A DNA stretch of 64,000 nucleotides from Liolophura sinensis (taxonomy: Eukaryota > Mollusca > Polyplacophora > Chitonida > Chitonidae). The notes beneath the pieces are model-generated. The model saw nothing but the letters and a program-made list of their open reading frames with translations. It made no database searches and was not told the DNA's origin. Below are positions 1 to 64,000 of this stretch, piece after piece (the first letter of the stretch is position 1; every line of letters begins with the position of its first letter). The DNA is taken from contig NC_088297.1 in assembly GCF_032854445.1 (NCBI RefSeq), positions 27,397,915 through 27,461,914 of the forward strand. Reading direction: 5' to 3'. Both the position numbers and the translations under genes were made by a program.

Positions 1-290
<290 letters not shown>

Positions 291-584
291 CCTGTGCTAT
301 CTGTCTCACATTATTACTGCTCGTCGGTCAGAAGATGTCATCTTAATCCTTTGTCCTACTATTCCATTTAAGTAGAATAGGAAGAACAGTGCCTGGCTGT
401 CACAAAATCAAATTATATGTCAGCATTTTAATTTGTCCATCTTTTCAAAAGTTTAAAAATTACAGTGTAATATATAAAGTGACTACAAAACGCATTGCTT
501 AGGTATAAATCGCAAAGCCACAAAATGATGATATTGGATCTTGTGTTTGCTGTGACAGAATGTGACAAATTCAGCAAAGGATTG

Positions 585-1235
585 GCATGTAACAGCCTAG
601 TGTAAGTGTGGATCATGGTGACTTTGTAGAGAATGACGTACCTGTGTCATGTGTGAGGAACAATGTGGCATGTAACAGCCTGGTGTAGGTGTGAATCATG
701 GTGACTTTGTAGAGAATGACGTACCTGTGTCGTGTGAGGAACAATGTGGCATGTAACAGCCTAGTGTAAGTGTGGATCATGGTGACTTGGTAGAGAATGA
801 CGTACCTGTGTCATGTGTAAGGAACAATGTGGCATGTAACAGCCTAGTGTAAGTGTGGATCATGGTGACTTTGTAGAGAATGACGTACCTGTGTCATGTG
901 TGAGGAACAATGTGGCATGTAACAGCCTAGTTTAAATGTAGATCATGGTGACTTTGTAGAGAATGACATACTTGTGTCATGTGTGAGGCACAATGTGGCA
1001 TATAACAGCGTAGTGTAGGTGTGGATCATGGTGGCTTTGTAGAGAATGACGTACCTGTGTCATGTGTGAGGAACAATGTGGTATATAACAGCCTAGTATT
1101 GGTGTGGATCATGGTGACTTTGTAGAGAATGACGTACCTGTGTCATGTGTGAGGAACAATGTGGCATGTAACAGCCTAATGTAAGTGTGGATCTTTGTGA
1201 CTTTGTAGAGAATGACATACATGTGTCATTTGTGT
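585..1235. repeat. ~83-bp minisatellite in EXTL3 intron
   Basis: Seven to eight tandem copies of a unit of about 83 bp, recognisable by GATCATGGTGACTTTGTAG recurring near 611, 697, 776, 858, 941, 1025 and 1107. The last copy is degenerate. The array ends about 60 bp before the next EXTL3 exon, so it is intronic. Confidence 0.9.
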
Positions 1236-1293
1236 CTATAAACCACGCCTTCGTGTAAATGGCTCACTAATGTGTGTTTTGTTTCTCTGACAG

Positions 1294-1983
1294 TATTACG
1301 CCTACATGTACAGTCACATCATGCCTCAGGCCATCCGAGACAAAGTGGATGAGTACATGAACTGTGAAGACATTGCCATGAACTTCCTAGTCTCCCATCT
1401 CACGAGGAAGCCACCTGTCAAGGTAAGGTTTTACACTTGCTGAATGGGTTCCTACCTAAACGATAAACCACCCATCGAGTTCAGGTTATGTATATGCTGA
1501 ATGGTTTCCTCCCTAAACATGTACAAATTATATACATATATAAACAATACAAGACACATGGAGACCAGACTATTGATGAAAATAACAGTAATTTCAAGAC
1601 GTAATTAACCCTTATGCTGGCATCCTCTCCGGTCTGTAGGCAACCTGCGAATGATTTGCCCTGGGCTCTGCCCGGTATCCTCCCTCCTTAATGCTGGCTG
1701 CTGTAATAGAAGTGAAACAGTCTTGAGCAAGATGTGAAACAGACAAAATGTGTATGTGTTGTTGTTGTTGTAGGTGACGTCACGCTGGACGTTTCGCTGC
1801 CCTGGCTGTCCACAGGCTCTGTCAGGTGATGAGTCCCACTTTGAGGAGAGACACAAGTGTATTAACTTTTTTGTGGAAGTGTACGGCTACATGCCGCTGT
1901 TATACACACAGTATCGTGTTGACTCGGTCCTGTTTAAAACTCGACTGCCTCACGACAAACAAAAGTGTTTCAGATACATTTGA
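1294..1983 (+). CDS. EXTL3: EXTL3, last two coding exons (glycosyltransferase GT64 domain)
   Basis: C-terminal part of an exostosin-like glycosyltransferase of the Golgi/ER lumen that starts heparan sulfate chains by adding GlcNAc to the linker region. Exon 1294-1422 (acceptor CAG, donor AAG/GTAAGG, phase 0) encodes [12 protein letters not shown]...[13 protein letters not shown]. Exon 1774-1983 (acceptor TAG) encodes [16 protein letters not shown]...[19 protein letters not shown] and ends in TGA at 1981. [13 protein letters not shown] and the [17 protein letters not shown] block distinguish EXTL3 from EXT1 and EXT2. The rest of the gene lies upstream of the window. The frame is intact and looks like a normal host gene. 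Confidence 0.95.
1609..1745 (+). repeat. SINE-like fragment in last EXTL3 intron
   Basis: The run of AACCTGCGAATGATTTG, GGGCTCTGCCCGGT and AATGCTGGCTGCTG matches the body of the SINE family seen also near 2900, 9500, 39050 and 44400. It is diverged and truncated. Confidence 0.55.
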
Positions 1984-2270
1984 GGCTGTAGTGTCACCAA
2001 TCAGCTGGAAAGTGCCAGACTTGGTGTCACCAATAAGCTGGAAAGTGCCAGACTTGGTGTCACCAAAAAGCTGGATAGTGCCAGGCTTGGTGTCACTAAT
2101 AAGCTGGATAGTGCCAGGCTTGGTGTCAACAGTAAGCTAAGTGCCAGGCTTGGTATCACCAGTAAGCTAAGTTCCACACTTGGTGTCCCCAATAAACTGG
2201 ATTCAGGAAGCATGGAGTTTGGGAACATTGGACTACTGATTTCAACAAGACTGAGGTGAGGGAAAACATG
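1984..2270 (+). repeat. 33-bp minisatellite in EXTL3 3' UTR
   Basis: Just after the EXTL3 stop codon, five to six copies of a unit near 33 bp (GTGTCACCAATAAGCTGG plus AAAGTGCCAGACTTG) run to about 2190. The unit is a multiple of three, so long spurious ORFs appear on both strands. Confidence 0.85.
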
Positions 2271-2880
2271 AGGGTGTGCATGCTGAACCAGACATGAGTT
2301 ACGAACTAGGAACTACTTGTGGCTTTTGTATGGAAAACTATAACTACAGAGAAGAGAAACTTCAAGAGAAAGTGACCAGGGCTGAGATGGAAGGGACCAA
2401 GATACAGCAGAACAGAGACAAGGCTAACCAAAATGGACAAGATGTTGACAGTTCAGTGGTATGACACTGGTATAAAAGTTGCATCTTTCCGTTGTTTTTT
2501 AAATTACAAGCTTGAGTTCAGCAATAGGCACCAAAATTGGTCAAGTATTTGTTTTAAGATGTTTTAGCTCATACCTTCACACACGTGTAACTGTTTCATC
2601 AGCCAAGAGCTTTCAGGTCATCAGCGAAATTGAATTGGAATACATGTGTGTTATAGTTTGAAAAGCACACAAGGATTTTGAGAGAAGGATTCATCCCAAC
2701 CTACATTACATGTGGTGTTGTTACAGTTGATAAATATATGATCACGGATATATTGTGAGAGTTTCAGGACTTTCACTTATGTTCAGAGTAAACTTTCATC
2801 ATCCATCGTTGTATTTACTCTCTTAAGTTATCTCCCCTATGTGCTTGTCTCCCCTACCTGTCAATCTGTACATGAACACA
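2271..2880. other. EXTL3 3' flank, no gene seen
   Basis: Low-complexity AT-rich sequence follows the minisatellite. An ORF at 2276-2464 has no recognisable domain and no splice context. Nothing else is supported here. Confidence 0.5.
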
Positions 2881-3050
2881 ACTGTCTCACATCTGTCAGA
2901 GGTGGGCTTCTTCTCCACCCATGCATTGGAAGATCTGCAGCAATCGGTGCATGGTTTTGGGTTTCCTCAAACCATAATGCTGGTCGGCGTCGTATGAGTG
3001 AGATATTCTTGAGTACAGCGTAAAACACCAATCAAACAAATTAAATCTAC
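2881..3050 (+). repeat. SINE-like element with 3' tail
   Basis: Contains ACCATAATGCTGGTCGGCG followed by GTGAGATATTCTTGAGTACA and GCGTAAAACACCAATCAAAC, the diagnostic tail of a SINE that recurs many times in this window. The tRNA-derived head is poorly preserved. Confidence 0.65.
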
Positions 3051-3431
3051 CAGAGGTAGTGCTGGTTGTCTCTTGTGCAACAGTGGGTGTCTCATATACA
3101 GGTAAGGTAGGCTCTCACACGACCTACGCACATCTAAGTAGGATGAGTGAATAAGTTTGCCATGTTGATATCACATTGGCAATGTACATGCATCAGTCCT
3201 GTTGTGTCTGCTGTAGCAGAAGGGTAAATCAGCAGCCATTTTGGAGGAATGTTACCATTACTTGTATAGCAGTTGTGCACCAATATGACTGACAAAAGTT
3301 GATCATGGAATCCATTGCATCGCTCATTAATTCTGTTAATATTAGCCTAGGGTACATTCCATAATTATGGATTGAATGTCAGCTGGAATATCAGTTGTAT
3401 TGAACAGAAATGTTAATGTTCTCATGTTATG

Positions 3432-3885
3432 CCTGCAGCGCTGGTGAGCATAGGCGAGCTCTGATGAGCATCAGGACACAAGCAGAGGTACATGGCTCTG
3501 GTGATCATAGACCAGGTCTGATAAGCGTCAGGACACAAGCAGAGGTACATGGCTCTGGTGAGCATAGACAAGCTCTGATAAGCATCAGGACACAAGCAGA
3601 GGTACATGGCTCTGGTGAGCATAGACTAGCTCTGATAAGCATCAGGACACCAGCAGAGGTACATGGCTCTGGTGAGCATAGACGAGCTCTGATAAGCATC
3701 AGGACACCAGCAGAGGTACATGGCTCTGGTGAGCAGAGATGAGCTCTGATAAGCGTCAGGACACAGGCAGAAGTACATGGCTCTGGTGAGCATAGACAAG
3801 CTCTGATAAGCATCAGGACACAAGCAGAGGTACATGGCTCTGGTGAGCATAGACTAGGTCTGATATGCATCAGGACACAGAGGTA
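3432..3885. repeat. 57-bp minisatellite
   Basis: About seven and a half copies of a 57-bp unit (GAGCTCTGATAAGCATCAGG ... CATGGCTCTGGTGAGCATAG). Because 57 is 19 codons, the array is open in several frames on both strands and gives ORFs with 19-residue periodicity. These are repeat artefacts, not genes. Confidence 0.92.
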
Positions 3886-3889
3886 TATG

Positions 3890-5560
3890 GTTGTTGATTA
3901 CCTGTATCTTGAAAACTTCTCTTCTCCTACATTAGTTGTGCCAACCATTTGAAGTTCAGCAGAAAGTTCTGAGATGTACCTGCACGAAACTTTTATAGTC
4001 ATTTTTAGTCACATTGTGTTTTTAGAAGCTGTTTGTGTCTGGGGTGCTTTTCAAACTTTTCAACTTTTGCTACAACGCCTATCATTCATTCCGTGTGGGA
4101 ATACTTTTGAGTTAGCATCTTTCCATTTATGTCTTATAAGAGAATCCACTTGTTATGAGGATGTTTTTCAGAGTGGTATGTAACTTACTGTAATTCTTCA
4201 ACCTTTTCACATGTTTGCAACTTGCTGTTTATTCAAGCTTATTCCGAGGGCATTATTCTATGTACCCTTTTTTTTTCAACTTTTTCAACCTGCTTAGCAA
4301 ACAACATTTTGAAACATTCTGAGAGAGCTGTATAGAGAGATAGTTTGCACAGTTCAGAATTTTTATCAGTCTTGTATCTTTAATCACACAAACAAATCAT
4401 TTTTAGTGCCTTTTTCATAATTATTGTATGCATAACTAGTATTGAAAAAAGTGGTTCATTGGTTGAAAACATTGAAGATTTACTATAGATTGATAAAACT
4501 AGAAATTGACCAACCAAGACAAATGTAGTTTTGTCTGTGAAGTGGAACTGAAAATGTGCATAAATCGTGCCGAAAGTTGCTCTTTCATATGCGAAAAGGT
4601 TGAGGAATTAGAGTAGTGTTGGCAATTTCTCCTCTGACCTAGTTCCGAGAGTACACCATATGATGTCCAGTAGGTGTTTCACCTCTTACAACTCTTTTAA
4701 CCCAAGATCACTTTCATTATAAGGATGCAGGCATCATTGCTATAAAAATATTCCATCCAAAGATCAGAACTACGTTCTTTATAGCGAAATATTAACTTGA
4801 CTGCTGCAATCTTCTTGTGTGAGGTCAACTTTACAAGGACGCCATGAGTCACTTGTGTTACAGCTGTCTTAGCAAAAGATCACCCATTGCTATATCCCCT
4901 ATGGTCTAATGTTGCGTTTGCTACAACTCGCTTTATAGCCAAAGATCACCTTTGCGACAACACAACTTTTGCTACAACGCCTATCGTCCGACAACGTGTT
5001 TGCTACAATTGGCTTTTGATACAACTTAACGTATCTTAGTCGAACTGCTCCTTAGTAAGTTTCTTTTGCTACAACCCCAGCACAGGGGTGCTTTTACATG
5101 TTTTACATGTCTTGCACGCATGAAGCTCTCAGGAGATCTTTAGCCGGCCACCATATGTATACTGTACTGTATGTCAGGTCGCTGGATACTTGAACAGATT
5201 CAGGATTTTACTCCAGTCGCTGTGTTGTTATGCTTTGAACGGGATATGTGGCAATACAGATAGTATACTACTCCCTCAAGTCTTGCACCCGACCAATTCG
5301 TATTTGCGGAAAACAAATTAGTGCAATGATATTGTGTTTCCTGCATGTTGTAACTGGGCTAAGAAAAAAATAGATGATGCCATGGTAGTTAGAATCGACT
5401 CGGCCTTTGGTCGCCTTGTGCAGAAAACCCCTGAGTAGAACTCTGTAACAGGCCCTAGAGGAGTTTTGGAGGTATATCTTTGGGGGTTGGGGGAGATATT
5501 TAGTACTACTGGGTACCGGTACTTGACATGCTGTGCTGTTTTCATACCATACATACATCA
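3890..5560. other. intergenic, no gene seen
   Basis: AT-rich sequence without coding exons that I can support. A short motif, ACTTTTGCTACAACGCCTAT, appears near 4065 and again near 4967, hinting at old duplicated material. ORFs at 5268-5561 show no known domain. Confidence 0.5.
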
Positions 5561-5702
5561 TCCTGCATCATGTAACATCATCCTGCATCATGTAACGTCA
5601 TCCTGCATCATGTAACGTCATCCTGCATCATGTAACATCATCCTGCATCATGTAACATCATCCTGCATCATGTAACATCATCCTGCATCATGTAACGTCA
5701 TT
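5561..5702. repeat. 20-bp tandem repeat
   Basis: Seven near-perfect copies of a 20-bp unit TCCTGCATCATGTAACATCA, alternating ACATCA and ACGTCA. Confidence 0.93.
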
Positions 5703-6360
5703 CATTTGGAGTGGTGCTTCAAATTTTATAAGCTTTTACACTGAGGTAGTGTGCGTAAACTCAGCCTCTGGCTTACAGACGACTCGGCACATTATAATGA
5801 CCTCGATATCCGCTGGAACAGCTCCCAAAGTCAACCGGATGTATTTTTTTCCCGCTGCGCAAGTCATGAAATTTGCATTACATTTCCCTGAGGATTTCAC
5901 CAGATTCTTTGACTGTAACATCCCAATTTTTGAGACCTGTTTGTATTATTTTGGTCTACATTGTACATTACATCTGAGAGACTGTAAATTCATCGCTATA
6001 ATAATTTTTCCTGTGAGGCATTATGTAACTAGGGCTTCTGTTGGGTGAAACTTTCTGTCGCATAGCAATACCGCTTTTTCTGTAAAAGTTCAGCTGTAAC
6101 AGGCCAATCACACAATCATAACGATTGAGACAAGAGAAACGAGGGGTTTGAACTGAAATTTAAAACAGAATTAAAATGAAGCGTTATCTAGACTACTGCG
6201 TTCTTTGTCCTGTGTCTTAAATTTTGAAATAATCATCTAAACCTTGTTTTAAATTTTAAATTGCGTTAGTTTTTTGTTTTTTGTTTGTTTTTGTTTTTTT
6301 CACTTAGTCCCTTGGTGTGTCTCCAGAAACGAATTTTGAGCTTGAAATTCAGGCTTCCTG
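5703..6360. other. intergenic, no gene seen
   Basis: Opposed ORFs at 5736-5921 and 5749-6048 lack domains and splice context. A T-rich stretch lies at 6268-6300. Confidence 0.45.
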
Positions 6361-6660
6361 TCTTACGAAATGGATAGCGGGACGTGGCTCTGTGAATGGG
6401 ACTCCCGTAACGACGAGGCACACGAGGGGAAGGTTCAATCCCGGCCTTGGACAAGTCCTCATTGTTCTTTAGGCCTTGGTGACAATAAAGGATCGACGAT
6501 GGCATTTTTGCCCGGTCTTCTGTTCGCTGTAGGCCGCTTGTCTTCCACCAGAGTATTGAAGGCATACAAGTTTGTCGCACGTGGGAAACGTGTCGTCAGT
6601 TAGTTGCCATAGGTAAGTGGTTTACCACGTGGGCACTCCGTTTTCCTCAGACTCACGGCA
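6361..6660 (+). repeat. SINE-like repeat remnants
   Basis: A box-B-like GGTTCAATCCC sits at about 6431. Near 6612 a second SINE motif, GTGGTTTACCACGTGGGCAC TCCG, resembles copies at 22080 and 31397. This is interpreted as one or two abutting retroposons. Confidence 0.5.
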
Positions 6661-7714
6661 TCCGTGAAAAGTTGTTGATTGTTGCAGGTCATTGAATAAT
6701 GTGGTAATTGTACTTTCTAAACAAATTCTCACTTTTAAACATCCAAAACTTGTACATATTCTAGTCAGCAAAGATGTAGTGTGATAGTGAATTCCAACTC
6801 CTTTACATGTACGCAATGTATAATCACCAAAGATCCATTTGCTTGTACTTATCTATTCAATATATCATAGATTTTTAAAGGCAACGAGAGAAGCATATGT
6901 CTGATGAAAGACCATTACAATAGTTAGATTTATATTTTTAAAAAAATGTTCAACCTAGGTATATGCATTTGAAACACTGGGCTCTATAGGGACATTTTCT
7001 GACATTACTGGGGCCAGTGTTGTTTGCCACATAACACGCATGGCAGGCGTAAATTTCAATATTCAAGAAACAGCAAAAATATGCATATGATACCCTCTGG
7101 GTCATTACAGACCACTGTAGAATATAATGTTTTAAAAACACCCTATTGGGTTTGAAGAATTCTTAAAATATAAATCGAACTATTTCCCTGGGCACTGTTT
7201 AACGGTCCGTCATGTGATATACTTCATTTTAGTGTTTTCTTTGCCTTTATAATGTAACGTAGCTCCCATTTATTTTGGCCTATTTTATTGTCATCGTTTT
7301 GAATCTCATGTTTGTAAATACATGTACGTGTACACCTACGCTTGTGTATTTTGTGCACGTATACACATGTACCGTACATTTGTGTACGTGGAACCCAGTT
7401 GACTGGATTAGACACATATTAAATTTGGTTGTTGTTCCTTCAACACAAAAGTCCGTGTCATTTACACAAACAGCTGTCATCGTTTATTATGCTTCGTCAA
7501 GGTTGTAATTGCTTGCCAATTTTGGTGTCAAATAAAACGATTTTTTTTTCTTTTTTTTTTTTACATTGAGGTGTTGACAGGTGTTGTGAATGGCGTTGAG
7601 TATATAACCACATGTGCATGTATGCTGGGGATTTTTCGATCGTGCTTGACAATTTTGCTGTCATGTGACAACAATGAGGCATCCGATGTGTTTATATATA
7701 CTGTGTCTTCTTGT
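6661..7714. other. intergenic, no gene seen
   Basis: AT-rich. A TTTTAGTGTTTTCTTTGCCTT motif near 7230 recurs near 9955 and 21575, probably an old dispersed repeat. A T-run sits at 7540-7562. Confidence 0.45.
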
Positions 7715-7880
7715 GGCAGGGTGAGTCCATGCTGCCAAAGTGCTGCCGTCGGTGAAGTATCATACCGAAGACACCAGACATGACAGCAACAAGTCCCATT
7801 TTTTGAAACCTTTGGCATGAACCGACCTTGGTTTGATCCCGGGCCTCCGGACTTCGAGGCCAACCCTAATTTTCGTAGTT
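7715..7880. repeat. SINE-like repeat
   Basis: Holds GGGTGAGTCCATGCTGCCAA, GTGAAGTATCATACCGAAGA, ACAAGTCCCATTTTTT and a box-B-like TTGATCCCGGGCC. This pattern fits a mollusc-type SINE body. Confidence 0.5.
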
Positions 7881-8407
7881 CTGCATTACTACCGTCAGCC
7901 ATATTGTATTGGACTTGAGATAGTGTAAAAAGTCAGAAAGGTCTATATTATAGTTATGAATAGCTGATTGTGGCTTAAAAAGCTGTAAAAAAAAACGTGA
8001 TAGGGTAGGAGATATGGGTGGCGCATAGCTTTATGGGCAGTAAGAAAAGAAGAATAAATATTTAATTTAGGCAAAGGAAGGACCTTCAGAGGCTTTAAAA
8101 ATGAGAAGTGTGTTCCAGCCTGTGCAAAAAGGGAACGACTCGCACCTTACGTTTTTGAGGCTGAGTAAGTGGCAGCAGGTGAGTTTGGTATCTATACTTC
8201 CCCAAAGTGCGTTGTCGTCGTTCAAGCAGGAAAAGATCAAGAAAAGCGTAAAGTATTGATCTTCTTGTTAAAAGGCTTTCTCATGTGAAGGCTTTATCAT
8301 CCCAATATTTTGAGATGCTTTCATGCACGTGAAATTTAAAAGAGCCACGAAAGTTTGTTGTTGAAAATAAGGCCAAGGAATTTGTGCTCGCTCACCACGG
8401 TCAGAAG

Positions 8408-8672
8408 AGCTCAGTCCAGCATGATATATTTATTTATTTATTTACTTATTTGTTTTACGCCATACTCCAGAATATTTCACTTGTGCGACGGCGGCCAGCA
8501 CTGATTGTGGTGGGAGGAAAGCGGACAGGGCACGGGGGAAACTCACGACCATGTGAAAGACCTCACGTATGGCCGGAAAGAAAGTCAGCATGAGCTGGAC
8601 TTGAACTCACAGCGACCACATGGATGAGGGGTGTGCCTGCTAACCTTCCTTGGCCACGGACGCCCCGTCCAG
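8408..8672 (-). repeat. near full-length SINE, inverted
   Basis: On the minus strand it reads from a tRNA-like head (TGGCCAAGGAAGGTTAGCAG, box B near 8605) through the GTGGTCGTGAGTTTCCCCC-type body to the tail and a poly-TAAA end (TATTTATTTATTTA at 8428 on plus). Confidence 0.7.
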
Positions 8673-8945
8673 GCTGATTGATTGTCCTGGAGGAAGTTTG
8701 AGGACAGTCCTAACAATCAAGACTTTCGGCTAATTCTGTGCAAATAGTTTTATTATTAAGAGGAAGATGGATGCTACACAGCAATTGTGAGATCTTGGCA
8801 AACTCTGACGTCTTCAGATGGAGCGGACGAACAGGCACTGGTCAGCGAGTAGGCTAATTTCAAAATACTGTATGAGCGCATGTCATTGGTGCATTAAAAA
8901 AAAATGAAGAAAACCCAATATTGAGCCCTTTGAGACACCATATAA

Positions 8946-9206
8946 TACCCTAAAAAAATTGTCTTAATTTTAATGGAAAGCCTGTTGTCTGAGTGATGCT
9001 AAAATGTACTCTGTTATTATAACACAATATACTGTAATATTCCACAAAACATTCTGTTAGTCTTGTAGAATCTTTATGTTGAATTAATGGAATGTGTGTG
9101 CTGTATCTAACAGAACAATCTGCTGCAATAGCAGATTACACTGTAGCATCACTCAGTAAACAGACTTTCCGTGAAAAGTAACAGGTAAAATTTTTTTAGT
9201 GTGTTG
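8946..9206. mobile_element. fold-back MITE, copy 1
   Basis: Inverted arms of about 65 bp: CTAAAAAAATTGTCTTAATT ... GTCTGAGTGATGCTA on the left mirrors TAGCATCACTCAGTAAACAG ... AATTTTTTTAG on the right. It encodes no protein. A related copy lies at 10067-10318. Confidence 0.75.
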
Positions 9207-9282
9207 GTGTAAATGGAGACAGAAATCCTTCAAATTTGAATACTGATTCCTGGTTTTAAACATGTTCTCGCCACGATATGGC

Positions 9283-9340
9283 TGAAATATTGCCGATGTG
9301 GCGTAAAGCCATAATCATTCATTCATTCATTCCTTCAAAT
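9283..9340 (+). repeat. SINE 3' tail with ATTC repeats
   Basis: GATATGGCTGAAATATTGCC then GGCGTAAAGCCATAATCATT ending in ATTCATTCATTCATTCC, a retroposon tail. Confidence 0.5.
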
Positions 9341-9387
9341 TTGACAGTTTATTGTCTGCCAGCTAAGTAATCCGGCAGCAAATCATA

Positions 9388-9625
9388 AAATGCAGGGGCC
9401 TCCGAGGCCGAGGCAGTTGACACGCCAGCTCTGCACAATGACCCAGGAGCCTTGCACCAATGCTTTCGCTGTAAGTTCAAATCCAGTTAATTCTGGCTTC
9501 CTCTCCGGGTGTTCCCGGGAAGGTCTATCAGCCACCTCCCACCATGATGCTGGCCGCTGTCGTGTAAGTGAAATAAATGCTCTTGAGTACGTCGTAAAAC
9601 ACCAAACAAGTAAAACAATAAACAT
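9388..9625 (+). repeat. full-length tRNA-derived SINE
   Basis: The head GGGCCTCCGAGGCCGAGGCA has an A-box-like segment. A box-B GTTCAAATCC lies at about 9475. The body includes CCCACCATGATGCTGGCCGC and the tail GTGAAATAAATGCTCTTGAG ... GTAAAACACCAAACAAG. This is the best-preserved head-to-tail copy in the window. The ORFs over it are not genes. Confidence 0.8.
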
Positions 9626-10066
9626 TAGACGCCACAATGAAGCCATTTTTACTTCTTTTCTGTAGGAACAAGGTGTGATTCACTGTATCAAAGGCTTCCG
9701 ATAAATCAAAGAAGACAATAGCACTAACATGCGTAGATTCTCATGCAGAAAGAAGAAAGTTGTAAAGGAAACAAGCAGTATGTACACAGCTGAATGTTTT
9801 TATCCTGAAAACATGATTATCAGGATATCTGATATGATCATACATAATGAGTAAATCCACTTTACTCGCTTGAAAAATTCTATAAAAGAAAATGAAGCGG
9901 ACTCTTTCCCTTAACAGTACTTTATGGTCTTTAACCTGACATGTACTTCATGATAGTGTTTTCTTTGTCTTTATAACACGGACGCTAATTTCCTACACTT
10001 TGTGCTAATCCTTTATCCTTCTCGCGGATTAAGTCTATCCTTTCTCACAGAAATATAGACAAAAAA

Positions 10067-10318
10067 CGACATACACTCAAAAACTTCATCTGTTAAGTTT
10101 GTCAGTGATGCTAAAATGTATTTGTTATTACAGGGGATTGCTCTGCTCAGTATAATACAAATATTTTAGTAATTCAACAAAAAGATGCTATTAATCTAAC
10201 ATAATATTATGTAGAATATGACAGTATATTGTGTTATAATAACAGAATAAATTCTAACATCACTCAAGACAACAGGCTTCCTGTTAAAATTAGCAGATGA
10301 ATATTTTGAGTGTAAGAA
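10067..10318. mobile_element. fold-back MITE, copy 2
   Basis: Terminal repeats CACTCAAAAACTTCATCTG and, inverted, CACTCAAAATATTCATCTG are flanked by TA on both sides, which suggests a Tc1/mariner-type TA target. Inner arms (AGTGATGCTAAAATGTA) are shared with copy 1. Confidence 0.75.
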
Positions 10319-10319
10319 A

Positions 10320-12004
10320 GTCACATGGGGCCTTCCACACGAAAAGATAGGCGGTGAGATCATACTTTTTGCTAACAACCAAAATATGACGCGGATATGA
10401 TATCAGTACCGGTATCCCACAGCGACCGTGTTAAATCGATTTTTTTTAACCTGAGCAAAACACCAAGCCCGCCACAGCACAGGTGAGAGGTACGGATATA
10501 TGTAGGTCGTCAAGTCTGTAGAGTGAACAGAGAGAGTTTCGTGATCCGAGGCGGACTACAACACAGGGATTACGTATGATATATACGTGTATATATGTAG
10601 GGCTGTGGGTGCGAGAACCATGGCTGTGAGAGTCGGAAATATACAACTGTTTGTCGGTATCACAGGTAAATGTAATATGAGTATATATAGTATAAGTCCA
10701 TATTCTTCATTATGACCCGCACTTAACTATAACGCACATCCCTTTAATATTGTATGTCTTATAGGTCAAAAAGATATGGGATTTGGATAGGTAGATGTAG
10801 GCACAGTTCAAATATGAAAGATATCGGTGAAGTTCTCCAGCTATTGCCCTATTTAAAACTCGATTATCCCGTTTAGTCCAAAATATGAAGAAAGAGCGAT
10901 CAGAATCTGGCGCAGAAGAGTCGCATTTCTTCTCGCTAAAGTATGGCTGCAGACTTACATCATGGGGTTTGCAGGGTACCCTGCGGCGTGCAGTCTTCAT
11001 CCCCTACACTTCCCCCCCCCCCACACACACACCCTCCGGTTTAGCAACACCCATTTATCTGATAGCCATCGTATAACTGAACCACGAGTAACACTGTCGA
11101 ACGTATAAGTGGCTATCATAAAGACATCATCTAGGATGAAATCGATACTGTACCTTTTTTCTATAACCCCGAATTCCCTTCTTCTTGTTGTTTGGGGGGG
11201 GGGGGGGGGTCACTACTGAAATAGTGAGATTGAGAAAGGCATATATCGGTATGCCCTTTTTTATCGCGATGCCCATCAATTGGTAGGGGACCTTTAGAGG
11301 AAACTGATGGTTTCCGAAGGATGAAACCCCCGATATGGATATGCGGTGGTTAAATGTGGTGTAACATTCCATGTCTTCTCTAGGAAGTGTAATACAACTA
11401 ACGCACCTTCCTTCTCCTTCAAACTACAGTTAGCCTGCCCAGTTCTCACAAAGCACACCTATGCTGTGTATTAACGGAAAATAGGACAGTTTACGCACTG
11501 TCCTGTGCGCTGCAAACATGATACGTTTAGCATTGACTAAATACCGTCATAGCAGCATGGCCTATATACAAGCTTGTCTCGCGCAGATTATATTATCTGT
11601 TTTATGTTTCATGTGCGGTGTGCTGTCATAAATATCACATACAGGTTTTTAGCTCGCACCTGGGCGGGCTGACTCACAAAATGACGGGAAAACACATACT
11701 CCTCACAGCGCATGCACCTAAACCGAACGAATATCGATGGAGTGCTCGGCACATCAACTGTTTTAGCAATGATAGTTATAGACGAACAATCCACAGCTCT
11801 TTCTCACTACCTGCGACTCTATGTCAAGGATTATTATTATTCTTATTAATTATACTGAAAAAACTGAAAATCATTAGCCTCTCTTTATTACTGGTTTACG
11901 TTTCGGGTGAGACACAATTTAACGATGGGGCGTCAGTGTTCTCAGTCAAGGTATGAAGGTCTCGTGGGTTAGGTTGAAGTGGAGCTGACATCAGTGTAAT
12001 ACGT
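10320..12004. other. intergenic or 5' intronic, no gene seen
   Basis: Contains a CA/C run at 11012-11035 and a 16-G run near 11195. An ORF ending at a donor-like CAAG/GTATGA (11950) contains a leucine-rich signal-like stretch. Its exon phase (0) does not match the exon at 14183, so it is not accepted as part of that gene. Confidence 0.4.
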
Positions 12005-12007
12005 TTT

Positions 12008-12130
12008 GATTTATTTATTTATTTATTTGATTGGCGTTTTACGAAATACTCAAGAAAAGCTCCCTAATATGACGGCCGCTAGCATTATGGTGAGAGGAAA
12101 CCCACGACCATCCGCAGCTTGCTATTTACC
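12008..12130 (-). repeat. SINE fragment, inverted
   Basis: Plus-strand TATTTATTTATTTATTTGAT TGGCGTTTTACG plus ACGGCCGCTAGCATTATGGT is the reverse complement of the SINE tail and body. Confidence 0.65.
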
Positions 12131-12289
12131 TATCGGCACTAAATAGGTTATAAATGAATGACAACATGACAAATGATGGTTCATGTAGTCTCCTAGGTTT
12201 TGAAACACTCAATCACCCTATCAAGCATTTAATCAGTCAATCAAACAAGCAGTAAGTAAGACACGGCGGCGTTAATGAGTGCAATATCA

Positions 12290-13690
12290 ATGAGACAGTA
12301 TGTCAATCGACGCAGACTTAGTTAGACAATTAATCAATCAGTGCGATAAGCCAAACAATCCACCGATCAGGGAGACAATCCGTCAATCAGTGTGATCAGT
12401 GAGACAATCCGTCAGTCTGTGCGATTCGTGAGACAATCCGTCAGTCAGCGCGATCAATGAAAAAATCCGTCAATCAGTGCGATCAGCCAGACAATCCGTC
12501 AATCATTGCGAACACTCAGAAAATCCGTCAATCAGTGCAATCAGCCAGACAATCTGTCAATCAGTGCGATCAGCCAGACAATCCGTCAATCAGTGCGAAC
12601 ACTCAGAAAATCCGTCAATCAGTGCAGTCAGTCAGACAATCAGTGCGATCAGTGGGACAATCCGTCAATCAGTGCGACCAGTCAGACAATCTCTCAATCA
12701 GTGCGATCAGTCGAACAATCAGTCAGACAATCCGCCATTGCGAGCAGTCAGACAATCCGTTAATCAGCGCGATCAGCCAGAAAATCCGTCAATCAGTGCA
12801 TTCAGAGGGACAATCAGTGGGATCAGTGGGACAATGTCTCAATCAGTGCGATCAGTCGAACAATCCATCAATGGATAGGATCAGTCAGACAATCCGTCAG
12901 TCAGTGCGAGCAGTTAGACAATCTTTTATTCAGCTCGAACAACTACAAAATCCGTCAATCAGTGCGATATGTTAGACAATCCGTCAATCAGTGCGATCAG
13001 CGGAACAATCCGTCAATCAGTGCGATCATCCAGACAATTGTCAATCAATAGGATCAATCAGACAATTCGTCAATCGGTAGGATCAGTGAGACAATGCCTC
13101 AACCAGTGCGATCAGTCAGACATTCCGTCAATCAGTGCAATGAGTCAGACAATCCGCCAATCAGTGTAATCAGTCACACTGTTTGTCAGTCATTGCAATC
13201 AGTGAGACAATCCGCCAATCAATGCGATCAATCAGACAATCTATGGACCTGTGCGATCAATTAGACAATCCGTCAGTCAGTGCCACGAATGAGACAATCC
13301 GCCAATCAATGCGACGAATGAGACAATCCGTCAATCAGTGCGATGATTCAGACAATCCGCCAATCAATGCGATCAGTTAGGCAGTCTATCAATCAGTATC
13401 ACCCGTTAGACAAATCCCTCAACCACTGCCATCAGTCAGACAATCTGTCGACCAGTGCGATCAGTTAGACAATCCGCCAATCAGTGCAATGAATGAGACA
13501 ATCCGCCAATCAGTGCAATGAATGAGACAATCCGCCAATCAATGCAATGAATGAGACAATCCGCCAATCAATGAGATCAGTTAGGCAATCTATCAATCAG
13601 TATCATCCGTTAGACAATCCGTCAATCAGTACGATCAGTGAGATAATCCGTCAATCAGTACGGTCAGTGAGACAATCCGTCAATCCGACG
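12290..13690. repeat. ~28-bp minisatellite (about 45 copies)
   Basis: A long array of GACAATCCGTCAATCAGTGC followed by GATCAGTC or a variant, with unit length drifting between 27 and 30 bp. Several Q/S/R/I-rich ORFs (for example 12457-12975) are only the translation of the repeat in different frames. No splice sites or start context support a gene. Confidence 0.93.
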
Positions 13691-13737
13691 CCTATGATTT
13701 TACCACGATCAATTTTCATTTAGGTCTAGTCTCTCAT

Positions 13738-13775
13738 GACCCCCCCCCCCCCCCCCCACCACACACACACACAGC
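13738..13775. repeat. poly-C / CA tract
   Basis: A run of about 19 C followed by ACC and (AC)n. Assembly length here may be unreliable. Confidence 0.9.
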
Positions 13776-14182
13776 TCTGTCTTATTCCATAAGCTTAGTT
13801 TGGCTTTAGTATACTACTGCTGGGTACCAAATAGCTTGTCTGTCCGAAGGCACAGTCGTCTTAGCTATCAATTCCAAGTACATGTTCCCAAGTGTGATCT
13901 CTAGTAAATGCACTCAAGCATGAAACTACTGGAATCTGGATAAATTCCAACTCCAACTAAAGCCAGTATACTAAAGCCAGCAAGGGAAGCACAGAGGTGT
14001 TCAAGATATAATCAAGTATACCTAATCACAGCATTACAGAGCTAGTTAGAAACGTGTGTAGCTACGGCAGCAATCTCTTGACGGTCTAGTCTCTCATGAA
14101 TTCATCCAATTCCCAATTTCGTCTTATTTCTTCACAGCCATACTGGTCTGTCTCTGTGACGGCCAGTTAGATAGTAAACCAG

Positions 14183-17100
14183 TGTGTACGTACGACATTA
14201 ATCAAGCGGCCCAGGGATGCCAGCTCGACATACTTATAATGTCTGATATACTGAAGGACCCTTTGGACGGACAGACGAATAGAGAAGACTTTTGCAGGTA
14301 GGATTTCTTCATTTATAACACAAGTACTTCACCTATTACTCAGATGTATGGGCGTTTTAAAAAAAAACACATAATAAGCTTGAACATGTTCATTATTTGG
14401 CATGTAAACTATATCTTCGTTCTGCAGGAAACTATGTCTTCGTTCTGCAGGAAACTATATCTTCGTTCTGCAGGAAACTATATCTTCGTTCTGCAGGAGA
14501 TTATATCTTCGTTCTGCAGGAAACTATATCTTCGTTCTGCAGGAAACTATATCTTCGTTCTGCAGGAAACTATATCTTCGTTCTGCAGGAAACTATGTCT
14601 TCGTTCTGCAGGAAACTATATCTTCGTTCTGCAGGAAACTATGTCTTCGTTCTGCAGGAAACTATGTCTTCGTTCTGCAGGAAACTATATCTTCGTTCTG
14701 CAGGAGATTATGTCTTCGTTCTGCAGGAAACTATATCGTTGTTCTGCAGGAAACTATGTCTTCGTCCTATATCTATATCTTCGTTCTGCAGGAAACTATG
14801 TCTTCGTTCTATATCTATATCTTCGTTCTGCAGGAAACTATGTTTTCGTTCTATATCTATATCTTCGTTCTGCAGGAAACTATATCTTTGTTCTGCAGGA
14901 AACTATATCTTCATTCTGCAGGAAACTATATCGTCGTTCTGCAGGAAACTATGTCTTCGTTCTATATCTATATCTTCGTTCTGCAGGAAACTATGTCTTC
15001 GTTCTATATCTATATCTTCGTTCTGCAGGAAACTATATCTTCGTTCTGCAGGAAACTATGTCTTCGTTCTATATCTATATCTTCGTTCTGCAGGAAACTG
15101 TATCTTCGTTCTGACAGATCAACTCCCAACCTAATTTAGTTCGAAGTGGTCCTCCCAGGTTCGAGATTTCTCTGACGTTAAGTTTGGCAAACTTTTGCTG
15201 GGCCAAGGATGGCCCCAAACCAACGTCAGAGCGCGCTGCATTTAAAATCCTGATGCAGTTACCCGTCCTTTGTCAAATACGTCGAGGCTGTCAGTACAGT
15301 CGTTCGCTTTTAACATCACCAAGGAATCTCAGACCCATCAGGTAACAGCATCAGGCAACAGCATCAGGTTTTGAAATGGAGCGCGTTCTGGGGTTGGTTT
15401 GCAGCCATCCTGGGCGGAACAAAATTTTGCCAAACCTAATATCAGAGAAATCTAGGACTAAACCTAATAGCCCTCACAGAATGTGGAAGGTAACCCTTAG
15501 TCTCTGCCAATATTTATAACTGTATGAAGTATTGGCCACGCATAATCTCTTATAATACCTAATAGAACATATCCTCAGAAAGCCTATTGTACGATTTGCA
15601 ATTAAATGCTAACGAAAAACATAACAAGTCAACGGAAGTAAATGAGTATGTTTATTAACAACAGAAGGGTAGACTTTATGTGGTACTTAACATTTTTTCA
15701 GTCATATGACGATGGGGAGTAAAGTTTATTTCTTTTGGAGAGTGGCCTATATTCAGCTCTCTGTAAATTCAGTTATACTCGCTGCCAAAATTGCCTTTAG
15801 TCAGTAACACGTAACAACACAAGCTCTACACATGGTTATGTTGGAAATCTATATTATTGCAAAGAAAAGTGAAGCTAGAACATTTTTTCTAATCCATAAG
15901 TCCATAAGCTCGGGTTTGACTGCAAGAACCCATTGCCTCGGGTGACGTCATAATTATTTAAAAGAAAAACAATGGCATGCTGGATATTGGTCGGAGTTCA
16001 ACGTGTTTTGACGGAGGGCGACACCACTTACCTAAACTGCTATGGACTTAACCGTAAACCCTGTCACTGATATAGCCATATTTGAAAATGTTTACACGTT
16101 TTAGGATAATATAACCGTAACAGATGAATTTTATTTTATCTCGTGTAGTATATGATCTCACGGCGGGTTTTTTTTGGAGATGGAAGCTAGGAAATTAAAG
16201 CCATGTAGTCAATTCACAGAGACAGTGGTGTAGGCTGTGTTACTGCGTGGGGTTTGTTCTAACCGCTTGTTGGTTCAGCCATTGTAAAACAAATTACTCT
16301 CCACGCCCGTTGTCCTGCATGTAATTTGCTTTTGAATTTTTATGACGTCACCCGAGACAATGGTTTTTTTGGTGTATGACTGATTTTACAGACAGCTGAA
16401 TACAGGCAACTCTCTAAAAGAAACAGACTATAGGTGTGTGTACAAATACTCTGTCTGCTTGTACCAGGACGAGTTTGTTCCCTCAATGTAGACCACATTG
16501 GGCCATTCTAATCATTTTCGCCTTTTTGTCTTTTGAGACCACATTGGACCATCCTAATTATTTACACAATTTTGTCTTTGTAGACCACATTGGGCCATTC
16601 TAATTTTTTACACCATTTTGTCTTTGTAGACCACATTGGGCCATTCTAATTATTTACACCATTTTGCCTTTGTAGACCACATTGGGCCATTCTAATTATT
16701 TTCGCCTTTTTGTCTTTGTAGACCACATTGGGCCATTCTAATTATTTTTGCCTTCTTGTCTTTGTAGACCACATTGGACCATTCTAATTATTTACGTCAT
16801 TTTGCCTTTGTAGACCACATTGGGCCATTCTAATCATTTTCGCCTTTTTGTCTTTGTAGACCACATTGGGCTATTCGAATCATTTTCACCTTTTTGTCTT
16901 TGTAGACCACATTGGGCCATTCTAATTATTTCGCCTTTTTGTCTTTGTAGACCACATTGGGCCATTCTAATTATTTACACCATTTTGCCTTTGTAGACCA
17001 CACTGGACCATTCTAATTATTTTCGCTTTTTGCCTTTGTAGACCACATTGGGCCATTCTAATCATTTTCGCCTTTTTGTCTTTGTAGACCACATTGGGCC

Positions 17101-20100
17101 ATTCTAATTATTTACACTATTTTGCCTTTGTAGACCACACTGGGACCATTCTAATTATTTTCGCCTTTTTTGTCTTTGTAGACCACATTGGGCCATTCTA
17201 ATTATTTTCGCCTTTTTGTCTTTGTAGACCACATTGGGCCATTCTAATCATTTTCGCCTTTTGTCTTTGTAGACCACATTGGGCCATTCTAATCATTTTC
17301 GCCTTTTTGTCTTTGTAGACCACATCGGGCCATTCGAATCATTTTCACCTTTTTGTCTTTGTAGACCACATTGGGGCCATTCTAATTATTTTCGCCTTTT
17401 TGTCTTTGTAGACCACATTGGGCCATTCTAATTATCTACACCATTTTGCCTTTGTAGACCACACTGGACCATTCTAATTATTTTCGCTTTTTGTCTTTGT
17501 AGACCACATTGGACCATTCTAATCATTTTCGCCTTTTTGTCTTTGTAGACCACATTGGGCCATTCTAATTATTTACACCATTTGCCTTGTAGACCACACT
17601 GGACCATTCTAATTATTTTCGCCTTTTTGTCTTTGTATACCACATTGGGCCATTCTAATTATTTCGCCTTTTGTCTTTGTAGACCACATTGGGCCATTCT
17701 AATTATTTACACCATTTTGCCTTTGTAGACCACACTGGACCATTCTAATTATTTTCGCCTTTTTGTCTTTGTAGACCACATTGGGCCATTCTAATTATTT
17801 ACACTATTTTGCCTTTGTAGACTACACTGGACCATTCTAATTATTTTCGCTTTTTGTCTTTGTAGACCACATTGGGCCATTCTAATTATTTTCGCCTTTT
17901 TGTCTGTAGACCACATTGGGCCATTCTAATTATTTATACCATTTTGTCTTTGTAGACCACACTGGACCATTCTAATTATTTGCGCCTTTTTGTCTTTGTA
18001 GACCACATTGGACCATTCTAATTATTTTCGCCTTTTTGTCTGTAGACCACACTGGACCATTCTAATTATTTTCGCCTTTTTGTCTTTGTAGACCACATTG
18101 GGCCATTCTAATTATTTTCGCCTTTTTGTCTTTGTACACCACACTGGACCATTCTAATTAGTTACGTCATTTTACCTTTGTAATAAATTATGCCATTTTG
18201 TCTTTGTTGAAAACATTAGGCGATTTCAATTAGTTATGCAATTGTGTCTTTGTAGAACACATTAGACTTTTGGAATTATTTAAGCCATTTTGTCTTTGTA
18301 GAGCGCATTAGATCATTACAGTCAGTTCGAACGTTCTTGTCTTTCTAGAAGATCATTTGAGATTCACAATACATTATCGCATTTCTCCATTCGTGAAAAA
18401 GTTTGAACTGTAGGATAAGTTATATGTCATGTAGAATCACGAATCCATTTTTGTCCTTAGGAATAGGTTTGAGCAGTGCGTAAAAGCCGTCCAGAGCGGA
18501 ACGGATCACCAATGTGAGGGAGTCGATGTTAAAGAAGAGATGCACCATGCACGTGTGAACGCCCTCAGGGGGTTCTGTCGTGAAATAGACGGTATGCATG
18601 TAGTTTTATAGTAACTTTTTATTGTAGTTTTGCCACATTTTTCACATTTCATCGTTATTTTTTCACTGTAAATACTCAGCTTAAACAGAGCACATTTTGA
18701 CATGCATTATGCAGATTTTTAGGTACGTTGGAAATTAATGCCTTTTGTGTTACTTACAACATTTGTGGTTACCATGACCACTGTGGCCTAGGTGGTTAGC
18801 ACCTCAGCACGCCGCAATAACCAGGAGCGTCTCACCAATGCATTAGCTGGCTTCTCTGTTTACCTTTTTGTTTACCTTTTTTACATTTATTATTGGGTGG
18901 TGGATATTTGCGTCATTATTGTAGTTACCTTTCCCATTTGTATTATTTTTCATCACTGTTATAATTATCATGACCATCATGTTTATTATCATTATAATTA
19001 TATTACATTGTATTATTATTGGCACCTTCAGTGTGGCAGAAATACAAAGGCTGTTTGCAGGCTCAGCTGCTGGACGCCATCGCTGTTTGCCAACGGGAGC
19101 ATTATCTCAACAAACAGAATTTCACTGGAACGGAGTTTTCCGGAATGTACAAATCGGAATTTGACAGGAGGAATGCGCGATGCGGGTAATTAAGTATTCT
19201 CTTAGAAAAACTTCCCAGTGGTACATATAATTAAGTATCCTGGGCGGGACGCTTCCTGCAGGTAATTAAGTGTCCCAGGAAGGAGGTCCTGTGCAGGTAC
19301 TTAGGTTTCTCCAGAGGAACGTTCCCTGTGGGTAATTACGTATCCCTGGAGGAATGCTCCCTGGGGCAATTAAGTATCCCAGGAAGGAGGTCCCCTGAGG
19401 GTACTTAGGTTTCTCCAGAGGAATGTTCCCTGTGGGTAATTACGTATCCCTGGAGGAACGCTCCCTGCGGGTAATTAAGTATCCCAGGAACTACCCCTGC
19501 AGTTACTTAGGTTTCCCCAGAAAAACGCTCTTTGCGGGTAATTAGTTATTCCTGGAGTAACGTGCCCTGTGGGTAATTAGGTATCCCCGGAGGAAGGCCC
19601 GTTGCATGTTACACGAGTTTCAGACTAACTGGAATGATTAAAGCTTTCCCACTTAAAGTGCATTCGGGTCCAAGTTGTGTAGTCATGTTATTTATTCATG
19701 CCTTGGCGATGATTTGTCGGCAAACTGATAACGTTTATACATGCAGTACTCATGCTTTGCAGCTTGGAACCGAGTCACCATAGTGAGGGAACTTTCCTTA
19801 ATTAGACTTACGAGTTGTATCTTTATTTAAGACCTATGTACTAGGTGAGGATGACACATAGGTCAGACTAGTTAGCTATCATTACGTCGGTCGTCTTGGG
19901 CTCATTCCCTAACAGTGTTATAGCAAGGACTTCTTAAAATGGGTCAACTGACGTCCGAGGGAGACGATTTGAGATATACTAGAAAGGAACCATTCTCCTA
20001 TTTTCATCTGCAGTTTTTTTTTCCCTTACAATGCTGGCCGTCGTCGTATAAGTGAAATATTCGACATAAATCACCGACGATTTACATAAACGGTGACAAT

Positions 20101-20505
20101 AAATGTTTCTCCGTTTTCTAAGTACTTTTGAATTGTTCTTTCCTAATATGAAATATTCAGTGAAAATGATATTGTATTTGCATGTACTACAATGTAAACC
20201 CTACAATGTTAATCGATGTATCGATCTCAGTAATGCATAAATTTTTGTCTTTTTTCGTCTCCAGTGTTCAGCGCTCCTTCCAAGTATGTACAGAAAACGT
20301 CATATACGCCAACTGTCGGGACTATTATTTTTACTTCAAAGACTACCAGGTGGCTCTGCTGACACCCTATTGCCGCCAGTTATACGATCTGACGTCACGC
20401 TACGTCACGGATGACCCAAACAAGGGGGCTACTCCTGGTTCTTCCATTCTTCGGGTCGCATTGGTTGCTGTTGCTACTTGCATTACGTCAAAAATCGCAC
20501 TATAA
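14183..20505 (+). CDS. cysteine-rich secreted protein with hydrophobic GPI-type tail (4 exons, 5' end missing)
   Basis: Family not recognised. Four exons join in phase: 14183-14297, 18461-18591, 19032-19185 and 20265-20505 (TAA at 20503). All have AG acceptors and GT donors (GTAGGA, GTATGC, GTAATT). Together they encode about 213 residues with many cysteines spaced like disulfide pairs (CTYD..GCQLD, DFCR, FEQCV, HQCEG, GFCRE, KGCLQ, VCQRE, RCGVQ, VCTEN, NCRDY, PYCRQ). The C terminus ends in a hydrophobic stretch (SSILRVALVAVATC) preceded by small residues, as expected for a GPI-anchor signal. No signal-peptide exon was found, so the gene starts further upstream. Introns 1 and 3 are packed with minisatellites. 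It is probably an extracellular host protein; its function is unknown. Confidence 0.75.
14406..15112. repeat. 23-bp minisatellite (about 28 copies) in intron
   Basis: Tandem GAAACTATATCTTCGTTCTG CAG units of 23 bp, with ATATCTATATCTTCGTTCTG variants in the second half. Because 23 is not divisible by 3 and the unit has no stop codon on the plus strand, the array is open in all three forward frames and yields ORFs up to 256 codons. It lies in intron 1 of the cysteine-rich gene and is not coding. Confidence 0.95.
15148..15465. mobile_element. fold-back element
   Basis: Arms of about 85-90 bp: TTTCTCTGACGTTAAGTTTG G ... CAACGTCAGAGCGCG on the left is mirrored by CGCGTTCTGGGGTTGGTTTG ... TTTGCCAAACCTAATATCAG AGAAAT on the right, around a spacer of about 130 bp. 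No coding capacity; a MITE-like hairpin. Confidence 0.75.
15715..16440. mobile_element. long inverted-repeat MITE
   Basis: Outer arms AAGTTTATTTCTTTTGGAGA GTGGCC near 15722 and, inverted, TCTCTAAAAGAAACAGACTA near 16410. Inner arms CATTGCCTCGGGTGACGTCA near 15932 and TGACGTCACCCGAGACAATG near 16343. This nested symmetry fits a non-autonomous DNA transposon with no ORF. Confidence 0.7.
16480..18340. repeat. ~46-bp minisatellite (about 38 copies) with acceptor-like core
   Basis: Repeats of ACCACATTGGGCCATTCTAA TTATTTTCGCCTTTTTGTCTTTGTAG-type units of 44-48 bp fill the end of intron 1 up to about 120 bp before the exon at 18461. Two unit classes alternate (TTTTCGCC and TTTACACC). Each unit carries a pyrimidine tract ending in TTTGTAG, a good match to a 3' splice site. 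Confidence 0.95.
18777..18852 (+). repeat. SINE tRNA-like head
   Basis: CTGTGGCCTAGGTGGTTAGC ACCTCAGC is an A-box-bearing head as in the other SINEs here. The body is truncated. Confidence 0.55.
19190..19605. repeat. minisatellite in intron of cysteine-rich gene
   Basis: Irregular tandem units built from GGGTAATTAAGTATCCCAGG and GGTACTTAGGTTTCTCCAGA AG. The array starts at the donor of exon 19032-19185 (CGG/GTAATTAAG), and the donor sequence itself is part of the repeated unit. Confidence 0.85.
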
Positions 20506-20794
20506 AAAAAATATCGTTCCATCCTAGGTAAATTGTTTCATACAAGTGGAAAGTCTTCAAAGTATCCTGCGTTTTGGGTTCAAATGTTGATGCACGGAAA
20601 TAATATGAGCTGTCAAAAGTCAGAATTAATCAGGGGCTCCGAATTCCAATGAGACATAGGGTTGACTTCAAGAAACTGAAGGTGTTTACAGCAATGTACG
20701 GGAAAATGTGAGCATATCTCATTCGTTGTGTGTTGTCTGAAATCTAGTAAATTTCTTGCCCAGCTCAGGTCATAATTACTTAATTAAGACCTAC

Positions 20795-20888
<94 letters not shown>

Positions 20889-23067
20889 CGTGAGGTAAAC
20901 ATCGTGACCAGGAAACAACCGACTTGCGGACAACGAAGATTAAGTGACACAATATGAATGGCTTAAAACAAACGTTTGGAAGGCAAATCTAATCTACTAA
21001 GACGGAAAGATTGCTTCCAAAAGAATATACAGTCTACTTTTCACTGAAGTGTTATGTAGCGTTCATATTTCAATAATTTTCCATCTGATGCTCTTTTAAA
21101 AAATCCGAGTCGACTTCCATTAGCTCTAAATGCTATATGTTTTTACATCATGTCATGAATACTATCTACTTGAGAATAACATTAGCGGTAGACTGATGCA
21201 GCGACTGTGTTATGTATTGATGTAGAATGTGTTTTTTTTAATCATCACTCATATTTTTAAGGCAAGAGAAACAAAAAACACTAAAATAAAGTGTATATCA
21301 GATGAAAAACCATTTAAAACTTTCCAGGAAAATAGTTATTTTTCTTTCTTTAAAGATTACAGATTAAAATTATGTAATAAGATTAGATTGTATGGTAGTG
21401 TGAAAAAACTCGTTTCAAGGAATGTTCCGGACATGTATTCATAGATCTATATGTTATATATGCATTTTAAATGATGAAGGTCACCATAGAATCTAATGTT
21501 TAATAAGCATTTTACCATCTTGAACAAATTCAAACAAAATAAATCCAACATTTTCTATATCTATACATCATTTTAGTGTTGTCTTTGTTTATAATGTATT
21601 TTTGTTGGTTTTGTGACCTTCTGAAAATATTACAAAACTATTTGTGCATATATAGCCTTAAACGTCTTTACATGAGTGCAACTTCTGTACGATAAATTTA
21701 GGTAGCATAACTTTTATTTGATTACATAATGTTTACTTTTGTACAAGGTGCTTTTGTTAGTTTTGTCATCTATTGAAATAAACTTTTGCTGAAAGGTAGA
21801 GAGGTTTAAAGTGCTATCTGCTGTCGTGACTGTAAACTCGTGATCAGTGAGGCGTGAGATCAAATCTATCCCTGGCTGATTTGGCTGCAATGTATTGTTT
21901 GTAAAATTAATCAAGTACTAAACGCGTGTTCAATGATACCCTCAGACAGGCAATTTACACACTCCCCCTCTCTCCCCCCTTTAGACAATCTAACCATCGC
22001 TGATACCACTTATCTTCCATAAATACTGAAACAAGTCAGCTCGTCAAAGGTCGGAAAGTTCGTCAGTAACTTACAAAAGGTAGGTGGTTTAGCACGAGCA
22101 CTCCGTTTTCCTGCACCATTAAATTTGAACGCCATCGTACAACTGAATTTCAGGCAGCCAAACTGAAAGCTGGAGCCTTTTGTTTTTGGTCGGATTATTA
22201 TTCTTTTCAAAATTTGATTTTTGTCTTCTTTGTGGAAAACTGTAGACCAGACCTGGTATTCATTTACACTGTTCATTACCAAATATCTTGCGCTATAGGC
22301 CATGGTATATGGAAGTTTTAAGTACCGTTGACCGCCATATTAAAGACATATAGGCCTACATAGAAATCCTTGGAGAAATTCTTCTCAAAAACCGCTTATC
22401 TGGTCGTCTTAAATATAATGCGCAAGTGCAAACCTAATCAAATGGTCTGAAAACTGTTGAAGCTTCGGCTCAAAAACGACCTATACATTTGAATCTTTAA
22501 ATAAAACTATGCAGCGGGGCGTGGTTTGGCATATTGAATACGAATCTGGTTTTTATTTTTGTGACCGCGATTTAGTTTTCTTGTTAATTTTAAATTTTCA
22601 TTTCATTTTTTTATTTCACTAGATATGCAGTCGACACAGGAAATCATTTTGCACCAGATGCATACATCAACAGTTATAATGATGTGCCGCTCCCTAATGG
22701 GCACAGAAACCCCAAAGGGGAAACTGTGCGGTTCTTCTTTTTTCGCGTTTTTGGAGGTCACGTGACTGAAAGAACGTGAGTTGGAACCCATTGCCTGTAT
22801 GAAGCTGAAAGAATTAAACAGGAAAGAATTTTATGTTGTTCTCTGCAAACATTGTGGAGCTCTAATAATAAGTTCATAAGGTAGGGCCGTCCAAAATTAA
22901 AAGATTGACTTTTACCTCATATACACTCTACATCTTCGATGCATACGCTTTCTCCCTCTTTGTTTGTAGCAGTGGGTAGGAGAAACAGAAGTTCATCAAA
23001 TCAGCCAGATTCCCCCAAGCTGACAACAATTATGCTTCAAAACCGACCTGCTCTAGAGCAAGAGCTC
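20506..23067. other. intergenic, no gene seen
   Basis: Holds an (AT)n run at 20797-20884, a diverged SINE body near 22078-22310 (GTGGTTTAGCACGAGCACTC), and AT-rich unique sequence. ORFs here carry no recognisable domain. Confidence 0.5.
20797..20884. repeat. (AT)n microsatellite
   Basis: About 44 AT dinucleotides. Confidence 0.98.
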
Positions 23068-23073
23068 TACCTC
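23068..23073. repeat. target-site duplication of P1, left copy
   Basis: TACCTC immediately precedes the left terminal inverted repeat. The identical hexamer follows the right one at 62658-62663. A 6-bp duplication is the known signature of Polinton/Maverick integration. Confidence 0.9.
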
Positions 23074-23423
23074 AGTAGTAGAGTATGCGCGTTTGGTGTC
23101 GCATTGAGGAGTGAGTTTTTGTGGTTTTGAGGAGGGTGTTTTTTGTGTGGGTCACACCTGTGACGTGTCAGGTGTGTGTCAGATAGTGGTGATGGTGGGT
23201 TTTTTCCACGACGGGGTGTGTATACTAGAGTTGAGTGTAGTATAATAGAGTACAGTATAGTAGTGGTGGTAGTGGGAGTGGAAAAAAGAGGCAAAACGTC
23301 GGCTTGTAAAGTTGAGTGGGACAGCTCTTTGTCGCCAAAAACGGACCAATGGGTGAGCGGGATTTGCCCCAAAACGGACCAATGGATGGCCCCCAAAACG
23401 GACCAATCACCGCGCGAGAAGAG
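23074..23423 (+). repeat. P1 left terminal inverted repeat
   Basis: About 345 bp matching the reverse complement of 62313-62657 with scattered substitutions and small indels. It begins AGTAGTAGAG; P2 repeats begin AGTAGTATAC, so the first seven bases are shared between the two elements. Confidence 0.88.
23290..23410 (+). promoter_or_regulatory. inward promoter in left TIR with three CCAAT boxes
   Basis: CGGACCAAT occurs at 23346, 23379 and 23403, spaced about 33 and 24 bp, downstream of a conserved GCAAAACGTCGGCTTGTAAA block (23291). The same block and CCAAT boxes occur in the right TIR and in a fragment near 24120. CCAAT boxes are NF-Y sites in animal promoters. No TATA box is evident. Confidence 0.55.
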
Positions 23424-23426
23424 GGT

Positions 23427-23739
23427 ATGGAAGAAAAAATGGACGCGTGTCTCAGAGAAGTCAGTAAACAGTACCGAACAGCAGACGTTCATAAGGCCGG
23501 ATGTACATCAACAACAGACGGAGCAGTTACGTCCCGTATTCCATATTATACTGATCGCAGAGGCCCACTGCATCCACACGTGAGCAAATACATATACATA
23601 GCAGCCAGAAAAGCAGAAATTGTAAGTGCATCTACTGAAGAGTAAGCCCAAACGCGGCGTCTTCAGGTCACTGATTCCTTACAGCCATGGTCGATCCCAG
23701 AATCAAGCCTGTAGTAATCAAGGCGGGTGTGGTCACCAG
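23427..23739 (+). CDS. left-arm exon with short ORF, function unknown
   Basis: An ATG at 23427, just inside the left TIR and 20 bp after the last CCAAT box, opens 72 codons (MEEKMDACLREVSKQY ... IVSASTEE) to 23645. No domain is recognised. About 95 bp downstream the sequence reaches a strong splice donor (CACCAG/GTAAGT, 23739/23740). The region can therefore be the first exon of a transcript from the TIR promoter. The next good acceptor in P1-specific sequence (skipping P2) is at 37349, directly before the A1CF-like start codon. If so, this ORF would lie upstream of the main frame. This is inference from splice signals only. Confidence 0.4.
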
Positions 23740-23878
23740 GTAAGTCTGACTTTTTCTCAGGCGTGTCATGTATACTTAACAGGTTCTGTATATTAAACCA
23801 GCAGATACAGGTGAAAGAAAATTAAACGAAATTTCAAAATGAAAAAAGAAAAAAAAAATTCACTCTATTTGTTAAAAT

Positions 23879-24098
23879 ATGCCGTCTTTATTATAACACA
23901 TTATAATACAAACCTTTCTCATACGAGGCATGTTTAGGCAGGTGTTTAGTTTACAGGCCCTAATCTAAGTTATACATGTATATCCATGTCTGAAAGATTG
24001 AAGTGCCGGATCAATATACTTGTACCGTAGGTCATCCATGGCTGATCACATGATCTGTTGGAAGAGTTCCACAGGTGGGTCGGAGTGGTTGGCATAGC
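23879..24098 (-). pseudogene. inverted partial copy of the A1CF-like last exon and poly(A) region
   Basis: On the minus strand this matches 43780-43993 of the A1CF-like gene, from within exon 9 (CCAACAGATCATGTGA, CAGCCATGGATG), across its donor, the readthrough tail (TATATTGATC, CACTTCAATC), ATAACTTAGATTAGGGCCTG and the poly(A) signal region (ATAATAAAGAC). Identity is roughly 80-85 percent with indels. It retains intron-side sequence, so it arose from DNA or from an unspliced or readthrough transcript. It stands between the left TIR and P2. Confidence 0.8.
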
Positions 24099-24109
24099 AT
24101 GGAGCTGTT

Positions 24110-24205
24110 GGAGCTGCTCCACTCGACTTTACAAGCCGACGTTTTGCTCCTTGTCGCGCTCATTGGTCTGTCATGTCCCTCGCTCATTGGACGTCGCAGT
24201 GCGAA
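24110..24205 (-). promoter_or_regulatory. inverted P1 promoter-like fragment
   Basis: On the minus strand it contains GCAAAACGTCGGCTTGTAAA followed by GTCGAGTGG, as in both P1 TIRs, preceded by two CCAATGAGCG boxes. It abuts the inverted A1CF-like fragment. The CCAAT boxes lie on the opposite side of the core block compared with the TIRs, so it is a rearranged or related promoter. Confidence 0.6.
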
Positions 24206-24501
24206 GGTTTGCCTGGAACATGATAAGCTGTTCTAGAAGACAATGCAGAAGCTAGAACCACGCGAAAACAAAATTTGTTTTTTCTATTTTTGAATATTAC
24301 ACAGGACAATGCCTGTTGTCAAATCGATGTCAGCGATAGTAGATTGGATTTGGGTCATTTTCAACCACCCAGATAGCCTTAGTGTTTTTTGCAGAACTCA
24401 TGTGATGTTTTTTTTTGTACAACATAACGCTAGACATGCAGGCCGTCGACTAAAACTGACATTTATCATACGAGCATGCAGTATAAAGACATGCCGTATT
24501 T

Positions 24502-24506
24502 CGTTC
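24502..24506. repeat. target-site duplication of P2, left copy
   Basis: CGTTC before the AGTAGTATAC end; the same pentamer follows the other end at 36911-36915. Confidence 0.75.
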
Positions 24507-24583
24507 AGTAGTATACAGAATAGGAGTTCTGGCACACCCTCCCCCTGGGCCCTCCCCAGAACAAAATAGAGGCCCCCAGCCCC
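24507..24583 (+). repeat. P2 left terminal inverted repeat
   Basis: AGTAGTATACAGAATAGGAG ... AGGCCCCCAGCCCC, matching the reverse complement of 36834-36910 almost exactly. Confidence 0.93.
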
Positions 24584-24645
24584 TTCTCATGTTCTATTAG
24601 ACATACCAATTGCACCAGGTATACGTCGATAAATTCAACAACAAC

Positions 24646-24924
24646 ATGCCAAAGGGTAGCAATAATTGCCAGTGGCTTCTCATCGGTTCCACGGGGCTCC
24701 GTGGTAAAAGTTGTCTGTGGGAGTACTGCGGGGTTCACCTAGCCCGTCTGCGGAAGAGTCCTGGCACCCAGCCATGTATTAGCTGTAGCCGGGGTGTTAA
24801 AAACCGATTTCGGCTTTGCGGGGACTGCGGATACAATAATGTCCAGACGTGTGAAAGGCAGCGGAGGCGCAAGGCTTTCTTGGACGAGTTCAAACGGCTG
24901 GCGGCTATCAAAATTCCCTATTAG
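24646..24924 (+). CDS. P2 zinc-ribbon protein
   Basis: Small basic protein of 92 residues from MPKGSNNCQW. It has conserved cysteines (CLWEYCGVHLARLR) and a zinc ribbon, CISC followed after 12 residues by CGDC. The same protein precedes PolB in P1 (51770-52047), so it is a conserved gene of these elements. Its role is unknown; nucleic-acid or virion binding is possible. The stop codon TAG falls in the hAT-1 target duplication TATTAG, so the insertion hit the very end of the gene. Confidence 0.7.
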   Translation: MPKGSNNCQWLLIGSTGLRGKSCLWEYCGVHLARLRKSPGTQPCISCSRGVKNRFRLCGDCGYNNVQTCERQRRRKAFLDEFKRLAAIKIPY

Positions 24925-25329
24925 CAGGGTTCGTACGCTGCCTTAATTTCCTTAAAAGTCTTTAATATTCGTTGTGTTTAATTAAGGACCTTAAAAACCT
25001 TAAAATTTGATAAAAGTGAGATCAGGGTCTTTAAAAGTCTTTAAAAATTATAAACTGCAACCAGTGAAAAAAATTATTGCTGAGTAATTAATATTACAAG
25101 CTAACAATTAAGAATCATCCACGAAAATCATACGGTTAGACACCATATTTCAGAAACCCCATTTGAGCCCCTTCACACGAAAATTGCCGAGTGTTGCAGA
25201 TTGTAATATCGGAAACAGAACCACATCATAAGTAGTCATTGAAAAAGCTGGTTTCCGAAACCGGAAATTGCGCGGGTTCTCAGGAAAGTTTTCTGACGGG
25301 ATTGGTTTGAATCGAGGAAGCCGTAGTAT

Positions 25330-25680
25330 GTGAACTTGCTAACAATGTTAAACATGCCTGGCTATTGTTTGTTCCACGAAATATGGCTGGAAAACAGTGA
25401 ATATGTCGGGTGGTTGGAAAAAGATCCAGATAAACACAAGGCGAGATGTAAAGTTTGTGTCAAATCATTTGGCCTGGGCACAATGGGGGAAGCAGCATTA
25501 CGAGTCCACATGTCTGGCAAAAAGCACATTGCTCTGATGCGCAGTAAAATGTCCTTGCGGACCCCATCCATAACGGATTTTATTAGTTCCCAGAGGCCAA
25601 CAGATGAGGCAGGTAGCAGTCAACCTTCTGCAGCTGCTGGTCCGTCACGGCCGATGCCACAACAACAACAACAACAACAA
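25330..25680 (+). CDS. hAT-1 N-terminal exon, C2H2-like DNA-binding finger
   Basis: Encodes YVGWLEKDPDKHKARCKVC with a following HMSGKKH, a CxxC...HxxxxH finger of the BED/TTF type used by hAT transposases to bind their ends. It continues into a serine/proline-rich linker and a CAA repeat that reaches a donor (CAAG/GTAATG, 25681). The start could be ATG at 25345 or 25354. The matching acceptor before the next coding block near 26000 is weak or mutated. Confidence 0.6.
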
Positions 25681-26085
25681 GGTAATGTGTGGTCCATGCT
25701 GGTTATATTTCGAATCAGGGGGGACAACTTATGACAAACTTGATGTAAATACATGAGTAGTCCCCCCTTAATAATACAGTTTCACATAACAACTATACGT
25801 TAATATTATAAACAGTTCTGGGTTCTGCATGCCCTGTATTTGTGCACAGTAGCAAATTTGTATTATTCAGGGAAGGCACCATCGAATTAAGTTTGTCAAT
25901 AGTTGTTCCCTTCCTCTTTTTTGTTTTTCAGTATCTATCTAATATTTCAGATTTTAATGGAAGAGAAAGAAAATCATTAACAGGTTGTAATTATTTTTAA
26001 ATTCATGTTTTTCAAATCGACCAATCAGCTCAACATTAACATCATTTGTGGAGAGAGAGGAGACTGTCAAAGCAGAGATCATATG

Positions 26086-28833
26086 CAGGGTTTTACCTGG
26101 CTGTAATTTTTGTGGGGTCCAATGGACCCCATTCAGAAAAAAAGTGGGGTCCCACATACCATAATGGGGGTCCAATGAATTTTTAATATATAAATGACCT
26201 ATAAAAACACATATATATATATATTAATGACCTTTGTGATCTGTTTATTTTTTTCAATGTTACAAAGACTTTTTCTCTATCATGAAAGTCAAACTCTCAA
26301 TTTATGTTATGATTATCACTTATATAGTCACTGAGTGGCCTTGAGTGACAGTCTGACTAACTGTACACTGAGAGAACTTATTAATGAGGAAGTCTTTTTT
26401 TCATGTCAGTGAAAATTTTGGCTGCTCTGGCAAAGTCAAAGTGCTCCACACTGCCACCATTCAGTTTGATAAACATCAGCCTGTTTAGACGTTCTGGGGT
26501 TATCCGGTTCCTGGATTTGTTCTTGATTGCATTTTGGATGGAAAATCCCCTCTCACATGGGGCAGAGGAAACTGGAAGCACCAATGCAATTTTGCCATGT
26601 AACACAAAGTCAGGAAACTCTTCATTGAACTCTCTGATCAACACTTTCACAAAAGCTTCAAATGAAAGCACTTGGTATGACTTAACTAAGTGTTTGAACT
26701 GTAGAAAGCTAGCTTCCATTCTCTCTTTGTTAACAAGCTCTTGGTAAAACTCTACTAACACACCAAACCGCCATAATCTAAGAGGTTAAGGTCACTAGGG
26801 TATCGCCCTGGGTTGAACAGGACATCAAAACATTCAAGCTTGTCTAACATGTCACTGGGAAACCTGTCATCAAGGTTACTGCTGAGCTTATCCAGGTAGG
26901 TATTTCTGATATCATTAAACCTTTGCCTGAGAATGTTATTATCTGTAACATTCACATCATGGTACTTGGCGGCCTCTCCTGTTGTTGGCATCTCACCCAA
27001 AGCATTGAGGACTTCCGTAACCTTGCTGGACCCTTTTCTCATGTCAGTCAATGTGTTCTTGGCAGAAGTAACACTGTGTTTGATATGAGAAAGGTTGACG
27101 GCATCTTTCTGGAACGTAAGACTTAGAATTCCAATGGCTGTTAAAATGTCAATGAGGAGGGCTGTGAACAACAGGAACAATGAATTGCCAATAAATTTCG
27201 ATAGTCCTACTGCTTTCGGTGATTTTTCCGCATCAAGGGAGAGCATAATGGCACAATAACTGTCTAGAATCATTTTCACAGCAGACTCAATAGAAAGCCA
27301 ACGAACAGATGTGGGTTGCACGATTTGTTTTGCCTTGCCGTTAAGAACAGTTTGTAGCTGTCTTAGCTTATCGTATCTGACAGAAGAATCCCTGTAAAAC
27401 TGATAGAGTGAGTGGATCATGGCGTGATAGTTCTTGCAATACTCAATCGACTTTCCTGCCTGGGATACAGCTAAATTCAAACGGTGAGCCACGCAGTGGA
27501 TATGGACAATATTCTTATTTCGACGGCCCAGTTTTGCGCCGAGCCCATTGTGACGACCAGTCATTACAGCCGCTCCGTCAGTTCCCAGACCAAGGACTTT
27601 CTGCATGTCATCCTGGCAAATGTTTTTCCTTTCCAAAACTAAGATAATGGCAGTTTCAATACCAGCAGCGGTACCGTCTGTTATACGTTCATTGCCTATA
27701 AACGACACATGCACTTCTCCATTGTCAATGTATCTAACATAAATGGCATTTTTTTTTCCACTGATACATCACAGGTCTCGTCCAACATTATGCCAGTGAA
27801 GTCACTTGCCTGTAATTTGTCAAGAATGCTTTCCTCCACGACTTGTTCTATACACTCCTCCATATCGGAGACAATTTGCGGCCGTTTGTAGTACTGCTTC
27901 ACTTTTACACCATTCAAAACTTGCAAGTCCATTAGGTCTCGAAAATTATCAGCGGCAATGTTATTTTTGGCCATCACAAAAACAGTTCTTAGCTGAATCA
28001 TTTCGCTGTTCATTTTTTCGTCGTACGTATTTTGGCTGACTTCGCGAACTTTTTTCATGGCCGCATCTGTGTGAGAGCGCATATGTAAAATCTTTACAGC
28101 CTCGATGTGTTGTTTAGAATCTTGATGGCGGGACAATGCACTGAGTTGATAGTTACAACAGCCCTGGTTTGTTGCGAAGGAATAGTCAAAATTTGCACTT
28201 TTACAAGTGTTACATATCATACCCGAGGCCTGGGATTCGGAGTTGGCCCTACTCAACCATGGAAATTTCATTTGCCATTCGGTTTGAAACGATCGAGTGC
28301 GAGCCCGTTTAGGTGCCGATACCGCGTCTGTTTCAGTGTGTGAAGTTTTTTCAGCTTCAGCCGGCTCAGGTGATTCAGAATCACGCATGACAACAGTGTG
28401 GCTAGACTCGGATCCACCGCCGAAAAACTTTGACAACTTGGACTGTTTGCTCATGATTTGCTTTGAATGATAGCCCATTTGCTCAGCGGACCGCTTACAC
28501 TTTGCAGCGCGTGCCGTGTGCATTGAAGCAGTGCGTCAATTCATTGATCCCCCTCTAGCAGCATACGTCACAATTGTAGGCCACGCATGCTATTTTTAGC
28601 GCTGGATGTGCCATGTTGCTACCGTAGAACACGTGGATGCTGGTTTATGAAAATAACTGGATACATGAATTATTTTAGTGACTAAATCAGCTTCCATGGG
28701 CACTTGGATGTGGTTGTAAATTTTGGGGGGTTTTTTTGTTGCGTCCCATGGGACCCCTGCCGATGCATTTTTTGCGTCCAAGTCAAAAAACACGCGTCAG
28801 AGACGCGTGTTTTTTGCGTCCGGTAAATCCCTG
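26086..28833 (-). mobile_element. hAT-2 transposon inserted in hAT-1 coding sequence
   Basis: Ends CAGGGTTTTACCTGGC and, inverted, CAGGGATTTACCGGAC. Flanked by ATATG at 26081-26085 and 28834-28838. It interrupts the hAT-1 transposase: the reading frame FVEREETVKAEI before the left duplication continues as WTLHTVQHHHSYKSNEG after the right one. Confidence 0.88.
26381..28523 (-). pseudogene. hAT-2 transposase (ZNF862/C17orf113-like), two frameshifts
   Basis: Reads right to left. The N-terminal part (28523-27696) has a TTF-type zinc finger (MICNTCKS...CCNYQLSALSRHQDSKQH) and a DETCDVSVEKK block at the start of the RNase-H-like fold. The middle part (27714-26755) has GLGTDGAAVMTG and HCVAHRLNLAVSQ. 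The end (26761-26381) is the hAT dimerisation region (SSAPCERGFSIQNAIKN). The first break lies in a T run near 27750, the second near 26762. Both look like single-base indels, so the copy is young or the breaks are assembly errors in homopolymers. Together about 715 codons, normal for the family. Confidence 0.88.
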
Positions 28834-28838
28834 ATATG

Positions 28839-30830
28839 GACGCTTCACACTGTACAACATCACCATTCCTACAAATCCAACGAAGGGATTCAAGCTGTTT
28901 TCAAAACCGTGTTTCCAGATAGTGAAATTGCGAAACGATTTACATGTGGTGAGAAGAAAACAGCATATTTGTGTTGTTTTGGACTTGCTCCACATTTCAA
29001 ATCCTTGTTGGAAAGTCGTGTAAAACAAGAACAATTTGTGCTCTGCTTCGATGAAAGCCTCAATAAGGTAACAAAGAATGAGCAGCTTGACCTACATGTA
29101 AGATTTTGGGACACAAATTGTGTTTCCACTAGATATCTGGGATCACAGTTCTTGGGCCATACAAATGCTGAAGCCCTACTTGAGAGTGTGTGTGAAGATC
29201 TTGAGAGGATGAATCTTTCAAATTTACAACAGGTATCAATGGATGGGCCATCCGTAAATTGGAAACTTTTTGATATGCTCCAAGACAAGGTTGAAAAAGA
29301 CACTGGAAACAAATTTCTGAACATTGGCAGTTGTGGACTTCATGTTATCCACGGTGCCCTGAAAGATGGGTTCTTTAAATCTGACAATGGTGTTCACAAT
29401 TTCCTTTCATCTTTGTACTGGCTGTTTAAAGATTCCCCTGCACGACGAGAAGACTTCTCAAAACTGACAGGTTCCAACACATTTCCGTTGATGTTTTGTA
29501 AGCACAGGTGGGTGGAAAATGTCCCTGTTGCTGAAAGAGCATTGGAGATGTTCGACAATGTGAAAATGTTTGTTAAGGCAGATCAAGACAAAAAGTGAAA
29601 GACCCTGGGACAAAGTCATTTCAAACTGTGCAGGAAGGATGTCAGAATGTTTTGCTTTATGCAAATATCCATATGTTCCTGACAGTAAGCAAACTGCTGA
29701 CACCATTCCAGACCATGTATCAAGCAGAAAGACCACTGCTACCCTTCATGTCAGATGACCTCTCCTACTTGCTAAAAAGCCTGCTTCAGTCAGTGATCAA
29801 AGCAGATGTTCTAAAAGAAATTGATACCCCACTTAAACTAATTAAGCTTGATGTAAGAGACAAAAAGCTGTGGAAAGAAGTATCAGCAGTAGATCTCGGG
29901 TTTTCAGCAGAAAATGAAGTAAAGCGGTTGCATTCAAAGAAGAAAATTTCAGATCGTCAACTCATTGAGCTGCGACAGGGTCACCGTGAAGCATTACTTC
30001 GCGTTGTCGAGAAACTTCAAAACAAATCACTATTGAGGTACACTCTTGTTCGTAACATGAAGTGTTTAGATCCGAGACAGATGGTTCTGGACAAATCTGG
30101 CTGTGTAGCAAAGATAAAGAGACTGTTAAAGTGTCTGGTGGACAGTAAGAAAATCATTGAGTCAAATTGTGATGATGTGATTAGAGAGTACCAAGAGTTC
30201 TTGGATCAAGAAGTTCCAATGGCAGAGGCAAGCTTTAGTGAATTTAATCCAAAGCTTGATACCCAGAGAGGTGATGTTTTTTTGCATGACCATCTTGCCC
30301 ACAAAGCCAAAAAGTTATGGCGAGTTGTCAAAAGCCTTCTTATTTTGTCACATGGCCAGGCAAGTGTGGAGCAGGGATTCTCTGTGAATAAAGAAGTTGC
30401 AACAGACAACTTGCAAGAAAGATCTTTCGTGGCTCAGAGAATAGTCCTTGATCACCTCTCAGCAGTTGGTGGTATTTCAGGTGTAAACCTTACAAAGCCT
30501 CTAGTGCTTGCTGTAGGTAGTGCAAGGCAGAAGTATATGGCCCACCTAGATGATGTGAAAAGACAGAAAGAATCACATAAACAAGCACAGAAAAGAAAGT
30601 CAACAATGGACCAGTTAGAGGAATTGAAAATGAAGAAAAGGAGAATCGAACAGAACATAGCAGGTTTATACAAGTCATCAGAAGAGTTTTCAGAGAGGGC
30701 AGAGGCAACAGGGGACATTACCTATGTGGCAAGAGCCAACAGCCTCAGGAGAAGTGCTAAGGAGAAATCCAACAGTATTACAGATATTGACAGAGAAATA
30801 GAGGAAATCCTGAAAAATCTTAAGAATTAG
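28839..30830 (+). pseudogene. hAT-1 transposase body, one frameshift plus hAT-2 insertion
   Basis: Downstream part of the hAT-1 transposase. One frame to 29598 holds FVLCFDESLNKVTKNEQLD and CGLHVIHGALKDGF; after a single-base frameshift near 29590 it continues to 30830 with the dimerisation block (LILSHGQASVEQGFSVNKE, FVAQRIVLDHL) and a lysine-rich tail. The acidic residues expected of the RNase-H-like core (FDESLN) are present. It was inactivated by hAT-2. Confidence 0.85.
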
Positions 30831-31396
30831 GCTACAGGCATCTGAAATTTTAGAGACTTTAGTGAGTTATCTAAACTGAGTGAGACCTAATGGACCTCAT
30901 TAAAACTGTGCTCTAAACCATTATCTGAACACGTACTGTGTGATTGAACGTCTTGTTTTATTGCCTGTTACCTTAATGTGTGTTTGCCTAAATTGGCATT
31001 TGAGATTTGAAATGTGTTCAGTTATCTTAACTGACTCATTCAACATTAAAATCTGTGTCTGCTGGAATTTGTCCCAATTAAAAGTGTTACAATTTAACTC
31101 TCTGGCTTGCTTCGTATTCAGTATGGTCGCTGATGGTGTAGCTATCTCGAATATAGGTGCTTGTCCATCAACCTGAGGCTGCACGAGCGTGGTTTCAATA
31201 CCTGTGTCAAGGGATTTTCATGATCCTCATGCTTTCACTGTGTGAGGCCTTGATCGCAATATGCAGTCGGTGTTGCTATTTATATGGCTTTACATGGATG
31301 TTGTGACTTCCGTTCGCATTAAGTTCATTACAGATCGCATGCAGTTCATCAATATGTCGAGTCAGTCATACAAGTTCAGCTGGTATAACTCACTAA

Positions 31397-31510
31397 AGGT
31401 CGCTGGTTTACCACGGGTACTCTGCCTTCCTCCAGCCGCAATACACTAGTCGCCATCATAGAAGTGAAAAATTCTTTGTGTGGTGTAAGACAAAGATTAA
31501 ATGAATAGAT
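31397..31510 (+). repeat. SINE fragment inside hAT-1
   Basis: GTCGCTGGTTTACCACGGGTACTC then ATAGAAGTGAAAAATTCTTT and a degenerate tail; the same family as near 6612 and 22080. Confidence 0.55.
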
Positions 31511-31665
31511 CTTTACAAACAACTTGATGAAATTGGTCTTTAATTTTGGAGAATGACAGCCTTAAAAGTCTTTAAAAAGTCTTTAATTTTCATAATACCT
31601 AAGGTGTACGAACCCTGTATTAGAGAATCACTGTCAATAGGTATAACGATGATGTTGGTATAACA

Positions 31666-34600
31666 GTGCGTACAATGAAACATCATCAAAAAGCACAAGC
31701 ACTACGGGAGGAGTTTGAGACGCTCCTAGGTGTGCGGCCGAAGTACCCACGGTCCCGCATTGCCTTGGAAGAACTGCAGGGGATCCTCGACAGGTATAAA
31801 ACGGCTGTGGCTGAGTTGAAGCGGCTGCAAGACAGCAAGAACTCCCGAAGTAACGAGGAGTTGAAGCAAGACGTCAGTAACGAGGAGTTAAAGCAAGACG
31901 TTAAGAACCTCATCAGTAACGAGGAATTGGATGAATTGCTAGGCGAAAAGAAACTAGAATTCATTAACACCGACAGGGTTATAAGGAATCTCCTCCGGGT
32001 CTGGCAGATGAATGTACCCGAAGGCGTTTGGACGGACTCACTAGCCTTCTTAGAAGAAGTTCGAGCTATTATTCGCCAGAAGCTAGAAGAAGAGATCCTA
32101 GCACTCAACGGGGTTCAATTCCAACTAGGCCTCAGGGTTCAGTTGCAAAAGAGCAACGCCGATGGCAGTGAAGAGTATACCAGCCCAGTACTACACAACA
32201 AACAGGAGGCCCTCTTAGAGGCCGGTGACATTGACGGGGCTCTAGAAAAGGCCTTCCCCACCATCCAGGAGGTGCTAGAAAAATGGACACAGCGAGAGTC
32301 AGGGTGGGTTGTCAATAGCGTGCAAACACTCTGGCTTGACATTGCAAGGTATCAGCCACTGAGAGGCGGGTCCTACATCCCCCTACCCGCAGCTGTGAGT
32401 AACAAGAAAGCAGTCATCGGTGTGAAGAACAAAGACGACGACTGCCTCAGATGGGCACTCCGGTCTACCTTATTTCCAGCCGCCGGGCACCCTCAGAGAC
32501 CAACAAAGTACCCCACCAATGATGGTCTTGACTTTGGGGGGATCGACACCCCCACGCCCATCTCTCAGATCCCTAAAGTGGAGTAAAAGAACGACCTCGC
32601 CATCAACGTGTTCGGGTGGGACAAGGGCGTGATCGTGCACCGCCTCAGCAAGAAGCCCGGCGACATGCCGCGAATCAATCTGCTGCTGATTGATCATGCA
32701 GAAATGTGTCAACCAGTCAATGCCGTTTTAACTCTGTTGAGGTTGACGGCCGCTGCCAAACTCCTCACCTCGTTTTTTGACAGCATGATATCGGCTAAGC
32801 ATCTGCGGGAGAATATTGACTATAAGTATTTTGTTCAGTCTTAACATTGAAGGCAGTTATACTGAATTTAGTGTCTTTAAAGATATAACTGTGAAGAAAC
32901 TACTGGTTAACAAAACTTCGCCCTGTTTGTGCAGAAAAAAATGTATCTTTGTATGGCAGAGGAATAGTTTGTTTTCTGTCGGACACTCACACGAGGGCCG
33001 AATGACTGTTTACAAAAATGGCGTCCCGTGGGAAATGCATATCGAAAAGGTCCATTGCTCTTTGGGAGGACGATTTAAAATCAAATTTTGAATTTACGTT
33101 GGATGATGGAGGAGAGAAAGTAGTGGCTGTAACATGCAGTCTGCTTACATTTATGTTGTTATTTGAGTGCCTCTGTTCCTAATGAATAAATCTGTTGAAA
33201 TTTTCAACACTGGTTTTAACATCAAACTAAAAAACGCAACTTTGTATCATCAGTTAATAAGGTTTTCTCATATGTTTATCATATGCTGAATTATGGTATT
33301 CATTTATTGTGTCCTGTTGCCGGATTGTTAGATGGCACTTGTGACAAGGGCTCGCCATCAATAAAAGTCGATTTAGGTTAATTTGTCACCAAACCGTTTG
33401 TGTTTAAAGTTTTGATAAATCTAAATATTAAAAGAGTTAAACTGAATTTTAGTTGTTTCTTACATGTATATACATTTATTTTGAGAATTTTCGTTTTGAC
33501 TCTTTAGGCTCTCGCAAATGGCAGTAGTGGGAGTCCACCTGGACTCTCGCGTCTCCGCACGAAATTCTGACCCTGGAACGCCCCGTGGAATACAGAGGCC
33601 CTAATGCGACAGAACACTTCCTCAGAGCTCTCCAACAGGAGGAGCGGGAAATCAAAAATGTTCTAGCCAACCTTATACCCATGAATATGACTCCCCAGGA
33701 CTGGCAGGCCCACAACAATGTGTGTGAGAAGCCTCTAGGCGCCGATTCTGTGCGCGATCACTGCCATATCACCGGCAAGTACAGAGGCGCGGCCCATAAC
33801 GCATGCAACCTAAAGTTGCGGCTGGGTCCCAAGACAGCCATACCAGTAGTCTTCCACAACCTACGGGGCTACGACGGGCACCTCCTGATGCAGGCCATAA
33901 AGTAAGGCGGAGGGCCGCATCTCCTGCATCCCCAACAGCACGGAAAAGTACATCTCCTTCTCACTGGGGCAGCTCCACTTCATCGACAGCATTCAATTCT
34001 TACCGACTTCCCTTGACAACCTGGTAGAGGCCAACAAACCGGAGGCTTTCCACATCACAGCCCGGTATGAGCCCGCCGAAGAAAAATGAAAGGTACTCAT
34101 GCGTAAGGGTGTCTACCCCTGTGAGTATATGGACTCCTGGGAGCGCTTCGACGAGTCAAGCCTCCAACCCAAAGAGGCTTTCTACAGTAATCTCAAAGTC
34201 AGAGGCATTAGCGATGAAGACTACATCCACGCTCAACAGGTATGGAAGGTATTTGACTGCACCAATCTGGGAGACTACACAGGCCTTTACTGCCGCACAG
34301 ACGTGCTCCTGTAGGCCGATGTGTTTGAGGCCTTCCGGAAGACTTGTTTACGGCAGTATGGATTGGACCCTGCACACTACTTTACGAGCCCAGGTCTCTC
34401 GTGGGATGTGCTGTTCAAGAAGACCGGGGTAGAGCTGGAGCTGTTGACAGACTACAACCAACATCTCTTCATTGAGAAGGGGTTGCGCGGAGGTATCTTC
34501 ATGGTAAGTAAGCGATACGCCAAAGCCAATAATCCGCAGGTGGAGGGATACAACCCAGAAAGTCCAAACAGCTACATCCAATACCTAGACGCCAATACCT

Positions 34601-35752
34601 TCCAATGGGCGGCTTCCAGTGGGTAGATGACGCACGGCGTCTCGGCGAAACGATTGCTACCCACCCCCACGACAGTCCTTCAGGTTACATCCTCGAGGTT
34701 GACCTAGAGTATCCGGCCGGCCTACATAACTCACATAACTGGTGGTCCAGAAGGAGTGGATGTCAGACTATCAGCACGGCCTTCTCGGTAGGTCTACCGA
34801 GGTCGAAAAGCTGGTCCCCAACCTCCGCAACAAGGAACGGTACGTCCTGCACTACCGGAACCTACAGCTGTATCTATCTCTGGGAATGTTCACCGGGCCC
34901 TGAGATTTGCCCAGAGCCCTTGGATGGAACCCTATATCAGGATGAACACCAAGCTCCGAAAAACGGCAACGAGTAAATTCGAGAAGGACCTGTACAAGGT
35001 AATGAACAACTCGGTCTTCGGAAAAATCATGGAGAACCTTCGGAAGCGTGTGGATGTCAAGCTGGTATGCTCTGGAGAAGACGATAAGATCCGGCGCTTG
35101 ATAGCCAGCCCGAGCTTTGCACGGGCGAACATATTTGATGATGACCCCGTTTCAGATGCACAAGACCCGTCTAGTCCTAAACCGACCTATCTACGTGGGC
35201 ATGAGCATTCTAGATCTCTCCAAGCACCTGATGTATGACTTCTACTACAACCACATGAAGGCCCAGTACGGAGAGCGCTGCCAGCTCCTCTACGCTGACA
35301 CAAATAGTTTGCTACTCGAGATTAAGACTGAGGATGTTTATGGGGATATAGCTGAGAATGCAAACCTGTACGACACCTCAGATTACCCACAAGACCACCC
35401 CCTGCACAGCGTAGCAAATATGAAGGACAAGTGCGCGGGGCGGCAGATCGTCGAATGCATGAATCGTCTGCGCCCCAAGATGTACTCCATTCTGGAGGCA
35501 GGTGGAGCCAACATTAAGAAGGCCAAGGGCGTGAAAAAGGGAGTTGTGGAAAAGCGCACCCGCCATAAGCAGTACAAAGAGGCCCTCTTCGAGAAAAAGA
35601 TCTTCCAACGCAGTATGGACGTGCTGCGATCAGAGCGCCACCATATCTATGGGCAGCACCTGAATAAGGTCTCACTGTCCCCCTTCGATAGTAAGCGCTG
35701 GATAGCCGAAGATTGTGTCCACACTTTGGCTCACGGCCATGCGCCTCCTTGA
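31666..35752 (+). pseudogene. P2 protein-primed DNA polymerase B, decayed
   Basis: Polinton-type PolB, which would copy the linear element from a terminal protein. The N-terminal block (31666-32586, about 306 codons) is open: coiled N-terminus with NEELKQD repeats, then LRGGSYIPLPAAVSNKKAVI. A stop follows at 32584. Sequence 32690-33567 is foreign. The frame resumes at 33585 with an HNH-like block (CEKPLGAD..VRDHCHITGKYRGAAH) and IPVVFHNLRGYDGHL. Further pieces (34099-34314, 34321-34626, 34924-35238, 35117-35752) carry DAN and MNNSVFGK motifs, separated by frameshifts and deletions. In motif C the second aspartate reads asparagine (ADTNSLLLEI). Close to the P1 copy at 52146-55536. Confidence 0.85.
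32690..33567. other. foreign segment replacing part of P2 PolB
   Basis: Relative to P1, PolB homology stops after CTGCTGATTG (32683-32692) and resumes at AACGCCCCGTGGAATAC (near 33570). The intervening 880 bp has short ORFs and matches nothing else in the window. No clear inverted repeats or target duplication were found. Confidence 0.55.
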
Positions 35753-35775
35753 CAGCAGGATGGGACTTCGAGGAA

Positions 35776-35979
35776 CTACCGTAGAAGCCCATCCGGGGGA
35801 AGTTGAGTATCAGGAGGCACTATAAGCAACTCCTCACGAACGAATCCCCGTCGCGAACCATCCGACGTATCGTCTAGATAGTACAGCACGGGTTCATTAG
35901 GCTTTGTGACAGAGCGCCCAAGCCGATATATCTCTAGAGACCAGACAGGGTCAGTCGCGCGACGGCGGTCGCCCTCCAA
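35776..35979 (-). pseudogene. integrase C-terminal remnant in P2
   Basis: Minus-strand IYRLGRSVTKPNEPVLYYL and GFVREELLIVPP resemble the SH3/chromo-like C-terminal end of Polinton integrases. No catalytic core is present. It differs from the P1 integrase end (48421-48927), so it comes from another family. Confidence 0.45.
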
Positions 35980-36425
35980 CTCTCCAGGCTGATAGAGATA
36001 ACGAGCGCCAACACCCTCAGGGATCTTCCGCTCATTAAGTACCAGCGCAGTGTCTTAGCCGCCGAGGCCCTTGATTCGGCCATGCTTACGGCCGGTTTGG
36101 GACTAGGGGTTGCAGGTGTGGGACTACTCACAACAATAGTTGCAGCCCCTGCTGTCTTGGCTATGGAAGCTGCGGCCATAGCTTGCGGTGTCTTAAATAC
36201 CGCCGTAAAATTCGTTAGCCGCCGACTTCACGCAAAGGCCAAGAAACATAACGATATACGGCTGAGGCTAAACTTAACAGCATCTGTGCGCAGGTATCTA
36301 CGGCATTATCTGATGGTGTTATTTCGGACGTAGAGTACACGCAAGTCGTTCAGGAACACCAGAACTACTCTGATCCAAAGCAGGAGACAGTGCTAAGTCT
36401 CGTAAGACATTCACCGCCGTAGAGA
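35955..36425 (+). pseudogene. membrane-protein remnant in P2
   Basis: Plus-strand LPLIKYQRSVLAAEALDSA then a hydrophobic segment (GLGLGVAGVGLLTTIVAAP) and KFVSRRLHAKAKKHNDIR, followed after a frameshift by SDGVISDVEYTQVVQ. This protein type is frequent in Polinton-rich invertebrate genomes, where it is uncharacterised. Truncated. Confidence 0.55.
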
Positions 36426-36518
36426 TCGATGAAAGCTCGAAAAACAGCTTATAGATCTCGGCCGAAAACTAGCTCGGCAAGAGCTGAAAAACGCTCTTTC
36501 CGAATGATGTTCTGGGCG

Positions 36519-36767
36519 TTAGGGTTGTTGCCTCATTAGCTCGGGCAACAGCCGGTTTTCATAATACTGCCGGATTGGCTCGGGGTGATCCACCGAAGCG
36601 CACACGTCGTTGGTGAAGAGCTTCAGCACGAGCAGCCAGCCCGCATTGACGCGTCTGTCTTCAAACATGCTGTGGGTGACTTCTTTGGAGCCTCGCAAGT
36701 CTTGCACTGTGCCGACTAACTTCGCCCAAATAGGCTGGCTGGTCGTTTCCATCGCGGGAGATCCCAT
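36519..36767 (-). pseudogene. remnant of the PC4-like gene's second exon in P2
   Basis: SMFEDRRVNAGWLLVLKLFT and NDVCASV align with SMFADGRVNEGRLQVLRAYT and EDVCQHV of the P1 gene (60281-60572). No first exon is found in P2. Confidence 0.6.
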
Positions 36768-36833
36768 GATTATTCATTGTATTCGCTGTATACCTAATAA
36801 GAAATTTCGATAGCGGCCAGACCCTCCGCTGGG

Positions 36834-36910
36834 GGGGCTGGGGGCCTCTATTTTGTTCTGGGGAGGGCCCAGGGGGAGGGTGTGCCAGAACTCCTATTCT
36901 GTATACTACT
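36834..36910 (-). repeat. P2 right terminal inverted repeat
   Basis: Reverse complement of 24507-24583. Followed by the CGTTC duplication (36911-36915). Confidence 0.93.
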
Positions 36911-36915
36911 CGTTC

Positions 36916-37349
36916 AGCGAATTTCAGGGGGAATAACTCTGGGCCGCTTGTTGACACGACTATAGACGGGGAACAGCCTTTGGCACTGAATGGCTAATCG
37001 AAGCCCACCTGTTTAAGTTGGTATAACCGAACACTCACTGAAGTATAAACACATGCCATATTTCGTACTATGAATGGTTCAATTTTCGATACATGAGACC
37101 CCTAGGTGAACTGCTTTCGCAGTGGCACAGCGAGTGCTACATAACCGTATGCCTCCAAGTTATCAGCTTATTTTTTTACCTATATGTTGCCTTACACGAT
37201 TCTGCGGTCATATTCTCTGGATTTGGTGCCTTTTCTATGTAAATTGGAATAAAACAATAATTATTGGACATCATACATGGCGCTGTATTGCTCTTCTAAG
37301 CCCACTCACGTGTGTGGTAAAGTCCAGTTTTCCTACTTTTATTTTGCAG
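36916..37349 (+). promoter_or_regulatory. 5' flank or intron of the A1CF-like gene
   Basis: GTATAAACACATGCCATATTTCG at 37044 repeats, imperfectly, sequence at 24481 on the other side of P2. No coding sequence is seen. It ends in a strong polypyrimidine tract and acceptor (TTTTATTTTGCAG, 37349), so an upstream non-coding exon is expected. No TATA or CCAAT cluster is obvious here. Confidence 0.45.
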
Positions 37350-40300
37350 CAGTGAGACCAGCAACAAGGTGTAAGTATGGCATCCGCGGAGAAGGCTTTG
37401 CCGTATCGTGTGACCTGGGCGCAAAACGAAGCCTTGCTGAAACTTATGGAAAGAACAGGATACACCATACGGCATAAAAAAGGGCAAAGAAAGTACGGCG
37501 GTCCACCTCCCGACTGGGAAAGCCCGCCTCCTTTAAAGGGTTGCGAACTTTACATCGGAGGTATTCCAAGAGACTGTTACGAAGACGAGCTTGTTCCAGT
37601 ATTTGAGAAGATAGGGAAGATTTACGAACTGAAACTCATAATGAGCTACCTCTCTGGATCCCATAGAGGATATGGATTTGTTATATACACTAACGAAGAA
37701 CACGCGAATCAAGCGGTAAAGGAGCTTAACAACTACGAAATTCGTAAAGGCCAGCTCTTGGGTGTTTGCAAATCTGCCGTAAGTCATGTAATTTCCACTA
37801 TAGAAGCTTTATTGGTTGTCTCTTCGTTGCAAATTAAAACACATTTAATTGCCAATGTAGACAGCACCAGACGTCGGAAATATTGGTTGGTTAGTTGTAA
37901 AATTCACGAGTATGTATCACAGTCCAAACAAATTTGACCAAATTTGAATTTATGTAAGCCGTTATTTGAAAAGTTATAATTGAACTAAAGTTTTTTGTAT
38001 GAAAGGGGTATTTTGTGAGGGTGGATATGTGTAAAATGTTGCGTAACTTCTTGAAATTTCTTATCGTCTGCTCTTTCATTTTCTGTCACGAGAAGGTGGT
38101 GTGTGCGCGCGCGCGCGCAACATTTCTTACAACAAGTGATTTCTTTTGTGTGGGAGGCTGCGGTAATAATTAATATGGTCACTTATGGCTTGAAAGCACT
38201 GATGCATCGTCATCTTGTCCATTAATATTGTGCATATTTGTATGGCTGGAATAATATTTATGTTGTGCATATTTGTATTACAGAGGAGAGTTTTGCACGT
38301 GGGGAACCTTACGTCGAGAATTACAGAAGACAAAATTAGAGAGCTGTGCAGTCAAGTTGTGGGAAGAGACAATGTTGTGGAAAGAGTAAAGAAGATAAGA
38401 GGTTTTGCATTCATTCATTTTAGAGACAGAGATGATGCTATTATGGCCATGACTAAACTTAATGGTGAGAAAAATTATTTATTTTGGAGTTGTGTTGATT
38501 GGTTTTGGATAAATACAAAATGCATTAATGGAAGTATATTTCTTCTATCGGTAGGCGAATGTAGTTTTTGTGTGCATTTATAGAGTGTGATATATTTCCA
38601 TTCTGATAGTTCTGTTTCTGATAAGTAAAAGTTCATTTTCGTTTGTCAGTCGCATGTGGTCGCATTTTTTTAACTAGTTTTTCACTTGATTGATGTTTAC
38701 AGAAAATTACATGATAGAATATCCACCAACATCTAAGGGAGAGTATTTGGAAAACATGCTAACTCGAGTAATTAAGATGAAACAGTGAATAACTGACACA
38801 TCGCTTGCCTATAGGATGTTTAATACTCCAACTACGTACAGGAAGTGGCTCACAATTATGGGACAGACTTACATATATTTACAGAAGAGCACATACAGTA
38901 TAAATTCACACTTCAAAGCATAAGGTGTGGGCATTGTCTAGAATATTTGTTTGGATAAATTTCTGTATAAATTGGATTTTATGTTAGCTTATTATTAACT
39001 TAATATCATCCCTCATTCAACATGGATGGGAAGGTCTGCCAGCAACCTGTGAATGGTTGTGGGTTTCCACCAGGCTCTGCCTGGTTTCCTCATGCTATAA
39101 TGCTGGTCACCGTCGTATAAGTGAAATATTCTTGAGTACAGCGTAAAAACGCCAATCAATAAATCATTCAGCATGAAAAAAAGCTGTTGAACATTAAATG
39201 ATCAAATGTTTAAAAGAGGGGAGTTGTTTCAACAGTTACATGTAATAGGCTGAATATTGAACCCAAGCTCCCAGGACCATTTTGCCAGGAATTTTTTGAG
39301 AAAATAAGAAGTTTTCTTGGGAAAAACTCTAGGTAGACTGTATCTGGAACACTTTTTAACTGATGTGTAGCATTTGTACTACGTCCTCATTCTTTCAAGA
39401 AATAAAACTAAAGGAAGATCAAGGTGAGAAGGCATTATATAATAAGTCATATATATTTCTCTCTAGGAATGAATGTTGAAGGCACTTGCATTGAGGTTGT
39501 ATGGGCAAAAGGAAGAAATCAGGTAAGAAATGATTTGGTCAATGTTACTGCCACATCGTGAAAGTCATCTCAAATGTGTAATTCAGGACAGCCCAGCGAT
39601 CATCCTCTCCCATAGGTTAAGTTTGTCTGTAACATAGTATGTGAAGTAAACTGTGTTAAGTTGGAAGGGTTCAAATGTTTTCATATTGAGAGTTTGTGGA
39701 AGGTATTTGGTCGGGAACCGGGACCTGTCCACATTTTTCCCCCATCAGCTTTCTTTCACCATTGTAAACTCATCTGTCGTGTATGTGTGAAGTAAGCTTT
39801 GCATATAAACACCAAATTATTTATATATATTTATATCTGGTAAATAATTGAATTTTACTACTGATGAAAATTCTTTATTGCAGGCTAATCAGGACTGTCA
39901 CTTGGATGAGGTTGATAGAGCATACAACAGAGGCCAGGAAGCATTGGAATCTTGGAAGCAGAGAGTATCATATGTCAGGGTAAGAGTTCCTCATATGGTA
40001 GGACATGGGGTTCTGTTATGTCAGGGTAAGAGTTCCTCCTATGTTAAGGTAGGGGGTTCTCATATATCTGTAGCGGGTTTTCATATATGTGGGTAGGAGG
40101 TTCTCATATGTCAGGGTAAGAGTTCCTCATATGTCAGGGTAGTGGGCTCTGTTATATCAGGGTAAGAGTTCCTCGTATGTCAGGGTAGTTGGCTCTTTTA
40201 TGTCAGGGTAAGAGTTCCTCATATGTTAAGGTAGGGGGTTCTCATATATCTGGGTAGGAGGTTCTCATATGTCAGGGTAAGAGTTCCTCATATGTCAGGG

Positions 40301-43300
40301 TAGTGGGCTCTGTTATGTCAGGGTAAGAGTTCCTCATATGTTAAGGTAGGGGGTTCTCATATATCTGGGTAGGAGGTTCTCATATGTCAGGGTAAGAGTT
40401 CCTCATATGTCAGGGTAGTGGGCTCTGTTATATCAGGGTAAGAGTTCCTCGTATGTCAGGGTAGTGGGCTCTGTTATGTCAGGGTAAGAGTTCCTCGTAT
40501 GTTAAGGTAGGGGGTTCTCGTATACCTGGGTAGGGGGTTCCCATATGTCAGGGTAAGAGTTCCTCATATGTTAGGGTAAGGGGTTCTCATATGTCAGCAT
40601 AAGAGTTTCTGGTATGTAAGCATAGGGGTTTCAGATCCGGTATGCAAGGGTAGGGAATGCCACTGATGGCTTATGATGTTGAAATTTTCCAGTGTGTAGT
40701 AATATTGAAGGCTCATATGTGTAGTATAGTGCCTTAGCCTTTCGGGCAGTTGATTAAAAAAATGATTAGAACTACATGCTAAAAATCTTTTATAATAACT
40801 TTTTTAATCGGTGTATAATACTATATTCAAGAATTGTCACATTATTCCACCACAATCAGGTTTATGGATGGAGGAAATTGGAGTAAGACCTGGATTTGTA
40901 CATGAATTTATAGGTCAAGTGGAAGCAAGTCAGCTGTTCAACCGTTTGAGCGAATCTGCTTTTATGCATGCTTTGGTTGTATGACAAGTGTACTTGATAC
41001 TGTGACAAATTTTTCAGGGCTATGGCTATGATTTTGATCCTAGTTACTCTCCACCATCGTTTTACAACCCGATGTCTCCACCACCCGCAAGGTAAGAACT
41101 ATTTTGGCCTGAAATCCACAACTCTGTTCACCCAATATAAGAATACAGATGAGAATCCAGCACAGCAGATGATCTTGCAGTCAGAAAAGAGTTGTTTTCT
41201 TGGAATTTTTATAAAAAATCGGTTAGCTTAGAACAATTTTTGAAGAATTAGGAGCATAGGTTGTCATATTCCACCGTGTGTGTCCAGTTTGTCTTTTTAA
41301 TATCAGGGTTCTCAGAACTGTCAGATGCTCCGTCATTTGTGTGCTTCAGACCAGGGACAGGATATTTGTCTTTGGTTTTAAATCATTTCAGTTATGATCA
41401 TCTAAGATGAAATCTTAGATAACCTAAGATTATATTTTACCTTATGATTTGTCTGTAATAACTGTAACTGTAAATAAGCATAGGTAAGTGGGTTTTACAA
41501 AGTACAGTATTGTAGCTCTCCTGCTGATATGTTAATGGATACAGAGTACAGAGTGAGAACTAGAAAAATGACACGGGCAAGTCTACTTTGGAAACTGAAA
41601 TCCAAAATGAGGTAATGACGGATTTCAGTTGGAAGGTGCTTCACAGGGAGCAGAAATATTTGCAAGACTGTGCAAGGCATAGCTTTATTGAAAACAGGCG
41701 ATTTTATTGAATGGTAGGGGCTTGCTTTTTGCCAAGAATTAATATGAACTTCGTACCACCTGTGACCTATATTCTTTAATTGTCACTCTGTAGCTTTCCA
41801 TTCATCAGCATACATGTAGGAAAGGTACACTACCATATTTAGTGGTTTTGCCATTGTGGCTGATAGAGTCATTTGACGTGAAAGAAGTTGCATTTATGTG
41901 TTATCCATGCGATGTCCTCAAAAAAAAAAAACGTTCTATGAACTTCTTACATGTAAGTATACAAAGAAGCATTAGGTTTCATCAACCGAACCTTAATAGC
42001 TCAATATATTTGATTTTATGTGAACATCTCAGTAGGAAAAGCAGGAAGAAGAAACTTTAAGAAGGCTCAGTCACATAATTTTTACCATGAAATAGCTTGA
42101 ATATTTGTGCTTTTTGTACTGTTAGCAGGGGGTTGGCAGAGCAAGGTCCCATGGGCATCAGAAGCCCTGTGGGAGGCCAAGGGATGATGAGTGGGTGGGG
42201 CTTTAGGAAACATCCAGCAGAGGTGTGTATCGTTGTCAATGCAGAAGGTTTCTGGTCCCATATCCCATTAAAAAGTTGCGCATTGCAACATATTCTGAAG
42301 CATGCTTAAAAGGACTATGCAGTCATAAAGTCTACAATCTGCCTACGCCGTACTAAAAGACATGAACCGATTGTGCAATTAACCAGAAGGTGAGTTAGTT
42401 CAGTTTCGTTGAAGATGGGTGTTTGTTTAAACTTTGAAGTAACAGGTAACATACTTAGAAACTAATTCTTATCTAATATTTCCTATACATGTAATGAGTT
42501 TTGAATTAAATTTCGTTAATCAGGTGTGTTAATAGCCAAAAAAAAATTGGCTGTCTTGTTATCATTGAAAGTTGTCATAATGCAAGGCTCTGTGTTTAAC
42601 CTTTGACCATGATTTTGTTTTGTGGAAGAATTTTTGTTTTACTAATTACCTTTAATTTATAGCCTGATTGCCCGAGTGAGGCTTCAGTAAATCAAGAGTG
42701 TCAAAAAGTGTATGCATGTAACGATGTTCACTATAGGTGCTCGATGACCTTTGCCAGAAGAATGGATGGGGAAGTCCTGTATACGAGCTTCAGTCTCCCA
42801 TGGTAGGGGATGGAAGTGGTGCCCAACAGCTCTTTTTGTACAAGGTACTACCATAGGTTTCAACAAAATGTTGATAAGAAACTTGTTTGAAGAGATAAGA
42901 ATCAAGTTTTTTTGCTGGAATGTAACTTTTTTTATACAATTAATCATGTCCATGTGTACCAGAAAGAATAAGAAGTAAATTATCTTATAAAAATAATTGA
43001 TCTGAAGTAAATCGAAAAAAAAGAATTTCGTGGTTGTGATTTATACATGTATAAGTGTCATGTAGAAGTTGATGTTAGACATTTACATTGGTAATCTATG
43101 GTAAAGTACATTTGTCTTTCAGATCACCATACCAGCTCTCGGTACTCGGTTTCCAAATCCTAACCCATTTACCCCAATTAAACTGTGTTCTACTGTTGAG
43201 GGGGCAAAGGTTTTTGCAGCAGAGTACACTTTGATGCAGTTAGGTGTGCCTCTTGAAGGTAAAGTTAGTGTCCAGAGAAAAAAGGAAAGACAAACAAATG

Positions 43301-43907
43301 CTTCACAGCCCAAGCTCTACCCTTTTTCCCAAATGATACATCATTTTATAAGTGGCCATTGTATGCTTTGATTTCTTCTTTCTTTCCTGAACCAGCTTTG
43401 CTTCTTGAAAGTTAATTTAAGAAAGTAAGAGCTATCTCATTTTACATGTTTGTAACAGTATATGAAAAGTATAAAAAAACTTCTTTACTGGATAATATGT
43501 AATAAGACATGCTGCAAAAACTTAATTGCTGAAAATTACTATTCATAGCTGAGCTGTTTGCCGTTATGTAAGCACTTGTGACATGCATCAGGTATTCTGT
43601 GTCTTAGCAACTCGTTTGAAGAATGAATGGTTAAATACTCACATACATACATGCATGCGGTTACCCAAGTATATTTTGAATGAATATTAGCCAGGAAAGT
43701 AACTATTTGCATAACTAGAATTGTCAGAGTTTATTGTTTTGTGCTGCAGCCCTAGAGTACATTGGCCCACCATATCCTTACACCCAGCCGAGCTATGTCG
43801 CCCACCCCGACCCACCTTCCAACAGATCATGTGAAAAGCCATGGATGGACCTAAGGTACATGTATATTGATCAGGCACTTCAATCTCTAAGACAATGTAT
43901 AACTTAG
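37350..43907 (+). CDS. A1CF-like: A1CF/RBM46-family RNA-binding protein lacking RRM2 (9 coding exons)
   Basis: Family: A1CF, RBM46 and RBM47 are RNA-binding proteins; A1CF helps APOBEC1 edit RNA, and RBM46 acts in meiotic germ cells. Coding exons: 37377-37778, 38284-38464, 39467-39522, 39884-39979, 41018-41091, 42129-42222, 42737-42844, 43123-43258 and 43750-43907. All phases agree and there are no stops. Product about 434 residues: [20 protein letters not shown] leader, RRM1 (57-133; [16 protein letters not shown]), RRM3-like (137-205; [15 protein letters not shown]), linker, and C-terminal dsRNA-binding fold (302-382; [36 protein letters not shown]), closest to A1CF. RRM2, present in known members, is missing: exon 1 joins exon 2 exactly where it should be. 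Readthrough of exon 9 gives a stop at 43905 and a poly(A) signal at 43980; splicing to 44816 gives another end. It lies inside P1. Confidence 0.9.
39015..39175 (+). repeat. SINE in A1CF-like intron 2
   Basis: AACCTGTGAATGGTTGTGGG, TATAATGCTGGTCACCGTCG and the GTGAAATATTCTTGAGTACA tail. Confidence 0.75.
39971..40625. repeat. splice-donor minisatellite in A1CF-like intron 4
   Basis: The end of exon 4 and its donor (TATGTCAGG/GTAAGAGTTCC) are themselves the first unit of a tandem array. ATGTCAGGGTAAGAGTTCCTC recurs about ten times, interleaved with TATGTTAAGGTAGGGGGTTC and TATCTGGGTAGGAGGTTC units, within 640 bp. Confidence 0.9.
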
Positions 43908-43979
43908 ATTAGGGCCTGGACACTAAACACCTGCCTAAACACGGCTCGCGTGAGAAAGGATTGTATTATAATGTGCCAT

Positions 43980-43985
43980 AATAAA
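43980..43985 (+). terminator. poly(A) signal AATAAA of the A1CF-like gene
   Basis: Lies 73 bp after the readthrough stop codon (43905-43907). The region around it is preserved in the inverted copy at 23879-24098, which supports use as a real 3' end. Confidence 0.55.
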
Positions 43986-44374
43986 GACCGCATATTGACC
44001 GGTCATGTTTTGTGCTATTAATTGAATGGCTGAAGTATTTGCGTCTTATAATATTGTTATTGATCGCCAAAAGTTTTCAAAACCAAGGTGCGTAAAAGCG
44101 GCCTTGCAGGAAAGTCAAAGCGCCTGAGCGATATCAGTGAGTCGCCAAACTTGGGGTTTAAGAAGCAAATTCGGAGCGAAGCTGTTGTTTCTTCACACAC
44201 AGAAAAGTTATCATTTTGTCCAAGTATGTAGCGAATAGTTTTGTTTGGTCGATTACATCTTGTGATCCCTGATCATCTGAACTACTGTGTGTAACTGACA
44301 GCCGTGTACATGGGCTTGACAGGCAAACATGACTTTTTCACATGGGTTTAATTCACCCGGCACGGAGAGTCCTG

Positions 44375-44482
44375 TTTCACCAGATTGCTTCTATCTCCTG
44401 AAGTCTCAAAATGGCCGCCGTCGTATAAGTGAAATATTCTTGAGTACAGCGTAAAACACCAATCAAATAAATAAATAAATCT
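44375..44482 (+). repeat. SINE tail in A1CF-like last intron
   Basis: AATGGCCGCCGTCGTATAAG, TGAAATATTCTTGAGTACAG and CGTAAAACACCAATCAAATA AATAAATAAAT. Confidence 0.8.
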
Positions 44483-44815
44483 CAGAATGGTTTGGATATA
44501 ATGTTCTAGCCATTCTCTTGGTCCGCAGTTGTTTTGCTATGTGGTTTGAATCTTAAAGCACTGATGATAAGGCTCAAACATGTTTAGTAGGCCTATGGAG
44601 CGAAACATTTAGGACAGTTTTAACAAGGGGAATAAATCTGGGGGTGTAGTATCATGGTATAATTAGTTACTTCCCTTTGAATTTTATGGAGCAAAACATA
44701 GGAATGTCAGAGCTTTAATTCAATCAGGCGTTACTGTATCAATGTAAAATGTTGAACATCTGGACATTGCTTTGGTTACTTAACCAGCTTCAATTTATGT
44801 TCTTTCTTATTTCAG

Positions 44816-44927
44816 TTTAAACATGGCAACTTCAAGATATCACTTGTTCGATCAGCCAGAAGAAATTGACTTCCTAGCCGTGTTCCTTGGAGCAGGAGGC
44901 GGAACCTGTGAGGACAATGGAAAATAA
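44816..44927 (+). CDS. alternative last exon of the A1CF-like gene, or short leader ORF of Nanos-Myc
   Basis: A strong acceptor (TCTTTCTTATTTCAG, 44815) fits the phase of the exon-9 donor at 43855 (phase 2) and would add a tail ending NGK with TAA at 44925. The same frame has its own ATG at 44823 (MATSRYHLFDQPEEIDFLAV), 34 codons. The end overlaps the start of the Nanos-Myc frame (ATG 44917) by 11 bp in the +1 frame. It may therefore be an A1CF-like C terminus, a leader ORF, or the true N terminus of Nanos-Myc separated by a one-base change. Confidence 0.5.
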
Positions 44928-45408
44928 AAGAATCAAGAGAAAGGTCAATCCTACAAAGCACACCTTTTGTGTGTTATGCAAGAATAATGGCGAGATGCTG
45001 TCGGTGTATGGTATGCACGTTTTGCAGGATGACTCCGGTTGTGTGACATGTCCAATCCTTTGGCGTTACACCTGTCCTATATGTGGGGCAGTCGGGGATA
45101 ACGCACACACCGTCAAATACTGTCCCAACAACGTGAACCGAGAAAGGCAACTAAGGAATTACTTGAAACAAAGCTTCTTGGAATTAAAAGACGCAGTTCC
45201 AGCGCTCATACAACAGGAAAGGGTACCAAGAGTGGTTATATTGAAAAAAGCCACAGACCACATTCATGAATTAACTACGAAGCAAAATGTTATGTTGACA
45301 GAACTGCAAATACAGAGAGAGCGAATTAGCAGCTTATTGGAAAGCTGCGGTTACTACAGTGTTGAAAGCTTGTACATTACCTGTCGTCGTGCCCTTGTGT
45401 TCATGTGA
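44917..45408 (+). CDS. Nanos-type zinc finger fused to Myc-type HLH leucine zipper
   Basis: 163 residues from ATG 44917, uninterrupted. Residues 18-69 form both Nanos zinc knuckles with exact spacing: C18, C21, H34, C45 and C53, C56, H64, C69 (FCVLCKNNGE, RYTCPICGAVGDNAHTVKYC). Nanos proteins bind RNA with Pumilio and repress translation in germ cells. Two residues later, from about 73, the protein turns into the Myc C terminus: ERQLRNYLKQSFLELKD, a loop, PRVVILKKATDHIHEL, then a zipper (to about 141). VVILKKAT is a Myc signature. The Myc basic region is mostly missing: the KRR cluster and the contact histidine are replaced by the Nanos end, and one arginine is leucine; the glutamate of ERQ and one arginine remain. 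The upstream frame closes at TAG 44875, so the start is ATG 44917 (TTG 44887 is possible) unless spliced from an acceptor such as 44912, in phase with exon 9. The frame is single-exon and sits inside P1. Confidence 0.9.
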   Translation: MENKRIKRKVNPTKHTFCVLCKNNGEMLSVYGMHVLQDDSGCVTCPILWRYTCPICGAVGDNAHTVKYCPNNVNRERQLRNYLKQSFLELKDAVPALIQQERVPRVVILKKATDHIHELTTKQNVMLTELQIQRERISSLLESCGYYSVESLYITCRRALVFM

Positions 45409-46039
45409 TTGTCATTGCAAGACGGAGAGGCGTGAAGCGATCACAGTGTGATACTTGGTTACCATTATTACCATGCCTTGCTACCCAGCTTACCACAAGC
45501 GGTAGGGGTTTTACCACTAACAGGACTGACTGATTGTTTCATTATGTTGTGAACTCGTTTTGATTTTCATTTTGCAGAGGTATATATTTCCATTATTGAA
45601 GAGAAGTTGTTCTTTATGGTGCAATTTCATACATGCCCTACTTGGGTATTAGTGCTAACATTAACTGTATGGGACTTCGCTGCTCGCATTGATTTAACTG
45701 GAACTCTTTATCATCAAGCATTTGAAAGTTGTTGTTTTTGTTTGTTTCCATTTTCTTGCTGTTAAAAGATTCATCTTTTTTTTTACTATTTTTAATCCAT
45801 TTAAGAAAACAGCTTGCTTGACGTTTTCATTTTGCAAGAAGACTAGTTTTTGTGTAGCATTTTATTTTTTTTTCTTACGACAAACAGTGGCTGTGATTTT
45901 TTTGAGTGCGAGACCCATGTACTGTGTACAGTTGACGTTTGTGTTGGAAAACCATTGTTGTATTTTAAATGGCGTGCTGTGAGCATTTCATTCCATTTTT
46001 GTCTCATGTTGAGGGTCTGTCCCTGTGAGTGTACATATC
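45409..46039 (+). other. Nanos-Myc 3' flank
   Basis: T-rich sequence with no ORF of interest; likely 3' UTR. No clear AATAAA before the transposon at 46040. Confidence 0.45.
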
Positions 46040-46547
46040 CAGACAGCGAAATTTGGCGGCGAACGAAACCGTCGGTCGCGCAACGGTTACGTGCGGTTCA
46101 ATTTGGCTAACCGGAAAATCGGTTAGGCCAACTGTCCAACGAGAACGTCCTTAGAGTCAGTGTGCATTAGGTAACTACAGATAAACTGGACTGAACAGCT
46201 TTCATAATCACAACGCGGCCAGTATGGCAACGCGTCTAAAAATAGAAACATCGATTTCAGCCACAGCCAGCTGCCTGTGCTGGTCACATGGAAATGTAAT
46301 CATTCATATATGCTTTACAGGCTTTGAGATAATACTCAAATTATTTATTTTGACTTATCTTTTCACGATCACGCAAGTAAATAAAACAAGGTTACCTTTT
46401 CATGTACATGTAGTTTAACTGCTACTCCAGCCCAAATTAGTCGAGTCTACCGTACAGATTGATGGAACCCTTACGGGACCTCACCGGCTGCGTTCTGATT
46501 TAGAGCACAGGCCTGTGACGTCAAGGTCTCTCCTGGCCCTGTAGCGA

Positions 46548-46599
<52 letters not shown>

Positions 46600-47082
46600 C
46601 TGTGGTAAGACTCCCACCACGTGCGTTGGAAACTGCGTTAATTATCAGTAATCAGGGATACCAAACTCGCTCCCCAATACCGTAATGACACTTACTGGAA
46701 GTACTTAATGTTGGACAGGGCATATTGCAAACATATAAGCCTGTATAACGGAATTTCACGTAAAAATGTGCCACAGGAGTCAAGTACCAACCAGGCAACA
46801 CACAACGTTGAAACATCGTGTGAGTGTAAAATTTCTCTTTCTTTTGTTCACCAACCTTACGGTATGAGCTGCTAGATATAGAAAAGAAAAACAAACATAA
46901 CATTGAGCTGAATACTTTTATTAATGATCCAGAATGATGCCTGAAACATAAACCACGTAAACAATTAGCGTAACCGATCGGGTTGATAAACATATGTGGC
47001 GTAACCGAATGATCGGTTAGGCGAGGCGGAAATGACGTAACCAATTTCTGGGTTTCGCCGGCAGGCCAAATTTCGCTGCCTG
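46040..47082. mobile_element. non-autonomous DNA transposon
   Basis: Ends CAGACAGCGAAATTTGGC and, inverted, CAGGCAGCGAAATTTGGC. Flanked by CATATC at 46034-46039 and 47083-47088. Internally it has TCGGTTAGGC-type inverted motifs and a (TA)n run at 46548-46597. No transposase; the 147-codon minus ORF is not convincing. Confidence 0.85.
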
Positions 47083-47280
47083 CATATCTGTGCATTTATC
47101 ACCATTACTGGCCTCTGATTACAGATGTTTAGGAAACCACATCTGTACTAATAGAGCCAGACATTTTGACACCTGCTTTGACCTGTCTTTTCAAAGTCTA
47201 ATTAGCTGTTCAGTGCAACCATTTATCATTTATTTTCAATATCATGTATTTATCATTTACACGTATGGGTTCTGTTAGGT

Positions 47281-47700
47281 TCCTCATAGCAAGTACTGCA
47301 AGTTTCTGTTGAAGATATTAGTATGTTTCGGTATATCCTTTCGTATTTCAGTATGTTGGTATGTTTCGGTATATCCTTTCGTATTTCAGATTTTTGATAG
47401 AAAAGATAGACTTGCTCCCCATAGCAAGTACTGCAAGTTTCTGTTGAAGATATTAGTATGTTTCGGTATATCCTTTCGTATTTCAGATTTTTGATAGAAA
47501 AGATAGACTTGCTCCCCATAGCAAGTACTGCAAGTTTCTGTTGAAGATATTAGTATGTTTCGGTATATCCTTTCGTATTTCAGATTTTTGATAGAAAAGA
47601 TAGACTTGCTCCCCATAGCAAGTACTGCAAGTTTCTGTTGAAGATATTAGTATGTTTCAGTATATCCTTTCGTATTTCAGATTTTTGATAGAAAAGAATA
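47281..47700. repeat. 97-bp tandem repeat
   Basis: Four copies of ATAGCAAGTACTGCAAGTTT ... GATAGAAAAGATAGACTTGC starting near 47286, 47421, 47518 and 47615; the first carries an extra 38-bp sub-duplication. It ends in ATAAAACATTG and a 14-A run (47709), which looks like a retroposed or polyadenylated end. Confidence 0.9.
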
Positions 47701-47724
47701 AAACATTGAAAAAAAAAAAAAAAG

Positions 47725-48078
47725 AAATCTTTAATATAACCTGGTAGTTGTTTTCTCCTTCATGGTCATTTGGTTGTCTTGTATATATGTGTTAAGATTA
47801 GTTGATAAAGAATAATTGGATTTAACCGTTTAAGAAATGGCTGTTACATATCTTGCTTAAATATGTGGATGTTGGTGAAAATACAGATGCTGAAAATATG
47901 TGCGAAATACCATCACATTGATCTCCTCCAAGTTTCTTATAAGCTTCGAGATTTTCTGATCCAAGAGTAGACAACTGGGTCGTCAGTGGACCCTTGAGTT
48001 CATTCCAGCCTATTATCCAACCTTTTGACGTAGCCGGTCAGCCAGCCTGACAAACCACATACTACAGTACACAAGGCA
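47725..48078. other. no gene seen
   Basis: AT-rich sequence between the 97-bp repeat and the integrase region; nothing recognised. Confidence 0.4.
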
Positions 48079-48240
48079 ATGCCCTACTCTGCTCTGTTCT
48101 ACTCAGTGTTGACGCGAACGGAGACAGAGCGCGGACTCAACGACACCCCAGACTCGGCTCCTCAAAACGACAAGTTCGCAACGCTAGCTATATTACTGGG
48201 GTTTTTGATCGAGAGTGCACTTTTGGCGGGGTGTTACTAA
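48079..48240 (+). CDS. possible 53-residue membrane peptide
   Basis: ATG at 48079 opens MPYSALFYSVLTRTETE with a C-terminal hydrophobic helix (FATLAILLGFLIESALLAGC). It sits in P1-specific sequence just outside the integrase 3' end. No family recognised; it may be chance. Confidence 0.25.
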   Translation: MPYSALFYSVLTRTETERGLNDTPDSAPQNDKFATLAILLGFLIESALLAGCY

Positions 48241-49129
48241 AAACCATTTCTTTTATGGCCATATAAGCTCTATTTGTGCTTCGACCGAGATTTATACTTC
48301 TGATCTGGAAATTCACAGAATTGTGCTGGGCTGAAATTTGCACTTTCTTATCGTACCTTTCTGGGACCGATTCTCCGCCTTACTGTACCGGGTGCTTTAT
48401 CTGCTTAACAATTCGGGGAATCAGCTTCCGGCCATAGTAAGATTTTCGATTTTCTGACAAAGTAAAATAAACAAATTTCGGTCTAGCAATTGTTCCCCGT
48501 TCAAATCCTCCAGTGTGTACACAGCAGGCTGTCGAGGGTGGGAACGAACAATGCGGAACATTTCCGTGCTCCAATTCGGGAGGTATGATTTTTCGAATTT
48601 CCCTTTCACTTTACTGATACGCACGAGATCACCGGCCCGATAACGGTGGACCGAGCGTTTGGTTGTGGGTGAACCGTACAAGACTTGCCGGACTTCCTTC
48701 TGGTTCTGGGGGGTGACGTCGATAGGGGCTCGTCGTATGCTTCGGTGGTAGGCTTGATTGTAACCGCGGACCAGCGCCGGTGAGGCGTCCAGGTATCGCC
48801 GAGTGTTGTTGTAAGACCTGTTTGTCTGCGGTTGAATCACCTGCGAGACTATCTTACGTTGTCGGGTGGACACGTGACTGGCTTTTGGGGAAACAAGTGT
48901 TAAATATATGCTGGACAAAGAACGCAAATGCTCTGGTGGGTTTTCACACGTGCCACAGCCTGAGAATTTATTATGTTAGACAGAGGTAATCAGTATAAAA
49001 GTAGGAGTATCTGTAAATATGTTCCTTTCCCTTCCTTCCTTCCTTCCGAGTTTGGATAGTGTTCCCGCTGAGGGGCTCACAAGGAGAAGCAGCCTAGAGG
49101 GTAACGTCTGGCAGTCAAGACGGTACAGC

Positions 49130-49214
49130 ACCTGGGTGAAATGTATGAATGAAGACTGGCTGTGATCTTGGCAAAACACGTCTTGACTGCTCGGCTGTCT
49201 TGGAGGGAATGGGG
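49130..49214 (+). repeat. 85-bp direct repeat, copy 1
   Basis: Near-identical to 50964-51048: ACCTGGGTGAAATGTATGAA ... GAGGGAATGGGG. It may represent terminal-repeat pieces of the surrounding insertion. Confidence 0.9.
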
Positions 49215-50963
49215 AGAGCTACTAGAGCTTTCAAGTATTAATGAGTAAATAATTTAGAACTTAGCTTTTAAAGACTTATTAGAAGTGCCATATGATCATA
49301 ACAGGTAAGTTAAACAAGTTAAGGTGTTGGACATGATTATTAACCCAATTATATAAGACATGTTACATGTGTGTCCACATGTATACACAGCGACCTGTAC
49401 ACATACATGTAGGTCAAGGTAGGTTGAAGTTGAGAGGTCCGCCTGACAGTCAGACCATAATGCATGTAACGTTTAAGCATGGCATCTAGAAACCAAGTGA
49501 CATCATGCTAACAATGATTGCAATATAGTCAATACTAGAGAGGCCAAGGGTCACAGGGTTACCGGTATCCTGTTTAAGAGAGGCATCTAAACATAATGTC
49601 GAGTACGTTGCCAGGCTAATAAGGGGCCAGGCTCGCATTAGAAATTTAGATGACTCAGTGTATCCACATGATGGGTACAAATGCATTTTATGATGCCAGG
49701 TCATATCTCATATATATAGACATACTGGTCTATGCCAGCTGACCTTCACCTCCAACCAAAACATAACATTCGTAAGTTACTCTTTTGATCATTTAACATG
49801 CAGGTTACAAATCAATAGTGTAGACTACTGTATGCAATAATAATCTGAGTGGTACATTTTTATGCTAGGGGCTGTATACATATTGTACAACCCAGAACGG
49901 TTACCGCATGAGGAACAATGATACGGGTCACGCAGGGTATTTTGATAATATCTATAAACTAAATACAATATTACCACGCGATAGCCTAAATGCTATTAAC
50001 TGTATATACAAAGTTAATATCTATATATATGTATCTATCAACAATAATAACAAATGCTTACTGACTGGCCATAGAGAACATGTACACTGGACTCAAAATG
50101 TCAAAGTCCAAAAGCATGATAAATTCCAGTATATGTGCATCTGCAGTGATATGTAATTTCGGAGGACTGTGTTGTGTTAAGACAATCCCAGGCATAACTA
50201 AATACAAAAACTCAGAACAGTTACAAGTGGTTGCTGTTGTACTGAGTTTTCATTTGGCTTGTGTACTGCTGGTGCAGCCATCTTGTTTAGCCACTTGATA
50301 AAGGCTGGGCTGATAGGATGAGATTAACCAGCAGGGGTCATCAGGGGCAATAGATGCCAAGAAGAAATTAATCCCTTCCAGATGTGCTGCCACCTTGCTT
50401 ACATACACTGGGATAATACACATGTCTGTAGCTACTGGAGGCTGGCATGGTCAGCTCTAACAAAGGAATTAGGCTTGACCATGTGTTAACCAGTGTAAGA
50501 GGCACTATCTGCTTTGGAAGTTTGGAGATCAAGTTAAGTTTAGGCAAAAGCTAGTAATTGATACATATAATCCTTAAATTCCAGATTAATTTAAGTAAAC
50601 AGTGGTCACTTTTTAAAACTAGTGAACTTAAGTGGGTTAATGGTTCCAATGTGGGGGTTTATCCCAAACTAACACAGCTAACCAAATATTTTCACTGTAA
50701 ACAAGTTGATGGGAGAAGCAGTTATCCCACCTGTTTCTTAGTGTAAATTCCTGAAATCTATTCAGCCAATCCTTTTAGAATGTGTGTATCTCTTTGCAGA
50801 GATCACACTAACTTGTGAATGGCTAACCAAAGTAATAACTTAAATTACTCAAAAAGATGTGCATAATATATCCTATATGGCACAGTCAGATAATTGCATA
50901 TGTGACAACAATTACATATATCAATTTATGGAAGTGTTCTGAGACCACAAGGGTTAAATTCTT

Positions 50964-51048
50964 ACCTGGGTGAAATGTATGAATGAAGACTGGCTGTGAT
51001 CTTGGCAAAACACGTCTTGACTGCTCGGCTGTCTTGGAGGGAATGGGG
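50964..51048 (+). repeat. 85-bp direct repeat, copy 2
   Basis: Second copy of the repeat at 49130-49214. Confidence 0.9.
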
Positions 51049-51699
51049 CTAAAACAAAGGGCCGCATGGCAAGGCTGGGGTGTGGAGGTCATGTGACCTC
51101 CCACTCCCTCTCAGGCCATGGGCACTCCCCCACAAGCATAAGGCTTGGTTACTGATGTGACTAGCTTACTGGTGAACACCCAGGGCAGATCTGGCCTGGA
51201 GATTTGGGCAGATCTGACCTGGGGGTTTACATTGTGAGCGGTGAAATATTTGTACATGCGACCTTTCAAAGTGCGGTTGAACCGTTCTACCACGGAGGCT
51301 TTGGTTTCGTTAAACGTGTGAAAGAAAAACACCCCGTTGTCCTTTAAAAAGGCTTGAAACGGTCTGTTCAGAAACTCTTTCCCCTCGTCCGTTTGCAGGT
51401 AGAACGGTCGGCGACCCGTCTTGAAAATCTGTTGAAACGCCTCGATCAAACGAGCCCCGGTTTTGGCCCGGAGTGGCATCACCCAGGCATACTTGGAGAG
51501 GACATCGATGCAGGTCAGTAGGTAACGGTTGTTGTCATTCTCTTTGGCGAACGCTGTCATGTCGACCGGGTCCGCCTGCCACTGACTGTCAATATCCCCA
51601 ACCACCACTCGGTACGCGGGTAATGGCGGCGTGCAGGTCGGTGGAGTGTGTACGTGTCCTGTTGAGCCAGCCAAGCCGACACACGGGTTCGACCCACGG

Positions 51700-51770
51700 T
51701 CAGGCATTGCCTTGGAAGAATTGCAGGGGTTCCTCGACAGGTATAGAACGACAGGGAAGGAAGACAACAT
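51700..51770 (+). repeat. displaced fragment of the PolB leader
   Basis: GGCATTGCCTTGGAAGAATT GCAGGGG...CTCGACAGGTATA duplicates 52227-52266 of the same element. It lies where the integrase N terminus should be, which marks a rearrangement junction. Confidence 0.7.
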
Positions 51771-52047
51771 GTCAAAGAGTCTCAATATGTGCCGGTGGCT
51801 TCTCATCGGCTCTACAGAGCTCTGTGGTAAGAGTTGTCTGCGGGAGTACTACGGCTTCCACCTATACCGTCTGCGGAAGGGTCCTGGCACCCAGCCATGT
51901 ATTGGCTGTGGTCGGGGCGTTAAAAACCGATTTCAGCTTTGGGGGGCCTGCGGATATAATAATGTCCAGACGCGTGAAATGCAGCAGAGGCACAAGGCTT
52001 TCTTGGACGAGTTCAAACAGCTGGCGGCTATCGAAATTTCATATTAG
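51770..52047 (+). CDS. P1 zinc-ribbon protein, one cysteine lost
   Basis: Same small protein as at 24646-24924: CLREYYGFHLYRLRK, then CIGC. The third ribbon cysteine is tryptophan here (LWGACGY), and another conserved cysteine (EYCG) is tyrosine, so zinc binding is doubtful. The frame is open from ATG 51770 to TAG. It is followed by the PolB leader. Confidence 0.6.
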
Positions 52048-52145
52048 AGAGACACCACCACAAGGCATGTGATGATATTGCACAACGACGAATACAAACG
52101 GCTATCGAAATTTCATATTGGATAGGCACCGCCACTAGGCATACA

Positions 52146-55100
52146 ATGAAGCATCATCAAAAAACGCAAGCACTACGGGAGGAGTTTGAGACGCTCCTAG
52201 GTGTGCGGCCCAAGTACCCACGGTCCCGCATTGCCTTGGAAGAACTGCAGGGGATCCTCTACAGGTATAAAACGGCTGTGGCTGAGTTGAAGCGGCTGCA
52301 AGACAGCAAGAACTCCCGAAGTAACGAGGAGTTGAAGTAAGACGTCAAGAACCCCCTCAGTAACGAGGAGTTCAAGCAAGACGTCAAGAACCTCCTCAGT
52401 AACGAGGAGTTGGATGAATTGCTAGGTGAAAAGAAATTAGAATTCATTAACACCGGCCGGGCTATAAGGAATCTCCTCCGGGCCTGGCAGATGGGCGTAC
52501 CCGAAGGCATTTGGACGGACCCAGTAGCCTTCTTAGAAGAAATTCGAGCTATTATTCGCCAGAAGCTAGAAGAAGAGATCCTAGCACTCAACAGGGTTCA
52601 ATTCCAACTAGGCCTCAGGGTTCAGTTGCGAAAGGACAACGCCGATGGCAATGAAGAGTTTACCAGCCCAGTACTTCACAACAAACAGGAGGCCCTCTTA
52701 GAGGCCGGTGACATTGACGGGGCTCTAGAAAAGGCCTTCCTCACCATCCAGGAGGTGCTAGAAACATGGACACAGCGAGGGTCAGGGTGGATTGTCAATA
52801 GCGTGCAAACACTCTGGCTTGACATTGCAAGGTATCAGCCACTGAGCCACAAAGACGACGACTGCCTCCGATGGGCACTCCGGTCTGCCTTATTTCCAGC
52901 CGCCGGGCACCCTCAGAGACCAACAAAGTACCCCACCAATGATGGTCTTGACTTTGGGGGGATCGACACCCCCACGCCCATCTCTCAGATCCCTAAAGTG
53001 GAGGAAAAGAACGACCTCGCCATCAACGTGTTCGGGTGGGACAAGGGCGTGATCGTGCACAGCCTCAGCAAGAAGCCCGGCGACATGCCGCGAATCAATC
53101 TGCTGCTGATTGGGAAGGCAGGCAATTTCTATTATACGTGGATAAAAGACCTCAACCGTCTCCTGTTCCAAGAGAGTAAGGCACACCATTGCAAACACTT
53201 CTGCGAGCGCTGCCTACACGGTTACACAAGGGAGGATCTTCTCAAGGCGCATAAGCCGGAATGCTGAGGGATTGGCCAGACGGCGGTGAGGGTGGAAATC
53301 CCCCAGGAGGGGGAAAATAAGTTCACCTTTCAGAACCACCACAAATAGCTACCGGCTCCGTTCATCATATATGCCGACTTATATACGAGGCTCTGAACAG
53401 AAAGGTTGAAGGCCCGCCGCCGTCACCTACAGAGAGCAGCACTCAAAAGACTCAGCACCACGAGCCCTGCAGTTACTGCTATGTTGTGGTGCGTTGCGAC
53501 GGCCGCACAAAACGCCCCGTGGAATACAGAGGCCCTAACGCGACGGAACACTTCCTCAGAGCTCTCCAACAGGAGGAGCGGGAAATCAAAAATGTTCTAG
53601 CCAACCCTATAGCCATGAATATGACTCCCCAGGACTGGCAGACCCACAACAACGCCGCAACCTGCCACGTGTGTGAGAAGCCTCTAGGCGCCGATTCTGT
53701 GCGCGATCACTGCCATATCACCGGCAAGTACAGAGGCGCGGCCCATAACGCATGCAACCTAAGGTTGCGGCTGGGTCCCAAGACAGCCATACCAGTAGTC
53801 TTCCACAACCTACGGGGCTACGACGGGCACCTCCTGATGCAAGCCATAAGTAAGGCGGAGGGCCGCATCTCCTGCATCCCCAACAACACGGAAAAGTACA
53901 TCTCCTTCTCGCTGGGGCAGCTCCGCTTCATCGACAGCGTTCTTGCCGACTTCCCTTGACAATCTGGTAGAGGCCAACAAACCTGAGGCTTTCCGGTATG
54001 AACCCGCCGAAGAAAAACGAAAGCTACTCATGCGCAAGGGTGTCTACCCCTGTGAGTATATGGACTCCTGGGAGCGCTTCGACGAGTCAAGCCTCCCACC
54101 CAAAGAGGGTTTCTACAGTAAGCTCAAAGTCAGAGGCATTAGCGATGAGGACTACATCCACGCTCAACAGGTAGGTAGGTATTGACTACACCAATCTGGG
54201 AGACTACACAGACCTTTACTGCCGCAAAGACGTGCTCCTGTTGGCCGATGTGTTTGAGGCCTTCCGGAAGACTTGTTTACGGCAGTATGGATTGGACCCT
54301 GCACACTACTTTACGAGCCCAGGTCTCTTGTTGGATGCGCTGTTCGGGGTAGAGCTGGAGCTGTTGACAGACTACGACCAACATCTCTTCGTTGACAAGG
54401 GGTTGCGCGGAGGTATCTCCATGGTAAGTAAGCGATACGCCAAAGCCAATAATCCGCAGGTGGAGGGATACAACCCAGAAAGTCCAAACAGCTACATCCA
54501 ATACCTAGACGCCAATAATGTATATGGCTGGGCTATAAGTCAGTTCCTTCCAACGGGCGTCTTCCAGTGGGTAGATGACGCGCGGCGTCTCGGCGAAACG
54601 ATTGCTACCCACCCTCACGACAGTCCTTCCGGTTACATCCTCGAGGTCGACCTAGAGTATCCGGCCGGCCTACATAACGCACATAACAGTTACCCATTAG
54701 CCCCGGAGCGTCTGGTGGTCCAGAAGGAGTGGATGTCAGACTATCAGCACGGCCTTCTCGGTAGGTCTACCGAGGTCGAAAAGCTGGTCCCCAACCTCCG
54801 CAACAAGGAACGGTACGTCCTGCACTACCGGAACCTACAGCTGTATCTATCTCTGGGAATACGCCTGACCAAGGTTCACCGGGCCCTGAGATTCGCCCAG
54901 AGCCCTTGGATGGAACCTTATATCAGGATGAACACCGAGCTCCGAAAAACGGCCGCGAGTAAATTCGAGAACCTGTACAAGCTAATGAACAACTCGGTCT
55001 TCGGAAAAACCATGGAGAACCTTCGAAAGCGGGTGGGCGTCAAGCTGGTACGCTCTGGAGAAGACGATAAGATCCGGCGCTTGATAGCCAGCCCGAGCTT

Positions 55101-55536
55101 CGCACGGGCGAACATATTTGATGATGACCTCGCAGCGATTCAGATGCTCACGACCCGTCTAGTCCTAAACCGACCTATCTACGTGGGCATGAGCATTCTA
55201 GATCTCTCCAAGCACCTGATGTACGACTTCTACTACAACCACATGAAGGCCCAGTACGGAGAGCGATGCCAGCTCCTCTACACTTACACGGATAGTCTGC
55301 TACTCGAGATTCAGACTGAGGATGTTTATAGGGATATAGCTGAGAATGCAAACCTGTACGACACCTCAGATTACCCACAAGACCACCCCCTGCACAGCGT
55401 AGCAAATATGAAGGTCTTGGGGAAAATGAAGGACGACTGCGTGGGGCGGCAGATCACCGAATACATTGGTCTGCGCCCCAAGATGTGCTCCATTCTGGAT
55501 GTGCAGCATTGCGTCCATAATCACATAGAGATATAG
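52146..55536 (+). pseudogene. P1 protein-primed DNA polymerase B, decayed
   Basis: Polinton PolB in pieces. Leader and N-terminal block (from 52146; a TAA at 52338 splits it; open again 52410-53267) end in a zinc-finger-like HFCERCLHGYTREDLLKAH. Stops at 53265, 53346 and 53395 fall in the exonuclease start (FIIYADLY, where the usual glutamate is tyrosine). The HNH-like block follows at 53650-53760 (CHVCEKPLGAD, RDHCHITGKYRG). After frameshifts near 53955 and 54180, the polymerase core 54232-55536 holds motif A (YLDANNVYGWAI), motif B (LMNNSVFGKTMENL) and motif C, whose first aspartate is tyrosine (TYTDSLLLEI). The C terminus is cut at about 55490 by a 106-bp duplication with capsid 3' sequence. 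Not functional. Confidence 0.9.
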
Positions 55537-55641
55537 TCTGCCCACAGATAATCGCGCAGTGGGCGTCATCAATAAAACGCGTTAACGAATCAACCATTCT
55601 GGATGTGCAGCATTGCGTCCATAATCACATAGAGATATACG
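55491..55641. repeat. tandem duplication at the PolB-capsid junction
   Basis: CATTCTGGATGTGCAGCATT GCGTCCATAATCACATAGAG occurs at 55491 and 55597 (106 bp apart). It is capsid 3' end sequence in reverse, abutting the truncated PolB end. Confidence 0.85.
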
Positions 55642-56797
55642 TTCAACACGCCGGGATCTTCTCTTTCTTTTGTCACCTGTATCATAATCTCTTCTCTGGC
55701 GTTCTGAACGCGCCTCCCACTGCCATGCAGCTCGTCATCGTCGCTTGGCCGAAGGTCAAGCCAGAAGGCGTGCTTGTGGGTCAAGAACTCTTTATGGGAG
55801 ACATCTGCCAGGCCTAAGTCTTTTACGACCCTGGCCACGTCAGGGTCCCGCTTCTTATGGGGTGAGCTGGCGAAGAACCTCTGGACCTCGCCCCATTGCT
55901 GGTACGCCCGCATGCCCTGGCTGTACAGCTGATTGGGGATCCCTTCTATTGTGACTTCTACTTTGGTGATCTTCGGGTTGTAGAAGGATTCCGACCTCCT
56001 CCCCCACGGGGTTCTTTTAGCCTCGAACAGCATGAGGATGCCCTTCATTGCTCTCTCGAGTGTTCAGGTTTATGTTCCAGAGAGTATCAGACTTGTCCTT
56101 AACAAACTTTCGGTGGCGGAGGACGCAATCATACAGAACAGAGACGCCCCCTGCAAACTGGGTGCGGATCTGTCTAGCGAGCTCCTCATCGGTGACCATA
56201 TCGAACTCCAGGCTGATGTTGTCGATGGTGTAAGTCGTGGTAGAATGGCATGTGGCCATCTAGAAGCTCAATGTCTAGCGGGATGTGGAACCGGCTGCCA
56301 AAGGCACGAGCGATGGCTTTTTCTCCAGCATTGTCGTCACTTGCGTCCTCCGCTCCGACTCGAAGTTTAAGCATGTTTTCGCTGCCGATGCCTTGGTAGG
56401 CCGCATTCCTCCGTTCGTTTTTGGTCAGCCATAAGTCGTCGTAGCAATGAAACACATCAGAGTCGTCGATGGACATTACCTCATTCCCGCTTATTCTGAT
56501 CGTGGTTTTCTTGACTACTGCGCGTCCGAGATTCCCGACCACTGTGGCGTTCGGGTCGGATGAATTGATCGTGATCGAGAAGGCCAAGCGCACGGTGCCG
56601 GGCACAATGACGTCATTTGGGCCGAGGTTGGGGAAGCGGACCAAGAGTTGTTGATTCTTGTCGATCGTACTCGGGTTGTTGGTGACGACTAAGGACTGCC
56701 GTACACCTTGTACCCCCCGAGGCTTACGGAGTGTTCTGAAGGGGTTTAGCTTGCGTCCGTATGCATCCATTGTGTGTACTGAAGGTATACCTTGCAA
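55590..56797 (-). pseudogene. P1 major capsid protein (double jelly-roll), two frameshifts
   Basis: Read right to left. The N-terminal part (56797 or 56770 to about 56230) contains VPGTVRLAFSITINSS, VVKKTTIRISGNEVMS and FHIPLDIELLDGHMPFY. The middle (56259-56017) contains ISLEFDMVTDEELARQI. The C-terminal part (56048-55590) contains MKGILMLFE, FYNPKITKVEVTIEGIPNQL and LYVIMDAMLHIQ. These are the landmarks of Polinton/adintovirus major capsid proteins. Frame changes near 56235 and 56035 break it. The start lies 45 bp from the divergent membrane-protein gene (56815). Confidence 0.8.
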
Positions 56798-56814
56798 TGT
56801 TCAATACGAGGATT

Positions 56815-58174
56815 ATGGCAGACTTTGACGTTGATGATCCGTTCGAAGCCCAAGAGGACTACGCCAAAGACGACGTCGTCGAACAGACCTCTCTCTTTAC
56901 AGGTGATGTTGTTCCCAAGGCACCAATATTGGGTACGATCTACGAAGCTCAAAAACCAAGGTTGGTCCAGAACGCCGTGATGTCTTATTACAAAATCATG
57001 GCGAAGGATTCTTGGTATCCCGACTTCCCCCCACTCCGTTTTAGCGAAGAAAATAAGTTTATACTTGTCAATGGGCGTCTGCGACTCGTGAATTACCCAG
57101 AACTGGAACTCACCAACGAAAAGAATGGCGAACCACTAGCCCTCACAACAATCGCCCGGAGAGGAGGAGGGAGAAGGACTGTTACGAGTGTGGATGGGCT
57201 GGGCTTTGTAGACTGGAATGGAGAAAGCAGAGTAAAAAACAGAAAACAGCCATCGTTGCATCCAGCAGCAGTTGCAGCTCTGGAGACAGCGAGTTTAGAA
57301 CTCGGTGCCGCGGCTGAAGGATTTAAACCAAGCAGCGAAAAAGGTCGCTGATGCAGTCCACACACTGGAAACAAGCTTGACGGATAGTGAGGTCGGGCGG
57401 GTTATTGAAACGATGAACAACACTCCTCTTCCCATACAAGAGATGAACGACCCTCCTCTTCCCATGGGAGAACTTCTGGGGCTTAACAAGGCACTGCAGA
57501 CCTTGGAAGGCGAACACGCGTATAACAACGCCAGGCTGTCAAAATTAGATATGGAAATCGCAGAAGAAAAACAGAAGTTGGGAGAGGCCCCTAATGATGA
57601 TAATAATAAAGACTTGCGGAGACGGATCGAAGCCCGGATAAAAAATCTCGAGGACGATAGGGTGAACCGGCTTGAAGCAACCTCTTTAACGGCTGAAGCC
57701 CTGCGCACGCAAATACACCGCATCAAGCAGACGATCGATCGCATCCTACACAAGGATACCACTCTGGCCGAGCGCGTCCGCACCCTCTTCCGGGAGCAGG
57801 GAATAACAGTGGTCTCCATTCTCACGGCATTTGGGATGGCGATCTCGACACTGGGGCTAGCGATAAAGTTGGCGCTGACTGGCGGGTCCGGCGGGGGCAT
57901 CCAGCCAACACCACCTCCACCCGACGGGCGTGGTCTTAAAGAATTGGTGATAAGGCATCTCCAGTCCCTGGTGCGCGCCCTTGGCAAGCTGGCTGGGAAG
58001 GCTGCCGCTGCGATTCCGGGTATTATTGGCAGTATCGTGTCCTGGCTACTGAACCTTCTCGGGAAAGCAGCTGGGTGGCTGGCCGATATTGTCTGGGCTC
58101 TAGTCATTGCAGTAGGTGGCCTAATGCTCGTGGCTGTTCGCAATTATTTAACGCATAGTCTGCAGAAGCAGTAA
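56815..58174 (+). pseudogene. P1 conserved membrane protein, one frameshift
   Basis: Two overlapping frames form one protein of about 450 residues. The first (ATG 56815 to 57351) has YYKIMAKDSWYPDFPPLRF and LVNYPELEL. The second (57305-58174) has a coiled region (about 57480-57700), then hydrophobic segments (GITVVSILTAFGMAISTLGL; IIGSIVSWLLNLLGKAAGWL; WALVIAVGGLMLVAV). The frame change lies near 57305-57345. Proteins of this type are frequent next to capsid genes in Polintons; a virion membrane or minor structural role is an inference. Confidence 0.65.
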
Positions 58175-59494
58175 GCCGATACCAACCCTAGCGACGACGA
58201 TGGCTGTCTTCTCCGCATCGTGATTCTTTAGGGGTTCGGCGGCGGTGGGTGGTGGGACGCTTTCTTGTGGCTCAACGAGGGAAGGTGGTGGGACGCTTTC
58301 TTGCAGCTTAACGTGGAAAGGTGGTGGGACGCTTTCTTGTGGCTTAACGATCCCGTGGAAAGGTGCGCGCTTGTGCAAAGTGGGCGGTACTTTAGCGTTG
58401 ACACCCTCATTGGCGCCTAGCTTCTGGTCCTCTGTGGCCACGACGATTTTGTTGTTGTAGTTCGCCACATGGCCGATCTGCAGAAGCATGTCGCTGGGGG
58501 CCATATATAGGCCTATGCCATACACAAAGTCTACAGCGCTCCCGGCATACTGTAGCACGTTCTGGTAGCGTTTGATAGCAGACGGAAGGTCGATCGAAGA
58601 GGAAATAGCGTCTTCAACGTTCGCGGCAAACTGTTTTTGCGCGTCAAAGGCTGTGCCCGTGCCTAGAATACGCGCCCTTGTATGCGCTTGGGCGCCTAGA
58701 AAAGCCCGCACGTATGTCCAGATGGAATCGTTTAGGCGCTCTACGCCCAGCTGCGTGAATCCTTGGGATTTGTCGGCAATGAGCGACGCCCAAGCCTCCT
58801 CGGCGTCCTGCTGGATGTAGTCGACGTGGAGCGCTGTAGGCTTTCTAGAGAACGACATCCTGCTCGGATAGAAGGCCCCATCGCCAACGGGGCTGTAACC
58901 CGTTCTCGTGATATAGTAATATGCCACTCCGAGGCCGTGATTCACCCCCCTGCGCCTCCAGTCTGTGTGCTTATCTACGCGGAATTCCCTACAAATCCTC
59001 TCATAGGCCCTCTCGTCGTGGGGGTTTTTGAATGCCGCCCACGCTCTGTCTTGCGGCAGTGGGGCCTGGATCTCTTCCAAGGTCCGCCTAACTTGGTAAT
59101 ACACATGGAACGTGTACAGAGCCCTTATTTGTTTGTCGGGGGCGAGAAGATGGTCTTTTACAGAGACGCCGCAGCCCGTGGTTGCGCACCAGACCGCGAA
59201 GTTCACTTGGTTCTGCCAGAATTGCATAGGATTGATGTTCCAGGCCCGAACAATGTCATTGCTGGTTATCTGTGGCAGCCGGTACTTGGCCAACATATCT
59301 GTGAACTGGACTGGAAAGGCCTTCTTTTCATCGATGTAGATGTCAAATCGCGTGAGCTGCTCTGCGTGGGTTTGGATACTATGAAATGCCCCGGCCTTGT
59401 AAGTGGCCTCTCTATTGAACCTGTAAGCGTCGCTGTTCATCGTGGCTAAAATGTTCATCACATTGTCTGACATTCTAAACGGGGCACAGCACAC
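58148..59494 (-). CDS. P1 conserved structural-type protein
   Basis: An open frame of 448 codons; the likely start is ATG 59440 (MNSDAYRFNREATYKAG). Landmarks: FHVYYQVRRTLEEIQAPLP, WRRRGVNHGLGVAYYYITRT, VYGIGLYMAPSDMLLQIGH. The C terminus has three imperfect repeats of a proline-rich unit (QESVPPP). I know this as a recurrent unnamed gene of Polinton-like elements but not its function. It overlaps the membrane protein 3' end by a few bases. It is one of the few P1 genes with an unbroken frame. Confidence 0.6.
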   Translation of the reverse strand: MCCAPFRMSDNVMNILATMNSDAYRFNREATYKAGAFHSIQTHAEQLTRFDIYIDEKKAFPVQFTDMLAKYRLPQITSNDIVRAWNINPMQFWQNQVNFAVWCATTGCGVSVKDHLLAPDKQIRALYTFHVYYQVRRTLEEIQAPLPQDRAWAAFKNPHDERAYERICREFRVDKHTDWRRRGVNHGLGVAYYYITRTGYSPVGDGAFYPSRMSFSRKPTALHVDYIQQDAEEAWASLIADKSQGFTQLGVERLNDSIWTYVRAFLGAQAHTRARILGTGTAFDAQKQFAANVEDAISSSIDLPSAIKRYQNVLQYAGSAVDFVYGIGLYMAPSDMLLQIGHVANYNNKIVVATEDQKLGANEGVNAKVPPTLHKRAPFHGIVKPQESVPPPFHVKLQESVPPPSLVEPQESVPPPTAAEPLKNHDAEKTAIVVARVGIGLLLLQTMR

Positions 59495-60167
59495 GCTGCC
59501 TCATGCCCTTAACAACCTCGACGGCCGTCTTAAAACCGCCCTTCGCGAGATAACCTTCTACCAGGCCTGGGTGAATATCCCCACCGGAGTGGGCTTCTTG
59601 CTTGAGCGCAAACGTGTGGAAGTGCTGACGGGCTACTACAATGTCTGTACGCTGGACAAGGACATATTCCGCCCGCATGGGGTTTCTTTGGGATTGAATG
59701 AAGCCACGGGCCGCTTAGTCCTTACCCTCCCTAAAAATTCCATCATAACGCTCCCACCGACAGGCTCTACGGTTCATAACACCGACCCTCTCCCTGCAGC
59801 AGTGAGCCTTCCTGGGCGAACAGTGTTGCAAAGACACGCTGAGCGATCCTACCCACCAGCCGGCCCGCAGTCAGGCCAACAATGTTGTCAGCTGTACTTT
59901 GTTTTGACACGTGGTTTTTGTTTTGATCGGCTGCGCCTTGTATACATTGTTGCCAGCCAGCCAGCTAGCCAGCCGGTGCACCAGCCAGCCAGCCAGCTGG
60001 GAAGTAGACCCTTATACATGTCACCTACATGGAGTGGAAACCATATCTACACACCATCTACATGTGATAGAAAACACATCTACATACCACCTACATGGAG
60101 TAGACCCTATCCCCTCAATGAGGAGCCGATGGGCGAACCTAAATTTTTTTTAATACATAATACATAG
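59451..60167 (+). CDS. P1 penton-like minor capsid protein, C-terminal part altered
   Basis: From ATG 59451: MFITLSDILNGAQHTLPHAL, LREITFYQAWVNIPTG, GYYNVCTLDKDIFRP, ATGRLVLTLPKNS. These blocks match the N-terminal half of penton-type proteins of Polinton-like viruses. After about 59770 the sequence becomes low-complexity (CCAGCCAGCC repeat 59950-60000; ACATG repeats), so the real C terminus is lost. The start is 10 bp from that of the divergent gene at 59440. Confidence 0.55.
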   Translation: MFITLSDILNGAQHTLPHALNNLDGRLKTALREITFYQAWVNIPTGVGFLLERKRVEVLTGYYNVCTLDKDIFRPHGVSLGLNEATGRLVLTLPKNSIITLPPTGSTVHNTDPLPAAVSLPGRTVLQRHAERSYPPAGPQSGQQCCQLYFVLTRGFCFDRLRLVYIVASQPASQPVHQPASQLGSRPLYMSPTWSGNHIYTPSTCDRKHIYIPPTWSRPYPLNEEPMGEPKFFLIHNT

Positions 60168-60280
60168 GAGCTATCTGGATAGATATCAGCCCTAGCATGA
60201 CACACTGACACACTGGCCCAGTCGATAAAAAAAGAAACACAAAAGCCGGGGTTGACTCCAAAAAAAAACGGTATTATTAT

Positions 60281-62282
60281 TTACAGCAATGTACAGGTAT
60301 GTAACACGGAGCGTTGATATACCTCTGTGTGGTTGGGAGGGACTTCGTACATTAACGTGGGACGAACAATCTCTACGTAATACGCTCGAATGGGTCGGGA
60401 ATCCTTGACATGCTGACAGACGTCTTCAGTGTACGCTCGCAGCACCTGCAGTCGCCCCTCATTGACCCTACCATCCGCAAACATACTACGAAGTACACCC
60501 GTGTAGCTTTGTAGGTCGGTGACGACAGCTACCCAGTCTTTCCATTGAGGCGTTGTACGGAGCTTCGCCAGGCTAGAAAAGACATAAAGAAGACACCGTC
60601 GTCATTCTAATGCCGTCACCGACCGAACCCTATCCACATCAATCAAACTATAGATAGATAGACAGATAGATAGATAGATAGATATCACTTAACAACAGGT
60701 AAGACATAACCAACACAAAAGACCAGGGTGAAATTTCAACCTGAAAACTTTTTTTCGAACTCGAACAGTGAAGGCATGAACGAATCAACGAATGAATAAA
60801 TGCATGCTGTATGTGTCCATTATTTTTTTCACGGTGAGATATGTCTCGTCATGACGGTTGAATCACCAAAATGATGGTGCCGACACTGGTCAATGTTTAT
60901 AACGCACACCACCCTAGTCACCTCCCTGTAAAAACACATAGGTAAAAAAACAAGAATGAATGAAGGGAGAGGGGAAAAAAGAAACAAAACAAAAAGTGGG
61001 TAAAAGTGGGTAAGGGTGGTGCGGTTAAAAAAAAACACTCACTCAGTCATTGTCTGGGTGGCCTGGGCGGCCTGGGTGGCTTGGTTGTTAGGTAGGATTG
61101 TAGGCTTATCGTCAGGTACAGGGAGGTTGTTGGCTGTCATCAAATACTCCACGTACATCTGGGCGAATGCCGGGTCCGATCTGTTGATCGGCGTCTCATT
61201 TAAAAACTGCCGCAGTTGGTCTTTCAAACTCTTCTCCACAGCCCACGGGAGGGAGGCTGCCTTACGGGCCTGGCGCATGAACTTGACCAACACAGCTCCC
61301 TCTTTCAGGTAACGCATACGAGCCTCGTCCACGATACTCAGGGCCAGCTCTCGGTTCTCCAGCAAGGGAGGTCGGGGAGGAGATGGATCATTCGTGGTGT
61401 TGGTGGGTTGTTGACCGTACACATCGCGCTGTAACTTGAGGAGGTGGGGTTGGAGAGCCGCATCGTAAGTTTGCCATAGCAAGGCTGTTAGCGCCGTCTC
61501 AAGCTCTGGCTTTAACGGCTCCGCCTTTTCCACCTTTTCCACTGGGACGTCGGGGATGATGGGGGCAGTAGTAGCAGCAGCAGTCTCATCATCAGCAGTC
61601 ACAGCAGCAGTCACAGCAGCAGTCAAAGCGGCACTCACAGCAACACTCACCTCTCCATTGTTCCCCTCCTCCTCCTCCTCCATCTCCATCCCCGGCTCTT
61701 GGTTGTCGTCGTTATCTCCAGCCTCTACCACCACCAGCAACAAGGCGTCGATGTCGGGGATGGACTGGACCAGTTTTTGCCAGTAAGTCCGGTACTTGAG
61801 CGTGATAGAGTACTCGTCGGGTAGAGTGGACCGTTCGGACGGTAGGCTCGCCATTTCTTCACATAAACATACAGGACACCCTCCGAGGTCGTCAGCGTGG
61901 ACAGAAAGTACCCGTTGGATAACGGCTCCCGCACTGGTAAACCCGCCTCAGGTAGATCACCAGCCAGGGTCTTGAGCCGGATCCACCCCTCCCCGTCAAG
62001 CCTGACGCGTTTGGGTGGAGCGTTCGGGTTTGTAGGTGATACAGAAGCTGAGCGTTTCATTCTGATGGCAGCATGCAGGGGGTTCACGGTCGTAGAGCGT
62101 TTCATCTCGGCAGGCAGGTAGGTAGTGTAGCAGACTCTCTCTTCTCTCTCTCTCCTCTCTCTCGGTAGGTCGGTAGGTCGGGTCGTCAGGAGGCTGGCAG
62201 GCAGGTAGGGCGTCAGGTAAATCTGAGGCTGCTGGTCGTCGTCTTCACCGGCTTTTATCCTATCCACGCGGAACTCAACCAC
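60281..62282 (-). pseudogene. P1 spliced PC4-like DNA-binding gene, one frameshift
   Basis: Minus strand, starting just inside the right TIR. First exon 62282-61043 in two frames. One contains a basic stretch (MKRSASVSPTNPNAPPKRVR) and YFLSTLTTSEGVLYVYVKKW. After a frame change near 61830 the other gives YSITLKYRTYWQKLVQSIPD IDALL, which together resemble the strand-strand-helix order of PC4/p15 coactivators. An acidic and alanine-rich linker follows. Donor 61043 (GA/GTGAGT) and acceptor 60572 (TTCTAG/CC) join in phase to exon 2 (WKDWVAVVTDLQSY, SMFADGRVNEGRLQV) ending at 60281. PC4 assignment is tentative. Confidence 0.5.
60573..61042 (-). other. intron of the P1 PC4-like gene
   Basis: 470-bp intron with GTGAGT donor and CTAG acceptor on the minus strand. 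It contains a (GATA)n microsatellite at 60652-60682. Confidence 0.6.
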
Positions 62283-62312
62283 ACGCTGATTGGTCCTTTT
62301 TTTCTTACATAA

Positions 62313-62657
62313 CCCACTTCTCGTCCGTTTTGGGGGTTATCCATTGGTCCGTGTTGGGGCAAATCCCGCTCACCCATCGGTCCGTTTTTGGCGACAAAGA
62401 GCTGTCCCACTCAACTTTACAAGCCGACGTTTTGCCTCTTTTTTCATTCCCACTACCACCACTACTATACTGTACTCTATTATACTACACTCCACTCTAG
62501 TATACACACCCCGTCGTGGAAAAAACCCACCATCACCACTGCCTCACACACACTTGACACACCTCCGGGCTGGGAGTGACCCACACAAAAAACACGCTCC
62601 TCAAAACCACAAAAACTCACTCCTCAATGCGACACCAATCGTGCATACTCTACTACT
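62313..62657 (-). repeat. P1 right terminal inverted repeat
   Basis: Reverse complement of 23074-23423. It keeps the GCAAAACGTCGGCTTGTAAA block and CCAAT boxes (ATTGG at 62343); one box is mutated (ATCGG). It points inward to the PC4-like gene. Confidence 0.88.
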
Positions 62658-62663
62658 TACCTC
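62658..62663. repeat. target-site duplication of P1, right copy
   Basis: TACCTC, identical to 23068-23073. Confidence 0.9.
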
Positions 62664-62675
62664 AAATTCAGCAAT

Positions 62676-62765
62676 ATTTCGTATTTATTTATTTGATTGG
62701 TGTTTTTATGCCATACTCAAGATATTTCGCTCATATCTCGGCGGCTGACATTAAGAGGAAGAGGA
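62676..62765 (-). repeat. SINE tail outside P1, inverted
   Basis: TATTTATTTATTTGATTGGT GTTTTTATGCCATACTCAAG reverse complements the SINE tail; host sequence 3' of the fibrinogen-domain gene. Confidence 0.7.
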
Positions 62766-63026
62766 GAGGAAAGAGAAAGACCGTATACCTCGACTGATAA
62801 ATATTAAACAAACAAAAAAACTCACACATAACCACCATAAACATTTGGTATAATGAGCTGAAGTGAAACTTTTCCAGTTATTGATGGAAATTAAGGCATA
62901 TCTCTCATCACCATCGGCGTTAACAACTGATATACAAATCCACTCGCCAACGTTTCGCTTTTGACGAATGCGCCTTTAGCACTTGTCGATCAAAAGTAGT
63001 TCGGTATTCCCGCGCAGCGTAGCTGT

Positions 63027-63795
63027 TTACTGAGTGCGGATCCTCATGAGAGACCAGTTAGAGGCCTGGGACCAAGATGGCGTCCTGGCGTTCACGTTGG
63101 TGGTAGAACAGCTGTACTGATAGCGACTACAGGATCCCCACCAGCCAGATTTGGCGCAGTATCTCGTGGTCTTAAACCAAAAGCCGCCATTTTGTGTACT
63201 ACTACATCTGTTGTTGTTGTTTTCTCTGTCCTTTGTGCCGAAGCTGTAGTTTCGCAGGTAAGTCAATTGATCGCCTGCAAATAAAATAAACCTTCATAAA
63301 GAACAGTTGTACTAAAAACAATTAGCACGTGAAGTTTTACATAGGTTTAGCATAGGTTAACAAAACCTACAGACATAGATCTATATAGGAAGTCAAAAAT
63401 ATAACGTCCCCGTTATGGAATATTTAGGGCAAAACTTACTCCCCTTAGCTAATAGCGAATGTACCATATTTCAGCTGGACGTTGTGACTTTTCAAAGAAA
63501 CATAAATAATTATTAACACTGAACCTTTTCCTCAAACAGAGCTTTGTTTTTATAGTTTTGTTATGTGGTTGTTTTCTGTGAAAAGAATTTGCCACTATAG
63601 TGGCACACACTATGTTTGTTTATATCGCACCTGCATTTCCTGCGGTGTAGCGAACTGACTTCAGCTTAAAGTTGCGGCTGCTGGAATCCATCTGGAAATC
63701 CCTGTAATGCGAGTATCGGAGCTGACCAACACTCGTCTTGATGTACACCTTCAGTTCGGAGTGACGCGTCGTCAGGGAGGAAATGGCGTCATTAC
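63027..63795 (-). CDS. fibrinogen-related domain protein, last two exons
   Basis: Minus strand; continues beyond the window. Exon 63795-63631 (acceptor TTTCAG, donor GTGCGA) encodes NDAISSLTTRHSELKVYIKT and NFKLKSVRYTAGNA. Exon 63274-63027 (acceptor TTTGCAG) joins in phase to give GNAGDQLTYLRNYSFGTKDR and ends WSLMRIRTQ with TAA. GNAGD...F.TKDRENNNN is the calcium-binding and polymerisation-pocket region of fibrinogen C-terminal domains, used in lectin-like secreted immune proteins in invertebrates. P1 is inserted about 365 bp downstream of its stop codon. Confidence 0.85.
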
Positions 63796-64000
63796 CTGAA
63801 AGAGAAGAGAGGGATAAATCACCATGTTAATACTTTAGGCCGAGTCAAGCCAAGGACATATGTGTAATCACTGACGTCATGACTGGAGAGAAAGAGAGAG
63901 ACCAAAAATTACTCAGTGGAGTGGTTTAAAACTTCTTCTCTGTTTTCCTATTGGCAACTGTCTGCATGATAGAAACCAGTTATCACCTTATTTCTTAGTT

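Follow-up and report, generated by a model that had tools for sequence, protein, structure and literature searches.

The window (the whole stretch of 64,000 nucleotides of Liolophura sinensis DNA that was analysed) contains an open reading frame (ORF) of 163 codons lying directly behind an A1CF-like gene (Table 1). The ORF runs from a Nanos zinc finger through a Myc helix-loop-helix (HLH)-zipper into a frame-shifted end. Its domain matches are far above chance: Pfam zf-nanos matches residues 18-71 (E-value: 6.9e-22, covering positions 1-54 of the 54 in the profile), Pfam HLH matches residues 74-120 (E-value: 1e-9) and the top PDB matches are to Nanos (5.9e-17) and, in the second half, to c-Myc (8.2e-11). 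These matches bear out the original prediction that a Nanos finger and a Myc HLH-zipper occupy one open frame and that both CCHC knuckles of Nanos are present, as the eight zinc ligands (C18-X2-C21-X12-H34-X10-C45 and C53-X2-C56-X7-H64-X4-C69) have a spacing that we take to be that of the Nanos family. Two details had to be revised. Myc had been placed two residues after the last cysteine, whereas the first Myc-derived residue is E76, six residues past it. The proposed Myc C terminus with its zipper holds for the HLH-zipper, but the final 27 residues of the ORF are a frame-shifted Myc tail and former Myc 3'UTR and contain no zipper. The start codon corresponds to an internal methionine codon of the parental Nanos gene (PVGTMENKR). 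The ORF has these unusual limits because of a 2-nt loss after the old Myc ATG and a 1-nt loss in the zipper.

The adjoining A1CF-like gene can be modelled as nine exons (37377-44927) with all junctions in phase. The product of this model is the database protein P0014 ("APOBEC1 complementation factor-like isoform X2 [Liolophura sinensis]"), apart from 32 aa that P0014 has in addition. According to the database models, the last coding exon of this gene would be spliced at the acceptor of the old Myc exon, and its first residues are in the Myc frame. With the acceptor used in this way, the ORF would lie almost wholly in the A1CF-like 3'UTR; its ATG is 8 bases upstream of the A1CF-like TAA and in a different frame. 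The A1CF-like model is without the second RRM present in P0015 and P0020. A1CF/RBM46/RBM47-like proteins from L. sinensis, some of them isoforms, make up 16 of the 120 protein clusters listed, and the A1CF-like family seems to be expanded in this species. Elsewhere in the window, a fragment on the minus strand (23876-24098) is 82% identical to the end of the A1CF-like gene (43792-43996), and ORFs at 31624-36333 and 51978-59500 resemble, by eye, two Polinton/Maverick-type elements (polymerase-like and other frames).

Table 1. Features of the Nanos-Myc locus and the adjoining A1CF-like gene (window positions).
Feature	Position	Strand	Remarks
A1CF-like gene, first eight coding exons	37377..43855	+	37377-37778, 38284-38464, 39467-39522, 41018-41091, 42129-42222, 42737-42844, 43123-43258, 43750-43855
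Optional 32-aa exon of A1CF-like gene	near 39.88-39.98 kb	+	Extra stretch in P0014
Myc-derived intron/5' sequence	43995..44608	+	Two pieces, 43995-44405 and 44480-44608; ~80% identical to Myc locus; short repeat between
Myc-derived intron end, splice acceptor and start of Myc N-terminal exon	44685..44903	+	Acceptor tttcag, ending 44815; 89% identical to C7:26247058-26247280
A1CF-like last coding exon, from old Myc exon	44816..44927	+	P0014 ends here; TAA 44925-44927
Frame from old Myc ATG (44823)	44823..44927	+	2-nt loss common to W1-W3; stops after 34 codons at 44925-44927
Nanos-derived segment, 239 bp	44904..45142	+	From G000:C1 locus L008; mid-exon at both ends; 92% identical
Reported ORF, 163 codons + stop	44917..45408	+	ATG at 44917, stop ending 45408
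Myc-derived basic-region end, HLH-zipper, stop and 3'UTR	45142..45901	+	84% identical to C7:26249002-26249806
Old Myc C-terminus, N*QLIGKLRLLQC*	45324..45365	+	Out of ORF frame by 1-nt loss; contains TAG
Additional Myc-like flank	45915-46039, 47083-47351, 47416-48032	+	Myc locus match

The ORF had been read as Nanos joined to the C terminus of Myc. Genome comparison gives a different picture: the locus is a duplicate of Myc with intron sequence kept, its parent lying on contig C7, and ~1.7 kb from the middle of this duplicate has given way to a 239-bp piece of Nanos, whose parent lies on contig C1. The parental Myc gene (G000:C7:26249002-26249184, L012), of which P0010 is a relative, matches on both sides of the insert: the intron, the acceptor and the beginning of the N-terminal exon are shared on the 5' side, and the HLH-zipper, 3'UTR and flank on the 3' side. 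Bases ~4281-6001 of the Myc locus are absent and the Nanos piece stands in their place. The missing stretch comprises the remainder of the N-terminal coding exon, an intron and the following exon as far as the mid-point of the basic region, and what is presumably Myc box I falls within it. The N-terminal activation region with its Myc boxes is thus absent, just the first ~28 Myc codons being retained, out of frame in the window copy and its two near twins (W1-W3). The basic region is also incomplete, without its first half: the Myc part starts at ERKRRN (ERQLRN in W1-W3) and KRTQHNVL is absent. The parental Nanos gene (G000:C1:24540149-24540373, L008), of which P0001 is a relative, has a 274-codon open frame with its own tail. 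Its likeness to the chimera (92% DNA identity) is confined to the 239-bp zinc-finger segment (213 bp in copy D7, 143 + 30 bp in copy D6) and has sharp mid-exon ends, the Nanos N-terminus and C-terminus being missing from the chimera. A short repeat at 44412-44482, ending AAACACCAATCAAATAAATAAATA and with seven more matches in the window, interrupts the Myc-derived intron.

Two other derivations of the locus were considered and rejected. A retrocopy (processed pseudogene) does not fit, as Myc intron sequence is still present before the acceptor, and so is the genomic flank on the 3' side. A Nanos gene with a further Nanos part upstream of the ATG, hinted at by tblastn, was dropped because the genome comparison shows Myc there. 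A genome search with the 217 bp upstream of the ATG gave 17 matches: the seven copies of the chimera on contig C3, with D5 split in two, the Myc locus, and a further eight that were short (≤57 bases). In a frameshift-aware test, this upstream likeness to Nanos was weak, with the score for P0001 reached by 5/150 shuffles and 3/150 genomic pieces and that for P0002 reached by 49/150 and 57/150, respectively.

Relatives of the ORF occur elsewhere on C3. In a whole-genome search with the ORF (150 matches listed; 150 of 183 candidates scored), the copies other than the window copy (W1) were W2 (99% identity), W3 (98%), D4 (73%), D5 (53%), D6 (77%) and D7 (93%, Nanos half only). W1-W3 are mutually ~98% identical over ~11.5 kb, and D4 and D5 lie ~5.6 kb apart in opposite orientation within an inverted duplication (G000:C3:4540562-4547031; L004, L005). 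A genome search with the Myc half (8 candidates, all scored) found seven places, six C3 chimeras and the parental Myc gene on C7. The Nanos-Myc joint recurs in W2, W3, D4 and D5; D6 and D7 are deleted at or beside it. All seven copies share several changes in the Nanos-derived segment, among them GCC to GTC, TTT to TTA and the replacement of the first A of AAG by C, so the Nanos insert had a single origin. The genome comparison thus indicates that the architecture is Myc-Nanos-Myc and was made once, at the DNA level. A1CF-like exons adjoin W1, W2 and W3; near D4-D7 (~12-16 kb upstream of each), P0014 matches only the shared last-exon stretch.

All seven copies found carry lesions. W1-W3 keep the Myc ATG (44823), but the 2-nt deletion ends its frame at 44927, and a 1-nt deletion shifts the end of the zipper and leaves a TAG in the old frame. 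D4 is in frame to the Myc stop, its ATG is changed to ATT and two of its zinc-ligand cysteines are changed to tyrosine. D5 has an ATT in place of the ATG, a CAA in place of the acceptor CAG, a broken frame and stops. In D6, the frame opened by the Myc ATG continues across Nanos as far as the Myc stop (156 aa), but deletions have removed one half of the zinc finger as well as the beginning of the Myc part. D7 has lost the HLH-zipper by deletion. The CCHC knuckle pair, intact in the window copy, is lost in D4, D5 and D6.

The copies also change as dead genes do, with a near-neutral dN/dS of ~1 among them. Compared with their parents, the Nanos part gave an omega of 0.80-1.25 (7/7 copies) and the Myc part one of 0.70-1.37 (6/6 copies having it), values that take in the parents' own, probably constrained, branches. 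The fused copies alone were profiled by likelihood, with one omega for the whole of a fixed tree and a coarse grid of 9 omega and 3 kappa values. For both parts together, the peak was at an omega of 1.3, and the log-likelihood dropped by 0.57 at omega 1, 3.33 at 0.7 and 19.58 at 0.3. The Nanos part alone gave drops of 0.51 at omega 1 and 10.91 at 0.3. The Myc part alone, peaking at 1.0 with drops of 2.16 at 0.5 and 7.11 at 0.3, is less decisive, and weak constraint on this half is not firmly excluded. Open frames are no proof of selection, as they were often kept in a neutral simulation (5000 runs): the frame stayed open in 41% of runs for D4, 37% for D6 and 30% for the W trio, and two or fewer distinct stop positions were seen in 22% of runs. 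All three stayed open together in 6.8% of runs, which counts mildly against a pseudogene.

Based on these results, we predict, with a probability of nearly 0.9, that the Nanos-Myc locus belongs to a family of chimeric, unprocessed pseudogenes: the copies are intron-keeping, DNA-level duplicates with frame or domain lesions in 7/7 cases and a neutral dN/dS. A stretch of Myc several kilobases long, intron included, would have been copied to C3, where ~1.7 kb of it was swapped for 239 bp of Nanos, most simply as filler in the repair of a break. With both joins in frame, a short protein made up of a Myc N-terminus, the Nanos zinc finger and the HLH-zipper could have been the product of the first chimera. 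Duplication would then have carried the chimeric locus to seven or more sites on C3, every copy found having decayed. In W1-W3, the chimera lies directly behind the A1CF-like gene; the old Myc acceptor would now serve the last coding exon of that gene, with the chimeric ORF sitting almost wholly in its 3'UTR, probably without useful translation.

An alternative in which the chimera has had a function is that the small protein of Myc N-terminus, Nanos finger and HLH-zipper is an inhibitor of Myc that binds both RNA and Max. Its usefulness in the chiton germ line would have been the reason for its multiplication, and one copy or more would still produce it. The candidate copies would be D6, with its 156 open codons, or the window trio by way of the A1CF-like transcript. 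With its basic region incomplete, a Myc-type protein would not be expected to bind DNA in the manner of Myc. We consider such an inhibitor improbable.

A more direct version, that the window ORF itself encodes a working protein with an RNA-binding finger and a Max-pairing zipper, would need translation to begin at the ATG at 44917, perhaps through reinitiation once the overlapping A1CF-like frame has ended. This agrees with the retention of all eight zinc ligands and the HLH core in W1-W3, with a frame that is open in these three near-identical copies (176 codons stop to stop) and with the place of the ORF's exon in an annotated gene model. However, the differences among the copies fit an omega of 1, and the few coding differences among W1-W3 include C/R, E/K, G/R and L/W. 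Furthermore, the end of the zipper is out of frame, the ORF runs out in former 3'UTR and the frame of the Myc ATG terminates at 44927, so that this ATG has ceased to lead into the chimera. With lesions in every copy and half of the basic region gone as well, the claim of a working protein made in the original prediction is not supported and such a protein is unlikely; the chimera probably does not work as a protein at all. If it were made, Nanos-like finger and Myc-like dimerisation activities would be predicted.

The exon may instead matter solely through its terminal place in the A1CF-like gene, to which it would add a recently arisen de novo C-terminal tail of 37 codons, some of them read in the frame of old Myc, with the Nanos-Myc part as 3'UTR. 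P0014 ends exactly in this exon, whose phase fits that of the eight exons upstream, and another L. sinensis database protein, P0027, ends in a third frame of the same exon type. The tail is known from a database gene model only, and several A1CF-like paralogues (for example P0015, P0020 and P0025) stop before such an exon, in FQQIM. As the whole explanation of the locus it is about as unlikely as a working protein; it is compatible with a pseudogene origin of the chimera. Finally, nothing was found in favour of an assembly error joining Nanos and Myc, and this is refuted, to near certainty, by diverged copies at separate places on C3 that carry both joints and shared derived changes; the halves are joined in a single uninterrupted stretch, as had been predicted. 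The earlier interpretation is thus partly supported: the chimera is real and unusual in origin, and is most likely a decaying genomic fossil rather than a working new protein.

Unprocessed chimeric pseudogenes arising from segmental duplication and filler-DNA repair are a recognized class. The decaying chimera resembles them in being a DNA-level copy with its intron, in its sharp mid-exon joints and in its near-neutral decay. It differs in that two developmental regulators from separate contigs (C7 and C1) became fused in frame on contig C3 and were multiplied, and in that, in three copies, a neighbouring gene model uses the chimera as its terminal exon. Searches for a fused homologue elsewhere gave none. 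Neither domain was accompanied by the other in any of 12 protein matches (E-value ≤ 0.001, 17 candidates; 11 Nanos only and 1 HLH only) in a search that reached close relatives only. A region search returned no matches, but carries no weight as a negative, since it also missed P0010, which the protein search had found. Of 10 pattern matches on viral contigs, none was confirmed. A literature search that covered few subscription journals turned up neither a report of a fusion of this kind nor any work on Nanos in chitons. A chiton assembly first named L. japonica was later corrected to L. sinensis (PMC12441733); it is presumably the assembly analysed here.

Nanos sequences are multiplied elsewhere in this genome as well. 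A second Nanos gene forms a tandem array (G000:C11:17950666-18196940; L029-L032) of at least 138 copies, which account for 138 of the 150 matches listed in the ORF search; its units are ~1.5 or 1.67 kb long and ~98% alike. Of 20 zinc-finger frames in four stretches of the array, 14 have a length of 201-218 aa, and 12 copies of equal length show 2 synonymous and 10 nonsynonymous variants among them. A third type of Nanos occurs in a small cluster (G000:C1:59619533-59646359; L033, L034), with four members among the matches listed and three open frames of 222-228 aa.

The Nanos-Myc family would be a clear case of a multi-part chimera that was born by DNA-level copying, had its frame left open largely by luck, was multiplied and was taken up as the terminal exon of a neighbouring gene. 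It also calls for caution: two well-matched domains in an open frame do not by themselves make a new gene. If any of the copies were translated, the product would link RNA binding of the Nanos type with the Myc/Max network.
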